Source of the DNA: Acidobacteriota bacterium
GTDB taxonomy: Bacteria > Acidobacteriota > Terriglobia > Acidiferrales > UBA7541
NCBI GenBank assembly: GCA_003223255.1
Contig: QHYJ01000088.1
Coordinates: 6,564-50,204, forward strand
Direction of reading: 5' to 3'
Length of the DNA: 43,641 nt
A program made the translations under genes and the position numbers. Each line of letters begins with the position of its first letter. The first letter of the stretch is position 1. The notes under the pieces were generated by a model, which was not told the origin of the DNA, made no database searches, and saw only the letters and a list, made by a program, of their open reading frames with translations. Shown here one piece after another: positions 1 through 43,641 of the stretch.

Positions 1-1306
1 CCCCGCTCGAAGGGTTGGGAGGCAAGCTCCAGATGCGATAGTGATAGTCCGCCGGGAAGTCCTGCGCATCCCAACCACAAGCAATGTAGGACTCGGGAGC
101 GGAAGGTGTTGCGTTAGCCCGTAACTGCACCGAGGCTTCCGGGGTACTCGAGGGGATAGGCGCTACCACCGTCGCGGTGGCGTACTGATCATTCGGGAAG
201 GTGCCATAGCCGGTGTATAGGGCACAGTCTTGAGAGTAATATCCGCTGCCTCCCGCCTGGTTGTTTTGGTAGACCAGCTTACTGTAGGCACCGCCGTCGT
301 AAGCGCAGCCCGTCCAGTTTGACCCGAGGTACCCACCGCCGGTTCCGGTGAAACTGTCGTTGACCAGTGGCGTGTAGCCCTGGGCAGCCAGCACCGCTAA
401 ACTCGCCGTACCGCTATCCGCTCCGGTCGCGCCCGTGATCACAACGGTCCCGGCGGTCGCTCCGTAAGCAAAACCGGCTGGATCTACGGTTGCAACCGAC
501 GTGTCAGAAGACGACCAGCTGCTAAGGTTCACGGTCGTCCCATCTGCATAGGTTGCGGTCCCTGTGAACAGGATATATGAACCGGCCGTAGCCGTTGCAG
601 AAGGTGGAGTGATTACCAGCGAAACCAGGGCTGGGCCGCTCCCTGCTGCGAAGCTGTCGAAGATTACGTCGGCACTTGTGGGCCCCGTTGCATTCGGATC
701 GACATAGTACAGGCCGGGATAGCCGTTATTATTTCCGGATGTATCGGTTACGGTCGCGATCGTTATCCCATTCACCTGCATGGTGACCGTAGTACCAAGT
801 ACTTGGCACTGGATTACATCGTTGGTGGCCGGAGTGATGCTGCTTAGCCATAAACTCACCGGCCCAGGCGCGCCGGGTGCGAGACTCCAGACGCGATAAT
901 GATAATCAGGCGGGAAGTCCTGCGCATTCCAACCACAGGCAATGTAGGACTCGGGGGTGAAGGAAGTTGCGTTAGCCCGCAGCTGAATCGAAGCTTGCGG
1001 GCTGCTGGAAGGCGTCGGGGCTACGATCGTAGCGGTGACATACTGGTCGCTAGGAAAGGCGCCATAACCGGTATAGAGCGCACAATCCTGGCCCCAAAAT
1101 CCGCTGCCGCCAGCTTGGTTGTTTTCGTAGACGAGCTTATTGTAGGCACCGCCGTTATACGCGCAGCCCGTCCAGTTCGAGCCGAGGTATATACCATTAG
1201 TGCCGGAATCGAAGTTGTCGTTGACTAGCTGGGTCTGGGCGAAACAACGGCCAGCAGAACCAATCATCGTTAAGCAACCAGCAGCGATTGCCAACAAGGT
1301 TTTCAT
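1..1306 (-). CDS. Secreted tandem-repeat protein with Ig-like domain (3' end beyond window)
   Basis: About 435 codons are visible and the reading frame stays open to the left edge, so the C-terminus is missing. The ATG at 1306 follows a TAAGGAG ribosome site. It encodes a typical signal peptide (MKTLLAIAAGCLTMIGSAG, cleavage probably after CFA). The mature part alternates two module types. The first is an aromatic-rich module of about 120 residues, with landmarks YLGSNWTGCAY, DCALYTGYG, SYIACGW and DYHYR. The second is a bacterial Ig-like (Big_2-type) domain with WSSSDTSVATVDPAG. The first module then recurs 286 codons later. The family is not one I can name. Architecture suggests an exported surface or extracellular protein, perhaps an adhesin or glycan-binding protein. 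It lies downstream of the EPS operon on the same strand but has its own leader of about 200 bases. Confidence 0.8.
   Translation of the reverse strand, partial: MKTLLAIAAGCLTMIGSAGRCFAQTQLVNDNFDSGTNGIYLGSNWTGCAYNGGAYNKLVYENNQAGGSGFWGQDCALYTGYGAFPSDQYVTATIVAPTPSSSPQASIQLRANATSFTPESYIACGWNAQDFPPDYHYRVWSLAPGAPGPVSLWLSSITPATNDVIQCQVLGTTVTMQVNGITIATVTDTSGNNNGYPGLYYVDPNATGPTSADVIFDSFAAGSGPALVSLVITPPSATATAGSYILFTGTATYADGTTVNLSSWSSSDTSVATVDPAGFAYGATAGTVVITGATGADSGTASLAVLAAQGYTPLVNDSFTGTGGGYLGSNWTGCAYDGGAYSKLVYQNNQAGGSGYYSQDCALYTGYGTFPNDQYATATVVAPIPSSTPEASVQLRANATPSAPESYIACGWDAQDFPADYHYRIWSLPPNPSSG
20..372 (-). repeat. Tandem domain repeat, copy 2
   Basis: Second copy of the same module, encoding LVNDSFTGTGGGYLGSN through DYHYRIWSL. 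Differences from copy 1 are mostly conservative (NYG/YYS and similar), which points to an old duplication under selection rather than an assembly repeat. Confidence 0.8.
878..1230 (-). repeat. Tandem domain repeat, copy 1 (N-terminal)
   Basis: First copy of an approximately 353-bp coding repeat inside the secreted protein. It encodes the module running from LVNDNFDSG through DYHYRVWSL. It is strongly similar to the copy at 20-372, at an offset of 858 bp (286 codons), so the repeat stays in frame. Confidence 0.8.
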
Positions 1307-1503
1307 CTCAATGCTCCTTAAAACATTTTTCGCAAACTCCTCTGTGAACCATCCGCCTGACAGCGAGGCCTGACGGACAAAGATCTTTAACGGAACTACA
1401 TGCCACCTGAATTTTCTTGTGCTCTCTGACTCGCGGCACTCATAAGCAGGGAGAAACTTCTGAAGACACTTTTGAGTCACCCAGGGCCCGCAGGCAGTAT
1501 TGG

Positions 1504-2460
1504 TTACGTCCCGACGCGCCAGGGTTGACTAACGCTAGTGCGATGTCTTTCGTCACCAGTGCGATTGGTCATCACATCTGTTTTCATGATCGTGGTCGGT
1601 TCCGGCTTTTTGTATCGCAATTCGGACGCGGACCCAAAAAGAAAATCGCGGCATGTCGTCACCGGGAAGTCGCGAATGATGTGGCGGATCTTCCTTTCGG
1701 TCGTATGCAAGTTCACGTACGACTTGAAGCGCCGACCATAGGGCATAGGCAAACGCGGGTGCTGAGGATCAATCTCGCGCGGATGAATATAAAAGATCAA
1801 TGGCGCACCATTGGCCATTAATCGCCGGCCCATGTACCGGATGATGCGGTACGGGAACAAACGTAAGTATCCGCCTCCAAAGAAACACATTCTCGTTGGC
1901 CCGATTTCGGCAACGCTCGCCGGAAGCTCGATCAGCGCCTGGCCCGCAACGAAATGTGGACGAAGCGGGCTCTTCGGACTCCCTCCGTGCCCGTGCCATG
2001 CCGGGAAAACGGAAGAATCATAAAGATAGCCACTGGCGCAGAGTTCGGAAAAAAACCAGGGTGTCGCTTCGGTGGAGGAGAACCCCGCTGCGCGATAGCC
2101 AATAACCGCGGTTCCAGAGATGTCTTCCAACAGGAGACGCGAGCGGAGCGCGTCGGATCGGAATTCGCTTCGTGTCATGCTGTATGCTAGTCGATGCGCG
2201 TAACCGTGCGATGCGATTTCATGACCCCGAGCAACGGCCTCCCGAACCAGGTGTGGAAATCGCTCCGCGATCCATCCGACGAAGAAGCAAGTTACGCGCC
2301 TTCCCTCTTCGCTGAACAAATCCAACAAGCGCTGAAAATTCGCTTCCACTCGCGACGGCAACGTCGACCAACAAGCAATGTCCGGCGCCGCGGCTATGTC
2401 GAGGATATGAAACCAGTCCTCCACGTCGACCGAGAAAACGCATTGTTCAGATTTCTGCAT
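1504..2460 (-). CDS. Polysaccharide deacetylase, XrtA/PEP-CTERM-locus type (NodB fold)
   Basis: Predicted metal-dependent N-deacetylase acting on the exopolysaccharide. NodB-fold motifs are present: SVDVEDWFH near the N-terminus (catalytic and metal Asp), SHGYAH (metal His pair), GYRAAGFS (motif 3) and FYIHPREID near the C-terminus (motif 5 His). The DVEDWFH opening and the C-terminal extension are typical of the deacetylase subfamily found in PEP-CTERM loci (TIGR03006, DUF3473 type). I chose ATG 2460 (MQKSEQCVFSV). It begins 10 bases after the stop of the FemAB-like gene, with GGAG upstream. An earlier start at 2514 would overlap that gene by 44 bases and add a non-conserved N-terminus. It is the last gene of the EPS run. 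Confidence 0.88.
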   Translation of the reverse strand: MQKSEQCVFSVDVEDWFHILDIAAAPDIACWSTLPSRVEANFQRLLDLFSEEGRRVTCFFVGWIAERFPHLVREAVARGHEIASHGYAHRLAYSMTRSEFRSDALRSRLLLEDISGTAVIGYRAAGFSSTEATPWFFSELCASGYLYDSSVFPAWHGHGGSPKSPLRPHFVAGQALIELPASVAEIGPTRMCFFGGGYLRLFPYRIIRYMGRRLMANGAPLIFYIHPREIDPQHPRLPMPYGRRFKSYVNLHTTERKIRHIIRDFPVTTCRDFLFGSASELRYKKPEPTTIMKTDVMTNRTGDERHRTSVSQPWRVGT

Positions 2461-2470
2461 GCGAAAGAAC

Positions 2471-3505
2471 CTAGACTCCGGGAATATGGGCAACGAGCCT
2501 GGGGCCGAGCACATTTGTCACTGCGACCGGCAGCCGCTGCCACATCCGACTTGCTACCTGCATGCCGTTGTGCCCGGTACTAGGCACGCTTGCCCCATGC
2601 TTTAGCCAGTAACCCCAGCAAAGGTCGCTGGGCACCGCACCCCACTGCAGTTTGAATTCGTACGTGCCGGAGCCGCGGCTGGAACGCCCGAAATCAAGAA
2701 ACTCATAGCCCTGCTCGGCGGCAAAGGTCAGAACGCTCCAGTAAAGAAACATGTTGGGCTTCAGACTGAGGAACTTGCGGTATGACGAAGCCCATGCCAC
2801 TTCGATGGTTCTGCGAAAACCAATCAGGAATGCCGCCGCAACCGTTTCGTCCCCCTTACGCGCAACGCAAATGCGGGTCTCGTGGGGAAAACGACTTAGG
2901 ATTTCGGAAAAAAAATGATGCGAATACGACGGGGAGCCCAAATCATGCATGTTGTGGCGGTAGACGTCGTAGAACTCGGCCAGCAATGCTCGTCCGCCGA
3001 ACTCCGCGGTCATACCGAACGAGAGTGATCTCCGCACCAGGTTGCGAGTTTTCTTTTCCAATCGGCGCAAACGCTCCTCGCTGTCCGCCTCTATATGCAG
3101 AACTGCACCCACTTTGTCTTGCCGCGGTACGAGTGGCAAGTCGTGCTGTGTAAGGTGGCGAAGCTCAAGATAGGTTGCGTTGGTTTGACGCACGGCCTCG
3201 AGGGCGGACGCGAAGAGCAGGTTTTCGATCTGCGGGTCGTCCCCAACAATTCCTCCCCCCTTCAGGTGAGGCATGGACGATAGATAGCTGCGGAACAAGC
3301 ATTTCTGCCATATCAGCGGCAGAATTCCACGGACGGTAGCACCTTCTTCGGCGAGCAGGTAGATTGCCGGCCAGCCGAACACCTGCTGGAACACCTGTTT
3401 CCAGGACCAGCGATGATAATTCGTGCATGCAGCGCGGCTGATTACGAACTGGTCCCAGCGTTCCCAATCCTCTTCGTTACAGGTATGAATCCGAATATCG
3501 CTCAT
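2471..3505 (-). CDS. FemAB-like acyltransferase, XrtA/PEP-CTERM-associated (GNAT fold)
   Basis: A 344-residue protein of the FemAB/GNAT type that accompanies XrtA-type EPS loci (TIGR03019 family). Recognisable stretches are WSWKQVFQQVFGWP, MPHLKGGGIVGDD, LRRLEKKTRNLVRRS and, near the C-terminus, FLDFGRSSRGSGTYEFKLQWG. The presumed role is acyl or aminoacyl transfer to a sugar or peptide acceptor in EPS assembly. The substrate is unknown. I prefer ATG 3505 (MSDIRIHTCNEEDW) over 3541 because GTGGA lies 7-9 bases upstream and similarity begins there. The deacetylase gene starts 10 bases after its stop. Confidence 0.85.
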   Translation of the reverse strand: MSDIRIHTCNEEDWERWDQFVISRAACTNYHRWSWKQVFQQVFGWPAIYLLAEEGATVRGILPLIWQKCLFRSYLSSMPHLKGGGIVGDDPQIENLLFASALEAVRQTNATYLELRHLTQHDLPLVPRQDKVGAVLHIEADSEERLRRLEKKTRNLVRRSLSFGMTAEFGGRALLAEFYDVYRHNMHDLGSPSYSHHFFSEILSRFPHETRICVARKGDETVAAAFLIGFRRTIEVAWASSYRKFLSLKPNMFLYWSVLTFAAEQGYEFLDFGRSSRGSGTYEFKLQWGAVPSDLCWGYWLKHGASVPSTGHNGMQVASRMWQRLPVAVTNVLGPRLVAHIPGV

Positions 3506-3620
3506 CGCTATTCCACAGATTCTCGATATGTCGTTGCGCAAGGCACGCTGCGCTGGTGCGTTTAGCCCAAGGCGAGACAGCCAAGTTCGGGACGGTCACA
3601 GCCTCTGAGGGGAGCGGCAG

Positions 3621-4829
3621 CTAAGGGACGAGTTGCGCGGCACGCAGACCAGCGGCCCGCTCCATGTAATCGTAGATGTCGCGGATCGTTTTTAATGGCG
3701 AAACAGGGGGACGGTTGCTCAGGAAAACTGCATCCGAATATGGATCGTCCGGGTGGTAGCCGTGCATACCGGTCGGCAACCAGTTTCCGGAATGGAAATC
3801 GCTGCGAAAAAACATGTATCCACTATGCAGAAGGAAGATGGTTTCTCCATAGCGCTGGTCGGGAAAATAAACGCCAAGCTCTTGCAGTTCTGCATCGCTG
3901 AGAATGCGCCCACACGTTTGGCGCTTTAGGCGGGCATGGATGTTTGTGCGTGCCTCCTGATTGAAAAACCAGAAACGCGCCATGGTGGAGTCGTAGACCA
4001 CAAGATAATCGTCAGGCATCTTCCAACCGAGCGCATCGACCTCCTTCATGAGGTCATAGCGGTCAGTTACCGGCGCCATTCCGTGATCAGAAAAGACCGC
4101 GATCGACGCGTTCCGATCCAGACGCAATGCGGTTTCGCATAGACTTCGTAGCTTGCTTTCGTACTCCGCGAGTATCGACTCCAGTCGCTCAGGGTGAGTC
4201 CAGAAAGTATGCAACTCTCTATCGAGCTCACACAAGTAAACAAAGAAAAACTCAGCGTTACTGTGCTCCAAATCATTCTTTGCTAGCTCAAGTATTTCTT
4301 GGTCGTTCCAGTGGTGGTACGAGTAGACGCGGTACGGAATGCCACACTCGACCAATCTGTCGAAAATTGACGGTGAGCCAGAAATGCCGGCGGGTTCGTA
4401 GATACACCGGCGTTCGACCCAATTAAAGAATGGCATCAGCGTCGGTTTCACATAGCACTCAAATTGCGGCCCCATGTGAAACAAGTGGCGCCCAGCCTCT
4501 TTGATCAACTTCTGCGAAACGCGGTGGTTGACAAGCTTGTCGGGAAAATGATGCAACCCACGCAGCCATGCGAAAGGCGATTTGGCTGGGTCGTAGTAGA
4601 ACAGGTTCCAGTGACCGTGTTGGCTGGGTGAATGCCCGGTCAGCAAGCTTGGAATCGCGCCCGAGCTGAATCCCAGAACCGTCTTTAATGGCTTCCGGAA
4701 CACCAGCACATCATTAAGAAAGTGTTGATCTTGAAGGATCTTCCACCCCAAAGCATCGATGAGCACACAAACAGAGATGCGACGATTGCGAATTTTGGTA
4801 AGCACAGTGTCATTCCTAGGAATAGTCAT
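3621..4829 (-). CDS. Alkaline-phosphatase-superfamily protein (type I phosphodiesterase-like)
   Basis: A 402-residue member of the alkaline phosphatase superfamily (phosphodiesterase/nucleotide pyrophosphatase/sulfatase-like clan). Metal-ligand motifs appear in the expected order: LIDALGW near residue 25; a Ser/Thr-rich nucleophile region FSSGAIPSLLTGHSPSQHGH near 55; CELDRELHTFW near 205; FSDHGM near 245; and GMHGYHPDDPYS near 365. No signal peptide or membrane segment is seen, so it is probably cytoplasmic. Its position between the amidohydrolase and FemAB-like genes suggests it handles a phosphorylated or phosphate-containing EPS intermediate. That is inference from context. Confidence 0.8.
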   Translation of the reverse strand: MTIPRNDTVLTKIRNRRISVCVLIDALGWKILQDQHFLNDVLVFRKPLKTVLGFSSGAIPSLLTGHSPSQHGHWNLFYYDPAKSPFAWLRGLHHFPDKLVNHRVSQKLIKEAGRHLFHMGPQFECYVKPTLMPFFNWVERRCIYEPAGISGSPSIFDRLVECGIPYRVYSYHHWNDQEILELAKNDLEHSNAEFFFVYLCELDRELHTFWTHPERLESILAEYESKLRSLCETALRLDRNASIAVFSDHGMAPVTDRYDLMKEVDALGWKMPDDYLVVYDSTMARFWFFNQEARTNIHARLKRQTCGRILSDAELQELGVYFPDQRYGETIFLLHSGYMFFRSDFHSGNWLPTGMHGYHPDDPYSDAVFLSNRPPVSPLKTIRDIYDYMERAAGLRAAQLVP

Positions 4830-4859
4830 TCGGCAGTTTCCGTTACGGTGAGGGTAGCC

Positions 4860-6074
4860 TCAAGCCACCGCGTTTCTGGAGATCGACTCCAGCGTCGCCA
4901 AACCTAGCTCGCGAGCGGCGTTTTCATGATAAAGCTTCTGTAGTACTTCATCCGATAGCCCCAGTCCGTAAATCTTCCATGACCCCATCCATGGATATCC
5001 GGGATAGTCGAAAAATTCATCTTCGGTCTCAAGAAACCGGAAATACGTGCGATAACAATCGACCGTCAACTTTGTGTCCATACCAAACATGACGCGGTCT
5101 TGAAACTGCCGCAGGAATCGGCTAGCGCGGCGGGGCTGGCGCCCGAGCTCGGCAATGCGTCCGCCCAGTTCCACCAACAGGTTCGGATACTTTTCCATCC
5201 ACTCTGTTACTTGGTCCAAGTCCTCTGCACGATTTGCCATGTGCAGTCCCCAAAAACGCGTGCCTGGATGGCGCTCGAAGACGTTATTGCGCTGAGTCAG
5301 CAGCTCCACTTTTTCGGGGAAGCCACGGCCAAAGAAGCTCCAGTCCGGATGCACAACCAGCTGCTGGTATCGTTCGTTGTGGCGATCAACCCGAGCGAAG
5401 AAAGCGTCGGGATCGGCCGCATGGATGGCCACCGGCAGCCCCCATTGCCCCGCCTTTTCCCATACACAGTCCAACCGGGGGTCATCGATGCGCACCAGTT
5501 TGCCAAATCGGTCTCGAACGCTCAGTCCGAGATCCTTCAAAACCTTGACGCCCTTTGCCCCAGCCATCCGGGCCTGGTCGAGCAGCTCTACGAGATAGTT
5601 CGGTTCGTCAAGATGCGTGTAGTCGATCTGGGTAAAGACGAAAAACCTGCCTGGAAACGCCCCGGCCAAGTGGTCTAACGAACTGCGCAGCCTTTTGCCC
5701 CAGCCTCCGGTGAGGTTAATGGCGGCTTTAACATTCGTTTCGTTCATCACGCGGATGAACTTCTCGGGGTTAACGGCCCGTTGCATGACGATTCCATCGT
5801 TGAGGTGGCAGTGAACATCTATAACTGGGAAGCGTGCCCGGCGAACTTCCGTGGTGCCGACTCGCAGCATCGAGTCTGGTGCAAAGTCGCGCAGGAGCAA
5901 CTGATCGCGCGCCGGGGCCAATCGAGAATAGCTGTAGCCGATGCCCGCTGCATCGTTCGCGCCTGCTACCGGCGGACTCGCCCGCCGGCCAATGTGTGCC
6001 AGCACATACCGCAAGAGCTTCTTGATCCGCCAACCAGTTTCGCGGAAGTGATATTTAAAAGTGTCGAAAACCAT
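4860..6074 (-). CDS. Amidohydrolase family protein (TIM-barrel metal hydrolase)
   Basis: A 404-residue protein of the amidohydrolase-2 type. The HxH metal motif is in VIDVHCHLND near residue 85. Later landmarks are VAIHAADPDAFF (third His), GLHMANRAEDLD (fourth His) and VMFGMDTKL (metal Asp). The first 70 residues are basic and not conserved. The ATG at 6074 lies 11 bases after the upstream stop, with GAGGTC in front. Substrate is unknown. Embedded in the EPS run, it may remove an acyl group or hydrolyse a lactone on a sugar intermediate. Related proteins also occur outside EPS loci, so the pathway assignment is inferential. Confidence 0.8.
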   Translation of the reverse strand: MVFDTFKYHFRETGWRIKKLLRYVLAHIGRRASPPVAGANDAAGIGYSYSRLAPARDQLLLRDFAPDSMLRVGTTEVRRARFPVIDVHCHLNDGIVMQRAVNPEKFIRVMNETNVKAAINLTGGWGKRLRSSLDHLAGAFPGRFFVFTQIDYTHLDEPNYLVELLDQARMAGAKGVKVLKDLGLSVRDRFGKLVRIDDPRLDCVWEKAGQWGLPVAIHAADPDAFFARVDRHNERYQQLVVHPDWSFFGRGFPEKVELLTQRNNVFERHPGTRFWGLHMANRAEDLDQVTEWMEKYPNLLVELGGRIAELGRQPRRASRFLRQFQDRVMFGMDTKLTVDCYRTYFRFLETEDEFFDYPGYPWMGSWKIYGLGLSDEVLQKLYHENAARELGLATLESISRNAVA

Positions 6075-6085
6075 TAATGGCGACC

Positions 6086-7318
6086 TCAGGATCGAGTTGA
6101 TTCGAGAAGCACATGAAAATTACGCGCGACCAGCTTCGCCACGGTGCGCCATGACACCTGCTGGTCGGCTTCACCCTGTGGTAACGGGAGTCTCGCCACG
6201 ATTGCCGCGAGTTCGCTCGGCATAATTGCATCACGGTATGGTGCGGTGAAGAAAAATTCGCTTGCGGCCTCGTAAACCAAGTAGCGCGGTGAGGTCGAGC
6301 ACGCAAGCCGCGCCCAGCGAAGCCCGTAGCGGCTAAACGTCAAAGGCTGCACACACGCAGCACGGACCCAGCCCTTTGCTCGCGCGAAGATGGATTGTCG
6401 CGCCGCTAATGCGGCAAGCAAATCGGTACGGCCAAGACTGGGGTTCAGGCCTAAGATGCGACTCAGCGCCCAACGCCATAGCGCCTCGGCGTCCGACACC
6501 GCGTCACGCCACTGGGGAAAATCATTGCGTAGGACAACTTTCTCCCCGTGCAGCTTCAGATCGGTACAGCGCGAGACGAACTTGGCAAAGCGTTGCAAGG
6601 GAATGGGTTCTGGTTGAGGGTCATCGGATGCTGCAAGCTGTTGCAAGTGTGCCGCCCTTTCCCGATAACTCGGCTCATACTGTCCGATCTCTAAAAGGTA
6701 GCAAGCCGCCATGGCCAGGTAGAGCTTGGCGATTCGGTACCGGACAGCCGGGTCATTCTCGCTGTTCGCGTCTGCTGCCGACTCGAGTTGCTCGATCATC
6801 CGATTACAAAGAAACCACCATCCATCCTGCTTGGGAATGTCAGCGGGTGTGAATCGCGGCATCAGGTGCAACACCTGCCTATCCCCCCAGACAACAACAC
6901 CCCGCTCGCGAAGTTCGTATGCGTATATGTGTGGTCTCATTTTGCGCAGCTCGGCACTGGTCGATGTCACCACGACTATCTTGCACCTGATCCCCCGTGC
7001 CAATAGTCTGCGCTCAATCTCTCGCTCCAGTTCTGCGATGCCAAGCCGGACAGGACGGTCAAAAACAATCAGAAACGTTGCATCGCCCAGCACACGCCAG
7101 CTTTCGCCGTCTTTTTTCAAGGTTGCTTCGTTTCGAGACATGCTGCCCGTCAGCACAACGGCACGAGCGTCATGGCCCACTGCGGCGGCGCACAACTGTG
7201 AACCTTCGGCGATAATAAATGCCTTTGCGGCTCCGATATCCTCAGCTGCCGGCGGATGGGTTAAGCATGCCGGCCAGGCCACATCGTGGTTAGCACCGAA
7301 GATCATTTCTTGTGTCAT
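6086..7318 (-). CDS. Nucleotidyltransferase-like protein of unknown substrate
   Basis: About 410 residues. The N-terminal third contains VVLTGSMSRNEAT followed by LGDATFLIVFD. This fits the GS-x(n)-D-h-[DE] signature of the pol-beta-like nucleotidyltransferase fold, but the second acidic residue is Thr (DAT). It may therefore be catalytically altered. The rest is helical (LYLAMAACYLLEIGQ, ALWRWALSRILGLNP) with no motif I recognise. I chose ATG 7318 (MTQEMIFGANHDV), 34 bases after the preceding GT2 stop. The frame is open further upstream, but that part is Arg-rich and overlaps the GT2 gene. Its place in the operon suggests a role in EPS subunit modification. Fold assignment is moderate and function unknown. 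Confidence 0.65.
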   Translation of the reverse strand: MTQEMIFGANHDVAWPACLTHPPAAEDIGAAKAFIIAEGSQLCAAAVGHDARAVVLTGSMSRNEATLKKDGESWRVLGDATFLIVFDRPVRLGIAELEREIERRLLARGIRCKIVVVTSTSAELRKMRPHIYAYELRERGVVVWGDRQVLHLMPRFTPADIPKQDGWWFLCNRMIEQLESAADANSENDPAVRYRIAKLYLAMAACYLLEIGQYEPSYRERAAHLQQLAASDDPQPEPIPLQRFAKFVSRCTDLKLHGEKVVLRNDFPQWRDAVSDAEALWRWALSRILGLNPSLGRTDLLAALAARQSIFARAKGWVRAACVQPLTFSRYGLRWARLACSTSPRYLVYEAASEFFFTAPYRDAIMPSELAAIVARLPLPQGEADQQVSWRTVAKLVARNFHVLLESTRS

Positions 7319-7352
7319 TGGGCTTCGTCCGCGAACAAAATCTAGCCTACCC

Positions 7353-8390
7353 TTACGCCGCCGTCTCCTTCGCACATCCACGGGATAGCGGTTTTGCACT
7401 TTGCGAGCCCAAGCCACGTCCCCGCGCCGTGCCCTGCCTCCACGCTCGGAACGGTTCCAAGGAGCCGCGCTTGCACGATCCAACGGCGGCCATAAGTGCA
7501 TAACCGATCTGGAGCCATGCGAAACAGAGGTCGTCTGCCAAGCCGCGGTGCCAGTTTCGCACGCGCATGTAGGTACTGGATTGCGCGTGGGTGTCAAGCC
7601 AATGTGCTGTTGCCCGCCCGCCAGGGCTGCGCTTGTGCAACAAGCGAGCCTTTGGTGCAATCAGCAGTACTGCGCCTCGCGGTAAACGGGCACAAAAATC
7701 GATATCCTCGGCGAGCGAGCAACCCGTGAGCTGCGGGTCGAAGCGTAAGTCGCGAACTACGGTTGCACGAAAACTCATTACGCCGCAGCCAAATTGCCTG
7801 ACTCGCTGTGGGCCGTGAAACCGGAGATCATCCGCGTGCCAGTAAACAGGCTGACGATCGTCGTGGAAGACACCTCTCACAAAGACGTTTTCGAATAAGC
7901 GCCGCGAGCTTGGGGGAACGGTGTAGTTCGTGATGATTCCCGACACTCCGGCGACTTCCGGAGAGTATGCGCGCATAATCTCTTCGACATATTGGGGCTC
8001 GAGACTGACGTCGTCATCTAGAAAGATCCAGATATCCCCTGTGGCCCGATCCATGGCGATGTTACGTGCCACAGCCGCTCCCGAAATCTGGGGAGCATAA
8101 ACATAGATGAGTGGTATCGGAACGCTTGCCGGGTCGAGCGAGGGCACGGAACTCTGGTCGACAACGATGATCTCGTTGGGCCTGCGGGTCTGCGAGACTA
8201 GACCATCAAGTGTGTGGCGCAAATCATCCGCCCGGTTCTTGGTCGGAATTATGACCGAGATCTTCGGGAGGATTTCCGTTTTGGTGCTTGGTGTTTGCGA
8301 AGCTGATGGACTTAGGTTGAGCATGTTTCCTCGCCCGGGCGCATCCAGTGTCAGTTTCGCGGAACGCGCCGCGCGTTGTGCTGGTTGCAT
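7353..8390 (-). CDS. Glycosyltransferase family 2
   Basis: A 345-residue GT-A fold glycosyltransferase. The nucleotide-binding start is ISVIIPTKNRADDLRHTL at about residue 44, followed by NEIIVVDQSS. The metal-binding region IWIFLDDDVSLEP (DxD) is at about residue 125, and the acceptor-side motif CSLAEDIDFCARL at about 225. It should transfer one sugar from a nucleotide sugar onto the lipid-linked EPS repeat unit at the inner membrane. ATG 8390 lies six bases after the flippase stop with AAGGA about 10 bases upstream, so the two are translated as neighbours. Donor and linkage cannot be read from sequence. Confidence 0.88.
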   Translation of the reverse strand: MQPAQRAARSAKLTLDAPGRGNMLNLSPSASQTPSTKTEILPKISVIIPTKNRADDLRHTLDGLVSQTRRPNEIIVVDQSSVPSLDPASVPIPLIYVYAPQISGAAVARNIAMDRATGDIWIFLDDDVSLEPQYVEEIMRAYSPEVAGVSGIITNYTVPPSSRRLFENVFVRGVFHDDRQPVYWHADDLRFHGPQRVRQFGCGVMSFRATVVRDLRFDPQLTGCSLAEDIDFCARLPRGAVLLIAPKARLLHKRSPGGRATAHWLDTHAQSSTYMRVRNWHRGLADDLCFAWLQIGYALMAAVGSCKRGSLEPFRAWRQGTARGRGLGSQSAKPLSRGCAKETAA

Positions 8391-8396
8391 GAGTGA

Positions 8397-9956
8397 CTAT
8401 TCCTTGTCATCGAAGATCGCCTTCCGTGCATCGAGGACTAAGTACCGAGTATCGCCCAACACAAGTGAGGCTAGATGCTGCCTCCCGTACTCCCACAACC
8501 ACTGACGTTCAGCCCCCGTTAATCCAACAAACCAAGTAAACGTGAGGAAGATCATCAACTGTGCTAAAACTAGGGCGGCGAACGACCGTACCGTTGTTTC
8601 ACCGCTACCGGCGAGTTTCCCGGCACAGATTGTGAAAAGCAAACCGACCAGCATCGGGCGCCCCAGGCCCTTGCGCAAATATTCCCATGCGCTCATCTCG
8701 GCGGCCTTCAGCGCGTACCACGGTTGAATGATCATTTTTATGACCAGCATGGGGACAATCGTTCCCATTGCGACGCCAAGCAATCCATGCGACATTCCCC
8801 AGATAATGCTCAAGACAATATTGGCAACTCCCTCCGCTATCGTCCACCAGCCCAGCGGACCGTGATTGCCTTTCGCAATTACGATCAACAGCGTCGGATG
8901 TTGCGCTAAGTTGATGGTGTACCCGAGTGCCAGGACCACGACCAGGGGATAAGCCGGCAAGAGCTCCTTGCCTACCCAGAGGCGCAACAACGAACGGCCA
9001 TCGACCAACAATAAGACCCCGCCGAGTATTGAAAGCAGACCCAACAGACGGGTGGATCGCAACAGAAGTTCTCGCAAGTCTTTCTGCTGATGTCTTCCGT
9101 CCAGTTCTGTCATGGTCCCCAACACTGGGCCGCCTGCAGCGACCACCACGGATCTGAAACATTCGATCAAGCGAGTTGCTACGCTGAATGGCGTAACCAA
9201 TCCCACGCTCAAAACCGAGGCAATGACCGCAGAATCTGAGTAGAAGCGCAAATAATCACCAAGCGAAACCAGGAGAGACCGTATGCTGAAGCCGAATAGC
9301 TCACGAACGCGACTGATACTAATGAAACGAAGGTTTACGCGGACCTGTGGATCGGCGATGCGAACAAAAGCGATGTGCTGGCCCAGCGACAAGAATGCAA
9401 GTACAACCGTAGCAATCGCGATGGCCAGAATTCCGTAACCCAACTTTAAAAGAACGACGATGACGATGGCACGAGTGATCGTGCTGAGAATTCCGGCAGC
9501 ATTGTACAAATCCCAGCGCTGGTGCGCGGAGATATAGGTCGCCAGCATCCGTGTCGGAAACATAATCGCCACGCTGGTACCCAGAAAAAACAACAACCAG
9601 CTGAACACCTGGGGTGAGGTAGCCTGGAGGGTCACGAAACGAGGCAGAAGGCGTGCCACTCCGAGCGACAGACCGCCTATGAGGATCGCAGTCGCTGTAA
9701 CCAGCGACAGCGCTGAACTGAATGTTCGGTCCACTTCGTCGCGAAGGGCACCTCCCCGAAACAGCGCCACATATCGAAACATGGCCGAGCGCATTCCGAG
9801 ATCGAGTAAACCGTAGTAATCCAAGACCGAGCTGGAAAGAACCCAGACGCCGTAATCCACAGCACCCAGGTGGTGGATCATGACGGGCGTAAGCAGGACG
9901 GTGCTGGCCGCCAGGACCACTAAGCCAATCCAATTAGACAAAATGCTGCGAGTCAT
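8397..9956 (-). CDS. Wzx-type polysaccharide flippase (MOP superfamily)
   Basis: A 519-residue polytopic protein with about 12-14 hydrophobic segments, beginning ILSNWIGLVVLAASTVLL and DYGVWVLSSSVLDYYGLLDL. These openings are typical of the PST/RfbX branch of the MOP exporters. It is expected to move the undecaprenyl-linked EPS repeat unit across the inner membrane. It sits between GT4 (4-base gap) and GT2 (6-base gap), as expected in a Wzx/Wzy-dependent pathway. Assigned by topology and context; no catalytic motif exists for this family. Confidence 0.88.
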   Translation of the reverse strand: MTRSILSNWIGLVVLAASTVLLTPVMIHHLGAVDYGVWVLSSSVLDYYGLLDLGMRSAMFRYVALFRGGALRDEVDRTFSSALSLVTATAILIGGLSLGVARLLPRFVTLQATSPQVFSWLLFFLGTSVAIMFPTRMLATYISAHQRWDLYNAAGILSTITRAIVIVVLLKLGYGILAIAIATVVLAFLSLGQHIAFVRIADPQVRVNLRFISISRVRELFGFSIRSLLVSLGDYLRFYSDSAVIASVLSVGLVTPFSVATRLIECFRSVVVAAGGPVLGTMTELDGRHQQKDLRELLLRSTRLLGLLSILGGVLLLVDGRSLLRLWVGKELLPAYPLVVVLALGYTINLAQHPTLLIVIAKGNHGPLGWWTIAEGVANIVLSIIWGMSHGLLGVAMGTIVPMLVIKMIIQPWYALKAAEMSAWEYLRKGLGRPMLVGLLFTICAGKLAGSGETTVRSFAALVLAQLMIFLTFTWFVGLTGAERQWLWEYGRQHLASLVLGDTRYLVLDARKAIFDDKE

Positions 9957-9960
9957 AGTA

Positions 9961-11262
9961 TTAGGAATGTTCCGTGTTATAAGCTTCGTGGGTTGCCGCG
10001 CACATCGTGCTTAGATCACTTCCGGCACTCGGAACGGGCATAGACGAAGCTGACGATTCCCTGCCGGGTTCAAGTACATGCGAGTTTGCCGGCTCGAGAC
10101 GATTCGCATTTAGTGCATCGCACAGTTCTAGATACATTCGCTCTGTGCTACTGATCTGTTGCTCGAAAGTAAAACCTTGTTCTACGCGTGCGCGCGCGGC
10201 ATGTCCGAAACGCCCACGCATCGCGACGTCGCGCACTAACACAGAAAGCGCTTCGGCCAGTCGGTGTGGATCCCCTGGCGGCACGAGCAACCCACTAACG
10301 CCATCTTCTATCGCTTCAGGAATGCCGCCGACGTTCGATGCCACTGTCGGCAGTCCGCAGGCCATCGCCTCGAGTATCGTCAAAGGAAGACCCTCGTAGA
10401 AGCTTGGCAAAACATTGACATCGGCTGCCGTAAGCCATTCGGGGACATTTTTTTGATAGCCTACCAGCCGGACGCAATGTGCGAGGCCGAAGCTCTCGCA
10501 CAAGGCCCGCAGTTCTGGCTCTCCTTCGCCTTCTCCCAAACAGATCAGCTTTAGCTTTGGGTAGAAATGCAATAGCTGACGCATTGCATCCAACAGGACG
10601 CGATGCCCCTTGCCTGGGTGGAGCCGAGCGACCATGATGAGAACGGAATCCGCTTCTGTAAATCCCAATGCATGCCTGATCGCCTTACGGGCATCTTGCG
10701 GTACGGCAAAGCGCCGGGTATCAACTCCGTTATGAATGATGGCGATCTTCTGTGCAGGTACTTGTTTCTTGTTTTCGAGGAACCGGGCATCAGACTCGCA
10801 GACCGCAATATACTTTGAAACAAAGCGGGTCGTTGCGCGGTCTACCGTCCAGTTGGCCTTCCAACCCGTGCGCCACGCCTCGGTGCCATGTAGTGTCTCG
10901 ACGATGATTGGCACACGAGAAGCCCACGCGACGGGGCTCGCGAACAAACTGCTCCAGAACATATGCGAGTGCACAATCTGGAACTGTTCGCGCACAAGCA
11001 GTCTGGCAAACCGGATGGCTGCAGCAACATGCTTTGGGCTGGAGAACGCAAGAGGCGTGATATCAATATGCCCGGGTGTGCCGACCCTAAACCGCTCATA
11101 CATCGTCGGGTCACATACTAGATGCGCGCGAAACAACCTGCGGGAAAGCTTGCGGAGCAGACCGCAAATGTGTTCTTCGGCGCCACCCCATAAGGTCGAA
11201 TTCGTGAAATAGAGAATAGAACGACAGCCGTTCATCGTGCTTTCATAACCGTCTTTTGTCAT
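9961..11262 (-). CDS. Glycosyltransferase family 4
   Basis: A 433-residue GT-B fold glycosyltransferase. The N-terminal domain contains LWGGAEEHICGLLRKL. The C-terminal donor-binding domain has VLIMVARLHPGKGHRVL, then SFYEGLPLTILEAMACGLP with the E-x7-E signature, then VGGIPEAIEDGVSGLLVPPG. It should be a cytoplasmic or membrane-associated sugar transferase of the EPS pathway. The chosen ATG at 11262 lies three bases after the O-antigen-ligase-like stop. An internal ATG at 11235 (MNGCRSILYFTNST) is an alternative start, because homology begins there and neither start has a strong ribosome site. Confidence 0.9.
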   Translation of the reverse strand: MTKDGYESTMNGCRSILYFTNSTLWGGAEEHICGLLRKLSRRLFRAHLVCDPTMYERFRVGTPGHIDITPLAFSSPKHVAAAIRFARLLVREQFQIVHSHMFWSSLFASPVAWASRVPIIVETLHGTEAWRTGWKANWTVDRATTRFVSKYIAVCESDARFLENKKQVPAQKIAIIHNGVDTRRFAVPQDARKAIRHALGFTEADSVLIMVARLHPGKGHRVLLDAMRQLLHFYPKLKLICLGEGEGEPELRALCESFGLAHCVRLVGYQKNVPEWLTAADVNVLPSFYEGLPLTILEAMACGLPTVASNVGGIPEAIEDGVSGLLVPPGDPHRLAEALSVLVRDVAMRGRFGHAARARVEQGFTFEQQISSTERMYLELCDALNANRLEPANSHVLEPGRESSASSMPVPSAGSDLSTMCAATHEAYNTEHS

Positions 11263-11265
11263 AGG

Positions 11266-12504
11266 TCAGAAGTTCGTCGCAGCGATTGTTGTTCTCGACG
11301 TAACCAACTGGCTCTGGCGACTGTTCTGTCCGCCAGATTGCTGCCTCAGCAGCGTTGGGACAGCCGCTGTCAACGCCACGATGATCCAAAATGGCTTCTG
11401 ATACTCAGCGGAAAGGAACATTGCCCCGGCTGAAAACCCGAGCAATCCCGCTTGCATACCCTGTCCGGCGTACCGCAAGAAGTCGTCGTTAAGTCTCTTC
11501 CCTTCGGCGCGCAATTTGCCTGCAGACGACAGCGCTCCAGCTAAGATTGCGCAGTACGCCAGAAATCCAGGAATGCCTAGCTCGGCCGCAATTTCTAGGA
11601 ACGTGTTGCACGCGACCCCGTGCTTTCCTTCTACTTCTCGCGAGATCGTAAATGACTGCGCAGTGAAATTGCCTAACCCGACGCCGGTCACAGGGTGGTT
11701 GCGAACCATGTCCAGGCCGGCCCTCAAAAAATCCCTGCGTACCTGTGCGCCGAGGAAATCACCATAGCCTGGGTGTAACATTCGGGATAAAGGCGACGCT
11801 GGGGAGAGCAGCATCATGGGCAGCAGCAACACCGTAGTCAAAATCGCTGCGCGCCGTGACCGACCAGAGAACACGATCATGTACAAGATCGCGACGCACA
11901 GACCGATTAATCCGCCGCGCGATGATGCAAGCGTGAAACCGAGCAACATAAGCACCAGGGAAACTCCGCAGAACCACCGCTGCAGCCGAGCCGTGTTCAT
12001 CTTCGCAAAGTACACCGCGATCGGGATCACCAGTACGGTACAAATCGCGAAGTAATTCGAGTCACCGGCAACATACCCGGGCCTCAAATTCGTGCCCCCG
12101 GACGCCTGAAACTCGCGAATGACATAGAGCGACGCCAACGCCGCCCCGGCAATCGCCGCCAGCAATGCCCGATGCAGCCTTTTATACGAGTTCACGACGG
12201 ACATTGTGGTGAAGAAAGCCAATACATAGCTAACGTACGTGAACATAGGGCTAAACGTAAGGCCTTCTGTCTTGCTAAGGGTAAAAAACGACAGCGTTGC
12301 GATGCTAAACAGTACAAGAAAGAACCGAGCTTGCCACGACTTCAGAAAAGCGGGCCACCTAAGTCCCGTTGACAAGGTGAGGAACGCATAAATACAGCAG
12401 ATGATGCCGAGCCACTTGATCACTGTGAGACCCGCAAATGACTCTTCAAACAGCGGATGATTCGGCATCGGCGCCATCAGCACGAAGATGTAAAAAAGGA
12501 TCAT
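11266..12504 (-). CDS. O-antigen ligase/Wzy-type polymerase family membrane protein
   Basis: A 412-residue protein with roughly ten to eleven membrane segments and the Wzy_C-type landmarks LASSRGGLIGLCVAILY and HPVTGVGLGNFTAQSF. A soluble loop separates them, containing EVEGKHGVACNTFLEIAAE. In a locus with Wzx, Wzz and Wza homologues, the economical role is EPS polymerisation (Wzy). Ligation of glycan to lipid or protein is the alternative, since polymerases and ligases share this fold. A PEP-CTERM-associated subfamily of such ligases exists. ATG 12504 has GAAGGG directly upstream. A 105-base gap with no recognisable site separates it from the preceding GT2. Confidence 0.85.
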   Translation of the reverse strand: MILFYIFVLMAPMPNHPLFEESFAGLTVIKWLGIICCIYAFLTLSTGLRWPAFLKSWQARFFLVLFSIATLSFFTLSKTEGLTFSPMFTYVSYVLAFFTTMSVVNSYKRLHRALLAAIAGAALASLYVIREFQASGGTNLRPGYVAGDSNYFAICTVLVIPIAVYFAKMNTARLQRWFCGVSLVLMLLGFTLASSRGGLIGLCVAILYMIVFSGRSRRAAILTTVLLLPMMLLSPASPLSRMLHPGYGDFLGAQVRRDFLRAGLDMVRNHPVTGVGLGNFTAQSFTISREVEGKHGVACNTFLEIAAELGIPGFLAYCAILAGALSSAGKLRAEGKRLNDDFLRYAGQGMQAGLLGFSAGAMFLSAEYQKPFWIIVALTAAVPTLLRQQSGGQNSRQSQLVTSRTTIAATNF

Positions 12505-12609
12505 TTCCCTTCATCACCACTCTAGGCGGCTACACCAACCGAACCCGGCAGAGTCATTCTTCCACCGGCACATACAACACCGTATACCCGCGTACCCTTA
12601 ATATTGTGG

Positions 12610-13545
12610 TTAAAGCTGCGGAACTGTGTGATGTCTGGCATACCGAACGAGGAGATTGGGGCGGTCGAGCTCAAGTGAGTCGATGTACGCTACCGTACTC
12701 CGGTTTACCGGCGCGCGTTTGATCTGTCGGCACCCACAAATACCTTCCCACACGCCGTTCAAGAAACTCGAGACATGTCCAGTGCGCAAAGCGAAATAAG
12801 CCATCATGGCTAGCCGGAACGACACAAAACGTAAACCCGACCAAACCGGATAGTCCTTGTACGCGATCCAGATATAGTTGCGAGCAAACAGGAAGTACGG
12901 GCGGCTATTCGAGCGCGCCTCCGGCGACATCAAATGACGGACCTTAATTTCGGGAGTGTAGAGAATGCGGTAGCCACGATCCAAAATGCGGAGACCAAGG
13001 TCCCAGCCCTCGCAGTAAATAAAGAGAGGTTCGAAGTACAGCCCTGCATTTTCGAAAACGACGCGGCGGTAAGCGGCCGCACCTTCCACAAAAAAGTGCG
13101 TGGAGAACTGCACGCCGGCGAATTGCCGCCAATCTTTTGGATGGCACCACTCCCGCAGGCGTAACTGCCCGGTCTTGGCATCGCAAAGTTGAAACGCTAA
13201 CACGTGATAATCGGGATGGTCATCGAAAAGGCGGACGACCGTGTCGACCGCGTAGGGAGACAAAAAGCTGACGTCGTTGTCCAGGGTAATCACCAATTCG
13301 CCGCGGGCCGCACGGATTCCGGCATTCCGGCCTGCGCAGCTGCCGAGATTAGCAGCGAGTTCAATCAGCTGAATGTCCGGTCCGAACTTGTGCACCACGG
13401 CGGCCACGTTCTCTTCGGAGTGATTGTCCACGACGATGATTTCTTTATGTGGGTACTGCTGGGCAACCGCCGATTGAAGCGTTTGTTCGAGCGCACTCAG
13501 ACGTTTGTAATTCAGAACTACAATGCTAACCAGGGGCAAGGACAT
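12610..13545 (-). CDS. Glycosyltransferase family 2
   Basis: A 311-residue GT-A glycosyltransferase. VSIVVLNYKRLSALEQTL opens the fold, followed by KEIIVVDNHS and the metal motif ELVITLDNDVSFLSP (DND) near residue 95. GWDLGLRILDRGYR near 195 is the usual acceptor/base region. It resembles rhamnosyl- and related GT2 enzymes, but the specificity is not readable. ATG 13545 has TAGGAG with five-base spacing. It belongs to the EPS run; 85 bases separate it from the upstream membrane GT2. Confidence 0.88.
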   Translation of the reverse strand: MSLPLVSIVVLNYKRLSALEQTLQSAVAQQYPHKEIIVVDNHSEENVAAVVHKFGPDIQLIELAANLGSCAGRNAGIRAARGELVITLDNDVSFLSPYAVDTVVRLFDDHPDYHVLAFQLCDAKTGQLRLREWCHPKDWRQFAGVQFSTHFFVEGAAAYRRVVFENAGLYFEPLFIYCEGWDLGLRILDRGYRILYTPEIKVRHLMSPEARSNSRPYFLFARNYIWIAYKDYPVWSGLRFVSFRLAMMAYFALRTGHVSSFLNGVWEGICGCRQIKRAPVNRSTVAYIDSLELDRPNLLVRYARHHTVPQL

Positions 13546-13630
13546 GAATACTCCTACCTTTTCATCAAGCTTTTATGTGCGAAAGCTGCCACTAGCGTCA
13601 TCCATGCTTTGGGGCTCGATGAGCATTGCT

Positions 13631-14779
13631 TCAGCCGCGCGAGAGTTCAGCGATGCTCCAGGTTGCAAACGTCTTCCGACGGCAGGCGTCGAGGAAACCG
13701 AAAAAGACGGCGGTATTGGCCAGCAGGAAAACGAAAGGTAGCCGCAGCAAACCATTCAAGCGGGACTTGTTGTGTTGCCACACACCCAGTAAGGCCATGG
13801 TGTAAAATGCGATCTGCACTGCGAAAAGTAAGGCAAACAAGTGCTCGCCTCGCAAATGGAAACTCGCTACGAGCGCCGCAGCGAGGGGGAGCAGAGAGAG
13901 CCACCGCAAAAACTTGCGAGACACGAACTGCCATAGTCGGAGACCGCGCAGCTCGTGCCGCAACCTCCACATTCCGAGCGCGCCCTGCGCAGCGATTCGT
14001 CGCCTGCGGGCAAACTCCTCCCGGGCCGAGCTACTGCAGCGCTCGAGGGATCTGGCCTGCGGTTCATAGAGAATGGCCGCACCCGCGCCGCCGACTCGGA
14101 CAGGATGTTCCAAGTCATTTGCGAGATCAGGATCCAGATCGGTAAACAGGGCGCGACGTAAGCAGTACACCGATCCGTCACAAACCAGCACGGATCCGAG
14201 CTTGCTCTCCAGTGCATCCAGTGCGGACTCGTACTCCAGATAAGCGTTGCTGCCGCTTGTCATCGTGGAGCTCGCCGGGCCCGCTACATTGCACTCCATC
14301 CCGGTGACGCAGCCCACGCGCGAATCAGCAAAGTGGCGCACCAACGTTCTCAGGCATTGCGGCCCAATGTGCGTGTTGGCGTCGGTAAAGAAAAGGAGTT
14401 CGCCGTGTGCCAGTCGGGCCAATCGGTTCAAGGTTATGATCTTACCGGCGCGTTCCGGGTTACGTGCAAATCTGAGGCGCGAGTCACGAACCGATCTAAT
14501 CGCCTCGTCCGTGCCATCGGTTGAGGCGTCGGAACCTACTAATACTTCCAACCGATCGGCCGGGTAATCCCAAGCCAGTGTTTGCGCCAGTTTCCACCCA
14601 ATGTCCTTTTGTTCGTTCCGTGCCGCAATGAGCACACTTACGGCCGGGTGGTAGTCGTCTCTAGTTACGGAACGAAAGCGGCGCGTCAGGGAGAGCCCCT
14701 CGAGTACCAGGGGGTAACCAATCCATACGTAGCCCAGCCAAACTGCACTCGCCCAAAAGAGCCCTGCTGCGGGGGTCAT
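13631..14779 (-). CDS. Membrane-bound glycosyltransferase family 2
   Basis: A 382-residue processive-type GT2. An N-terminal hydrophobic segment (GLFWASAVWLGYVWIGYPLV) precedes the GT-A domain, which has VSVLIAARNEQKDIGWKL, LEVLVGSDASTDGTDEAI and LLFFTDANTHIGP. EEFARRRRIAAQGALGMW corresponds to the Q/RxxRW-like acceptor region. Three or four C-terminal membrane helices follow. This is the arrangement of ICAA/HAS-like or priming-adjacent transferases at the inner membrane. Its ATG overlaps the stop of the glycosylphosphotransferase gene by four bases (ATGA), so the two are translationally coupled. Confidence 0.87.
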   Translation of the reverse strand: MTPAAGLFWASAVWLGYVWIGYPLVLEGLSLTRRFRSVTRDDYHPAVSVLIAARNEQKDIGWKLAQTLAWDYPADRLEVLVGSDASTDGTDEAIRSVRDSRLRFARNPERAGKIITLNRLARLAHGELLFFTDANTHIGPQCLRTLVRHFADSRVGCVTGMECNVAGPASSTMTSGSNAYLEYESALDALESKLGSVLVCDGSVYCLRRALFTDLDPDLANDLEHPVRVGGAGAAILYEPQARSLERCSSSAREEFARRRRIAAQGALGMWRLRHELRGLRLWQFVSRKFLRWLSLLPLAAALVASFHLRGEHLFALLFAVQIAFYTMALLGVWQHNKSRLNGLLRLPFVFLLANTAVFFGFLDACRRKTFATWSIAELSRG

Positions 14780-16152
14780 TGTCCACCCCGGCCGAGCAGT
14801 AGGATCTTAAATGTTTTAAACAGCGTCAACAGATCCAACCCAATGGACCGGTTCTTTATATAAAACAAATCGTACGAGAGCTTGTCCGCATTATCTTCCA
14901 TGGAAGAGCAATATCCCCGATGTACTTGCGCCCAACCCGTGGCTCCGGGGCGTACTGCCCAGCGCTGGCGGTAATAAGGTATTTGGCAAACCAGTGAGGC
15001 TTCTTGATCGGGGACAAACGGCCGTGGCCCAATGAAATACATGTCGCCCTTCAGGATGTTGAACAATTGTGGCAATTCGTCTAAGCGAAAGCGGCGAATC
15101 CATTTGCCAACACGTGTGCAGCGAGGGTCATCACGAATGGCCGGAGCTAGCGTGCTACTGCGGTCGGCGCCCACCTTCATAGAACGGAATTTGAAGATTG
15201 TGAAGTGCCGACCATTTTCACCCACGCGTGTCTGCCGGAGGATGGCCGGGCCATCCGAGTCGAGGCGTATCAGGAGGGCAGTGATGAGCATGATTGGCGA
15301 TGCAACAATCAATGCGATGACTGCGAAGAAAACTGAAAACGTTCGGTTGAGAAAAAGTCTCACCGAGGATCTTCTAAAACTGCGGGAAAACAACAACAAG
15401 CTGATGCTGAATGCACCCAGCCAGACCTTGCCCGTCAGTTCCTCGTACAAGTCGGTGCCGTCGTCAACGCTTAACCCCGTAGTTTTAACTGCCATCAGTC
15501 TTTCAACGGGTAAACATCCACGTCTTTCGCCTATCGCGACGATCAGCCGGCGTGCCTGGCCCGATTCTGCCATCGTCCAAATTACCTCGGGAGGGCCAAG
15601 GTAGCGGACGCCCTCGAACGTGTCGTCAGCATAGCCATAGTCCACAATGCCTAGCACGCGAATGCCTACGTCATGGCGTCTGCGTAACTCGCGGATAATA
15701 CTCGCTGCCAAGGGTCCACATCCCCAAACCACAGCCGGTTCCGCTAAGGTAGGCCGCCTGGCAAATTCTTCGAACAGGTAACGTGAGCTCGTCAGGGCGG
15801 CACTAGCCAGAACCATGCCAAACAATACTGTCGCCACCTCAATGCGCACTCGCAGCCAGGTGTGCAATAGGGCTGCGATAAGCATCGCTAACCCCATAGC
15901 CTGAATAATTCGCGGTAGACTGTGCGCCTGGTGCGTTATAACCTGCGGTTCATAAAAATCTAAGCAATACAAGCAAAACAGAATGACGACACCCACTACG
16001 CCGACCTGGCTGCATGTTGTGAGTGTCCAAGCATGATGCTGACCATCGCCGCCCCTGCAGGCTAGGAAAAGCGTCGTAAATACCAGCAGCACCTCACTGA
16101 TCCCAAGCCCCACAGTGCGGAGGGGCACTGATCTATTAAAAATACGAATCAC
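14776..16152 (-). CDS. Exopolysaccharide polyprenyl glycosylphosphotransferase (initiating sugar transferase)
   Basis: A 458-residue initiating enzyme that transfers sugar-1-phosphate to undecaprenyl phosphate. N-terminal membrane helices (about residues 10-110) lead into a CoA_binding_3/Rossmann-like domain with PAVVWGCGPLAASIIREL. One further membrane hairpin follows. The C-terminal catalytic domain has KFRSMKVGADRSS, RRFRLDELPQLFNILKGDM, IGPRPFVPDQEA and RPGATGWAQVHRG. It resembles the EpsB/WbaP class found in PEP-CTERM EPS loci (TIGR03013/TIGR03025). The start is a GTG at 16152 with only a weak ribosome site. It is the first gene of the glycosyltransferase run. Confidence 0.9.
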   Translation of the reverse strand: MIRIFNRSVPLRTVGLGISEVLLVFTTLFLACRGGDGQHHAWTLTTCSQVGVVGVVILFCLYCLDFYEPQVITHQAHSLPRIIQAMGLAMLIAALLHTWLRVRIEVATVLFGMVLASAALTSSRYLFEEFARRPTLAEPAVVWGCGPLAASIIRELRRRHDVGIRVLGIVDYGYADDTFEGVRYLGPPEVIWTMAESGQARRLIVAIGERRGCLPVERLMAVKTTGLSVDDGTDLYEELTGKVWLGAFSISLLLFSRSFRRSSVRLFLNRTFSVFFAVIALIVASPIMLITALLIRLDSDGPAILRQTRVGENGRHFTIFKFRSMKVGADRSSTLAPAIRDDPRCTRVGKWIRRFRLDELPQLFNILKGDMYFIGPRPFVPDQEASLVCQIPYYRQRWAVRPGATGWAQVHRGYCSSMEDNADKLSYDLFYIKNRSIGLDLLTLFKTFKILLLGRGGQ

Positions 16153-16295
16153 GCGGTTAGTTTTCCAACCTGTCGGAAGAACTAAGAAGGATTGGTCGGT
16201 TTGACATGCTCAATACGTTTCGGGAGTACGCGCAGGTTCGTGCCTACAGGCATAGGGTGGCCGGAGTTGGAGCTGCACGTTTGATCGTACTGCAA

Positions 16296-16345
16296 TTGGT
16301 TGCTGCCCGACTGCGCCTAATATAATACGAATACTTACGATGGCT
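16296..16345 (-). promoter_or_regulatory. Possible sigma-70 promoter for the glycosyltransferase run (weak)
   Basis: On the minus strand, TTGAGC followed 18 bases later by TATATT (with TATTAT overlapping) lies about 150 bases before the GTG of the initiating transferase. The match is weak. The site could equally be chance AT-richness. Confidence 0.25.
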
Positions 16346-16626
16346 CAAGCCGCATTAGCATGCCTCTGAGACGCAGCGGTGTTCGCATCACCGTTCATGG
16401 TTCCAAAGCCCGTGTTCAGGGGCAGTGAGTCTACGCGTAGCGTACATGGATACGAACTGGTCGCTCCGTCCGGTGCCGGCAAGTTGCGGCGCAGCACCGT
16501 ACCCAAGACGAATAACAACGAACCGAGCGTACAGAGAATACCACTTGGCGAACTATCGCCAATAACGCCGGCGACTGCGTTGGCAATGGTGCTCACGAAC
16601 GGTAGATAAAGCATCTCCTTTGTCAC
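16345..16626 (-). CDS. Small single-pass membrane protein, unknown
   Basis: A 93-codon frame starting at GTG 16626 or, more likely, ATG 16614. GAAGGAG lies 11 bases before the ATG and AAGGAG directly abuts it. The middle has one hydrophobic helix followed by arginines, SPSGILCTLGSLLFVLGTVL then RRN. This looks like a PEP-CTERM sorting tail (Pro-Ser, helix, Arg-Arg). However, about 45 further residues follow, whereas true sorting tails end at the arginines. No family is recognised. It lies between a near-consensus sigma-54 promoter (16933-16948) and the EPS glycosyltransferase run, on the same strand, which favours a real gene. Spurious translation remains possible. Confidence 0.4.
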   Translation of the reverse strand: MTKEMLYLPFVSTIANAVAGVIGDSSPSGILCTLGSLLFVLGTVLRRNLPAPDGATSSYPCTLRVDSLPLNTGFGTMNGDANTAASQRHANAA

Positions 16627-16898
16627 TCCTTCTCGCGAACTCTGAATTGGAGTACCGAACGGTTTTTCCCCAGAAATTCGCTTCTAGGGGACTGGGCTAA
16701 GGGCTCCAGGGTCCAATCGTTTGGCTAGAGACCGACGAGGACACCCCGGGGTTAGGCGATCAAAGTAGTCTGGACCAAGAGCGCGGTAAAGAGTCTGGTC
16801 TCGCAAGATGTAATCAATGATCGGGGAATTGTGCGCCAGCACGATCGCAGGCTACCGCCATTAATGTCTTTTTGACAACTCAAGTTCAGAACCAACAA

Positions 16899-16924
16899 TT
16901 CAAATGTACCTTTCAAATGTACCT
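16899..16924. repeat. Exact 13-bp tandem duplication
   Basis: TTCAAATGTACCT occurs twice head to tail (16899-16911 and 16912-16924). On the minus strand it sits right at the predicted transcription start of the sigma-54 promoter at 16933-16948. Confidence 0.85.
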
Positions 16925-16932
16925 TACAGAGG

Positions 16933-16948
16933 TGCAATCGGCCTGCCA
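16933..16948 (-). promoter_or_regulatory. Sigma-54 (RpoN) promoter, near consensus
   Basis: Minus-strand TGGCAGGCCGATTGCA matches the -24/-12 consensus TGGCACG-N4-TTGCW at every conserved position but one, with the required GG-N10-GC spacing. The predicted start is near 16922. It would drive the small membrane protein gene and possibly the initiating sugar transferase and following EPS genes. Confidence 0.65.
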
Positions 16949-16975
16949 CACGACTCAGTGCGTGGTCCTCAGTTG

Positions 16976-17000
16976 AGCTAAATGAGCGTCTAGCTTAGCT
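16976..17000. promoter_or_regulatory. Dyad upstream of sigma-54 promoter (possible activator site)
   Basis: AGCTAA-N13-TTAGCT is a perfect 6-bp inverted repeat centred about 66 bases upstream of the predicted start. That is a plausible enhancer position for a sigma-54 activator. No conserved sequence is shared with the other promoter dyads here. Confidence 0.3.
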
Positions 17001-17307
17001 TTCTGAAAACACAGGCCTTAGAGGGAGGGGCGCCATCGCGGAATACTTTGCATACTACCAATCTCTCTCTGAAAAAGCGGTCGAATGGAAAACTCTTTCC
17101 ACGATTGAGAACCGAACCGAATCGAATCATGTTTGCTCTCCTGCCCGCGGAAAAATGTTAGTTGGATTGCCGCTAGGGAATGAGAAGGACTGCTTGCCGT
17201 TGGCAGGTAAACAGTCGGAGGAACCAGAGAGAGAGAGACAGCAAACACGAGTCCTGGTGTTGCTCTCCTACTGCCTCGTCAGACTAGGAAAATTGCCATG
17301 GAGACGA

Positions 17308-18264
17308 CTACTTCGTCCCTCGCGAAGACGAAGTGGATGGGCTAACCCGGAAACGCGAGAGGGCCTCGCCAAGATTTTGAATGAATGCCTCGGAATTGTA
17401 AAGTTCGGCGCTGGTCCGCAGACTCTCCGGTGTAGCAACAGGCTCAGCTATGTCCAACTTAAATTCTCGTGCGATGTCCTCGATGATCTTCGGCCCGATT
17501 GGCCTCTGTTGTTCGACGTAGGCGTTAATCAGGGCATGCTCACACAGCAGGTTCACCACCCGAGGAATCCCCAGCGAATATTTGTGTACGGCTTCCATTG
17601 CCGCGGGACTGAAAATCGGCTGCCCGTTCGCCCCTGCTCCCGCGATCTTCAATCTTTCGAAGATGTAGTCGTGTATTTCTTCTTTCGTTAGTGCGCCCGT
17701 CTTGCAACGAATCATGATACGTTGCCGCAGCTGCCTTAGCTGAGGCAAATTTAGCTTCTCTTCGAACTCAGGCTGGCCAGAGAGTACGATTTGCAGCAAT
17801 TTCTCCGTCGACGTCTCTAAGTTTGTAAGCAGTCGAATCTCTTCAAGCACTGGAAATGTCAGATTTTGGGCTTCGTCGATGATCAATACTGCGGTTTCGC
17901 CTCCCCGGAATCGTTCCACGAGCCATTCATTCAGCTTCATCAGTTGTTGGCTCTTGGAACTCGATTCGCAGCGAATTTCGAATTCTGCCAGCGTAAAGTC
18001 GAAAAACTGGGTCGAATTTATGCGGGAATTAAACAGAAACGCTGTCTTTGTGCCGTGCTGATGCAGCCAATCGAGAAGGCGGTTGACGAGCGTGGTCTTG
18101 CCCGTTCCCACCTCGCCGACGAGCGTCATAATACCTTTCCGTGTCTGTATGCCGTACATCAGACCGGACAAGGTCTCCTCGGTCTGTTTGGTAAGAAACA
18201 GATACCGAGGATCCGGATTCACATTGAATGGGTTTTCTTTTAATCCAAAAAATCTTTTGTACAT
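17308..18264 (-). CDS. ExeA-like AAA ATPase, XrtA/PEP-CTERM-associated
   Basis: A 318-residue AAA ATPase of the ExeA/GspA-like family accompanying XrtA EPS loci (TIGR03015). The start MYKRFFGLKENPFNVNPDP is diagnostic. Walker A is GEVGTGKTT (residues 50-58), and Walker B is VLIIDEAQN with Asp130-Glu131. GQPEFEEKLNLPQLRQLRQR and GIPRVVNLLCEHAL are the usual sensor/arginine-finger regions. The C-terminal 50 residues are variable. It probably energises or organises envelope assembly of the EPS export machine. It starts 60 bases after the beta-barrel gene and ends the export operon. Confidence 0.9.
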   Translation of the reverse strand: MYKRFFGLKENPFNVNPDPRYLFLTKQTEETLSGLMYGIQTRKGIMTLVGEVGTGKTTLVNRLLDWLHQHGTKTAFLFNSRINSTQFFDFTLAEFEIRCESSSKSQQLMKLNEWLVERFRGGETAVLIIDEAQNLTFPVLEEIRLLTNLETSTEKLLQIVLSGQPEFEEKLNLPQLRQLRQRIMIRCKTGALTKEEIHDYIFERLKIAGAGANGQPIFSPAAMEAVHKYSLGIPRVVNLLCEHALINAYVEQQRPIGPKIIEDIAREFKLDIAEPVATPESLRTSAELYNSEAFIQNLGEALSRFRVSPSTSSSRGTK

Positions 18265-18324
18265 AGTCTCGATATCATCGCGACGCGCGCATGATGACTA
18301 CCTTTCGTATCCGGTTTCTTTACA

Positions 18325-19753
18325 TTATCGCAAAACCACTGGCCTCCCATGCCACCCGAAACTCAAGAAGATTTGGTGTTGTGTATAGTCCGTCCCGCAA
18401 TTCGGGCTGTTGCAGAGGGACGGGTTGGAGACTTGAATTTGTGCTTGATATCCAAGCGAAAAGTTCATCGTGCGACCTAACGGTCGGCTCAAACCGGCTC
18501 CCGGTACCCAAGAATCAAAGGTTGGCGAGGCGAGGCCAGTTGCAGCCACAATCTCCTTGTTCTTGGCATATCCGAAATTCAAGCTGCCGTTCCACACTCG
18601 CGTGAGCCGCCGACTCATCGTGGCACCGACTAAATCCGTGCTTGCCCCGTTAAACAGGCCACTGCCGTTGCTTATTCCGTGTAAGTAGCTCAGGGCCACG
18701 CTGCCTTGACGGAACGCGTATTTCAGTGACGCGCTTCCTGATCCCGACACCCTCCGCGTCAAACCGTTTATGGGCACGCGAAACGTGGTGACCTCAGGTC
18801 CGCCCGCCAGGTTTAGCGCCAGCCTTCCTGTAATTCTTCTTCCAAACAAAAGCTGGGCTACATGGTCGCCCAAAGCTTGTGCTACACCGGGATAATGATA
18901 TGCGCTGAAACGGTAGCCTAATCCGATGTCGTCTTTCCGGGTGATGGCGTAATTGTACCCGGCATTTAGAATCTCAGTATCATTGTTTATGTTTTCGGAA
19001 TTAGTGAACCGCAATAACCCGTGTACCGCCGCGAACGTCATTGACCCTCGTCGGCTCACGTCGTAAGTCACTTGCGCAGCGGAGGAATTGCTGTAGCGGG
19101 GGCCAGTTGCGGTGAAGATTGTTTGACCTGGAACGAAGTAGCCCAGGCAAAGGCACGGCCAGAGTTCCAGTGATTCCGGCATAGGCCAGTCCGCTAGTGC
19201 CCCCGAACCCAAACTCGCTCTGGGGCAAGTATGAGAATTGGTCAACCAAGAGCGCGTGCCATCTCCGCTCATCGATCGCATAGACTGCCGCGAATTGATG
19301 ATAGTGCCCGTTTCCCTGGAGCTTGTCCGTGGAAGAAAAGCCGCCACCCGAATAATTGACTGAAAGTGAGGTGTGGCTCCACGCTTCAACGGCGCTCAGG
19401 TCGCCGCTCACAAAACTCGTTGTATCCCATCCCATGCTTGGTGCGCGATTTAGTGAATTGGAACGGACGGCGTTACTGTACCGGATCCCTGGTACCGAAT
19501 AACTGTGCCGCATCTTTGCAGTGCCTATTGTTGGGTTCTGAATCCCGGTCACAGGCCCCATATCCGGTTGCAGTGTCTGACTGCCCTGATCTAGGCCTTG
19601 CTCATCATCGCTGAGATCGGGAAGGGGCATCAGCACGCGCGCCGCCGGCTTCGGCCTTTCTCCGCTCTCTTGCTGGGCCGAGAGCGGTAACGTGCAAAGA
19701 CCAACGACCGTTCCCCAGATAAATCCACGCACCAGTCTTCGGTAGTCCTTCAT
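18325..19753 (-). pseudogene. Outer-membrane beta-barrel protein of EPS locus, interrupted by a +1 frameshift
   Basis: Two overlapping frames encode one protein. The 5' part (from ATG 19753, GGAAAAG in front) has a signal peptide ending LCTLPLSAQ, then about 185 residues up to TGTLAVPLPG. The sequence then makes sense only in the next frame, which continues YFVPGQTIFTATGPRYSNSS through repeated beta-strand patterns to GTDYTQHQIFLSFGWHGRP (stop at 18325). Deleting one G from the GGG at 19142-19144 restores a single frame of about 475 codons. The C-terminal strands alternate polar and apolar residues as in outer-membrane barrels, and the position beside the Wza homologue fits a PEP-CTERM-locus barrel protein. 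It is either a sequencing indel or a true loss of function. Confidence 0.75.
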
Positions 19754-19762
19754 AGCTTTTCC

Positions 19763-20413
19763 TTACGGCACCACAATCACGTCCCCGGATTGCAGCTCAA
19801 TGTTCTGCTCAGGATTCTTCCCGCTGATTGCATCTTTGTAGTTGAATGGCAATTTAATTTGCTTGCCATTCTCCGTCCTCAGGATGTAGATGTTCTTCAC
19901 CCGGCCAAATTGCGTGAACCCCCCGCTGTTAGAGAGTGCCTGTAGCACGGTCAGGTGTGGAAGGAGCGCATACGCGCCAGCTCTAGTGACCTCTCCGTTC
20001 ACGTAAACCCGCTGGCTGTTGATTTCCGTCACGCTCACGGTCACCTGCGGGTTGTTCATATACTTCTTTAATCCTTCGGTGAGCATTCCCGCCAGCTCCA
20101 TGGGTGTAAGCCCTGCTGCCTGCACATCGTTCAGCAGGGGCAGAGTGATCTTTCCATCGGGGCGCACGGGGACCGTCCGCGTCAATTGATCTTCCTTCCA
20201 GACGTCAACTCTCACTACATCTTGTGGCCCAATTTTATAGGCTGCGTTTTCCGCGGCGGCCTGCGCAGCACTTGAGCCTGCCTGGCTTTGCGACTCCTTG
20301 GCCTCTTCTCTTGCCTCCCTCTTTTTCCCCTGCGCAGAAGCGTTCTGACTACTTGTGGGAGTGCCACTTACGAACGAGAAGGCTGCCAGAATCATAAGAA
20401 TCGTACTTTTCAT
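19763..20413 (-). CDS. Wza-type polysaccharide export lipoprotein/periplasmic protein
   Basis: A 216-residue polysaccharide biosynthesis/export protein. A signal sequence (MKSTILMILAAFSFVSG) is followed by a charged linker. The Poly_export domain, YKIGPQDVVRVDVWKEDQLTRT with VPVRPDGKITLPLLNDVQAAG, comes next, then a SLBB domain with QRVYVNGEVTRAGAYALLPH and LSNSGGFTQFGRVKNIYILR. It should form the periplasmic/outer-membrane conduit for EPS. ATG 20413 (GAAGGAAC upstream) is chosen: the longer frame to 20530 overlaps the regulator gene and lacks a signal peptide at its start. No lipobox Cys is obvious. It is shorter than E. coli Wza, as is usual for PEP-CTERM-type exporters (TIGR03027). Confidence 0.9.
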   Translation of the reverse strand: MKSTILMILAAFSFVSGTPTSSQNASAQGKKREAREEAKESQSQAGSSAAQAAAENAAYKIGPQDVVRVDVWKEDQLTRTVPVRPDGKITLPLLNDVQAAGLTPMELAGMLTEGLKKYMNNPQVTVSVTEINSQRVYVNGEVTRAGAYALLPHLTVLQALSNSGGFTQFGRVKNIYILRTENGKQIKLPFNYKDAISGKNPEQNIELQSGDVIVVP

Positions 20414-20436
20414 TTCAGTTCCTTCGCCCCGACTTC

Positions 20437-21387
20437 CTACTGCTTCCCTTCCAGACCTGTTTGCTTGATCTTGTAGAGCAGAGATTTGTAGCTGATCTGG
20501 AGTTGCTGAGCCGCCCGCTTCCGGTTCCAATGCGTTCGCTCGAGCGCTTTGGAGATCAAATCACGCTCGGTTTGCCGCGAAGCCGCGCGCGCCGCCATTT
20601 TCAACGATAAACTCCGCGATTCCTCCGCGTGGGTTGGTTCTGGCTTTGGCATTTCCTGAAGTTCCTGAATAGCTTTCCCGGCATCACCAAGCACCACAAT
20701 TTTTCTTGCGAGGTTTTCCAGTTCCCGCACGTTCCCTGGCCAGGCATGCCCCACGAGCATTTCCCTTTCCTTGTTGCTCAGTACAGGAAGGTTGCGCACC
20801 AACTCAGCCTTATATTTTGTGAGGAAATGCTCCATCAGCGGGAGGATGTCTTCCCTTCTGTCCCTCAAGGGAGGCAAGCGTAAGCAAACACCATTGATCC
20901 TGAAATACAACTCACTGCGAAATCTCCCCGCTTCCATCTCCTTCTCGAGGTTCCGGGACGTGGAAGCGATTAAGCGTGCGCTGTTGCGCACGTTCTCGTC
21001 ACTCTCCCCGTCAGGCAGAAGTGAGAGTAGAACCTTCTGACACGCAAGATCCAGCTCATCGATCCCGTCCAGAAATAGAGTGCGTACGACATCCTCGGGC
21101 CTCTCATCACTGCCTCTCAAATCGGACCTCAATTGTGCGAGAAATTCTTCCGCCTCCAGCGTCCGGCAACTCAACTTCTTAAGCGGTGTGTGACAATGTT
21201 TGGAGAGCCGGTGAATGAGGCGGCCGTAAACTTCTTTGCCGGTCCCACTCTCCCCCATCAACAGCACGGGGATGTTCGTGCGAGCAACTTCCCGGACTAT
21301 TGCATTCAAGCCTCGAATCGAAGGGGAACAGCCTGCAACAAAGGCACTTTTCGCTGATTGGTGCGCGTGACTCAAGGATGTGCTCAC
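20437..21387 (-). CDS. Sigma-54-activator-like AAA/Fis-HTH protein lacking GAFTGA
   Basis: A 316-residue regulator with an AAA domain and a Fis-type HTH but no receiver. Walker A GESGTGKEV and the arginine-finger region RFRSELYFRINGVCLRLPPL are intact, and the HTH reads WNRKRAAQQLQISYKSLL. Two hallmarks are missing. The stretch where ELFG...GAFTGA belongs is replaced by LEAEEFLAQLRSDLRGSDE, and Walker B is LFLDGIDEL, with Gly for the catalytic Glu. It probably cannot remodel sigma-54 holoenzyme and may act as a DNA-binding antagonist or tether. I prefer GTG 21387 (GGAG five bases upstream) to TTG 21426, because the sigma-54-like promoter at 21410-21425 overlaps the latter. It precedes the export genes in one operon (24-base gap). 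Confidence 0.82.
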   Translation of the reverse strand: MSTSLSHAHQSAKSAFVAGCSPSIRGLNAIVREVARTNIPVLLMGESGTGKEVYGRLIHRLSKHCHTPLKKLSCRTLEAEEFLAQLRSDLRGSDERPEDVVRTLFLDGIDELDLACQKVLLSLLPDGESDENVRNSARLIASTSRNLEKEMEAGRFRSELYFRINGVCLRLPPLRDRREDILPLMEHFLTKYKAELVRNLPVLSNKEREMLVGHAWPGNVRELENLARKIVVLGDAGKAIQELQEMPKPEPTHAEESRSLSLKMAARAASRQTERDLISKALERTHWNRKRAAQQLQISYKSLLYKIKQTGLEGKQ

Positions 21388-21409
21388 AAATGCTCCGAAC
21401 TTGAGCAAA

Positions 21410-21425
21410 AGCAAATCCCATTCCA
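21410..21425 (-). promoter_or_regulatory. Sigma-54 promoter candidate for regulator/export operon
   Basis: Minus-strand TGGAATGGGATTTGCT has TGG and TTTGCT elements with exact GG-N10-GC spacing. The predicted start is near 21399, giving a short leader that still includes the GGAG ribosome site of GTG 21387. It would drive the degenerate activator, the export protein, the beta-barrel and the ATPase. Confidence 0.5.
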
Positions 21426-21856
21426 AGTGGAGCGCTGGGCTATAAGGCGAACTAGACTGATTAAAGCCTTTTCTTTCCTCAAGTTACACAAGGGTTTGGT
21501 AATAGGTCTCGGCTCGATGAATGTAGCCAAAAGTCCTGATTTTGTTCCAAGAAGTGGCAAACTCTTTTCCTTTCTCCGTCTCCGGAAAGGCCGCACCAAG
21601 GGCACCCTGTTTCCCATTTCTCTTCCTTCTCTTGATGGTTCCAATCCCGGCTTTCCTTCTGGACCGTATCATTCATCTTCTTCAGCAGGGCTCCGCGTGG
21701 GTTACGAGAGCCATCTGCGATCTTTTCGGTGTCCCTGCATCAACCCTCCATCGCGAAGTTGCGCCAGGGTTTAGTGTTTCAGCGCGCAAAGTCGATATTG
21801 CAGTGCGGCGGCATCCGTTCCAGCGTGACGCCGTTCTTCTTGGCGCTGCTAGTCGC
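21426..21856. other. Intergenic region between BY-kinase and regulator operon
   Basis: 430 bases with no convincing gene. A plus-strand hairpin at 21569-21590 (CCTTTC...GAAAGG) lacks a T-run, so it is not a clear terminator. Short open frames here have no ribosome site or family features. Confidence 0.5.
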
Positions 21857-22756
21857 TCATTTTCGGTTGTAGTAAAGGTCACCGTAGGAATCGCATTTCT
21901 CGACTTGATTGAGCACGACGCCGAGCAAATTCTTGTTCCGAAATTCCTCTGCTGCTTTCCCTGCGTCATCAGCATCCGTTGAGCCGGCCCGAAGTACAAA
22001 CAGTACGCCATCTGCCAGGTCTGCAAGAACGCTTGCATCGTGAACCGGTAGGGCGGGGGGCGAGTCAATTATTATCCAATCGAAAATAAGTGTGAGATAG
22101 TCGAGCAGGTGTTTCATCTTATCGCTAAGTAGCAAGTCGCTGCTGGATACGGGCGTCCCGGCAGGGATCAAAAAAAGATTCTCTTGCACGCCTTGTTGGA
22201 TTACCGCACATTCGTCGGCATCGCCTCGCAAATAGTCCGTAAGCCCTGGACTGCGTGGCGCTCCCAGCGTTGCGTGCAATTGCGGTACATGCAAGTCCGC
22301 GTCTAGAAGCAGGACACGCCGCTCCGGTTGGCGGATAATTGATTGCGCAAGATTTGCTGCCACAAAAGTTTTTCCCTCCCCCGCAACGCTGCTCGTCAAG
22401 AGAAGCCGCCGCAGAGTGCGAGTACCGGCAATCTGGCACAAACGAGAGCGAAGCGTTCGGAACCCCTCCGCTCCGACACGCCCAGTAGTTCGGTCTCCAA
22501 ATAACGCACTGCTTGGACAGAGTCTCCACTGAGGGTGGGCACAACGTCTAACCAGTTCCTCGTAACACGACGGAGCGACGTGAGTGCTGTCAGCTGTGAT
22601 GGGTGAACGTGCCGGGGAAGGCGCCAGGTCAGTTTCTCTTGGGATAGAGCGCTGTATTTCGCCTGCAACCTCTACAACGCAAGACTCCAACCCAGCGGCA
22701 GTTTGCGTGGCTCTCTCTTGCGCAGCTTTCTTCAAGGCTTCGTGAATTCGACTCAT
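21857..22756 (-). CDS. CpsD/CapB-type bacterial tyrosine kinase (BY-kinase), XrtA-associated
   Basis: A 299-residue cytoplasmic BY-kinase. Walker A is TSSVAGEGKTFVAANLA (about residues 122-138), Walker A' is RVLLLDADLHVPQLH and Walker B is WIIIDSPPALPVHDAS. The C-terminus ends in a Tyr cluster (SYGDLYYNRK), the usual autophosphorylation tail. The N-terminus MSRIHEALKKAAQER is typical of PEP-CTERM-locus tyrosine kinases (TIGR03018). It partners with the Wzz-type protein encoded 26 bases upstream to set EPS chain length and export. It is the last gene of a two-gene operon. Confidence 0.92.
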   Translation of the reverse strand: MSRIHEALKKAAQERATQTAAGLESCVVEVAGEIQRSIPRETDLAPSPARSPITADSTHVAPSCYEELVRRCAHPQWRLCPSSALFGDRTTGRVGAEGFRTLRSRLCQIAGTRTLRRLLLTSSVAGEGKTFVAANLAQSIIRQPERRVLLLDADLHVPQLHATLGAPRSPGLTDYLRGDADECAVIQQGVQENLFLIPAGTPVSSSDLLLSDKMKHLLDYLTLIFDWIIIDSPPALPVHDASVLADLADGVLFVLRAGSTDADDAGKAAEEFRNKNLLGVVLNQVEKCDSYGDLYYNRK

Positions 22757-22782
22757 CGGTCCCTAAGGTACCTTTCTCCGAC

Positions 22783-24282
22783 TTAGTTCCTTGCAGCGAC
22801 CAAAAGCTTTAAACTTTCTCCATCTCCATGGCTTTCAAACGGCAGGTCAAGAACCGGCAAACTCGTTAGGACCGGGAGTTTCAGATAGGTTTCTACGTCC
22901 CTCTCGGTGTGGAGAGTCTTGTCCATCAACATCAGGAGATACAGCACAAACAAACCCAAGGCCGTCCCTCCACCCAAGCCTCCTCCAGCGAAATTCAGTA
23001 TCTTGGGGAATGAAGGGTTCGTCGGAAGGCTCGGTGGATCCAGGACGCGAAACTGCTCACCTTCCTGCTGGTGAACTAGGTCTCTTGCCATTGCGGAATT
23101 ATCCCGCTTCCTTAACAGGTCGTTATAGAAGTCCAGTGCGCTTTGGTAGTTCCGCGTCAATTCCTTCAATTGCTGTTCCACCATGGGGCTGGCCTCTATG
23201 TGGCTCTCGACAACCCTAATCTGATCCTGAATCTTCGTCTGCCGCTTCAGCAGCTCCGTATAGTTAAGCTCCGCTTCCTGTATCTTTGCTCGGAGTTGCT
23301 GCATCTCGGGTGGCTCAATCATTTTCCGAGATTTCGCGCGCGCATCATTGAGATTTGAAGATCCCTCAATCTTTTTCTTGAGCTCCGAAATCTCATTCTT
23401 CATTTTGACCACATCGGGGTGCTCTGCTGTGTACCGCGACTCGAGAACTGCTAACTGCTCTTGTCGAGTCCGCAGTTGCTCCTCCAGAGTTTCGGGGTTG
23501 GCGTCAGTTTCCGATTTTTTCCGATTGGCTTGCTGCTGACTTAGCAGACTCTCATTGAACGTTTTATCCTGCTGTGCTCGAGATAGCGCCTGGGTGTTTG
23601 CATCCAATTGGGAGTTGAGCGTGGTCAAGAGAGTAAGGTTGCCTTGGCCCTCCTCTGGCAACATTCCAATATATTGCCTTTTGAATTGGGCCAGCTTCGC
23701 ATCCTGCTCATCCAGTTTAGCCTTGGCTTCATCCAGTTGCCTGCTGATGAATAAAGTCGTGCGGCTGGCCTGTTGTTCTAAAGCTCGCGAATTCTGTTCC
23801 AAGAACATGGAGGTGATTTCCGTGCAAATCTGCTGCGCGAGTTGGGCATTGTTGAATGTCACGTTCACTTCAAAACCAGGCAGGCTTCGGTCCTGAGTCC
23901 CAGGCATGGCTTCGAGGGGAGAAACCACGACTGCCTTTCGCAGGCGCTCTACCAAATCCTCCATATGCACTTTGGGTCGTTCATCGACGTAAAGATTGAA
24001 TTTTTCTATGATGGGCTCGAGTCGACTCCGGCTCAAAATCTCCCCTTTCATCGAGGACAGGCGCTGGCTCAGATCTTCGGTCACCACAGGTTTCACATAA
24101 TCAGCCGGAACCGCAGGCCGCGAAACCAACACGAGTGTTCGGGAGGTGTATTGCTTTGGAATCTGAGTGGCAACCAACAGGCACATTGCTGCGAAGCCCA
24201 GGGCACAAGCCGGGAGCATCCACCAATGCTTGCGGAGCACCCTCTTGACGTCTGCAGTGGTGAACTCTCCATTGCGAACCAT
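22783..24282 (-). CDS. Wzz/PCP-type chain-length determinant protein, XrtA-associated
   Basis: About 499 residues. There is an N-terminal membrane helix (WWMLPACALGFAAMCLLVA), then a Wzz domain starting QYTSRTLVLVSRPAVPADY. A long coiled-coil periplasmic region (about residues 170-400, Gln/Glu/Lys-rich) follows, with YTAEHPDVVKMKNEI. A C-terminal GNVR-like/Pro-rich part, RVLDPPSLPTNPSFPKI, leads into a second membrane helix (GGGLGGGTALGLFVLYLL). It should regulate polymer length with Wzy and act as the membrane activator of the BY-kinase. I prefer ATG 24282 (MVRNGEFTTADVKRV; GGGAG eight bases upstream) to 24387, which would place the sigma-54-like site inside the gene. Confidence 0.9.
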   Translation of the reverse strand: MVRNGEFTTADVKRVLRKHWWMLPACALGFAAMCLLVATQIPKQYTSRTLVLVSRPAVPADYVKPVVTEDLSQRLSSMKGEILSRSRLEPIIEKFNLYVDERPKVHMEDLVERLRKAVVVSPLEAMPGTQDRSLPGFEVNVTFNNAQLAQQICTEITSMFLEQNSRALEQQASRTTLFISRQLDEAKAKLDEQDAKLAQFKRQYIGMLPEEGQGNLTLLTTLNSQLDANTQALSRAQQDKTFNESLLSQQQANRKKSETDANPETLEEQLRTRQEQLAVLESRYTAEHPDVVKMKNEISELKKKIEGSSNLNDARAKSRKMIEPPEMQQLRAKIQEAELNYTELLKRQTKIQDQIRVVESHIEASPMVEQQLKELTRNYQSALDFYNDLLRKRDNSAMARDLVHQQEGEQFRVLDPPSLPTNPSFPKILNFAGGGLGGGTALGLFVLYLLMLMDKTLHTERDVETYLKLPVLTSLPVLDLPFESHGDGESLKLLVAARN

Positions 24283-24329
24283 GCTTGTCACTCCCAAACT
24301 ACAGTCAGACAGCGTCACGGGAGCGAAAT

Positions 24330-24345
24330 TGCACGCGAATAGCCA
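24330..24345 (-). promoter_or_regulatory. Sigma-54 promoter candidate for Wzz/BY-kinase operon
   Basis: Minus-strand TGGCTATTCGCGTGCA keeps TGGC and GTGCA with exact spacing. The predicted start is near 24319, 37 bases before the chosen Wzz start. A perfect dyad (TCTATT-TC-AATAGA, 24387-24400) is centred about 75 bases upstream of the start, where an activator could bind. Confidence 0.45.
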
Positions 24346-24386
24346 CGATCTCGCCCTTCGCCACATTGGCAAGGTGATTAAAGGCA

Positions 24387-24400
24387 TCTATTTCAATAGA
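24387..24400. promoter_or_regulatory. Dyad upstream of Wzz promoter
   Basis: TCTATT-N2-AATAGA, a perfect 6-bp inverted repeat about 75 bases upstream of the predicted sigma-54 start. A possible activator site; short enough to be chance. Confidence 0.3.
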
Positions 24401-24542
24401 CTGCGATAATTTTGGCCCCGCAGGACAAATCTAGGGCACAGAATCCCGCAACCCATCAGGTAAAGTGGAACTTTTGTATCCAGAATATCCCAAGATTTGT
24501 CCATCAGGCCTGGTAGCATGGATCAGCTGACGAGAGGCATTT

Positions 24543-24914
24543 TTGACCAACCGACAAATCTCTTTGGAAATCTTAAGCTATGTTGATTCCAAGGCGGCTC
24601 AGGTCCACTACAAGATCGCCCAGTGCCACCTCAGGATGGCAAAACTGGGCTTCTGCTTATCGGGAACCTACGCAGGCTTGAATTGCGCCAAACTGGGGCG
24701 CACAGCGTCCTCAGTCTGCTCTCGCCGGCGCATATATGGCTCAAGGGCAAGACGGCAAGCCGAGGAAGTCTTGCAGGAAGCTAAGGCGCAACTCAACTGC
24801 GACCCGGCAGGCTGCTGAATGCTGGGAGACTACTAGCTCAATCAAGGCGACACGACCAAAGCGCCAACCGCGGAAAAAGCTTCCCGCGCTCTGAGCGAAC
24901 TTTCCGGCAGTTGA
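24543..24914 (+). pseudogene. Decayed TPR-protein fragment
   Basis: The plus strand reads like the C-terminal part of a tetratricopeptide protein broken by stops. KAAQVHYKIAQCHLRMAK is a TPR helix pair. After a scrambled stretch come EEVLQEAKAQLNCDPAGC, a stop, LGDY, another stop, and LNQGDTTKAPTAEKASRALS before the final TGA. The helical TPR pattern persists on both sides of the stops. No start with a ribosome site is seen. It lies opposite in direction to the surrounding EPS genes. TPR proteins are common in XrtA loci (PrsT type), so this may be the remnant of one. That link is inference. Confidence 0.4.
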
Positions 24915-24931
24915 AGCCCGACACGAAGCCG

Positions 24932-25849
24932 CTACGGAATGACGGCAGTGACTTGGTTTGAGTAGCCGCTTTCGAGGCCAGTGGAATCCACCGCGGTGGT
25001 CACGTAATAGTAGGTGGTGCCATTCACCACGTTTGCGTCGGTGTAGGTGACCGTTGGTGCGGACACGGAACCAATTCTTACGTACCCGGACCCACTCACC
25101 GTGCTTCGATACACATTGTAACCGGTCACCGTTGTGGTCGTGCTGGCGATCCACGACAAAGCTACCGTGTGCGTCTGCGTGACGGCAGCCGTGAAATTCA
25201 CACCGGCCACATTCACGCTGTTTACGGTAACGGACTGATTGGCGGGGCTAAAGGTGTACCCAGTGTTGCTTGGAGTCACCGTGTAAGTCCCGTTCGCCAA
25301 CGATCCGAAACTATAATTCCCGGAACTGTCGGTGGTGGTTGTAGCAGCCGCCGCCCCGCTCAGCATGACGGTGGCGCCACTCCCGCCGACCGTAGGCCTA
25401 ATCGTTCCGGAGATGCTGTAGGAATTGGTTTGCGCCGTGGCCGTGAAATTGATTGCCGTAAGATTGGCGCCGTTCAACGTCGCGTTCTGGCTGGTTGGAC
25501 TGAAGGTGTAACCCGTATGGTTGGGAGTAACCGCATACGTGCCGTTTGCCAAGCCCGTGAAAGTATAAGCGCCGGAACTGTTGGCCGTGGTCGTGAGCGA
25601 TCCCGCTCCACTTAAGGTAACGGTAGCGCCACTCCCTCCAGCGGCGGGAGTAATCGTCCCGGAGATGCTGTACGTTGTTGGCGGGGGTGGATTGGTTTGA
25701 TTCTGCCCAGTTACGAAGCGTGCGCAGCCGGAAGAGTAAGTGGAGGCGGTCAGAATCGTGGCCGCAAGAAGTGCCCGCGCCGCTCGGGAACCGCGCCCTG
25801 CGGAGCACCAAAGATAACCCCAGCAATCTTTCGAGTGATCAGGTCTCAT
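24932..25849 (-). CDS. Secreted/lipoprotein-like protein with two SdrB-like repeats and a fibronectin III domain
   Basis: About 305 residues. The N-terminus has a hydrophobic segment (ARALLAATILTASTYSSGCA) ending in a Cys that could be a lipobox, although the residues before it are not ideal. Two 84-residue carboxypeptidase-regulatory/SdrB-like modules follow (YSISGTITPAAGGSGATVTL and YSISGTIRPTVGGSGATVML), each ending in TGYTFSP... NFTA. A fibronectin type III domain comes last (VALSWIASTTTTVTGYNVYR to GYSNQVTAVIP). It is probably surface-exposed and structural or adhesive. The start is uncertain: ATG 25849 gives an N-terminus with a plausible export signal, and GTG 25900 is the alternative. 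No strong ribosome site is seen at either. Confidence 0.75.
   Translation of the reverse strand: MRPDHSKDCWGYLWCSAGRGSRAARALLAATILTASTYSSGCARFVTGQNQTNPPPPTTYSISGTITPAAGGSGATVTLSGAGSLTTTANSSGAYTFTGLANGTYAVTPNHTGYTFSPTSQNATLNGANLTAINFTATAQTNSYSISGTIRPTVGGSGATVMLSGAAAATTTTDSSGNYSFGSLANGTYTVTPSNTGYTFSPANQSVTVNSVNVAGVNFTAAVTQTHTVALSWIASTTTTVTGYNVYRSTVSGSGYVRIGSVSAPTVTYTDANVVNGTTYYYVTTAVDSTGLESGYSNQVTAVIP
25169..25420 (-). repeat. SdrB-like module, copy 2 (84 codons)
   Basis: Second tandem copy, YSISGTIRPTVGGSG through VNFTAAVTQT, directly adjoining copy 1. Confidence 0.75.
25421..25672 (-). repeat. SdrB-like module, copy 1 (84 codons)
   Basis: In-frame tandem coding repeat with a period of 252 bp. 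It encodes YSISGTITPAAGGSG through INFTATAQTN. Confidence 0.75.
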
Positions 25850-25960
25850 CGGCCTGGGCGCGTTATCTGTGCCTGGACGCAAGAGTACGTTTATCTCCAC
25901 TAGAGAGAAACTGCTTGGGAGTCCAGATTCGGTACAGGGATTTACCCTGCCCTATCGGAC

Positions 25961-26239
25961 TTAACCGCGCGAAGACCTTCGGCTCACCCCCAAGCCTATC
26001 AGGTCGTCGAAAATCACGGGAGCTACCGGTCCCGAATTTGTCGTGTTAGCGCTACTCATAAAACCGGCGCAGCCATTCAGCGTCATGACCGAAACGACTG
26101 CGAGCACAGCCAAGAGCGCGCAGTGACACCGGGAGTTCTGAAGTCTGTCAAACCGCTTCCACAGAGGTGTCTGCGCTAAAACTTTCGCGGGATTTGCTGC
26201 CAAGAAGTCACCCCGGGCATATCCAGGGCGCATCCACAC
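25961..26239 (-). CDS. Small lipoprotein-like hypothetical protein
   Basis: A 92-codon frame. A hydrophobic helix ending in a lipobox-like LNGC (ALLAVLAVVSVMTLNGC, Cys57) is followed by a short Ser/Thr/Pro-rich tail. The helix lies unusually far from the start (GTG 26239 or ATG 26233), and neither start has a ribosome site. The tail resembles the linker after the Cys in the next gene, so it may be a truncated relative. Unknown function; a gene remnant is possible. Confidence 0.4.
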   Translation of the reverse strand: MWMRPGYARGDFLAANPAKVLAQTPLWKRFDRLQNSRCHCALLAVLAVVSVMTLNGCAGFMSSANTTNSGPVAPVIFDDLIGLGVSRRSSRG

Positions 26240-26453
26240 ACAGATAGCGCTGTCGATCTCTGAGTTCTCTTCGCTCGCATTTTTTTCCTCTGAGCTGGGG
26301 CCTGCAAGCAGTCAGAAGCGGGGGTAGGGGGCCGCTGAGGTCGCTGATCGATAACGCCCTAATTTCACGCTGATGATAGAGAGGCTCGAAGGAGAGGTCC
26401 GGCGAGAAGACTTTCGTCAGTTTCCCGCTGAAGACGTGTGTCCAGCCCCACCT

Positions 26454-27500
26454 TCATCCACGGGGGGAGCCAAACGAGTTTTTGCCCTTGGTCATCAGGC
26501 CGGCATCGCGAATCTTGTAGATGAGCAGCCTGTAGCTGATTTTCAATTCCTGGGCTGCTTTCCTGCGGTTCCAGCGGTTAGCGCGCAGTGCCGCAAGGAT
26601 GATGTTCTTTTCGCTGGCTCGAATTGCCTCCTTGCAAAGACGCTTCAAAGGAACGACGCCGTTCGCAGGAACATGTGGCAAAGCGGGAGTCACGGGCAGC
26701 GACGAATCCTCCAGGATCGTTGCTTCGGGACCAATGAGGACGTGGCGCGCGATGCCGTTCGAGAGCTCGCGGATATTCCCCGGCCAGTCCATGCATTGCA
26801 TGTAATGCAGCGTCTCCATGGTGAGCGGTTCCGCCTGCGCCTTGAATTGCTCTTGACAGCGTGCCAGAAAATATTCCGCCATAGCGGGAATGTCTTCCCG
26901 GCGGTCGCGCAGCGTCGGCAGCTTCAGGCGCACCACGTTGATTCGATAATACAAATCCGCGCGGAACTTTCCCTCTGCAATTTCCTCTTCCAGATCTTTG
27001 TCCGTGGCGCACATTAGCCGCGTGTCAACGGAACGTTCCAGTTCATCGCCAATTCGGGAAAAGCGGCCATCCTGAAGAAATTGCAGAAGTTTGCTTTGTG
27101 AAGCCAAGTCGAGATCAGCAATTCCATCCAGAAACAGCGTGCCATTGTGCGCAAGCTCCACTCTTCCCGGCTTTGTGGAATGCGCACCGGTAAAGGCTCC
27201 CTTTTCGAAGCCGAAGAGTTCGCTCTCCAGCAGCGTTCCGGGAATCGCCGCGCAATTGATTTTCACAAACTGCCCGTTCGCCACGGGGGAATGAGCGTGT
27301 ATCCAGCGTGCGAGAACTTCTTTGCCGCTTCCCTTTGGCCCGCACAGCAATACCGGAATGTTGGTCCTCGCGATTTTTGTGGCGCGCTTGCGGACCTCTT
27401 TCATCGCTCCCGAGCGGCCAAACAAGATCTCGTCCGGTGGCAGGGCGTTCGCCAGTTCCGGGGCAGTAGGCTTCTTTTTTCTCTCGGCGGACACGTTCAT
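26454..27500 (-). CDS. Sigma-54-dependent Fis-family activator without receiver domain
   Basis: A 348-residue bacterial enhancer-binding protein made of an AAA domain and a Fis HTH. Walker A is GPKGSGKEV, and the sigma-54 contact loop is ELFGFEKGAFTGAHS. The arginine-finger region is KFRADLYYRINVVRLKLP, and the HTH is WNRRKAAQELKISYRLLI. Walker B reads LFLDGIADL: the usual catalytic Glu is Gly, as in the other receiver-less paralogue. ATG 27500 (MNVSAERKKK) is chosen; AGGG lies just upstream and the frame before it is not conserved. With no sensory domain, control is likely by expression level or by partner proteins. It probably acts on EPS or biofilm genes; the targets are inferred. Confidence 0.87.
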   Translation of the reverse strand: MNVSAERKKKPTAPELANALPPDEILFGRSGAMKEVRKRATKIARTNIPVLLCGPKGSGKEVLARWIHAHSPVANGQFVKINCAAIPGTLLESELFGFEKGAFTGAHSTKPGRVELAHNGTLFLDGIADLDLASQSKLLQFLQDGRFSRIGDELERSVDTRLMCATDKDLEEEIAEGKFRADLYYRINVVRLKLPTLRDRREDIPAMAEYFLARCQEQFKAQAEPLTMETLHYMQCMDWPGNIRELSNGIARHVLIGPEATILEDSSLPVTPALPHVPANGVVPLKRLCKEAIRASEKNIILAALRANRWNRRKAAQELKISYRLLIYKIRDAGLMTKGKNSFGSPRG

Positions 27501-27525
27501 ATGATGCCCTAGCTGGTGAGGGCAA

Positions 27526-27541
27526 AGCACATCACAGGCCA
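27526..27541 (-). promoter_or_regulatory. Sigma-54 promoter candidate for receiver-less activator
   Basis: Minus-strand TGGCCTGTGATGTGCT has exact GG-N10-GC spacing, TGGC and TGCT. The predicted start is near 27515, giving a 15-base leader before ATG 27500. A dyad AAGTT-N5-AACTT (27597-27611) lies about 89 bases upstream of the start. Confidence 0.4.
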
Positions 27542-27596
27542 TCAGAGGTTTGCGACCTGCAGCGCTGCCACAACCATATCACCGAAACAACCATAG

Positions 27597-27611
27597 AAGT
27601 TTCAATAACTT
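27597..27611. promoter_or_regulatory. Dyad upstream of activator promoter
   Basis: AAGTT-N5-AACTT, a perfect 5-bp inverted repeat at an enhancer-like distance from the sigma-54 candidate at 27526-27541. Short, so possibly chance. Confidence 0.25.
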
Positions 27612-27757
27612 ACAGAACCATCGAAAGAGGGAGTTGTAGTACCCCAGCGCGAAAAAGCTCTCTTTTCATAGCTTCCAAACAGTAAAAACTTCTCCCACCT
27701 TTGCACACTTTTTTCTCTCTCAGGCGGAAGAGGCAAGGGTGCGCCTGGTGCGCCTGT

Positions 27758-28192
27758 TTACCTCGGCGGAAAAATAAAGGCCTCTAGCAGGTCTGCCCTC
27801 GCCTTTTCGTCGGAGGCTACCACGCGCAAAATGTCTTTCACGGAGAGCATGCCGCGGAATTCTCCTCCTTCGTTCAGCACGATGAGGTGGAAGATCCCGT
27901 TTTGCTCCATCAGCAGCAGGCATTCATCGAGGGTCTTTTCTGCCGTGACGGTAACTAGTTCCCGCGTCATGATGTCCGAGGCTTTCATCCAGGCGGGGCA
28001 CTTGTTCTCTGCGGCCACCTTATCGGAAATATCGCTCTGCGAAATTACGCCGGTGAGCCTGCCGTTTGCGTCCAGAACACCAACCGTCCGCACCTCTTTG
28101 GCACGAAGATACTGTGCCACTTGGTGGACGCTGGTTTCTTCCCCCACGGTAAAGACTTCCCTGCGGGACCCAATCAAATCGCCAACCTTCAT
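27758..28192 (-). CDS. Two-CBS-domain protein
   Basis: A 144-residue protein that is almost entirely a pair of CBS domains (Bateman module). CBS1 covers about residues 8-65 (VRTVGVLDANGRLTGVISQS) and CBS2 about 75-135 (GIFHLIVLNEGGEFRGMLSV). Such modules bind adenosyl nucleotides and regulate a partner protein. No partner is fused here. ATG 28192 is chosen, with GGAGGG five bases upstream. It lies between a PilZ gene and a sigma-54 activator gene, on the same strand as both, which suggests a signalling role in this regulatory block. Confidence 0.9.
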   Translation of the reverse strand: MKVGDLIGSRREVFTVGEETSVHQVAQYLRAKEVRTVGVLDANGRLTGVISQSDISDKVAAENKCPAWMKASDIMTRELVTVTAEKTLDECLLLMEQNGIFHLIVLNEGGEFRGMLSVKDILRVVASDEKARADLLEAFIFPPR

Positions 28193-28246
28193 GGGAGCCC
28201 TCCCCAAACGAATCTTGGCCGCATACTAGGCCTATTCCGTCCTAGA

Positions 28247-28262
28247 GGCAAGGCGTGTTCCA
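28247..28262 (-). promoter_or_regulatory. Sigma-54 promoter candidate for CBS protein
   Basis: Minus-strand TGGAACACGCCTTGCC: TGG-N-AC and TTGC in exact register. The predicted start is near 28236, 44 bases before ATG 28192. A perfect dyad (28311-28328) is centred about 83 bases upstream. Confidence 0.5.
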
Positions 28263-28310
28263 AATCAAAATGGGTTCTGAACAGGCTTTTTGGAAGACAG
28301 GCAGGATTTA

Positions 28311-28328
28311 CTCAGGGACTTACCTGAG
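28311..28328. promoter_or_regulatory. Dyad upstream of CBS promoter
   Basis: CTCAGG-N6-CCTGAG, a perfect 6-bp inverted repeat at about -83 relative to the predicted sigma-54 start. A candidate activator site. Confidence 0.35.
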
Positions 28329-28379
28329 GGACCAGTGCAGCTTAAAAAGGCCTTCAAAAGGCTTGGGCGCATCTTGCAC

Positions 28380-28724
28380 TCATGCTTGCGCTTCCCCGCG
28401 GACAATATCGTATCTCTCGATCACCGCGGCCACACCCATGCGCGTATTGCCGTCTTCGATTCTCGGCTCAACGCGGAGAACCTTGCCCAAAGCATGCACC
28501 AGCACTTCGGCGCCGCTAGTCATCTCCTTCGGTAGCGTCAGGACCAGGTCCAATTGGGAGCCAGCTTGCGGATCTTGATCCATCACGAAGTAAACCCCTC
28601 GTGTGGAAATATCGCGCGTACTACCTTTTTCGGAATTCGCGTCCTTCCCCGCAGGAACACGAATCAGCACCGGCAAAGATAAATCGTATCGTCGACTCGT
28701 ACGACGTTCGGTGATTCCCCCCAT
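28380..28724 (-). CDS. Single-domain PilZ protein (c-di-GMP receptor)
   Basis: A 114-residue protein consisting of one PilZ domain. The two ligand-binding motifs are present: RRTSRRYDLSLPV (RxxxR) near residue 10 and TRDISTRGVYF (DxSxxG) near 40. It should bind cyclic di-GMP and pass the signal to a partner. ATG 28724 has GAAGG four bases upstream. It follows the response-regulator gene by about 150 bases that hold an AT-rich tract but no clear promoter. No sigma-54 site is found in front of it. Confidence 0.92.
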   Translation of the reverse strand: MGGITERRTSRRYDLSLPVLIRVPAGKDANSEKGSTRDISTRGVYFVMDQDPQAGSQLDLVLTLPKEMTSGAEVLVHALGKVLRVEPRIEDGNTRMGVAAVIERYDIVRGEAQA

Positions 28725-28871
28725 CTTCCCTTCACGCCGCGGACAGCTCGCGCCTGCCGCGTCCCTTCTTTAGATTACATCAGCAGTTACCCCAAGCAAC
28801 GCCCCGCATTTATTTATTATATCTTTATTCCTTCATTAGACGGAACGCCGCTAGCCCTCCAACAAACATTT

Positions 28872-30335
28872 CTAGCCGTTTCTCGTCCCTACAGGTGCGG
28901 TTTCCTCAGTCCCAGTCCCAGCGGATGCTGTCGATTTCCTCGTCCGCGGCGAATCCAGGTTAAACTGCCGCATTTTATAAAGCAGCGCCTTGTAACTGAT
29001 GCCCAGCATTTTAGCCGCGTCTTTCCGGCACCACCGCGTCTTTTCCAGCGCGTCGGCGATCGCTTCCATTTCCGCTTCGTCTTTTAAGCCGCGCACCAGA
29101 GCTTTAAGCCCTTGGTCTTTTGGCAGTGCCGGCTCCTCGCGCGGCGAAGTCCGCTGCCGCGTTGCAGACATCTCCACCAATTCGCGCAAGCTGCCTTCGT
29201 CATCTTCGAGAATCACGTAACGCTTGATGAAATTCTCCAGCTCGCGCAAATTTCCCGGCCACGGATAGTTCACGGCTGCATCCAGCAAATGTTTGGACGG
29301 AGGCTGTCCCGGCTTGCCGTATTTTTCGCTGTATTTCTGAAGGAAATGTTGAAACAGCAGGGGAATTTCCGTCGTGCGTTCCCGCAGCGGCGGCACGTTG
29401 ATGGACAATACGTTCAGCCGGTAGTACAAATCCTCGCGGAAACGCCCGGATTTCATGGCTTCATGTACTTCCACATTCGTGGCCGCCAGCACGCGCACAT
29501 CCGTCTCTACCATGTGCCGCCCGCCCAATCGCGAATACTGGTGATCTTGCAGGACGTGGAGCAATTTGGCCTGCAAATGCGTGCTCATTTCCGCGATTTC
29601 GTCCAGGAAAATCGTGCCTTTGTTGGCCAGTTCAAATTTTCCGGGCTTGCTCCGTACCGCCCCGGTAAAGGCGCCTTGCTCGAACCCGAACAGTTCCGAT
29701 TCCAGCAATTCTCCCGGCAGCGCCGCGCAGTTCACTTTTACAAACGGCTGGTTGCGCCGTTTCGAGCGCAGATGGATCATCCGCGCCACAACTTCTTTGC
29801 CTACGCCGCTTTCGCCACAGATGAACACCGGCACGTCCACCGGCGCAATTTGCAGAATCTGTTGCCGGATCCGCACCATCTGCGGGCTGGCGGCCAGGAA
29901 GCTCAAATCCTCCGTAACCTGATCGCAATAATCCCGCAGTGCCTGGTTTTCCGTAGCCAATTGTTTCTTCTGGCGCGACTTCAGCATCGCCGCATCCAGC
30001 TCGGTTTTCTCAAAAGGCTTCGTCAAATAGTCGTGCGCGCCGATGCGAATGGCCTCCACCACCGTCCCCACTTCATTCGAACACGACAGCATGATCACAT
30101 TCAGGCTGCGGTCGATCTCCATCAGCTCTTTCAACGTGTCAATCCCGTTCATCTCCGGCATGAGCACGTCCAGAATGATAAAGTCCGGCCGTTGGCCCTT
30201 CTTCACTTGGTTTAGCGCTTCCTTGCCCGAGCTGACGGTTGCCACCTCGAACCCGTCGACTTCCAACAGGGTCTGCAGGTACTTTCGAATGCTCGGTTCG
30301 TCATCCACCACCAGTATTTTTTCTTTTTCGGCCAT
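28872..30335 (-). CDS. NtrC-type response regulator (receiver, sigma-54 AAA, Fis HTH), PrsR-like
   Basis: A 487-residue response regulator. The receiver domain (residues 3-120) has ILVVDDEPSIRK and the phospho-acceptor Asp56 in DFIILDVLMPE. The central AAA domain has GESGVGKEV, the sigma-54 contact loop ELFGFEQGAFTGAVRS and an intact Walker B, GTIFLDEIAEM. The C-terminal HTH is WCRKDAAKMLGISYKALL. It resembles the PEP-CTERM-box regulator family (TIGR02915). ATG 30335 (MAEKEKILVV; AAGGGAAC upstream) is chosen over a GTG at 30356. The cognate kinase gene ends 36 bases upstream. It is the only one of the three activators here with all catalytic motifs and is therefore the likely driver of the sigma-54 sites. 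Confidence 0.93.
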   Translation of the reverse strand: MAEKEKILVVDDEPSIRKYLQTLLEVDGFEVATVSSGKEALNQVKKGQRPDFIILDVLMPEMNGIDTLKELMEIDRSLNVIMLSCSNEVGTVVEAIRIGAHDYLTKPFEKTELDAAMLKSRQKKQLATENQALRDYCDQVTEDLSFLAASPQMVRIRQQILQIAPVDVPVFICGESGVGKEVVARMIHLRSKRRNQPFVKVNCAALPGELLESELFGFEQGAFTGAVRSKPGKFELANKGTIFLDEIAEMSTHLQAKLLHVLQDHQYSRLGGRHMVETDVRVLAATNVEVHEAMKSGRFREDLYYRLNVLSINVPPLRERTTEIPLLFQHFLQKYSEKYGKPGQPPSKHLLDAAVNYPWPGNLRELENFIKRYVILEDDEGSLRELVEMSATRQRTSPREEPALPKDQGLKALVRGLKDEAEMEAIADALEKTRWCRKDAAKMLGISYKALLYKMRQFNLDSPRTRKSTASAGTGTEETAPVGTRNG

Positions 30336-30371
30336 TGACAGTTCCCTTTCTTGCACGAAATGTTCTCGGCG

Positions 30372-31601
30372 TTAGCCTTGATCCATCGGCAGCAAAAACG
30401 TGAATCGGCTTCCTCCCTGGGGATCGCTTTCCACCCAGATCTTGCCGCGGTGCGCCTGGATGAGCCGCTTTGCAATCGCCAGCCCCAATCCCATCCCCGA
30501 AGTGTTCCGGTCCACTCGCACAAAGTCTTCAAAGATTTCCTGATGATGTTCCGCAGGAATGCCCACGCCGGAATCCTTTACGCTCACCTCTGCGCTGTTC
30601 GGCCGTGGCAAACGAAATCGTCGCCGCTCTTCGATAGGCATCATCGTAGCGACACGGCGCTCCCAAAAATGCGGCGCCGCGCGAAGCGACACCATGCCGC
30701 CCTTGGGCGTGTGCTTCAGCGCGTTGTCGAGAAGATTCGCGGCCACCTGCTGAACCTTTTGGTAGTCGAATCGGAAGGTCGGTATCGAAGGGTCGATGTT
30801 CGCTTCCAGCCGCACTCCCTTGCGCTGAAAAGCTTCGCCCCACCGCTTGGAAAGTTCATCCAGACAATCTCGTAAATCGTTTTCGCGCAGTTGCAAAACC
30901 AGTTTGCCGCTCTCGAGCGCCGAGTAATTCAAGAACATGGAAACCAGCCGCACCAATCTTTCGCAGCTATCTTTGGATTCTTCCAGGATGTCTCGCTGCT
31001 TGTCGGTCAATCGGCCGAGGGAACCCGCGAGCAACAAGTCGTAATACCCTTTGATGACCGCCAGCGGCGTCTTCAACTCATGAGCCGCGGACGCTAAAAA
31101 CACGGTTTTCTGGCGATTCACCTCTTGCAGTTTCAGATAGGCAGCAAGCAAATTCCTGTAAGTGATTTCACGTTCCTGCAGCAGCTCTTGCACCGTAGGC
31201 TGAGTTCCGGGATCGGCGCTGGCGTGCCCATCTGTCCGGTTTTCCATTTCCACTACCAGCCAGTCGCATTCTGGTATCCACTGAATGCGCGCGGCAATTT
31301 TCTTTTCCGCCGCCCCCATTTGCACGCTTACTTCGTGCTCGCCATTTTCCACTTGGCGGAAAATGCCAGCCGCATCCAGCTTCAATAGATCGCTGAAGAG
31401 ATTGGGGTCGTCCGTCTCTTTGAACCCTTGAAATTCCAGACAACGACGGGCTCGCGTGTTTACCAACAGCAAACTTCCGCCGCGGTCCGCGACCATCAGC
31501 GGTTTGTCGAGCGTGTCTAAAAGTCGGCTGACCGCTTGTAGGGGAAGAGAGCGGCAACTGCGATCTTCTGCCACGGGCGGCATGGCTATCCTGCCGGTCA
31601 T
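30372..31601 (-). CDS. PAS-containing sensor histidine kinase
   Basis: A 409-residue kinase with no obvious membrane segment, so probably a cytoplasmic sensor. A PAS-like domain covers about residues 22-120 (LLDTLDKPLMVADRGGSLLL). A short coiled coil leads to the HisKA domain with the phospho-accepting His174 (ASAAHELKTPLAVIKGYY). The ATPase domain has the N-box NLLDNALKHTPKGG, G1 DSGVGIPAEH and G2 GMGLGLAIAKRL. ATG 31601 has GGAAAGAA upstream. It lies directly before the response regulator and forms its two-component pair. The signal sensed is unknown. Confidence 0.93.
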   Translation of the reverse strand: MTGRIAMPPVAEDRSCRSLPLQAVSRLLDTLDKPLMVADRGGSLLLVNTRARRCLEFQGFKETDDPNLFSDLLKLDAAGIFRQVENGEHEVSVQMGAAEKKIAARIQWIPECDWLVVEMENRTDGHASADPGTQPTVQELLQEREITYRNLLAAYLKLQEVNRQKTVFLASAAHELKTPLAVIKGYYDLLLAGSLGRLTDKQRDILEESKDSCERLVRLVSMFLNYSALESGKLVLQLRENDLRDCLDELSKRWGEAFQRKGVRLEANIDPSIPTFRFDYQKVQQVAANLLDNALKHTPKGGMVSLRAAPHFWERRVATMMPIEERRRFRLPRPNSAEVSVKDSGVGIPAEHHQEIFEDFVRVDRNTSGMGLGLAIAKRLIQAHRGKIWVESDPQGGSRFTFLLPMDQG

Positions 31602-31654
31602 GTACTAGTTCTTTCCCTTATCGGTGGTAAATATTTTCCCGTCTTGGACTGTCA

Positions 31655-31683
31655 TCCTTACAGAGTGTCCCCCCTCCCGTCAA
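31655..31683 (-). promoter_or_regulatory. Sigma-70 promoter candidate for kinase/response-regulator operon
   Basis: Minus-strand TTGACG (-35) and TAAGGA (-10) separated by 17 bases, about 50 bases before the kinase ATG. No sigma-54 site is found here, consistent with constitutive expression of the two-component pair. Confidence 0.4.
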
Positions 31684-31687
31684 TGGT

Positions 31688-31706
31688 AAAAGCGTTTAAA
31701 AGCGTT
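31688..31706 (+). repeat. Direct repeat AAAAGCGTT x2, one helical turn apart
   Basis: AAAAGCGTT at 31688-31696 and 31698-31706, spaced 10 bp. It lies about 95-110 bases upstream of the start predicted from the sigma-54 site at 31774-31789, a typical position for activator binding. Confidence 0.5.
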
Positions 31707-31773
31707 CCATTTGCACATTTGCGGAAATCCAGTGGATTTCTTTTTCCCCGGTTGCCTGCGGCCAGACGGCGCC

Positions 31774-31789
31774 TGGCTCGGTCCTTGCC
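31774..31789 (+). promoter_or_regulatory. Sigma-54 promoter, near consensus, upstream of PilZ gene
   Basis: TGGCTCGGTCCTTGCC matches TGGCACG-N4-TTGCW except for A-to-T in the -24 box and the final base. The spacing is exact. The predicted start is near 31800, ahead of the PilZ gene. Confidence 0.65.
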
Positions 31790-31892
31790 AAGCTCTTCTT
31801 ATGAAAGGGGTTATATTTTGCCTGGATGATCTCGTCTGGCACCCAAGATGCTCCTATCCCGTACTATATCCTTAGTACGATCCGAGGGCTCC

Positions 31893-32243
31893 GTGCTGAA
31901 TCAGACGGTTGACGAGAAGAAGAGCTCGGCGGTTTGCTCGACGAGACGCTCACCCCGTATCCGTCTGCAGATCCCCGTCTTTGTTCGTGGCAGAGATGCT
32001 TCCGGCTCCGAGTTCATCCAACTTACCAAAACCCTTAATATCAGCGCCGTGGGGGCCTGCATAGCCTGCGAGCACATCCTGAGGCCCAGTCAGACAATTC
32101 AGCTCACCATCCCGGCGCCGTCTCCAGCCACTGCCGGACTTGTTCCCAGCGAAACGCCCCCAATCATTGCTCGGGTCCTGCGCCAGAACCTGCTAGGCGA
32201 TACCCGTCTCTTCGGTGTTGAATTCGTTCACCCCCTCGAATAA
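31893..32243 (+). CDS. PilZ-domain protein
   Basis: A 116-residue PilZ protein. The RxxxR motif is in TRRSPRIRLQIPV and the [D/N]xSxxG motif in TLNISAVGACIAC, so c-di-GMP binding is expected. The frame is open to ATG 31848. I prefer GTG 31893 because GAGGG lies five bases upstream, whereas ATG 31848 has no ribosome site; the extra 15 residues would not be part of the domain. It is divergent from the histidine kinase gene and is preceded by the near-consensus sigma-54 site at 31774-31789. Likely an effector of the same EPS/biofilm circuit. Confidence 0.88.
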   Translation: MLNQTVDEKKSSAVCSTRRSPRIRLQIPVFVRGRDASGSEFIQLTKTLNISAVGACIACEHILRPSQTIQLTIPAPSPATAGLVPSETPPIIARVLRQNLLGDTRLFGVEFVHPLE

Positions 32244-32429
32244 CTTCCTCGATCGCTTCACCAGGCCTTCCAATTGGGGACTTTTGTTACATCTTCTGGC
32301 GCAGGCCTTACCTGCGCCACTTTCTTCCTCTCTTGCTCGCTTTTGCCTCGTTTTTCGGCTCGTTTTGTACTAGCATGCCGCGCGCCCTTGGACGTTTCAG
32401 GGTACCAAGTCATCAGGGACCAGTACGAA

Positions 32430-32445
32430 TGGTCTCTTGGTTGCT
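32430..32445 (+). promoter_or_regulatory. Sigma-54 promoter candidate for GGDEF-PilZ gene
   Basis: TGGTCTCTTGGTTGCT: TGG and TTGCT with exact GG-N10-GC spacing, but the rest of the -24 box is poor. The predicted start is near 32456, 65 bases before the gene. Confidence 0.35.
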
Positions 32446-32520
32446 CCTGAGAGCTATAGAACAATTTAAGATGCTTCCCCAAACCCCGCGGGGTAGGCAG
32501 AGGTTACGTCTATTCCGGAT

Positions 32521-33789
32521 ATGCCCAGCCCGGGCGCCCTTGCGCCCCCGCGCCTGCCGGTCGAGGACATGTACCTCGAGTTGCTTGCGGATACGCTCGA
32601 GAGTCTTGACCTGCCCGCACGCGGACAATTTCTCCAGCGCTTCCTCCGCGCCATCGCTCACGTGGAGTTGCAGGAAGCGGAGTGTGTGCGCGTTTGGGAT
32701 GAGACGATCGCGCGACGCCGCGCGCTGACCGATCCCGCCGGCCGGCAGATCGCTCTGAAAGCTGCACTCCTGGATGTGCTCGCGACTTCCGGTGTCCTCC
32801 GCGTGCCCATCATGATGGAGTACGAGGATCTCAAAAAAATCGAATTGAATGCCGTCACCGATCCGTTGACCGGCCTCTACAACCGCAGGCTCTTCGGAGA
32901 ATCCTTCGAGAAAGAATTGAATCGCGCGCGCCGCTACACCCAGCCGCTTAGCCTGGTCATTCTAGATCTTCACCGCTTCAAGGAAGTAAACGACAAACAC
33001 GGCCACCCGCGGGGCGATGAAGTCTTACGCGCCACCGCCGCCACGCTCAAGAAGGCGCTGCGCACTTCCGACTCGGCTTTCCGCATCGGGGGCGACGAGT
33101 TCGCCCTGCTCTTGCCGCAGACCGACTCGCAGCAGGCTCTTGCGCTCAGCCGCCGCGTGGAAGCGGTTTTTGCGGAGATGCTCCAGCCGCTTCAACTGGA
33201 AGTTGCCGTCAGCATGGATCATGGCATTGCCATTTTTCCACAAGACGCCGAACAATCCGATCAGTTGATTCGCATCGCGGATGAGCGCCTCTACCGTCAA
33301 AAGCACGAGAACCACAGAAAAACGGTCAACGGTGCCAGCCGCGTTGGAACGGCGCCCCCTGCCGAAGCACTCTCGGCTGCACCTGCAGAAGCTCCCGGGC
33401 CGCTTCCGCCGCCGATTTCCATCGAAACGAAGCGCGCTCCGGAGAAACTCGAGAACAATCGTGAGACGCATGCGGCCCCCGCCCCCGCCGAGCTGATTCC
33501 CGCGCCCCCGCGCATGTTTGCGGCCCAGCGCAAAGCCGAACGTGTCTCCATGGCCGGCACCAACGCCTATGCCGTTCTCGGCGAGCAAGGAGCGAAGCGT
33601 GCCCGTGTTCTCGACCTGGGTTTCGGCGGCGTCGCCATCGAGTTCGATTCCCAGGAAGATCTTCCGGAGAACTTGTTCGCGGTCCTGCACGTCCCCATTC
33701 TTCCTCCCGTGCGCGTCAACCTGAAACGCGTGTGGAAGCAGCAGACCGCCCAGGGCGGCACGCGCGTCGGCTGCTCGTTCGTATCCTGA
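32521..33789 (+). CDS. Diguanylate cyclase with C-terminal PilZ domain
   Basis: A 422-residue protein. The N-terminal 105 residues are helical and unassigned. The GGDEF domain (about 108-275) has DPLTGLYNRRLF, the metal Asp149 in VILDLHRFKEVND and an intact GGDEF active site (190-194). A product-inhibition site RxxD (Arg181-Asp184) is spaced five residues before it. A Pro/Ala-rich linker follows. The C-terminal PilZ-like domain (about 340-422) has RKAER (RxxxR) and VLDLGFGGVAIEF, where the usual Ser of DxSxxG is Gly. The protein should make c-di-GMP from two GTP and may sense it at two places. ATG 32521 lacks a good ribosome site, so a start at the next ATG (32569) is possible. Confidence 0.9.
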   Translation: MPSPGALAPPRLPVEDMYLELLADTLESLDLPARGQFLQRFLRAIAHVELQEAECVRVWDETIARRRALTDPAGRQIALKAALLDVLATSGVLRVPIMMEYEDLKKIELNAVTDPLTGLYNRRLFGESFEKELNRARRYTQPLSLVILDLHRFKEVNDKHGHPRGDEVLRATAATLKKALRTSDSAFRIGGDEFALLLPQTDSQQALALSRRVEAVFAEMLQPLQLEVAVSMDHGIAIFPQDAEQSDQLIRIADERLYRQKHENHRKTVNGASRVGTAPPAEALSAAPAEAPGPLPPPISIETKRAPEKLENNRETHAAPAPAELIPAPPRMFAAQRKAERVSMAGTNAYAVLGEQGAKRARVLDLGFGGVAIEFDSQEDLPENLFAVLHVPILPPVRVNLKRVWKQQTAQGGTRVGCSFVS

Positions 33790-33871
33790 TTTTTCCCCCG
33801 AATCTCTTCGCCTGCCGTATCGAACCACCTGCTACAATTCCGGCCGTAACTTCTTTCAGAGAGGACTCGTC

Positions 33872-34378
33872 ATGCTCGAACCGAGAGCCAGCCGACCCTA
33901 CTGGCCTGATGCCCTCGCAAAACCGTCGGATGACATTTCCAGCCTGAAACCCTGGTCTTGGGCCGTCGAGCGCCTCGAGCAATCCCATAACTATTGGATT
34001 GCCACTTCCCGGCCTGACCGCCGTCCGCACCTCATGCTGGTTTGGGGCGTCTGGTGGCAGGACGCTTTCTGGTTCAGCACCGGTCCGCGCACGCGCAAGG
34101 CCAGAAACATCGCCGCCTGTCCCCACGTCGTCATAGGAACGGATAAGGCCGACGAAGCCGTAATCCTGGAAGGCACGGCGGAAGAGATCACCGATCGCAC
34201 CGTCTGGAAGGAACTCGCAAAGGTCTACAATCAAAAATACGGCGGCGACGTCGAGCCTCTTCTGATGGCTTCCGATGGTTGCGTTTTTCGCGTCCAGCCC
34301 CAAGTCGCCTTTGCGCAAGACGAACACGCCGAGAACTTCGCCGACGCTGTCACCCGCTGGCACTTCCAAGGGGAATAG
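33872..34378 (+). CDS. Pyridoxamine 5'-phosphate oxidase-family protein (flavin/F420-binding split barrel)
   Basis: A 168-residue split-barrel flavoprotein. HNYWIATSRPDRRPHLMLVWGVWW and FSTGPRTRKARNIAACPHVVI are the family's substrate/cofactor strands, followed by EAVILEGTAEEIT. Members use FMN or F420; the substrate cannot be read. ATG 33872 has AGAGGA nine bases upstream. It lies 82 bases after the GGDEF-PilZ gene on the same strand, but a functional link is not evident. Confidence 0.85.
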   Translation: MLEPRASRPYWPDALAKPSDDISSLKPWSWAVERLEQSHNYWIATSRPDRRPHLMLVWGVWWQDAFWFSTGPRTRKARNIAACPHVVIGTDKADEAVILEGTAEEITDRTVWKELAKVYNQKYGGDVEPLLMASDGCVFRVQPQVAFAQDEHAENFADAVTRWHFQGE

Positions 34379-34479
34379 CGTTTAAGAAATCCTATCCAGT
34401 CTTGGCAGTGGGTCAATTGAGGATTACTCCATCGCACCAGTTCTGGACTCGTCGCACGATCAGGCAGAAGGGAACGGAC

Positions 34480-34596
34480 ACGGAATCTCTCCTAATCATC
34501 ACCGGTAGCATGAGCGCAGGCAAGACAAGTGTCCTTGCCGAAGCCTCGGACATTCTTACCATACGCCACATCCCGCACGCGGCGGTCGATTTCTAG
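34480..34596 (+). pseudogene. Truncated P-loop kinase/ATPase fragment
   Basis: About 38 codons with a clear P-loop (LLIITGSMSAGKTSVLAEAS) followed by DILTIRHIPHAAVDF and a stop. This resembles the first 35-40 residues of AAA/adenylylsulfate-kinase-like proteins, cut off where an Asp-rich continuation would follow. An ATG at 34510 lies inside the P-loop and cannot be a sensible start. It is a gene remnant. Confidence 0.55.
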
Positions 34597-34615
34597 CTAA
34601 CCGCTTACTCCCATT

Positions 34616-34643
34616 TTGTGAAATTCGACTTTTCACGTATGAT
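34616..34643 (+). promoter_or_regulatory. Promoter candidate for rpmE with internal dyad
   Basis: TTGTGA (34616-34621) and TATGAT (34638-34643) are separated by 16 bases. The spacer is covered by GTGAAA-N7-TTTCAC, an inverted repeat that could be a repressor site. The resulting leader is about 110 bases. Confidence 0.4.
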
Positions 34644-34759
34644 TAAGAACTGCTCGCGACCTAGCGACGCGGCTGGTGACTGCCTGAGCGGTCACGCCTT
34701 CGATTGACCTGGCTTTGCCGGGTTTGCCGTGCAGACCGGACGCGACGAAAGGTAGCCCC

Positions 34760-34993
34760 ATGAAACCCGGTATTCACCCCGACTATCACACCGTCACGGT
34801 GCACTGCGCCTGCGGCCACACGTTTCAGACGCGCTCGACCATCAAAGGCGACATGATGCGCGTCGAAATCTGCTCCAATTGCCACCCGTTTTTCACCGGC
34901 AAGCAGAAGCTCGTGGATACCGCCGGCCGCGTCGAACGCTTCACCAAGAAATACGCCGACGCCGCCACCAAAGCCGGCGCCGCCAAGAAGTAG
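34760..34993 (+). CDS. rpmE: 50S ribosomal protein L31 (zinc-binding type)
   Basis: A 77-residue L31. [20 protein letters not shown] is diagnostic. Four cysteines (16, 18, 38, 41: HCACGH and [14 protein letters not shown]) mark the zinc-containing C+ form. An Ala/Lys-rich tail ends AAKK. ATG 34760 has AAAGG upstream; the longer frame to 34715 is not conserved. An imperfect hairpin (GCCT-TGA-AGGC followed by AAGTTTT, about 35021-35043) may be a weak terminator. Confidence 0.95.
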
Positions 34994-35199
34994 CGCGACG
35001 CTCGAAATTCGAAGCTCGACTTTGGCCTTGAAGGCAAGTTTTGTATCTGGGGTCGAATTTCGAATTTCCTTTTTCAAAGTTCGACAATGCAAAATTAGGC
35101 CATACATATTCCTGGCGTTATCTTCTTCCTCCTTTCAACTCTTAACTTTCGACTTTCAGCTTCTTTCTCCCCCGCTCCCGTGTAAAATATTCCCCAAAC

Positions 35200-36789
35200 G
35201 TGGCTACCCAATCGCGCATGTTTGACAGCTCGCGCCCCGGCGAGCTTGTCGAATCCGCCCCACCCCGCGTCGCTCTCCGCAACGCTTTCGCGCATCCTTT
35301 CGATTCCGCCATCGCCGCGGCGCGCACCTGCTACGCGCCGCGCCTCATCACTCCCGAAGAAATCACCGACAAGCAGCGCACGAACATCGGCGCCGCTACG
35401 TTCTATAGCGGCCATCATACCGTGTACCAGCACGCGCATTTCGAATTCGGCCTCGAAAACGTCAGCCGCCAATTTGTCTGGTCCTTTCTTCACGCCCACC
35501 CTTTTTACAATTCCGAGCAGCAGAGCCAGCGCTACGTCCGCCTCGACCGCGCTCAGGCCTACGTTCCGCAGGTCTCCCTCTTCTTCGACGAAAAAAGCAA
35601 AGAAATTTACGAATCCGCCATCGCCCGCGCCTGGAATTACTATCGCGAACTCTCTGCGCTTTTGATCGGCGACGCCCGCAACATCCTCAACGACATCTGG
35701 CACGTCAGCCCCATGTCTCATCCGAAGCGGCTCCAGAAAATTGAGCGCTCCGCTGAAAAGCGCGCCATCGAAATCGCCCGCTACGTTCTTCCCGTCGCCG
35801 CCTTCACCACCATGGTGCACACGCTTTCCGGCATCGTGCTGCACCGCCTATGGCGTATGTGTTCCGCGTCCGACACGCCGTCGGAAGCCCGCGCGGTCAT
35901 CGGCGCCATGATCGAGGAAGTCAAGAAGATCGACCTGCAGTTTTTTGAACGTTTCGCAACGGAACCGCTCGAAGAATTGCCCGAATGGAAAACGGTCTCA
36001 CAAAATCAAAATACCGGCGAGTCCTTCGCTCGCGAATTCGACGCCAAGCTCAACGGCAAAACTTCTCGCCTCGTCGACTACTCGCCCAATGCGCTGCGCG
36101 TCATCGCCGATTCCTATCGCGCCGTCGCCGGGCTCACTGCTTCGCAATGCTCCGACACCGAAGCCCTCGACCGCCTGCTCAATCCCGCGCGCAATCTCTA
36201 TCGGCTCGAAATACTCAACGTCGGCGTGCATGCGCCGATGATGCGCGCGCTGCAGCACACCAACTACACGTTCGCAAAAAGAATCAGCCACACTGCTGAC
36301 AGTCAAGATCAGCGCCACCGCATGGTTCCCGGCTCGCGGCCGCTGCTCACCCTTGCCGACACGCGCGAGCCCGACTACATCACGCCGATGCTCCTCGCCA
36401 ACAATCCTCGCGCCAAAGATACTTACGAACGCGCCATGCAAGACGCCTGGTCCGCCAAAAATCAGCTTCTCGATCGCGGCGTCCCTCTCGAAATCGCTCT
36501 TTACGTTCTTCCCAACGCCAAATCCATCCGCCTCTACGAATCCGGCTCGCTCCTCCACCTGCTCCACAAATGGACCATGCGCACTTGCTTCAATGCGCAG
36601 GAAGAAATCTTTCAAGCTTCCATGGACGAAATCGCCCAGCTCCGCGAAGTCCATCCTGAACTCGCGCGCTACATCGGCCCGCCCTGCCATCTTCGCGCCG
36701 GCATCACCACGCCCATCTGCACCGAAGGCTCGCACTTCTGCGGCCTCAAAGTCTGGCTCGACTTCCCCAACACTCCCCGCCGCATCTGA
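35200..36789 (+). CDS. Double-length ThyX-like protein (FAD-dependent thymidylate synthase family)
   Basis: A 529-residue protein, about twice the usual ThyX length, made of two ThyX-like halves. Half 1 (about residues 20-250) opens with AAARTCYAPR and has SFLHAHPFYNSEQQSQRYV. There the usual RHR of the ThyX motif is HAH, although the downstream S-x-R-Y part is kept. Half 2 (about 290-520) has SHTADSQDQRHRMVPGSRP and ends CHLRAGITTPICTEGSHFC. ThyX makes dTMP from dUMP with methylene-THF, FAD and NADPH. Whether this version is active is unclear, because each half has an altered signature. The start is GTG 35200 or ATG 35218; neither has a ribosome site, and TAAAAT at 35183-35188 could give a near-leaderless mRNA. 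Confidence 0.82.
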   Translation: MATQSRMFDSSRPGELVESAPPRVALRNAFAHPFDSAIAAARTCYAPRLITPEEITDKQRTNIGAATFYSGHHTVYQHAHFEFGLENVSRQFVWSFLHAHPFYNSEQQSQRYVRLDRAQAYVPQVSLFFDEKSKEIYESAIARAWNYYRELSALLIGDARNILNDIWHVSPMSHPKRLQKIERSAEKRAIEIARYVLPVAAFTTMVHTLSGIVLHRLWRMCSASDTPSEARAVIGAMIEEVKKIDLQFFERFATEPLEELPEWKTVSQNQNTGESFAREFDAKLNGKTSRLVDYSPNALRVIADSYRAVAGLTASQCSDTEALDRLLNPARNLYRLEILNVGVHAPMMRALQHTNYTFAKRISHTADSQDQRHRMVPGSRPLLTLADTREPDYITPMLLANNPRAKDTYERAMQDAWSAKNQLLDRGVPLEIALYVLPNAKSIRLYESGSLLHLLHKWTMRTCFNAQEEIFQASMDEIAQLREVHPELARYIGPPCHLRAGITTPICTEGSHFCGLKVWLDFPNTPRRI

Positions 36790-37157
36790 AACCCCCTGGG
36801 CTTTCGCCTCGTCTCATATCGCAGTAGAAGGGCGCACTCCCACGCCTCATCCTGCTGATGTTTGAGTCTCTCGGAGCGTTTAGGTCTTTACCTAATTGTT
36901 CCAAAATGCAGCAAGTACTGTAGAAACGCGCAATTTGTGCGGGGTGGAAATCTCGGGAAACCCGTTCCCCTAACAAGGCGTCAAACCACAGGATGAAACG
37001 GGCCCTTCAACGCACGTTTTCTGTTCAAACAGGGGGACCGAGATTCCAGATTCTCTCGTTTCTTGGGACGAACGAACCGTGAATCTGGTTTCGCTCTCGC
37101 CGTCCTTCCGAAACCGCCTCACCATCCCACCCATCTAATGAATTAAGGAGTTCACCC
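36790..37157. other. Intergenic region after thyX-like gene
   Basis: 370 bases without a gene. I see no clear terminator or promoter. Short shadow frames only. The ribosome site GGAG for the next gene is at 37147-37150. Confidence 0.5.
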
Positions 37158-37818
37158 ATGCCGCCAGCTTTTCGATCTTTTCTGGCGCTCTTCACGTCGG
37201 CGCTGCTTCTGTCCACGCCTGCTTTCGCTTTCGACACGTCGCTCTCCGACCAAGCCGTCCGCGAAGCGTATTTCCTCGGCCAGCGCCGCGACGATTCCAT
37301 GGCCGCCTTCTTGAACAAATACACAAAGCTTCTTCCGGCTCCCAAATCCGGCGCGCACATCAACTCCATCACCTTTCTCACGCCTTTCGCTCTTCTCGTC
37401 CAGTATTCCAGCCGCCAGCCCAATTACAGCGCGCAGCAAGCGGCCCTCAACCAAAGCGCAAGACGAAAACGTGGAAATCTCCATTGACCTTCTTCTCACG
37501 CCGTCCTATGGCCCTTTTATCACCAAGCCTACGGGTTCCCGTTCTGATTCCCCCATGGGCATTCAACCTCGCTCCCCCGAATTCTGGCGTGCGTTTAAAT
37601 TCCGCATCTTTGATGGCAAGGAAGAGATCACCACGGATGACGTCACTGGTGAGCCTAATTACCTCAATTGTGGTGACGCGGGCTGCGATCTGACCGGCGC
37701 CACCGTTCACATCCGGTTCCCGGCGATCGCCTTCACCTCCGACACCGCAACAATAGAAGTCACTCCCCCTGAGGGCGATATCGTCTCGGTTGACTTTGAC
37801 CTCGCCTCCCTTCGCTAA
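37158..37818 (+). pseudogene. Secreted protein of unknown family, paralogue A, frameshifted
   Basis: A signal peptide (LALFTSALLLSTPAFA) and LSDQAVREAYFLGQRRDDS, LLPAPKSGAHINSITFLTPF and NYSAQQAA match the intact neighbour at 37922-38680 closely. After SAQQAALNQ the frame is lost. The sequence resumes one frame over with AQDENVEISIDLLLTPSYGP and ends SVDFDLASLR, again parallel to the neighbour's VPFDLARLR. Removing one A from AAA at 37453-37455 gives one frame of about 219 residues. GGAG lies upstream of ATG 37158. Function is unknown; the family appears to be exported and lineage-specific. Confidence 0.7.
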
Positions 37819-37921
37819 ATAATTTTGCAGCTGTTCCCGCCGACACTCACCTTCTCTGTATTACGGTAGCCGAAACCGCGCTAACATTTATTTCCGTCTA
37901 ATAGTTAGAGAGGCCCGCGCC

Positions 37922-38680
37922 ATGACCCAGTCGCTGCGTTCTGCTTTCGCCGTACTCTTTGCGGCCTTACTTTTGGCATTGCCCGTCTTCCCTTTTCAAT
38001 CTCCCCTCTCCGACGAAGCCATCCGCGACGCCTACTTCCTTGGCCAGCGCAACAACGAAAGCACGGCCGACTTTTTTGCTTCTTATCTCAAGACCCTGCC
38101 TCCCCCCAAATCCGGGCCGTATATCTCCGAGGTCGAGCTTTACACGCCTTATTCTGAGCTCGTCGAGTGGTCTCGCATCCACAGCGTGGGCTACAGTGCC
38201 CAGCAAGCCGCCAAGGACTATCACGCCACTTCCGATTCTATTTTCGTTCGCATTCGCATCGATTTCACTTCCACCTATGGCGCTTTGGGGCTTTATCGTT
38301 CTCGACGCCCCATCGAACCGCCCAAGGACAGCTCCGCAACGCCGCGCCCCGATTACTACCGCGATTTCCGCGCGCGGCTCTCGCAAAGTGGCCAATGGAT
38401 CGAGCCGCTCCGTATTCAACTTGTGGCTACGGGCTGGCCGGCCACCGGGCACGTCCCTTTCTCCAACTTTCTCCCTGCAGCCTTTCTTTCTCCAGTGTCC
38501 TTTGGCAGCGGCTCCTACGGCCACGGCTCCTCCCGCGGATATGACTGGTGCTTCGTCGGTTGGGACGTCTGGTTGCAATATGACGCTAGCGACGTCGACT
38601 CTGCCGACGCCACCATCGAAGTATTCACCACTGACGGCCAGCATGTTGTTGTTCCCTTCGACCTCGCCCGCCTTCGCTAA
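37922..38680 (+). CDS. Secreted protein of unknown family, paralogue B
   Basis: 252 residues with a signal peptide (FAVLFAALLLALPVFP). The mature protein starts LSDEAIRDAYFLGQRNNES, shared with paralogue A. It continues TLPPPKSGPYISEVELYTPY, SVGYSAQQAAKDYH and a beta-rich C-terminal half (FVRIRIDFTSTYG, TIEVFTTDGQHVVVPFDLAR). No known catalytic motif or anchor is visible. ATG 37922 has AGAGAGG upstream. It lies 103 bases after paralogue A; the pair is a tandem duplication with strong divergence in the middle, where paralogue B has about 35 extra residues. Confidence 0.8.
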   Translation: MTQSLRSAFAVLFAALLLALPVFPFQSPLSDEAIRDAYFLGQRNNESTADFFASYLKTLPPPKSGPYISEVELYTPYSELVEWSRIHSVGYSAQQAAKDYHATSDSIFVRIRIDFTSTYGALGLYRSRRPIEPPKDSSATPRPDYYRDFRARLSQSGQWIEPLRIQLVATGWPATGHVPFSNFLPAAFLSPVSFGSGSYGHGSSRGYDWCFVGWDVWLQYDASDVDSADATIEVFTTDGQHVVVPFDLARLR

Positions 38681-38727
38681 ACGCCAGTTGCCGCGTGAAA
38701 CTTGAAAATAGAAAATGGAAATTGGCG

Positions 38728-38862
38728 CGTGGAAAGGCCCCGTCCCTACGTTTTGGTAAACCTTTGCAACCCGCTACGCGAGAATGTTCGGACTTCGCGC
38801 TGCTCAAATCCGGCCCGGACGCAGCAGCGTAAAAATCACCGAGGGTTACCTAGCCGACCACG
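38728..38862 (+). ncRNA. Candidate structured RNA, SRP-RNA-like long hairpin
   Basis: No protein gene covers this stretch. It can fold into one long nested hairpin: CGTGG/CCACG (38728-38732 with 38858-38862), GGC/GCC, AACCC/GGGTT (38768-38772 with 38843-38847), CGCTGCT/AGCAGCG (38798-38804 with 38823-38829), then an internal loop and TCCG/CGGA closing the apex. The apex CAAATCCGGCCCGGACGCAGCAG resembles the SRP S-domain core (CAGGTCCGGAAGGAAGCAG), and GAGGGTTACCTAGCC resembles the 3' part of Gram-positive SRP RNA. The conserved GGAA tetraloop and flanking purines are altered, and a competing local hairpin exists. It may be a diverged or decayed SRP RNA, or another RNA. The strand is preferred but not certain. 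Confidence 0.3.
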
Positions 38863-39093
38863 TAACGAGCACCGATGGATGTCATAACTAGATCGGCCTC
38901 ACGACGAGCCGAGTGGACTATCGGTGCTCGCCCTAACAGCGCTCGGACCGAAGGGAGGCTGGCTGCATTAAGCGCACCGACTGCGGCCTCCATATGATCC
39001 AGCGCCTGGTTGAAGCTTTCGAAAGGACTGTTGTGAAGCATTGATGGTCTCGATAGCGGTGGTGATATCGGCGTGTACTTGGTTCAGCTGCAT
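38850..39093 (-). pseudogene. Small hypothetical protein, frameshifted
   Basis: From ATG 39093 (GAAAGA in front) the frame reads MQLNQVHADITTAIETINAS and then QQS. The next frame then continues FESFNQALDHMEAAVGALNA and ASLPSVRALLGRAPIV to a stop at 38850. Both parts are amphipathic helical and join naturally if one base is removed from the homopolymer at 39022-39024, giving about 80 residues. No family is recognised. Its 3' end overlaps the candidate structured RNA by 13 bases on the other strand. Confidence 0.35.
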
Positions 39094-39177
39094 TCTTTCT
39101 TTATGTCACGCTGCGAGTTTGCTGTTCTTGGTTAGAAGGAATACGTGCCGCAAAAGACGTATTAGACTTAGGACCTC

Positions 39178-40008
39178 ATGACCAATCAGTGGAATGCGGC
39201 GGAGTATGACGCGAAGCACGCGTTCGTGTACGAGAAAGCCAGAGGCCTGGTGGAGCTGCTGGCGCCGAAGGCAGGAGAGCGAATCCTGGATTTGGGCTGC
39301 GGGACAGGAGCGTTGACGGCGGAAATTGCCGCAAGGGGCGCGGAAGTCCTGGGAGTGGACCGGTCGGACGAGATGATCGCGCAGGCAAGAAAGAAATATC
39401 CCGCGTTGCGGTTTGAAGTGCTGGATGCGCGGGAGCTTCGGCTTAAATTTGAAAATAGGAGCGAAGCGGATAAGCCAGGCGGCGTGGCCAAGTTGGCCGC
39501 GGGGGGATTTGACGCGATCTTCTCCAATGCGGTGTTGCACTGGATTCCCGAAGCGGACGAAGTGATCGCCGGAGTGGCGCGGACGCTGAAGCCCGGCGGA
39601 AGGTTCGTGGCCGAGTTTGGTGGGACGGGCAACATCCAAAAGCTGGTGGCGGGATTTGAGCGGGCGTTCTCGGCGCTGGGGATGCCGCAGCCGGACGGAG
39701 TGAGCCCGTGGTTTTACCCGAGCGTGGCGGAATATGCAGGACTGCTCGAGCGGCATGGGCTGGAAGTGCGAGAAGCGTCGCTCTTCGACCGGCCGACGGC
39801 GCTGGAAGAGGGCGAGCGCGGGCTGGAAAACTGGATTCGTGTGTTCCGGCAGACGTTTGTGGAAAAAATGGGCGAAGCGAAAGCGGAGCGATGGATTCGC
39901 GAAGTGGGGCGGCAGTGCCGGGGCGAGTTGTTTCGTGAGGGAAGCTGGGTGCTGGATTATCGGCGATTGCGCATTGCGGCGTGGAAGACGGGGAAGGAAA
40001 AATTCTAA
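39178..40008 (+). CDS. Class I SAM-dependent methyltransferase
   Basis: A 276-residue Rossmann-fold methyltransferase. Motif I is ILDLGCGTGALTAEIA (about 37-52), and VLGVDRSDEMIAQAR carries the acidic ribose-binding residue. FDAIFSNAVLHWIPE is motif IV and RTLKPGGRFVAEFGG motif VI. It resembles the trans-aconitate methyltransferase/UbiE-like group; the substrate is unknown. ATG 39178 has AGGA five bases upstream. Codon use here is G-rich at third positions, unlike the C-rich genes before 38.7 kb. Confidence 0.88.
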   Translation: MTNQWNAAEYDAKHAFVYEKARGLVELLAPKAGERILDLGCGTGALTAEIAARGAEVLGVDRSDEMIAQARKKYPALRFEVLDARELRLKFENRSEADKPGGVAKLAAGGFDAIFSNAVLHWIPEADEVIAGVARTLKPGGRFVAEFGGTGNIQKLVAGFERAFSALGMPQPDGVSPWFYPSVAEYAGLLERHGLEVREASLFDRPTALEEGERGLENWIRVFRQTFVEKMGEAKAERWIREVGRQCRGELFREGSWVLDYRRLRIAAWKTGKEKF

Positions 40009-40461
40009 GTTAAGTTGTAACTTTATAATTGGCAAGTAAGGAGGCGAGCCGGGTCAAAAGGTTTCGCTTTGGGACTTGGATCACCGAGAAGAGAGCGACG
40101 ACGTGTAGGTGAAAGCGGCGATGCAGCAGTGACGTAAGGAAGTAAGGCGCAACGTGAAAAGGAAAGCCAATTGCGGAATCGGGTCCCCAGGGAATGCGGG
40201 ACGCTCTTCGCCCTGGGATGGGCATCGTTGCTTGCGGGCCTGTCCTTCCATTCCGGATGGCGCTCAGGTCGCATAGGGCAAAGTTCGTGAAGCCCGAGCG
40301 AAAATTCGTGTATGCTCGCTGGGAACCGGGCTACCCTCCCGCCCGGTTGCAGAGGAAACCTGGGGTGAGCTTCCCTTGCTTTGAAGCACCACGCCCCGGA
40401 GCATAATGAGTGGATAGACCTAAGGTGGTAAGCCCAGCGCAACTCAAATCATGGAGGGAAA
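40009..40461 (+). other. Intergenic region with consecutive hairpins ahead of an outer-membrane gene
   Basis: 450 bases without a convincing gene. Between 40293 and 40347 two stem-loops follow each other: CCC-G-AGCGA/TCGCT-GGG (40293-40323), then the perfect 7-bp stem ACCGGGC/GCCCGGT (40325-40331 with 40341-40347). An upstream pair CCAGGG/CCCTGG lies at about 40188-40217. It could be a structured leader or small RNA. I could not match it to a known riboswitch. Confidence 0.35.
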
Positions 40462-40971
40462 ATGCGTAACTTGTTGATTGCAGGGGCATTTATACTCTGT
40501 GGGGCGGGCTCCGCTTGCGCCCAGACGGCACCGAAAACGGAATTTTTTGCAGGGTACGAGTATTTGCACCTCAACCCGGGAGGCCGGGGCTGCCATGGCT
40601 TTGACCTGAATCTGGCGTACAACGTGAAAGACTGGGTTGGCGGCGTGGGCGACTTTGGCTTCTGCAAAGAGACCGGCCTGCGGTCAGGCGTGAGCGGCCA
40701 TGATTTTAATTACATGTTTGGTCCGCGGGTGATTTACCCAAACACCAGCAGACTTGTCCCGTACGGCCAGGTGCTGTTTGGTGGGCAGCACGAAGGCGTC
40801 GCCGGAGCATCCGCGAATACCTTGGCGATGACCCTGGGAGGCGGAGTCGACTACAGGTACAACGACCGGTTTTCAGTCCGAGTCATCCAGGCAGAGTACC
40901 TGTGGACACACTTCGGCGGAACGGGCTGGAACAACGCGCGGATCACCGCGGGGCTCGTTTACACGTGGTAA
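40462..40971 (+). CDS. Small outer-membrane beta-barrel protein
   Basis: A 169-residue protein with a signal peptide (MRNLLIAGAFILCGAGSACA, then QTAPK). The barrel has alternating strands: TEFFAGYEYLHL, FDLNLAYNVKDWVGGV, RLVPYGQVLFGGQHEG, LAMTLGGGVDYRYNDRFSVR and a final strand ITAGLVYTW ending in an aromatic residue, as BAM substrates do. It resembles OmpA-like/OMP_b-brl eight-stranded barrels. ATG 40462 has GGAGGG seven bases upstream. A strong terminator follows about 105 bases downstream. Confidence 0.87.
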   Translation: MRNLLIAGAFILCGAGSACAQTAPKTEFFAGYEYLHLNPGGRGCHGFDLNLAYNVKDWVGGVGDFGFCKETGLRSGVSGHDFNYMFGPRVIYPNTSRLVPYGQVLFGGQHEGVAGASANTLAMTLGGGVDYRYNDRFSVRVIQAEYLWTHFGGTGWNNARITAGLVYTW

Positions 40972-41076
40972 GCCTATAGCCCGGTAAGGGGGATCAGGGT
41001 TAGCCAAGGGACTGGTTAAGCTGGCCGCAGAAACAATAGACCAGAGGCGGCAGCGTACCCCAGGCCAGAGGAAAGC

Positions 41077-41109
41077 AAAGGGCCGGAGAAATTTCCCCTC
41101 GGCCCTTTT
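41077..41109 (+). terminator. Rho-independent terminator, probably bidirectional
   Basis: AAAGGGCCG (41077-41085) pairs with CGGCCCTTT (41100-41108), and T-residues follow. An inner GAAATTTC palindrome lies in the loop. It sits between the convergent outer-membrane gene and membrane-protein gene and, with A-residues on the other side, may serve both. Confidence 0.8.
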
Positions 41110-41139
41110 ACTTCAAATCGAAATGGGGTTGCTTTCGAT

Positions 41140-41622
41140 TTATCCATTAGCGACCTGGCTCGGAATCAAGTTCCAAAACCAAACCGCCAGGATTCCGTAA
41201 TAAATGGCGACGACGCCCACGCTAATCGCGAAAGTGCTGGCCGTCTTGCCAAGGCCGGCGTATTTGCGCTTCCAGTGCCGCGCGCAGAAGATAATCATCA
41301 GAATGGAAAGCAGAGCGGAGACGGCAGCGATGAAGCTGACGTCGTTGGTTATGGTTTCCCCGCGGGTTAGGCGCAAAACTTGGCGGGTGGCACCACCGAG
41401 CAAGCCGGTGGCGAACACCATGCCCAGCCAAGCGATGGGGGCCAGCATGCCAATCATGTAAGCCCAGCGATCTTCCATGTAAAAGAGCAGGATGAGGATC
41501 GCCATGTAAATGATGGTTTGATAGAGATGAAGCAGGAAGAATTGCGGTTCGTAATGGGTCAGGACGGAAAAACAGACAACTTGCAGGGCCGCGATGGTAG
41601 CGATATCTCGATATGGTCTCAT
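41140..41622 (-). CDS. Small polytopic membrane protein, unknown
   Basis: About 160 residues from ATG 41622 (MRPYRDIATIAALQ), with AGGGG eight bases upstream. The frame is open further 5' but is Pro/Arg-rich and non-conserved there. Four or five membrane helices are visible: LQVVCFSVLTHYEPQFFLL, TIIYMAILILLFYM, MLAPIAWLGMVFATGLLGG, AAVSALLSILMIIFCA and ISVGVVAIYYGILAVWFW. No family motif is recognised. It ends convergently against the outer-membrane gene, across the terminator. Confidence 0.75.
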   Translation of the reverse strand: MRPYRDIATIAALQVVCFSVLTHYEPQFFLLHLYQTIIYMAILILLFYMEDRWAYMIGMLAPIAWLGMVFATGLLGGATRQVLRLTRGETITNDVSFIAAVSALLSILMIIFCARHWKRKYAGLGKTASTFAISVGVVAIYYGILAVWFWNLIPSQVANG

Positions 41623-41944
41623 GGGCATCCCCTCAAGCGGAGTGAGCCGGGGCGCTGCCTGATGGCTGTTCCATTCGACAGGGCGGAGGACGAGTCCGGC
41701 ACCCACAGCTCCCGAATGGGTAGGGGCAAGTGATGGGCCAGACGGTTCGAATGCTAAGCGTATGATTCGAAAGCGGATGTTTTGTGAGGCGCAGGCAGCC
41801 AAGGGAATGGCCTGTGCGAAAAGCCGCGTTACAAGGGGTTTATTCCTCAGGGGCAGGGGCAGTACGGGAAGCGGAGACTCGGTGCGATAGATTGAGGGTT
41901 GGAATGGATTGAGGAGCAAGCTGCTTCTGGCATAGACTCGGCGG
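41623..41944. other. Divergent intergenic region
   Basis: 320 bases between the membrane-protein gene and the YjbR-family gene. TTCGAA occurs twice, 20 bp apart (41746-41751 and 41766-41771), possibly an operator. No clear promoter is recognised. Confidence 0.35.
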
Positions 41945-42361
41945 ATGGACGCAGAATGGTTGCGCAAGTTGTGCCTGTCGTTTCCGGGAACCACAGAACA
42001 GATCCAGTGGGGCTATGACCTGCTGTTCAAGGTGGGCGGGAAAATGTATGCGGTGACGCCGCTCGAACCCGCGCCGGCGTGTCTTTCATTCAAAGCGTCG
42101 CCGGAAAAATTTGTGGAGCTGACGGAGCGGCAAAACATTATTCCGGCGCCGTATCTGGCCCGCGCGCAGTGGGTGGCGTTGCAAACGCGAGACGCGCTGG
42201 GACGGGAGGAGTTGGCGGGGCTGCTGCGCGAATCGTATGAAATGATTCTGGCGAAACTGCCGAAGAAAATGCGCGAAGCGATTGCAAATCGAGCGAACGT
42301 GACGCGTGGCTCACGAATCGTGACGGCGCGAAAAAAGAAAGTTGTAGGTCGGAAGCAGTGA
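41945..42361 (+). CDS. MmcQ/YjbR family protein
   Basis: 138 residues. WLRKLCLSFPGTTEQIQWGYD, LFKVGGKMYAVTPLEP, CLSFKASPEKFVELTE and the C-terminal helix ESYEMILAKLPKKMREA are the usual YjbR features (CyaY-like fold, sometimes called DNA-binding). The last 20 residues are Lys/Arg-rich. Biological role is not established for the family. It lies 24 bases before the beta-propeller gene and probably shares its transcript. Confidence 0.88.
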   Translation: MDAEWLRKLCLSFPGTTEQIQWGYDLLFKVGGKMYAVTPLEPAPACLSFKASPEKFVELTERQNIIPAPYLARAQWVALQTRDALGREELAGLLRESYEMILAKLPKKMREAIANRANVTRGSRIVTARKKKVVGRKQ

Positions 42362-42384
42362 TTCAATAAGAAGCGAGGTGTCTT

Positions 42385-43398
42385 ATGCTTGGACGTAACA
42401 TTTGGTTCGCGACGATATTCGGGATCGCGAGCTTGCTTGTGCTGCGGAAGGTAAATGCGGAGCCAGCAAGTCGTGGGCTGCTGGTGGTGGCGAATCAGAA
42501 GGAGCACACCGTGCTCGTGGTGGATCCGGACGAGCGGCGCGAGCTGGCGAAGGTGGTGGTCGGCGTGAATGGCCACGAAGTAATGGTCTCGAAAGACGGG
42601 CGATTTGCCTACGTGCCGATCTATGGAAATTCCGGCGTGGGCAGGCCGGGAACCGACGGAAGCACGATTGACGTGATTGACTTGCAGGAGAGTAAGCTTG
42701 CGGCAACGATTGATCTCGGGAAACCCCTGCGACCGCATCGCGCGGAATGGGGGCCGGACGGAATGCTGTATGTGACTGCGGAACTTGGAAATGCGGTGGA
42801 CGTGATCGATCCAAGCACGCGAAAAATTGTTGCGGAGATTCCGACGGGCCAGAAAGAGTCGCACATGTTGGTGATTTCGCCGGACGGGCGGCGGGCGTAT
42901 ACGGCGAATGTGGGCGCGGGCAGCATAAGCGTGCTGGACGTGGCGAAACGCAGTCTGATTGCGACGATTCCGGTGGCAAAGATGGTGCAACGGATTTCGA
43001 TTTCACCGGATGGCAAACGCGTGTTTACGCATGATCAGGATGCTCCGCGGATTGCGGTCATCGACACGACGACGAACAAAATGGCGAATTGGATTGAAGT
43101 GCCGAGCTCCGTATATGCGTCAGAGCCGACGCCGGACGGGCGGTGGCTGGTGACGCTGGACAGAAACAGCCACGCGTACGTGATTGACCTGGAATCGATG
43201 AAAGTGGACCAGATCTTGAAAATCTCCGGCGGTGCGTCGGAAATTCTGATTCGGCCGGGAGGAGACGTTGCGTATTTAAGCGGTACGGGCGCGGGGAAAA
43301 TTGACGTGCTGGATTTACACACATGGGAGCTGCAAAAACCGATTGAATTGACGCCGGGAGTGGACGGAATGTCGTGGCTGGCTGTGGGCGCCAAGTAG
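42385..43398 (+). CDS. YncE-like YVTN beta-propeller, exported
   Basis: A 337-residue protein with an N-terminal signal/anchor (IWFATIFGIASLLVL, then NAEPAS). Repeats of about 40 residues follow, of the form x-IDVIDL/VDVIDPSTRKIVAEIPTG, ISVLDVAKRSLIATIPV and IAVIDTTTNKM, separated by SPDGRRAYTAN-type turns. These are YVTN/NHL-like propeller blades, about seven in number. Such proteins are periplasmic or secreted and bind ligands or scaffold; no enzyme motif is seen. ATG 42385 has AGGTG upstream. Confidence 0.88.
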   Translation: MLGRNIWFATIFGIASLLVLRKVNAEPASRGLLVVANQKEHTVLVVDPDERRELAKVVVGVNGHEVMVSKDGRFAYVPIYGNSGVGRPGTDGSTIDVIDLQESKLAATIDLGKPLRPHRAEWGPDGMLYVTAELGNAVDVIDPSTRKIVAEIPTGQKESHMLVISPDGRRAYTANVGAGSISVLDVAKRSLIATIPVAKMVQRISISPDGKRVFTHDQDAPRIAVIDTTTNKMANWIEVPSSVYASEPTPDGRWLVTLDRNSHAYVIDLESMKVDQILKISGGASEILIRPGGDVAYLSGTGAGKIDVLDLHTWELQKPIELTPGVDGMSWLAVGAK

Positions 43399-43405
43399 CT
43401 CCCCT

Positions 43406-43636
43406 TCAAGATTGAGGCATAGCCAGGGGCAGGAGTTCCCATTTTGAGGCTCGAAACCATTTCATGGGAGTGCAGGCGCAGAGAGGTTCAGTCTTCGCAG
43501 GGTTGAACTGTTCGGTCTCCAGCGCATGGCGGACGGCGTCCGGGTGCACACCGAGTTGCTGCGCGATGGTGCCGACTCTCCAGTGTTCGGCGTAGAACCA
43601 GTGACGGATCTGTACCCGCAGCTCGTCGCTAAGCAT
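43406..43636 (-). pseudogene. istA: IS21-family transposase IstA, N-terminal remnant
   Basis: The first 45-50 residues (MLSDELRVQIRHWFYAEHWR, VGTIAQQLGVHPDAVRHALE) match the helix-turn-helix start of IS21-type IstA. After FNPAKTEP, near 43490, similarity is lost and the frame ends at 43406. The catalytic DDE core and istB are absent on this side, so the element is broken. Upstream bases continue past the window edge, so terminal repeats cannot be judged. Confidence 0.6.
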
Positions 43637-43641
43637 GTTTA

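Follow-up and report, generated by a model that had tools for sequence, protein, structure and literature searches.

The GAFTGA motif contacts sigma-54 in known EBPs, as far as the partial texts at hand describe it, and EBPs without this motif are usually explained as sigma-70 regulators. TyrR, DhaR, HupR, VpsR and the NtrC proteins of Rhodobacter capsulatus and Caulobacter, all of which lack GAFTGA or carry an altered form of it, are tied to sigma-70 in the available portions of the literature (PMC10274813, PMC5552954, PMC3162934). We analyzed a GAFTGA-less EBP paralogue, here called EBPx, encoded in a stretch of 43,641 nucleotides from an Acidobacteriota bacterium (the whole stretch is referred to as the window). 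This protein is instead the first product of an exopolysaccharide (EPS) export operon behind a sigma-54-type promoter and is encoded beside intact activators (Table 1). VpsR of Vibrio cholerae (PDB 7v2b) resembles it in having an EBP fold, no GAFTGA and a link to EPS and biofilm, and needs no ATP; in the same partial accounts VpsR binds c-di-GMP and is RpoN-independent, whereas EBPx begins directly with its AAA+ domain, and its gene follows a sigma-54-type promoter. The NtrC proteins of R. capsulatus and Caulobacter and HupR share a deleted or altered GAFTGA loop with EBPx, but the excerpts available present them as response regulators at sigma-70 promoters, while EBPx is receiver-less and EPS-linked. 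TyrR, DhaR and PhhR are likewise EBP homologues with a defective GAFTGA, sigma-70-dependent according to the sections available; EBPx scores 128 bits against the TyrR equivalog model (NF008085), below its cut-off of 576.

In Proteobacteria, PEP-CTERM genes are under sigma-54 control that involves an upstream motif and the PrsK-PrsR pair, as described in the accessible parts of two reports (PMC1569441, PMC9850573). The window likewise encodes a kinase and a sigma-54 response regulator (RR), with an upstream motif and a sigma-54-type site. Both RR (381.7) and EBPx (159.7) score below the equivalog cut-off of PrsR (TIGR02915; 502.6). In those partial texts the proteobacterial motif has TTTACA at its end and a mean spacer of 62.8 nt, whereas here a GGGAAAA..TTTTCCC palindrome lies about 129 bp before the site. 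Unlike the window, the system as described in the same parts of these reports (PMC1569441, PMC9850573) has no loop-less paralogue. Mixed assemblies of paralogous EBPs that work jointly on promoters are on record in the available sections of PMC9542535 (HrpR/HrpS, FleQ/FleT, RedR1/RedR2 and VnfA1/VnfA3); EBPx itself has no sigma-54 loop. We found no publication on a loop-less EPS EBP in Acidobacteria in the open-licence literature, outside which most subscription papers lie.

Table 1. Genes and candidate regulatory elements of the EBPx locus (positions counted from the first letter of the window).
Feature	Coordinates	Strand	Basis
EpsB-type sugar transferase	14776..16152	-	model match
Sigma-54-type site TGGCAGGCCGATTGCA, score 17.3, ~0.8 kb before EpsB-type gene	16933..16948	-	matrix scan
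Palindrome, score 18.8, 154 bp from next sigma-54-type site	17085..17102	.	matrix scan
XrtA/PEP-CTERM-type ATPase	17308..18264	-	277.7 bits, under 324.5 cut-off
Outer-membrane EPS gene, two frames in window	18325..19753	-	ORF reading, comparison with relatives
Polysaccharide export protein, next operon gene	19763..20413	-	Poly_export/SLBB
EBPx, GAFTGA-less EBP paralogue (AAA+ and Fis HTH), Walker B LFLDG	20437..21387	-	translation, Pfam
GGAG, ribosome-binding-like, 5 nt 5' of EBPx GTG	21393..21396	-	read from sequence
Sigma-54-type site TGGAATGGGATTTGCT, score 13.2	21410..21425	-	matrix scan
Enhancer-like palindrome AAGGAAAAGAGTTTGCCA (minus strand), 147 bp from sigma-54-type site	21555..21572	.	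motif search
EBP2, GAFTGA-bearing receiver-less EBP, Walker B DG, Walker A GPKGSGKE	26454..27542	-	motif reading, models
RR, canonical response-regulator EBP (GAFTGA, DE)	28872..30356	-	motif reading, models
Histidine kinase	30372..31601	-	model match
Palindrome, score 15.0, 23 bp before kinase gene, 150 bp from plus-strand sigma-54-type site	31624..31641	.	matrix scan
Sigma-54-type site TGGCTCGGTCCTTGCC, score 13.8	31774..31789	+	matrix scan
PilZ-domain ORF	31848..32243	+	domain match
GGDEF-domain gene	32521..33789	+	domain match

The EBPx ORF runs from a GTG at 21387 to a stop at 20437 on the minus strand (316 aa); the plus strand has stops. Its translation matched part of the Pfam domain Sigma54_activat (PF00158; 86.6 bits, cut-off 20.2), AAA_lid_14 and HTH_8 (48.2, cut-off 22), so that the PF00158 AAA+ domain and Fis-type HTH expected of a bEBP are both present. 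Two other bEBP features are missing from the protein in the window: the L1 loop with GAFTGA, and the Walker B Glu and switch Asn, which are Gly and Ser here. An initial annotation, made from the sequence, had reported a lost GAFTGA and a Walker B Glu changed to Gly (LFLDGIDEL) next to an intact Walker A, arginine-finger region and HTH; translation and motif alignment bear this out in full (Walker A GESGTGKE, arginine-finger stretch GRFRSELYFR, WPGNVREL, Fis HTH). Sensor II is also intact. Two further changes, which the initial annotation had overlooked, affect the Asn of the "glutamate switch" and that of sensor I. Pfam detected no input domain: residue 19 of 316 is already the start of the AAA+ match, and there is no other domain N-terminal to it. 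An AlphaFold monomer model based on 58 family members had a mean pLDDT of 86.2; ZraR, NtrX, NtrC1 (one entry being a Walker B mutant) and PspF ranked high among its structural matches, with VpsR in 39th place. VpsR has a receiver-type N-terminus; EBPx is like it in lacking GAFTGA and unlike it in having no N-terminal domain of this type.

Orthologues of EBPx with 44-71% identity were found in a search of 61 related genomes, and a scan of species genomes yielded 567 confirmed relatives. The counts given below refer to the best 80 of these 567, mostly titled Acidobacteria or Terriglobia, plus the window (81 proteins), and do not include earlier loci from the same assemblies. GAFT(GA) occurs in none of the best 80 of 567, although the scan profile, built of GAFTGA-less rows, favours GAFTGA-less relatives. 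In the loop region, 19-36 residues separate the conserved Cys from the Walker B Asp position in the 81 members, which is 5-22 fewer than the 41 found in all nine GAFTGA-bearing comparators. As judged from these lengths, the GAFTGA loop is deleted and not substituted. Conservation is lowest within the AAA+ domain in the loop region (0.26, compared to 0.79 for Walker A) and, among the stretches measured, highest at residues 298-306 (0.96), the HTH being nearly invariant. EBPx is under purifying selection, with dN/dS of 0.046-0.254 in 13 close pairs. The initial annotation would have taken orthologues carrying both GAFTGA and Glu as a sign of local mutation or sequence error. For EBPx such an explanation is ruled out by these dN/dS values and by the lack of GAFT in the best 80 of 567; the second half of that expectation fared differently, since the Glu is kept in 62 of the 81 members.

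The catalytic residues vary within the family. At Walker B the 81 members (best 80 of 567 plus the window) carry DE in 33 cases, DG in 14 and DA, DN or DD in five; in 29 the Asp is no longer there, and 25 of these read EE. The Asn of the glutamate switch is kept in 9/81 and that of sensor I in 4/81, as opposed to 8/9 and 6/9 comparators. The first Gly of Walker A is altered in 24 members, but the Walker A Lys is kept in all 81, the sensor II Arg in 72 and each arginine finger in 80. Since the Glu is so widely kept, and Walker A, DE and the sensor Asn are all found together in four members (L062, L067, L068 and L122), turnover of ATP could be relevant to many of the proteins. The minimum number of changes on the tree was two for the Glu, four for the Asp and two for the first Gly of Walker A, from which it appears that absence of the loop, common to all 81, is the family hallmark and loss of the Walker B Glu is a later change.

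We reconstructed two phylogenies. In the first, which excludes mostly gapped columns and five ORFs (four EBP2, one RR) that have no WPGN/WPxN, EBPx groups with five further members in a single clade (0.77), nested in a clade (0.997) with GAFTGA-bearing receiver-less EBPs. In the second, a moderately supported branch (SH-aLRT 80) separates all 81 members (best 80 of 567 plus the window) from the other proteins. One GAFTGA-less protein, L044, falls within the EBPx clade in the first tree and outside it on a long branch in the second. In another order of the class, a GAFTGA-bearing receiver-less EBP (L047) precedes the export gene, so the ancestor at this place may have been a normal activator. 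Separately, in L171 (3811-4779), and also in L048, an EBP2-clade protein encoded before the export gene has an ELFEGT-like stretch in place of GAFTGA at full loop length, possibly an independent change of the loop. The loci L104 and L085 are titled Verrucomicrobia and Bacillota, while their EBPx proteins group with acidobacterial ones; the labels of these MAGs may be wrong.

The export gene begins with an ATG at 20413, 23 nt after the EBPx stop. It is the next gene on the same strand in 73 of the 76 loci with enough sequence (among the best 80 of 567 and the window), the exceptions being L053, L091 and L101. This short gap and the conservation of the pair make co-transcription of the two genes likely, as the initial annotation had proposed. 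Upstream of EBPx is a gap of 469 nt with its own sigma-54-type site. In relatives, the genes behind the export gene are often an outer-membrane gene, a chain-length protein, an XrtA-type ATPase, an autokinase and sugar transferases; the order in the window differs, with the chain-length and autokinase genes upstream instead. The deacetylase and FemAB genes of the window exceed the cut-offs of XrtA/PEP-CTERM models, and rpoN is present. The outer-membrane gene, split between two frames in the window, has its main matches in one frame in L050, L054, L056, L060, L061 and L065, pointing to a frameshift or a sequence error in the window.

In order to survey promoters we used a simple sigma-54 matrix, whose weights approximate a published consensus, on 79 upstream regions (78 of the best 80 of 567 and the window; L051 and L071 have too little upstream sequence and were excluded). 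A site scoring at least 9 was present in 73 of the 79; the reverse strand gave 26, and mononucleotide shuffles gave a mean of 12.65 with a maximum of 21. In 70 regions such a site lay within 220 nt, the other nine having no sigma-54-type site in that interval. Sites scoring at least 9.5 within 250 nt were found before EBPx in 69/79 regions, and before other genes, where the sequence searched is mostly coding DNA, in 2/76 (export), 4/30 (OMPa), 4/55 (Wzz), 7/67 (XrtATPase), 5/48 (BYK), 3/27 (EpsB) and 1/20 (GT2a). This survey omits the EBP2 row, because its query matches EBPx itself, and the tiny or empty rows for RR, HK, GGDEF and ligase.

The sigma-54-type site before EBPx is accompanied, about 145 bp further upstream, by an 18-bp palindrome of the GGGAAAA..TTTTCCC type. 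It was obtained by expectation-maximisation on the 320 nt upstream of the site with 30 random starts, distance not being an input; the six best starts gave the motif aGGGAAAAtaTTTTCCCt, and the two others of the best eight gave another A/T-rich motif. In 55 of the 66 loci scoring at least 7 (70 examined) the palindrome is 130-149 bp from the site. With a matrix derived from 52 other loci, 14 of 18 held-out loci (from L050-L066, L091 and the window, a set that is not purely one lineage, as L062 and L063 group with training loci) had their best match 135-155 bp from the site; L053, L056 and L061 had the right distance with low scores, and L052, L062, L063 (134 bp) and L091 were missed. In 1.28 Mb we found 67 pairs of palindrome and site at 130-160 bp, compared to 0.67 in shuffles and a mean of 3.95 (maximum 22) with 40 column-permuted matrices; 53 of the 67 precede EBPx. 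Pair distances peak, with 58 pairs at 140-160 bp versus 14 at 120-140 bp and nine at 160-180 bp. A terminator is an unlikely reading of the palindrome given its AT-rich centre and its fixed distance from the sigma-54-type site.

The window contains three palindromes scoring at least 15, each 147-154 bp from a sigma-54-type site and each before a unit concerned with EPS or c-di-GMP: EBPx, the EpsB-type unit, and the PilZ ORF and GGDEF gene that diverge from the kinase and RR genes. The recognition helices of EBPx and of the two GAFTGA-bearing regulators in the window are closely similar: EBPx of the window has ISYKSLLYK, RR has ISYKALLYK, which is also found in many relatives of EBPx, and EBP2 has ISYRLLIYK. 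The helices of the remaining 13 EBPs in this genome differ from these. Similar helices need not mean equal DNA specificity. The site and palindrome at a set distance before EBPx, the three such units in the window and the similar helices are the new observations of this analysis. All 28 rows labelled RR have a GAFTGA-type loop, four of them being other EBPs, and the GAFTGA pattern was unmatched in two of 25 rows labelled EBP2 (L110 and L171). The DG and GPKGSGKE motifs of EBP2 recur in L052, L053 and L091, whereas many other EBP2 rows have DE.

We also examined relatives in which no EBPx was detected. Eight of nine have a palindrome 25-28 bp ahead of the kinase match, and it is absent in L164; the kinase region of L170 is cut by a contig end, and L174-L176 and L178, with weak or non-orthologous matches, have no kinase-adjacent palindrome. 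From this distribution the palindrome can exist without EBPx, and another protein, RR being the best candidate, must read it. An export match was found in 9/13 relatives without EBPx, and the stretches scanned were L196-L204 and L171. In these ten stretches no pair at 125-170 bp occurs directly before the export gene, the upstream sequence being only about 0.84 kb in L197 and L204. A sigma-54-type site scoring at least 11 precedes the export gene in L197, L201 and L203, and L201 also has a palindrome (17.8) about 96 bp from its site. The pair before the export gene thus appears largely to travel with EBPx, a pattern that fits a positive role for EBPx too. In the simplest reading of these sequences RR, perhaps with EBP2, would activate from the palindrome, and EBPx could occupy it.

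With a helix nearly identical to that of the intact activators, and with the sigma-54-type promoter and the palindrome before its gene, EBPx may serve at the same switches as they do, as a built-in brake or as a partner. We propose that EBPx is a non-activating paralogue working at the same sigma-54 enhancers, most likely in negative feedback, and consider the chances of this being right to be about even. EBPx would have been derived from sigma-54 activators and turned into a non-activating, enhancer-bound regulator of EPS genes. RR, driven by the kinase and perhaps aided by EBP2, would bind the palindromes about 145 bp upstream and open sigma-54 promoters, and EBPx, the first product of the export operon, would read the same palindrome through its closely similar helix. 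Having kept the Walker A Lys and the arginine fingers of the ring interface without a loop to touch sigma-54, it would occupy enhancers and/or join mixed rings with RR or EBP2, and so hold sigma-54 transcription in check when output increases. By competing for sites or by poisoning rings, the product of the first gene in the target operon would thereby exert negative feedback. EBPx should not engage sigma-54 through the loop, because it is GAFTGA that makes this contact in known EBPs. In the portions available of a study of PspF (PMC4132715), linked dimers of its AAA+ domain combining wild type and loop mutant kept ATPase activity and did not activate, and a Walker B Glu-to-Gln change, at the residue that is Gly in EBPx, gave constant hexamers with tight ATP binding. 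A dominant-negative partner or a repressor at enhancer sites had been put forward in the initial annotation, and the promoter, the palindrome and the likeness to the helices of RR and EBP2 support such a role, whose negative sign, like DNA binding and ring formation, we infer.

Mixed rings with RR or EBP2 could also be ones in which EBPx is needed for activation or adjusts it, a main rival reading that we nevertheless regard as unlikely. Arginine fingers act on the ATP site of the neighbouring subunit, and their retention in 80 of the 81 members, even where a member's own Walker motifs are changed, would suit such a subunit, as would the pair of palindrome and site that largely goes with EBPx before the export gene and the precedent of the paralogous EBPs that act together (available sections of PMC9542535). 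PspF, on the other hand, needs several intact loops per ring in the partial text of PMC4132715, so a loop-less subunit should weaken activation. EBPx might instead recruit or block the housekeeping polymerase at sigma-70-type promoters without ATP hydrolysis, like VpsR, TyrR or R. capsulatus NtrC. GAFTGA-less EBPs of described function act with sigma-70 in the partial accounts available, and EPS is a VpsR target, but the conserved cis-elements before EBPx are of sigma-54 type, Pfam finds no receiver domain in it and the palindromes, at about 145 bp, would be too far upstream for usual sigma-70 contacts; we think this role unlikely. The related suggestion of an activator working with another sigma factor, also made in the initial annotation, has these good precedents and no positive evidence in this locus: a loop re-aimed at another sigma factor is unlikely because the loop region is the least conserved of the AAA+ domain, and a loop-independent mechanism is possible. 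That EBPx is a decaying gene or an assembly error without function is extremely improbable, since the missing loop and variable catalytic residues that might suggest it are set against the low dN/dS, the nearly invariant HTH and the position kept in 73/76 loci.

If the preferred reading of EBPx as a non-activating paralogue, or the one as a specialised subunit, is true, sigma-54 activation would have a genetically encoded brake or such a subunit, and mixed EBP rings and enhancer feedback could be tested with three small proteins and one promoter. The palindrome is also a candidate for the consensus of enhancers that control EPS in a large phylum of soil bacteria. It is also conceivable, though quite improbable, that the three proteins are one AAA+ set on a single enhancer code, the composition of their mixed rings, shifted by EBPx from its own target operon, setting the output. 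As doubtful as this set itself is the division of roles in it, with RR supplying loop and catalysis, EBP2 a loop without the Walker B Glu in this lineage, and EBPx neither; if true, the subunits of such a sigma-54 machine would be of three kinds, catalytic, engaging and structural.

Elsewhere in the window, five sigma-54-type sites scoring about 13.4-13.8 have no palindrome at the distance described, and a weak palindrome (11.1) at 3831 lies inside a gene. In other loci, pairs were found before EBP2 (L111, L113, L114 and L128), EpsB (L074 and L084) and a chain-length gene (L054). Between the TGGCAGGCCGATTGCA site and the start of the EpsB-type gene (16152-16948) there is a short ORF (16345-16626) that encodes a hydrophobic stretch with Arg residues after it. 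The palindrome and sigma-54-type site before the PilZ and GGDEF genes (31624-33789) link c-di-GMP genes to the same control. Upstream of EBPx in L083, L085 and L086 there are additional palindromes about 20-21 bp apart, with a second group about 140-155 bp further upstream, which may be tandem enhancers.
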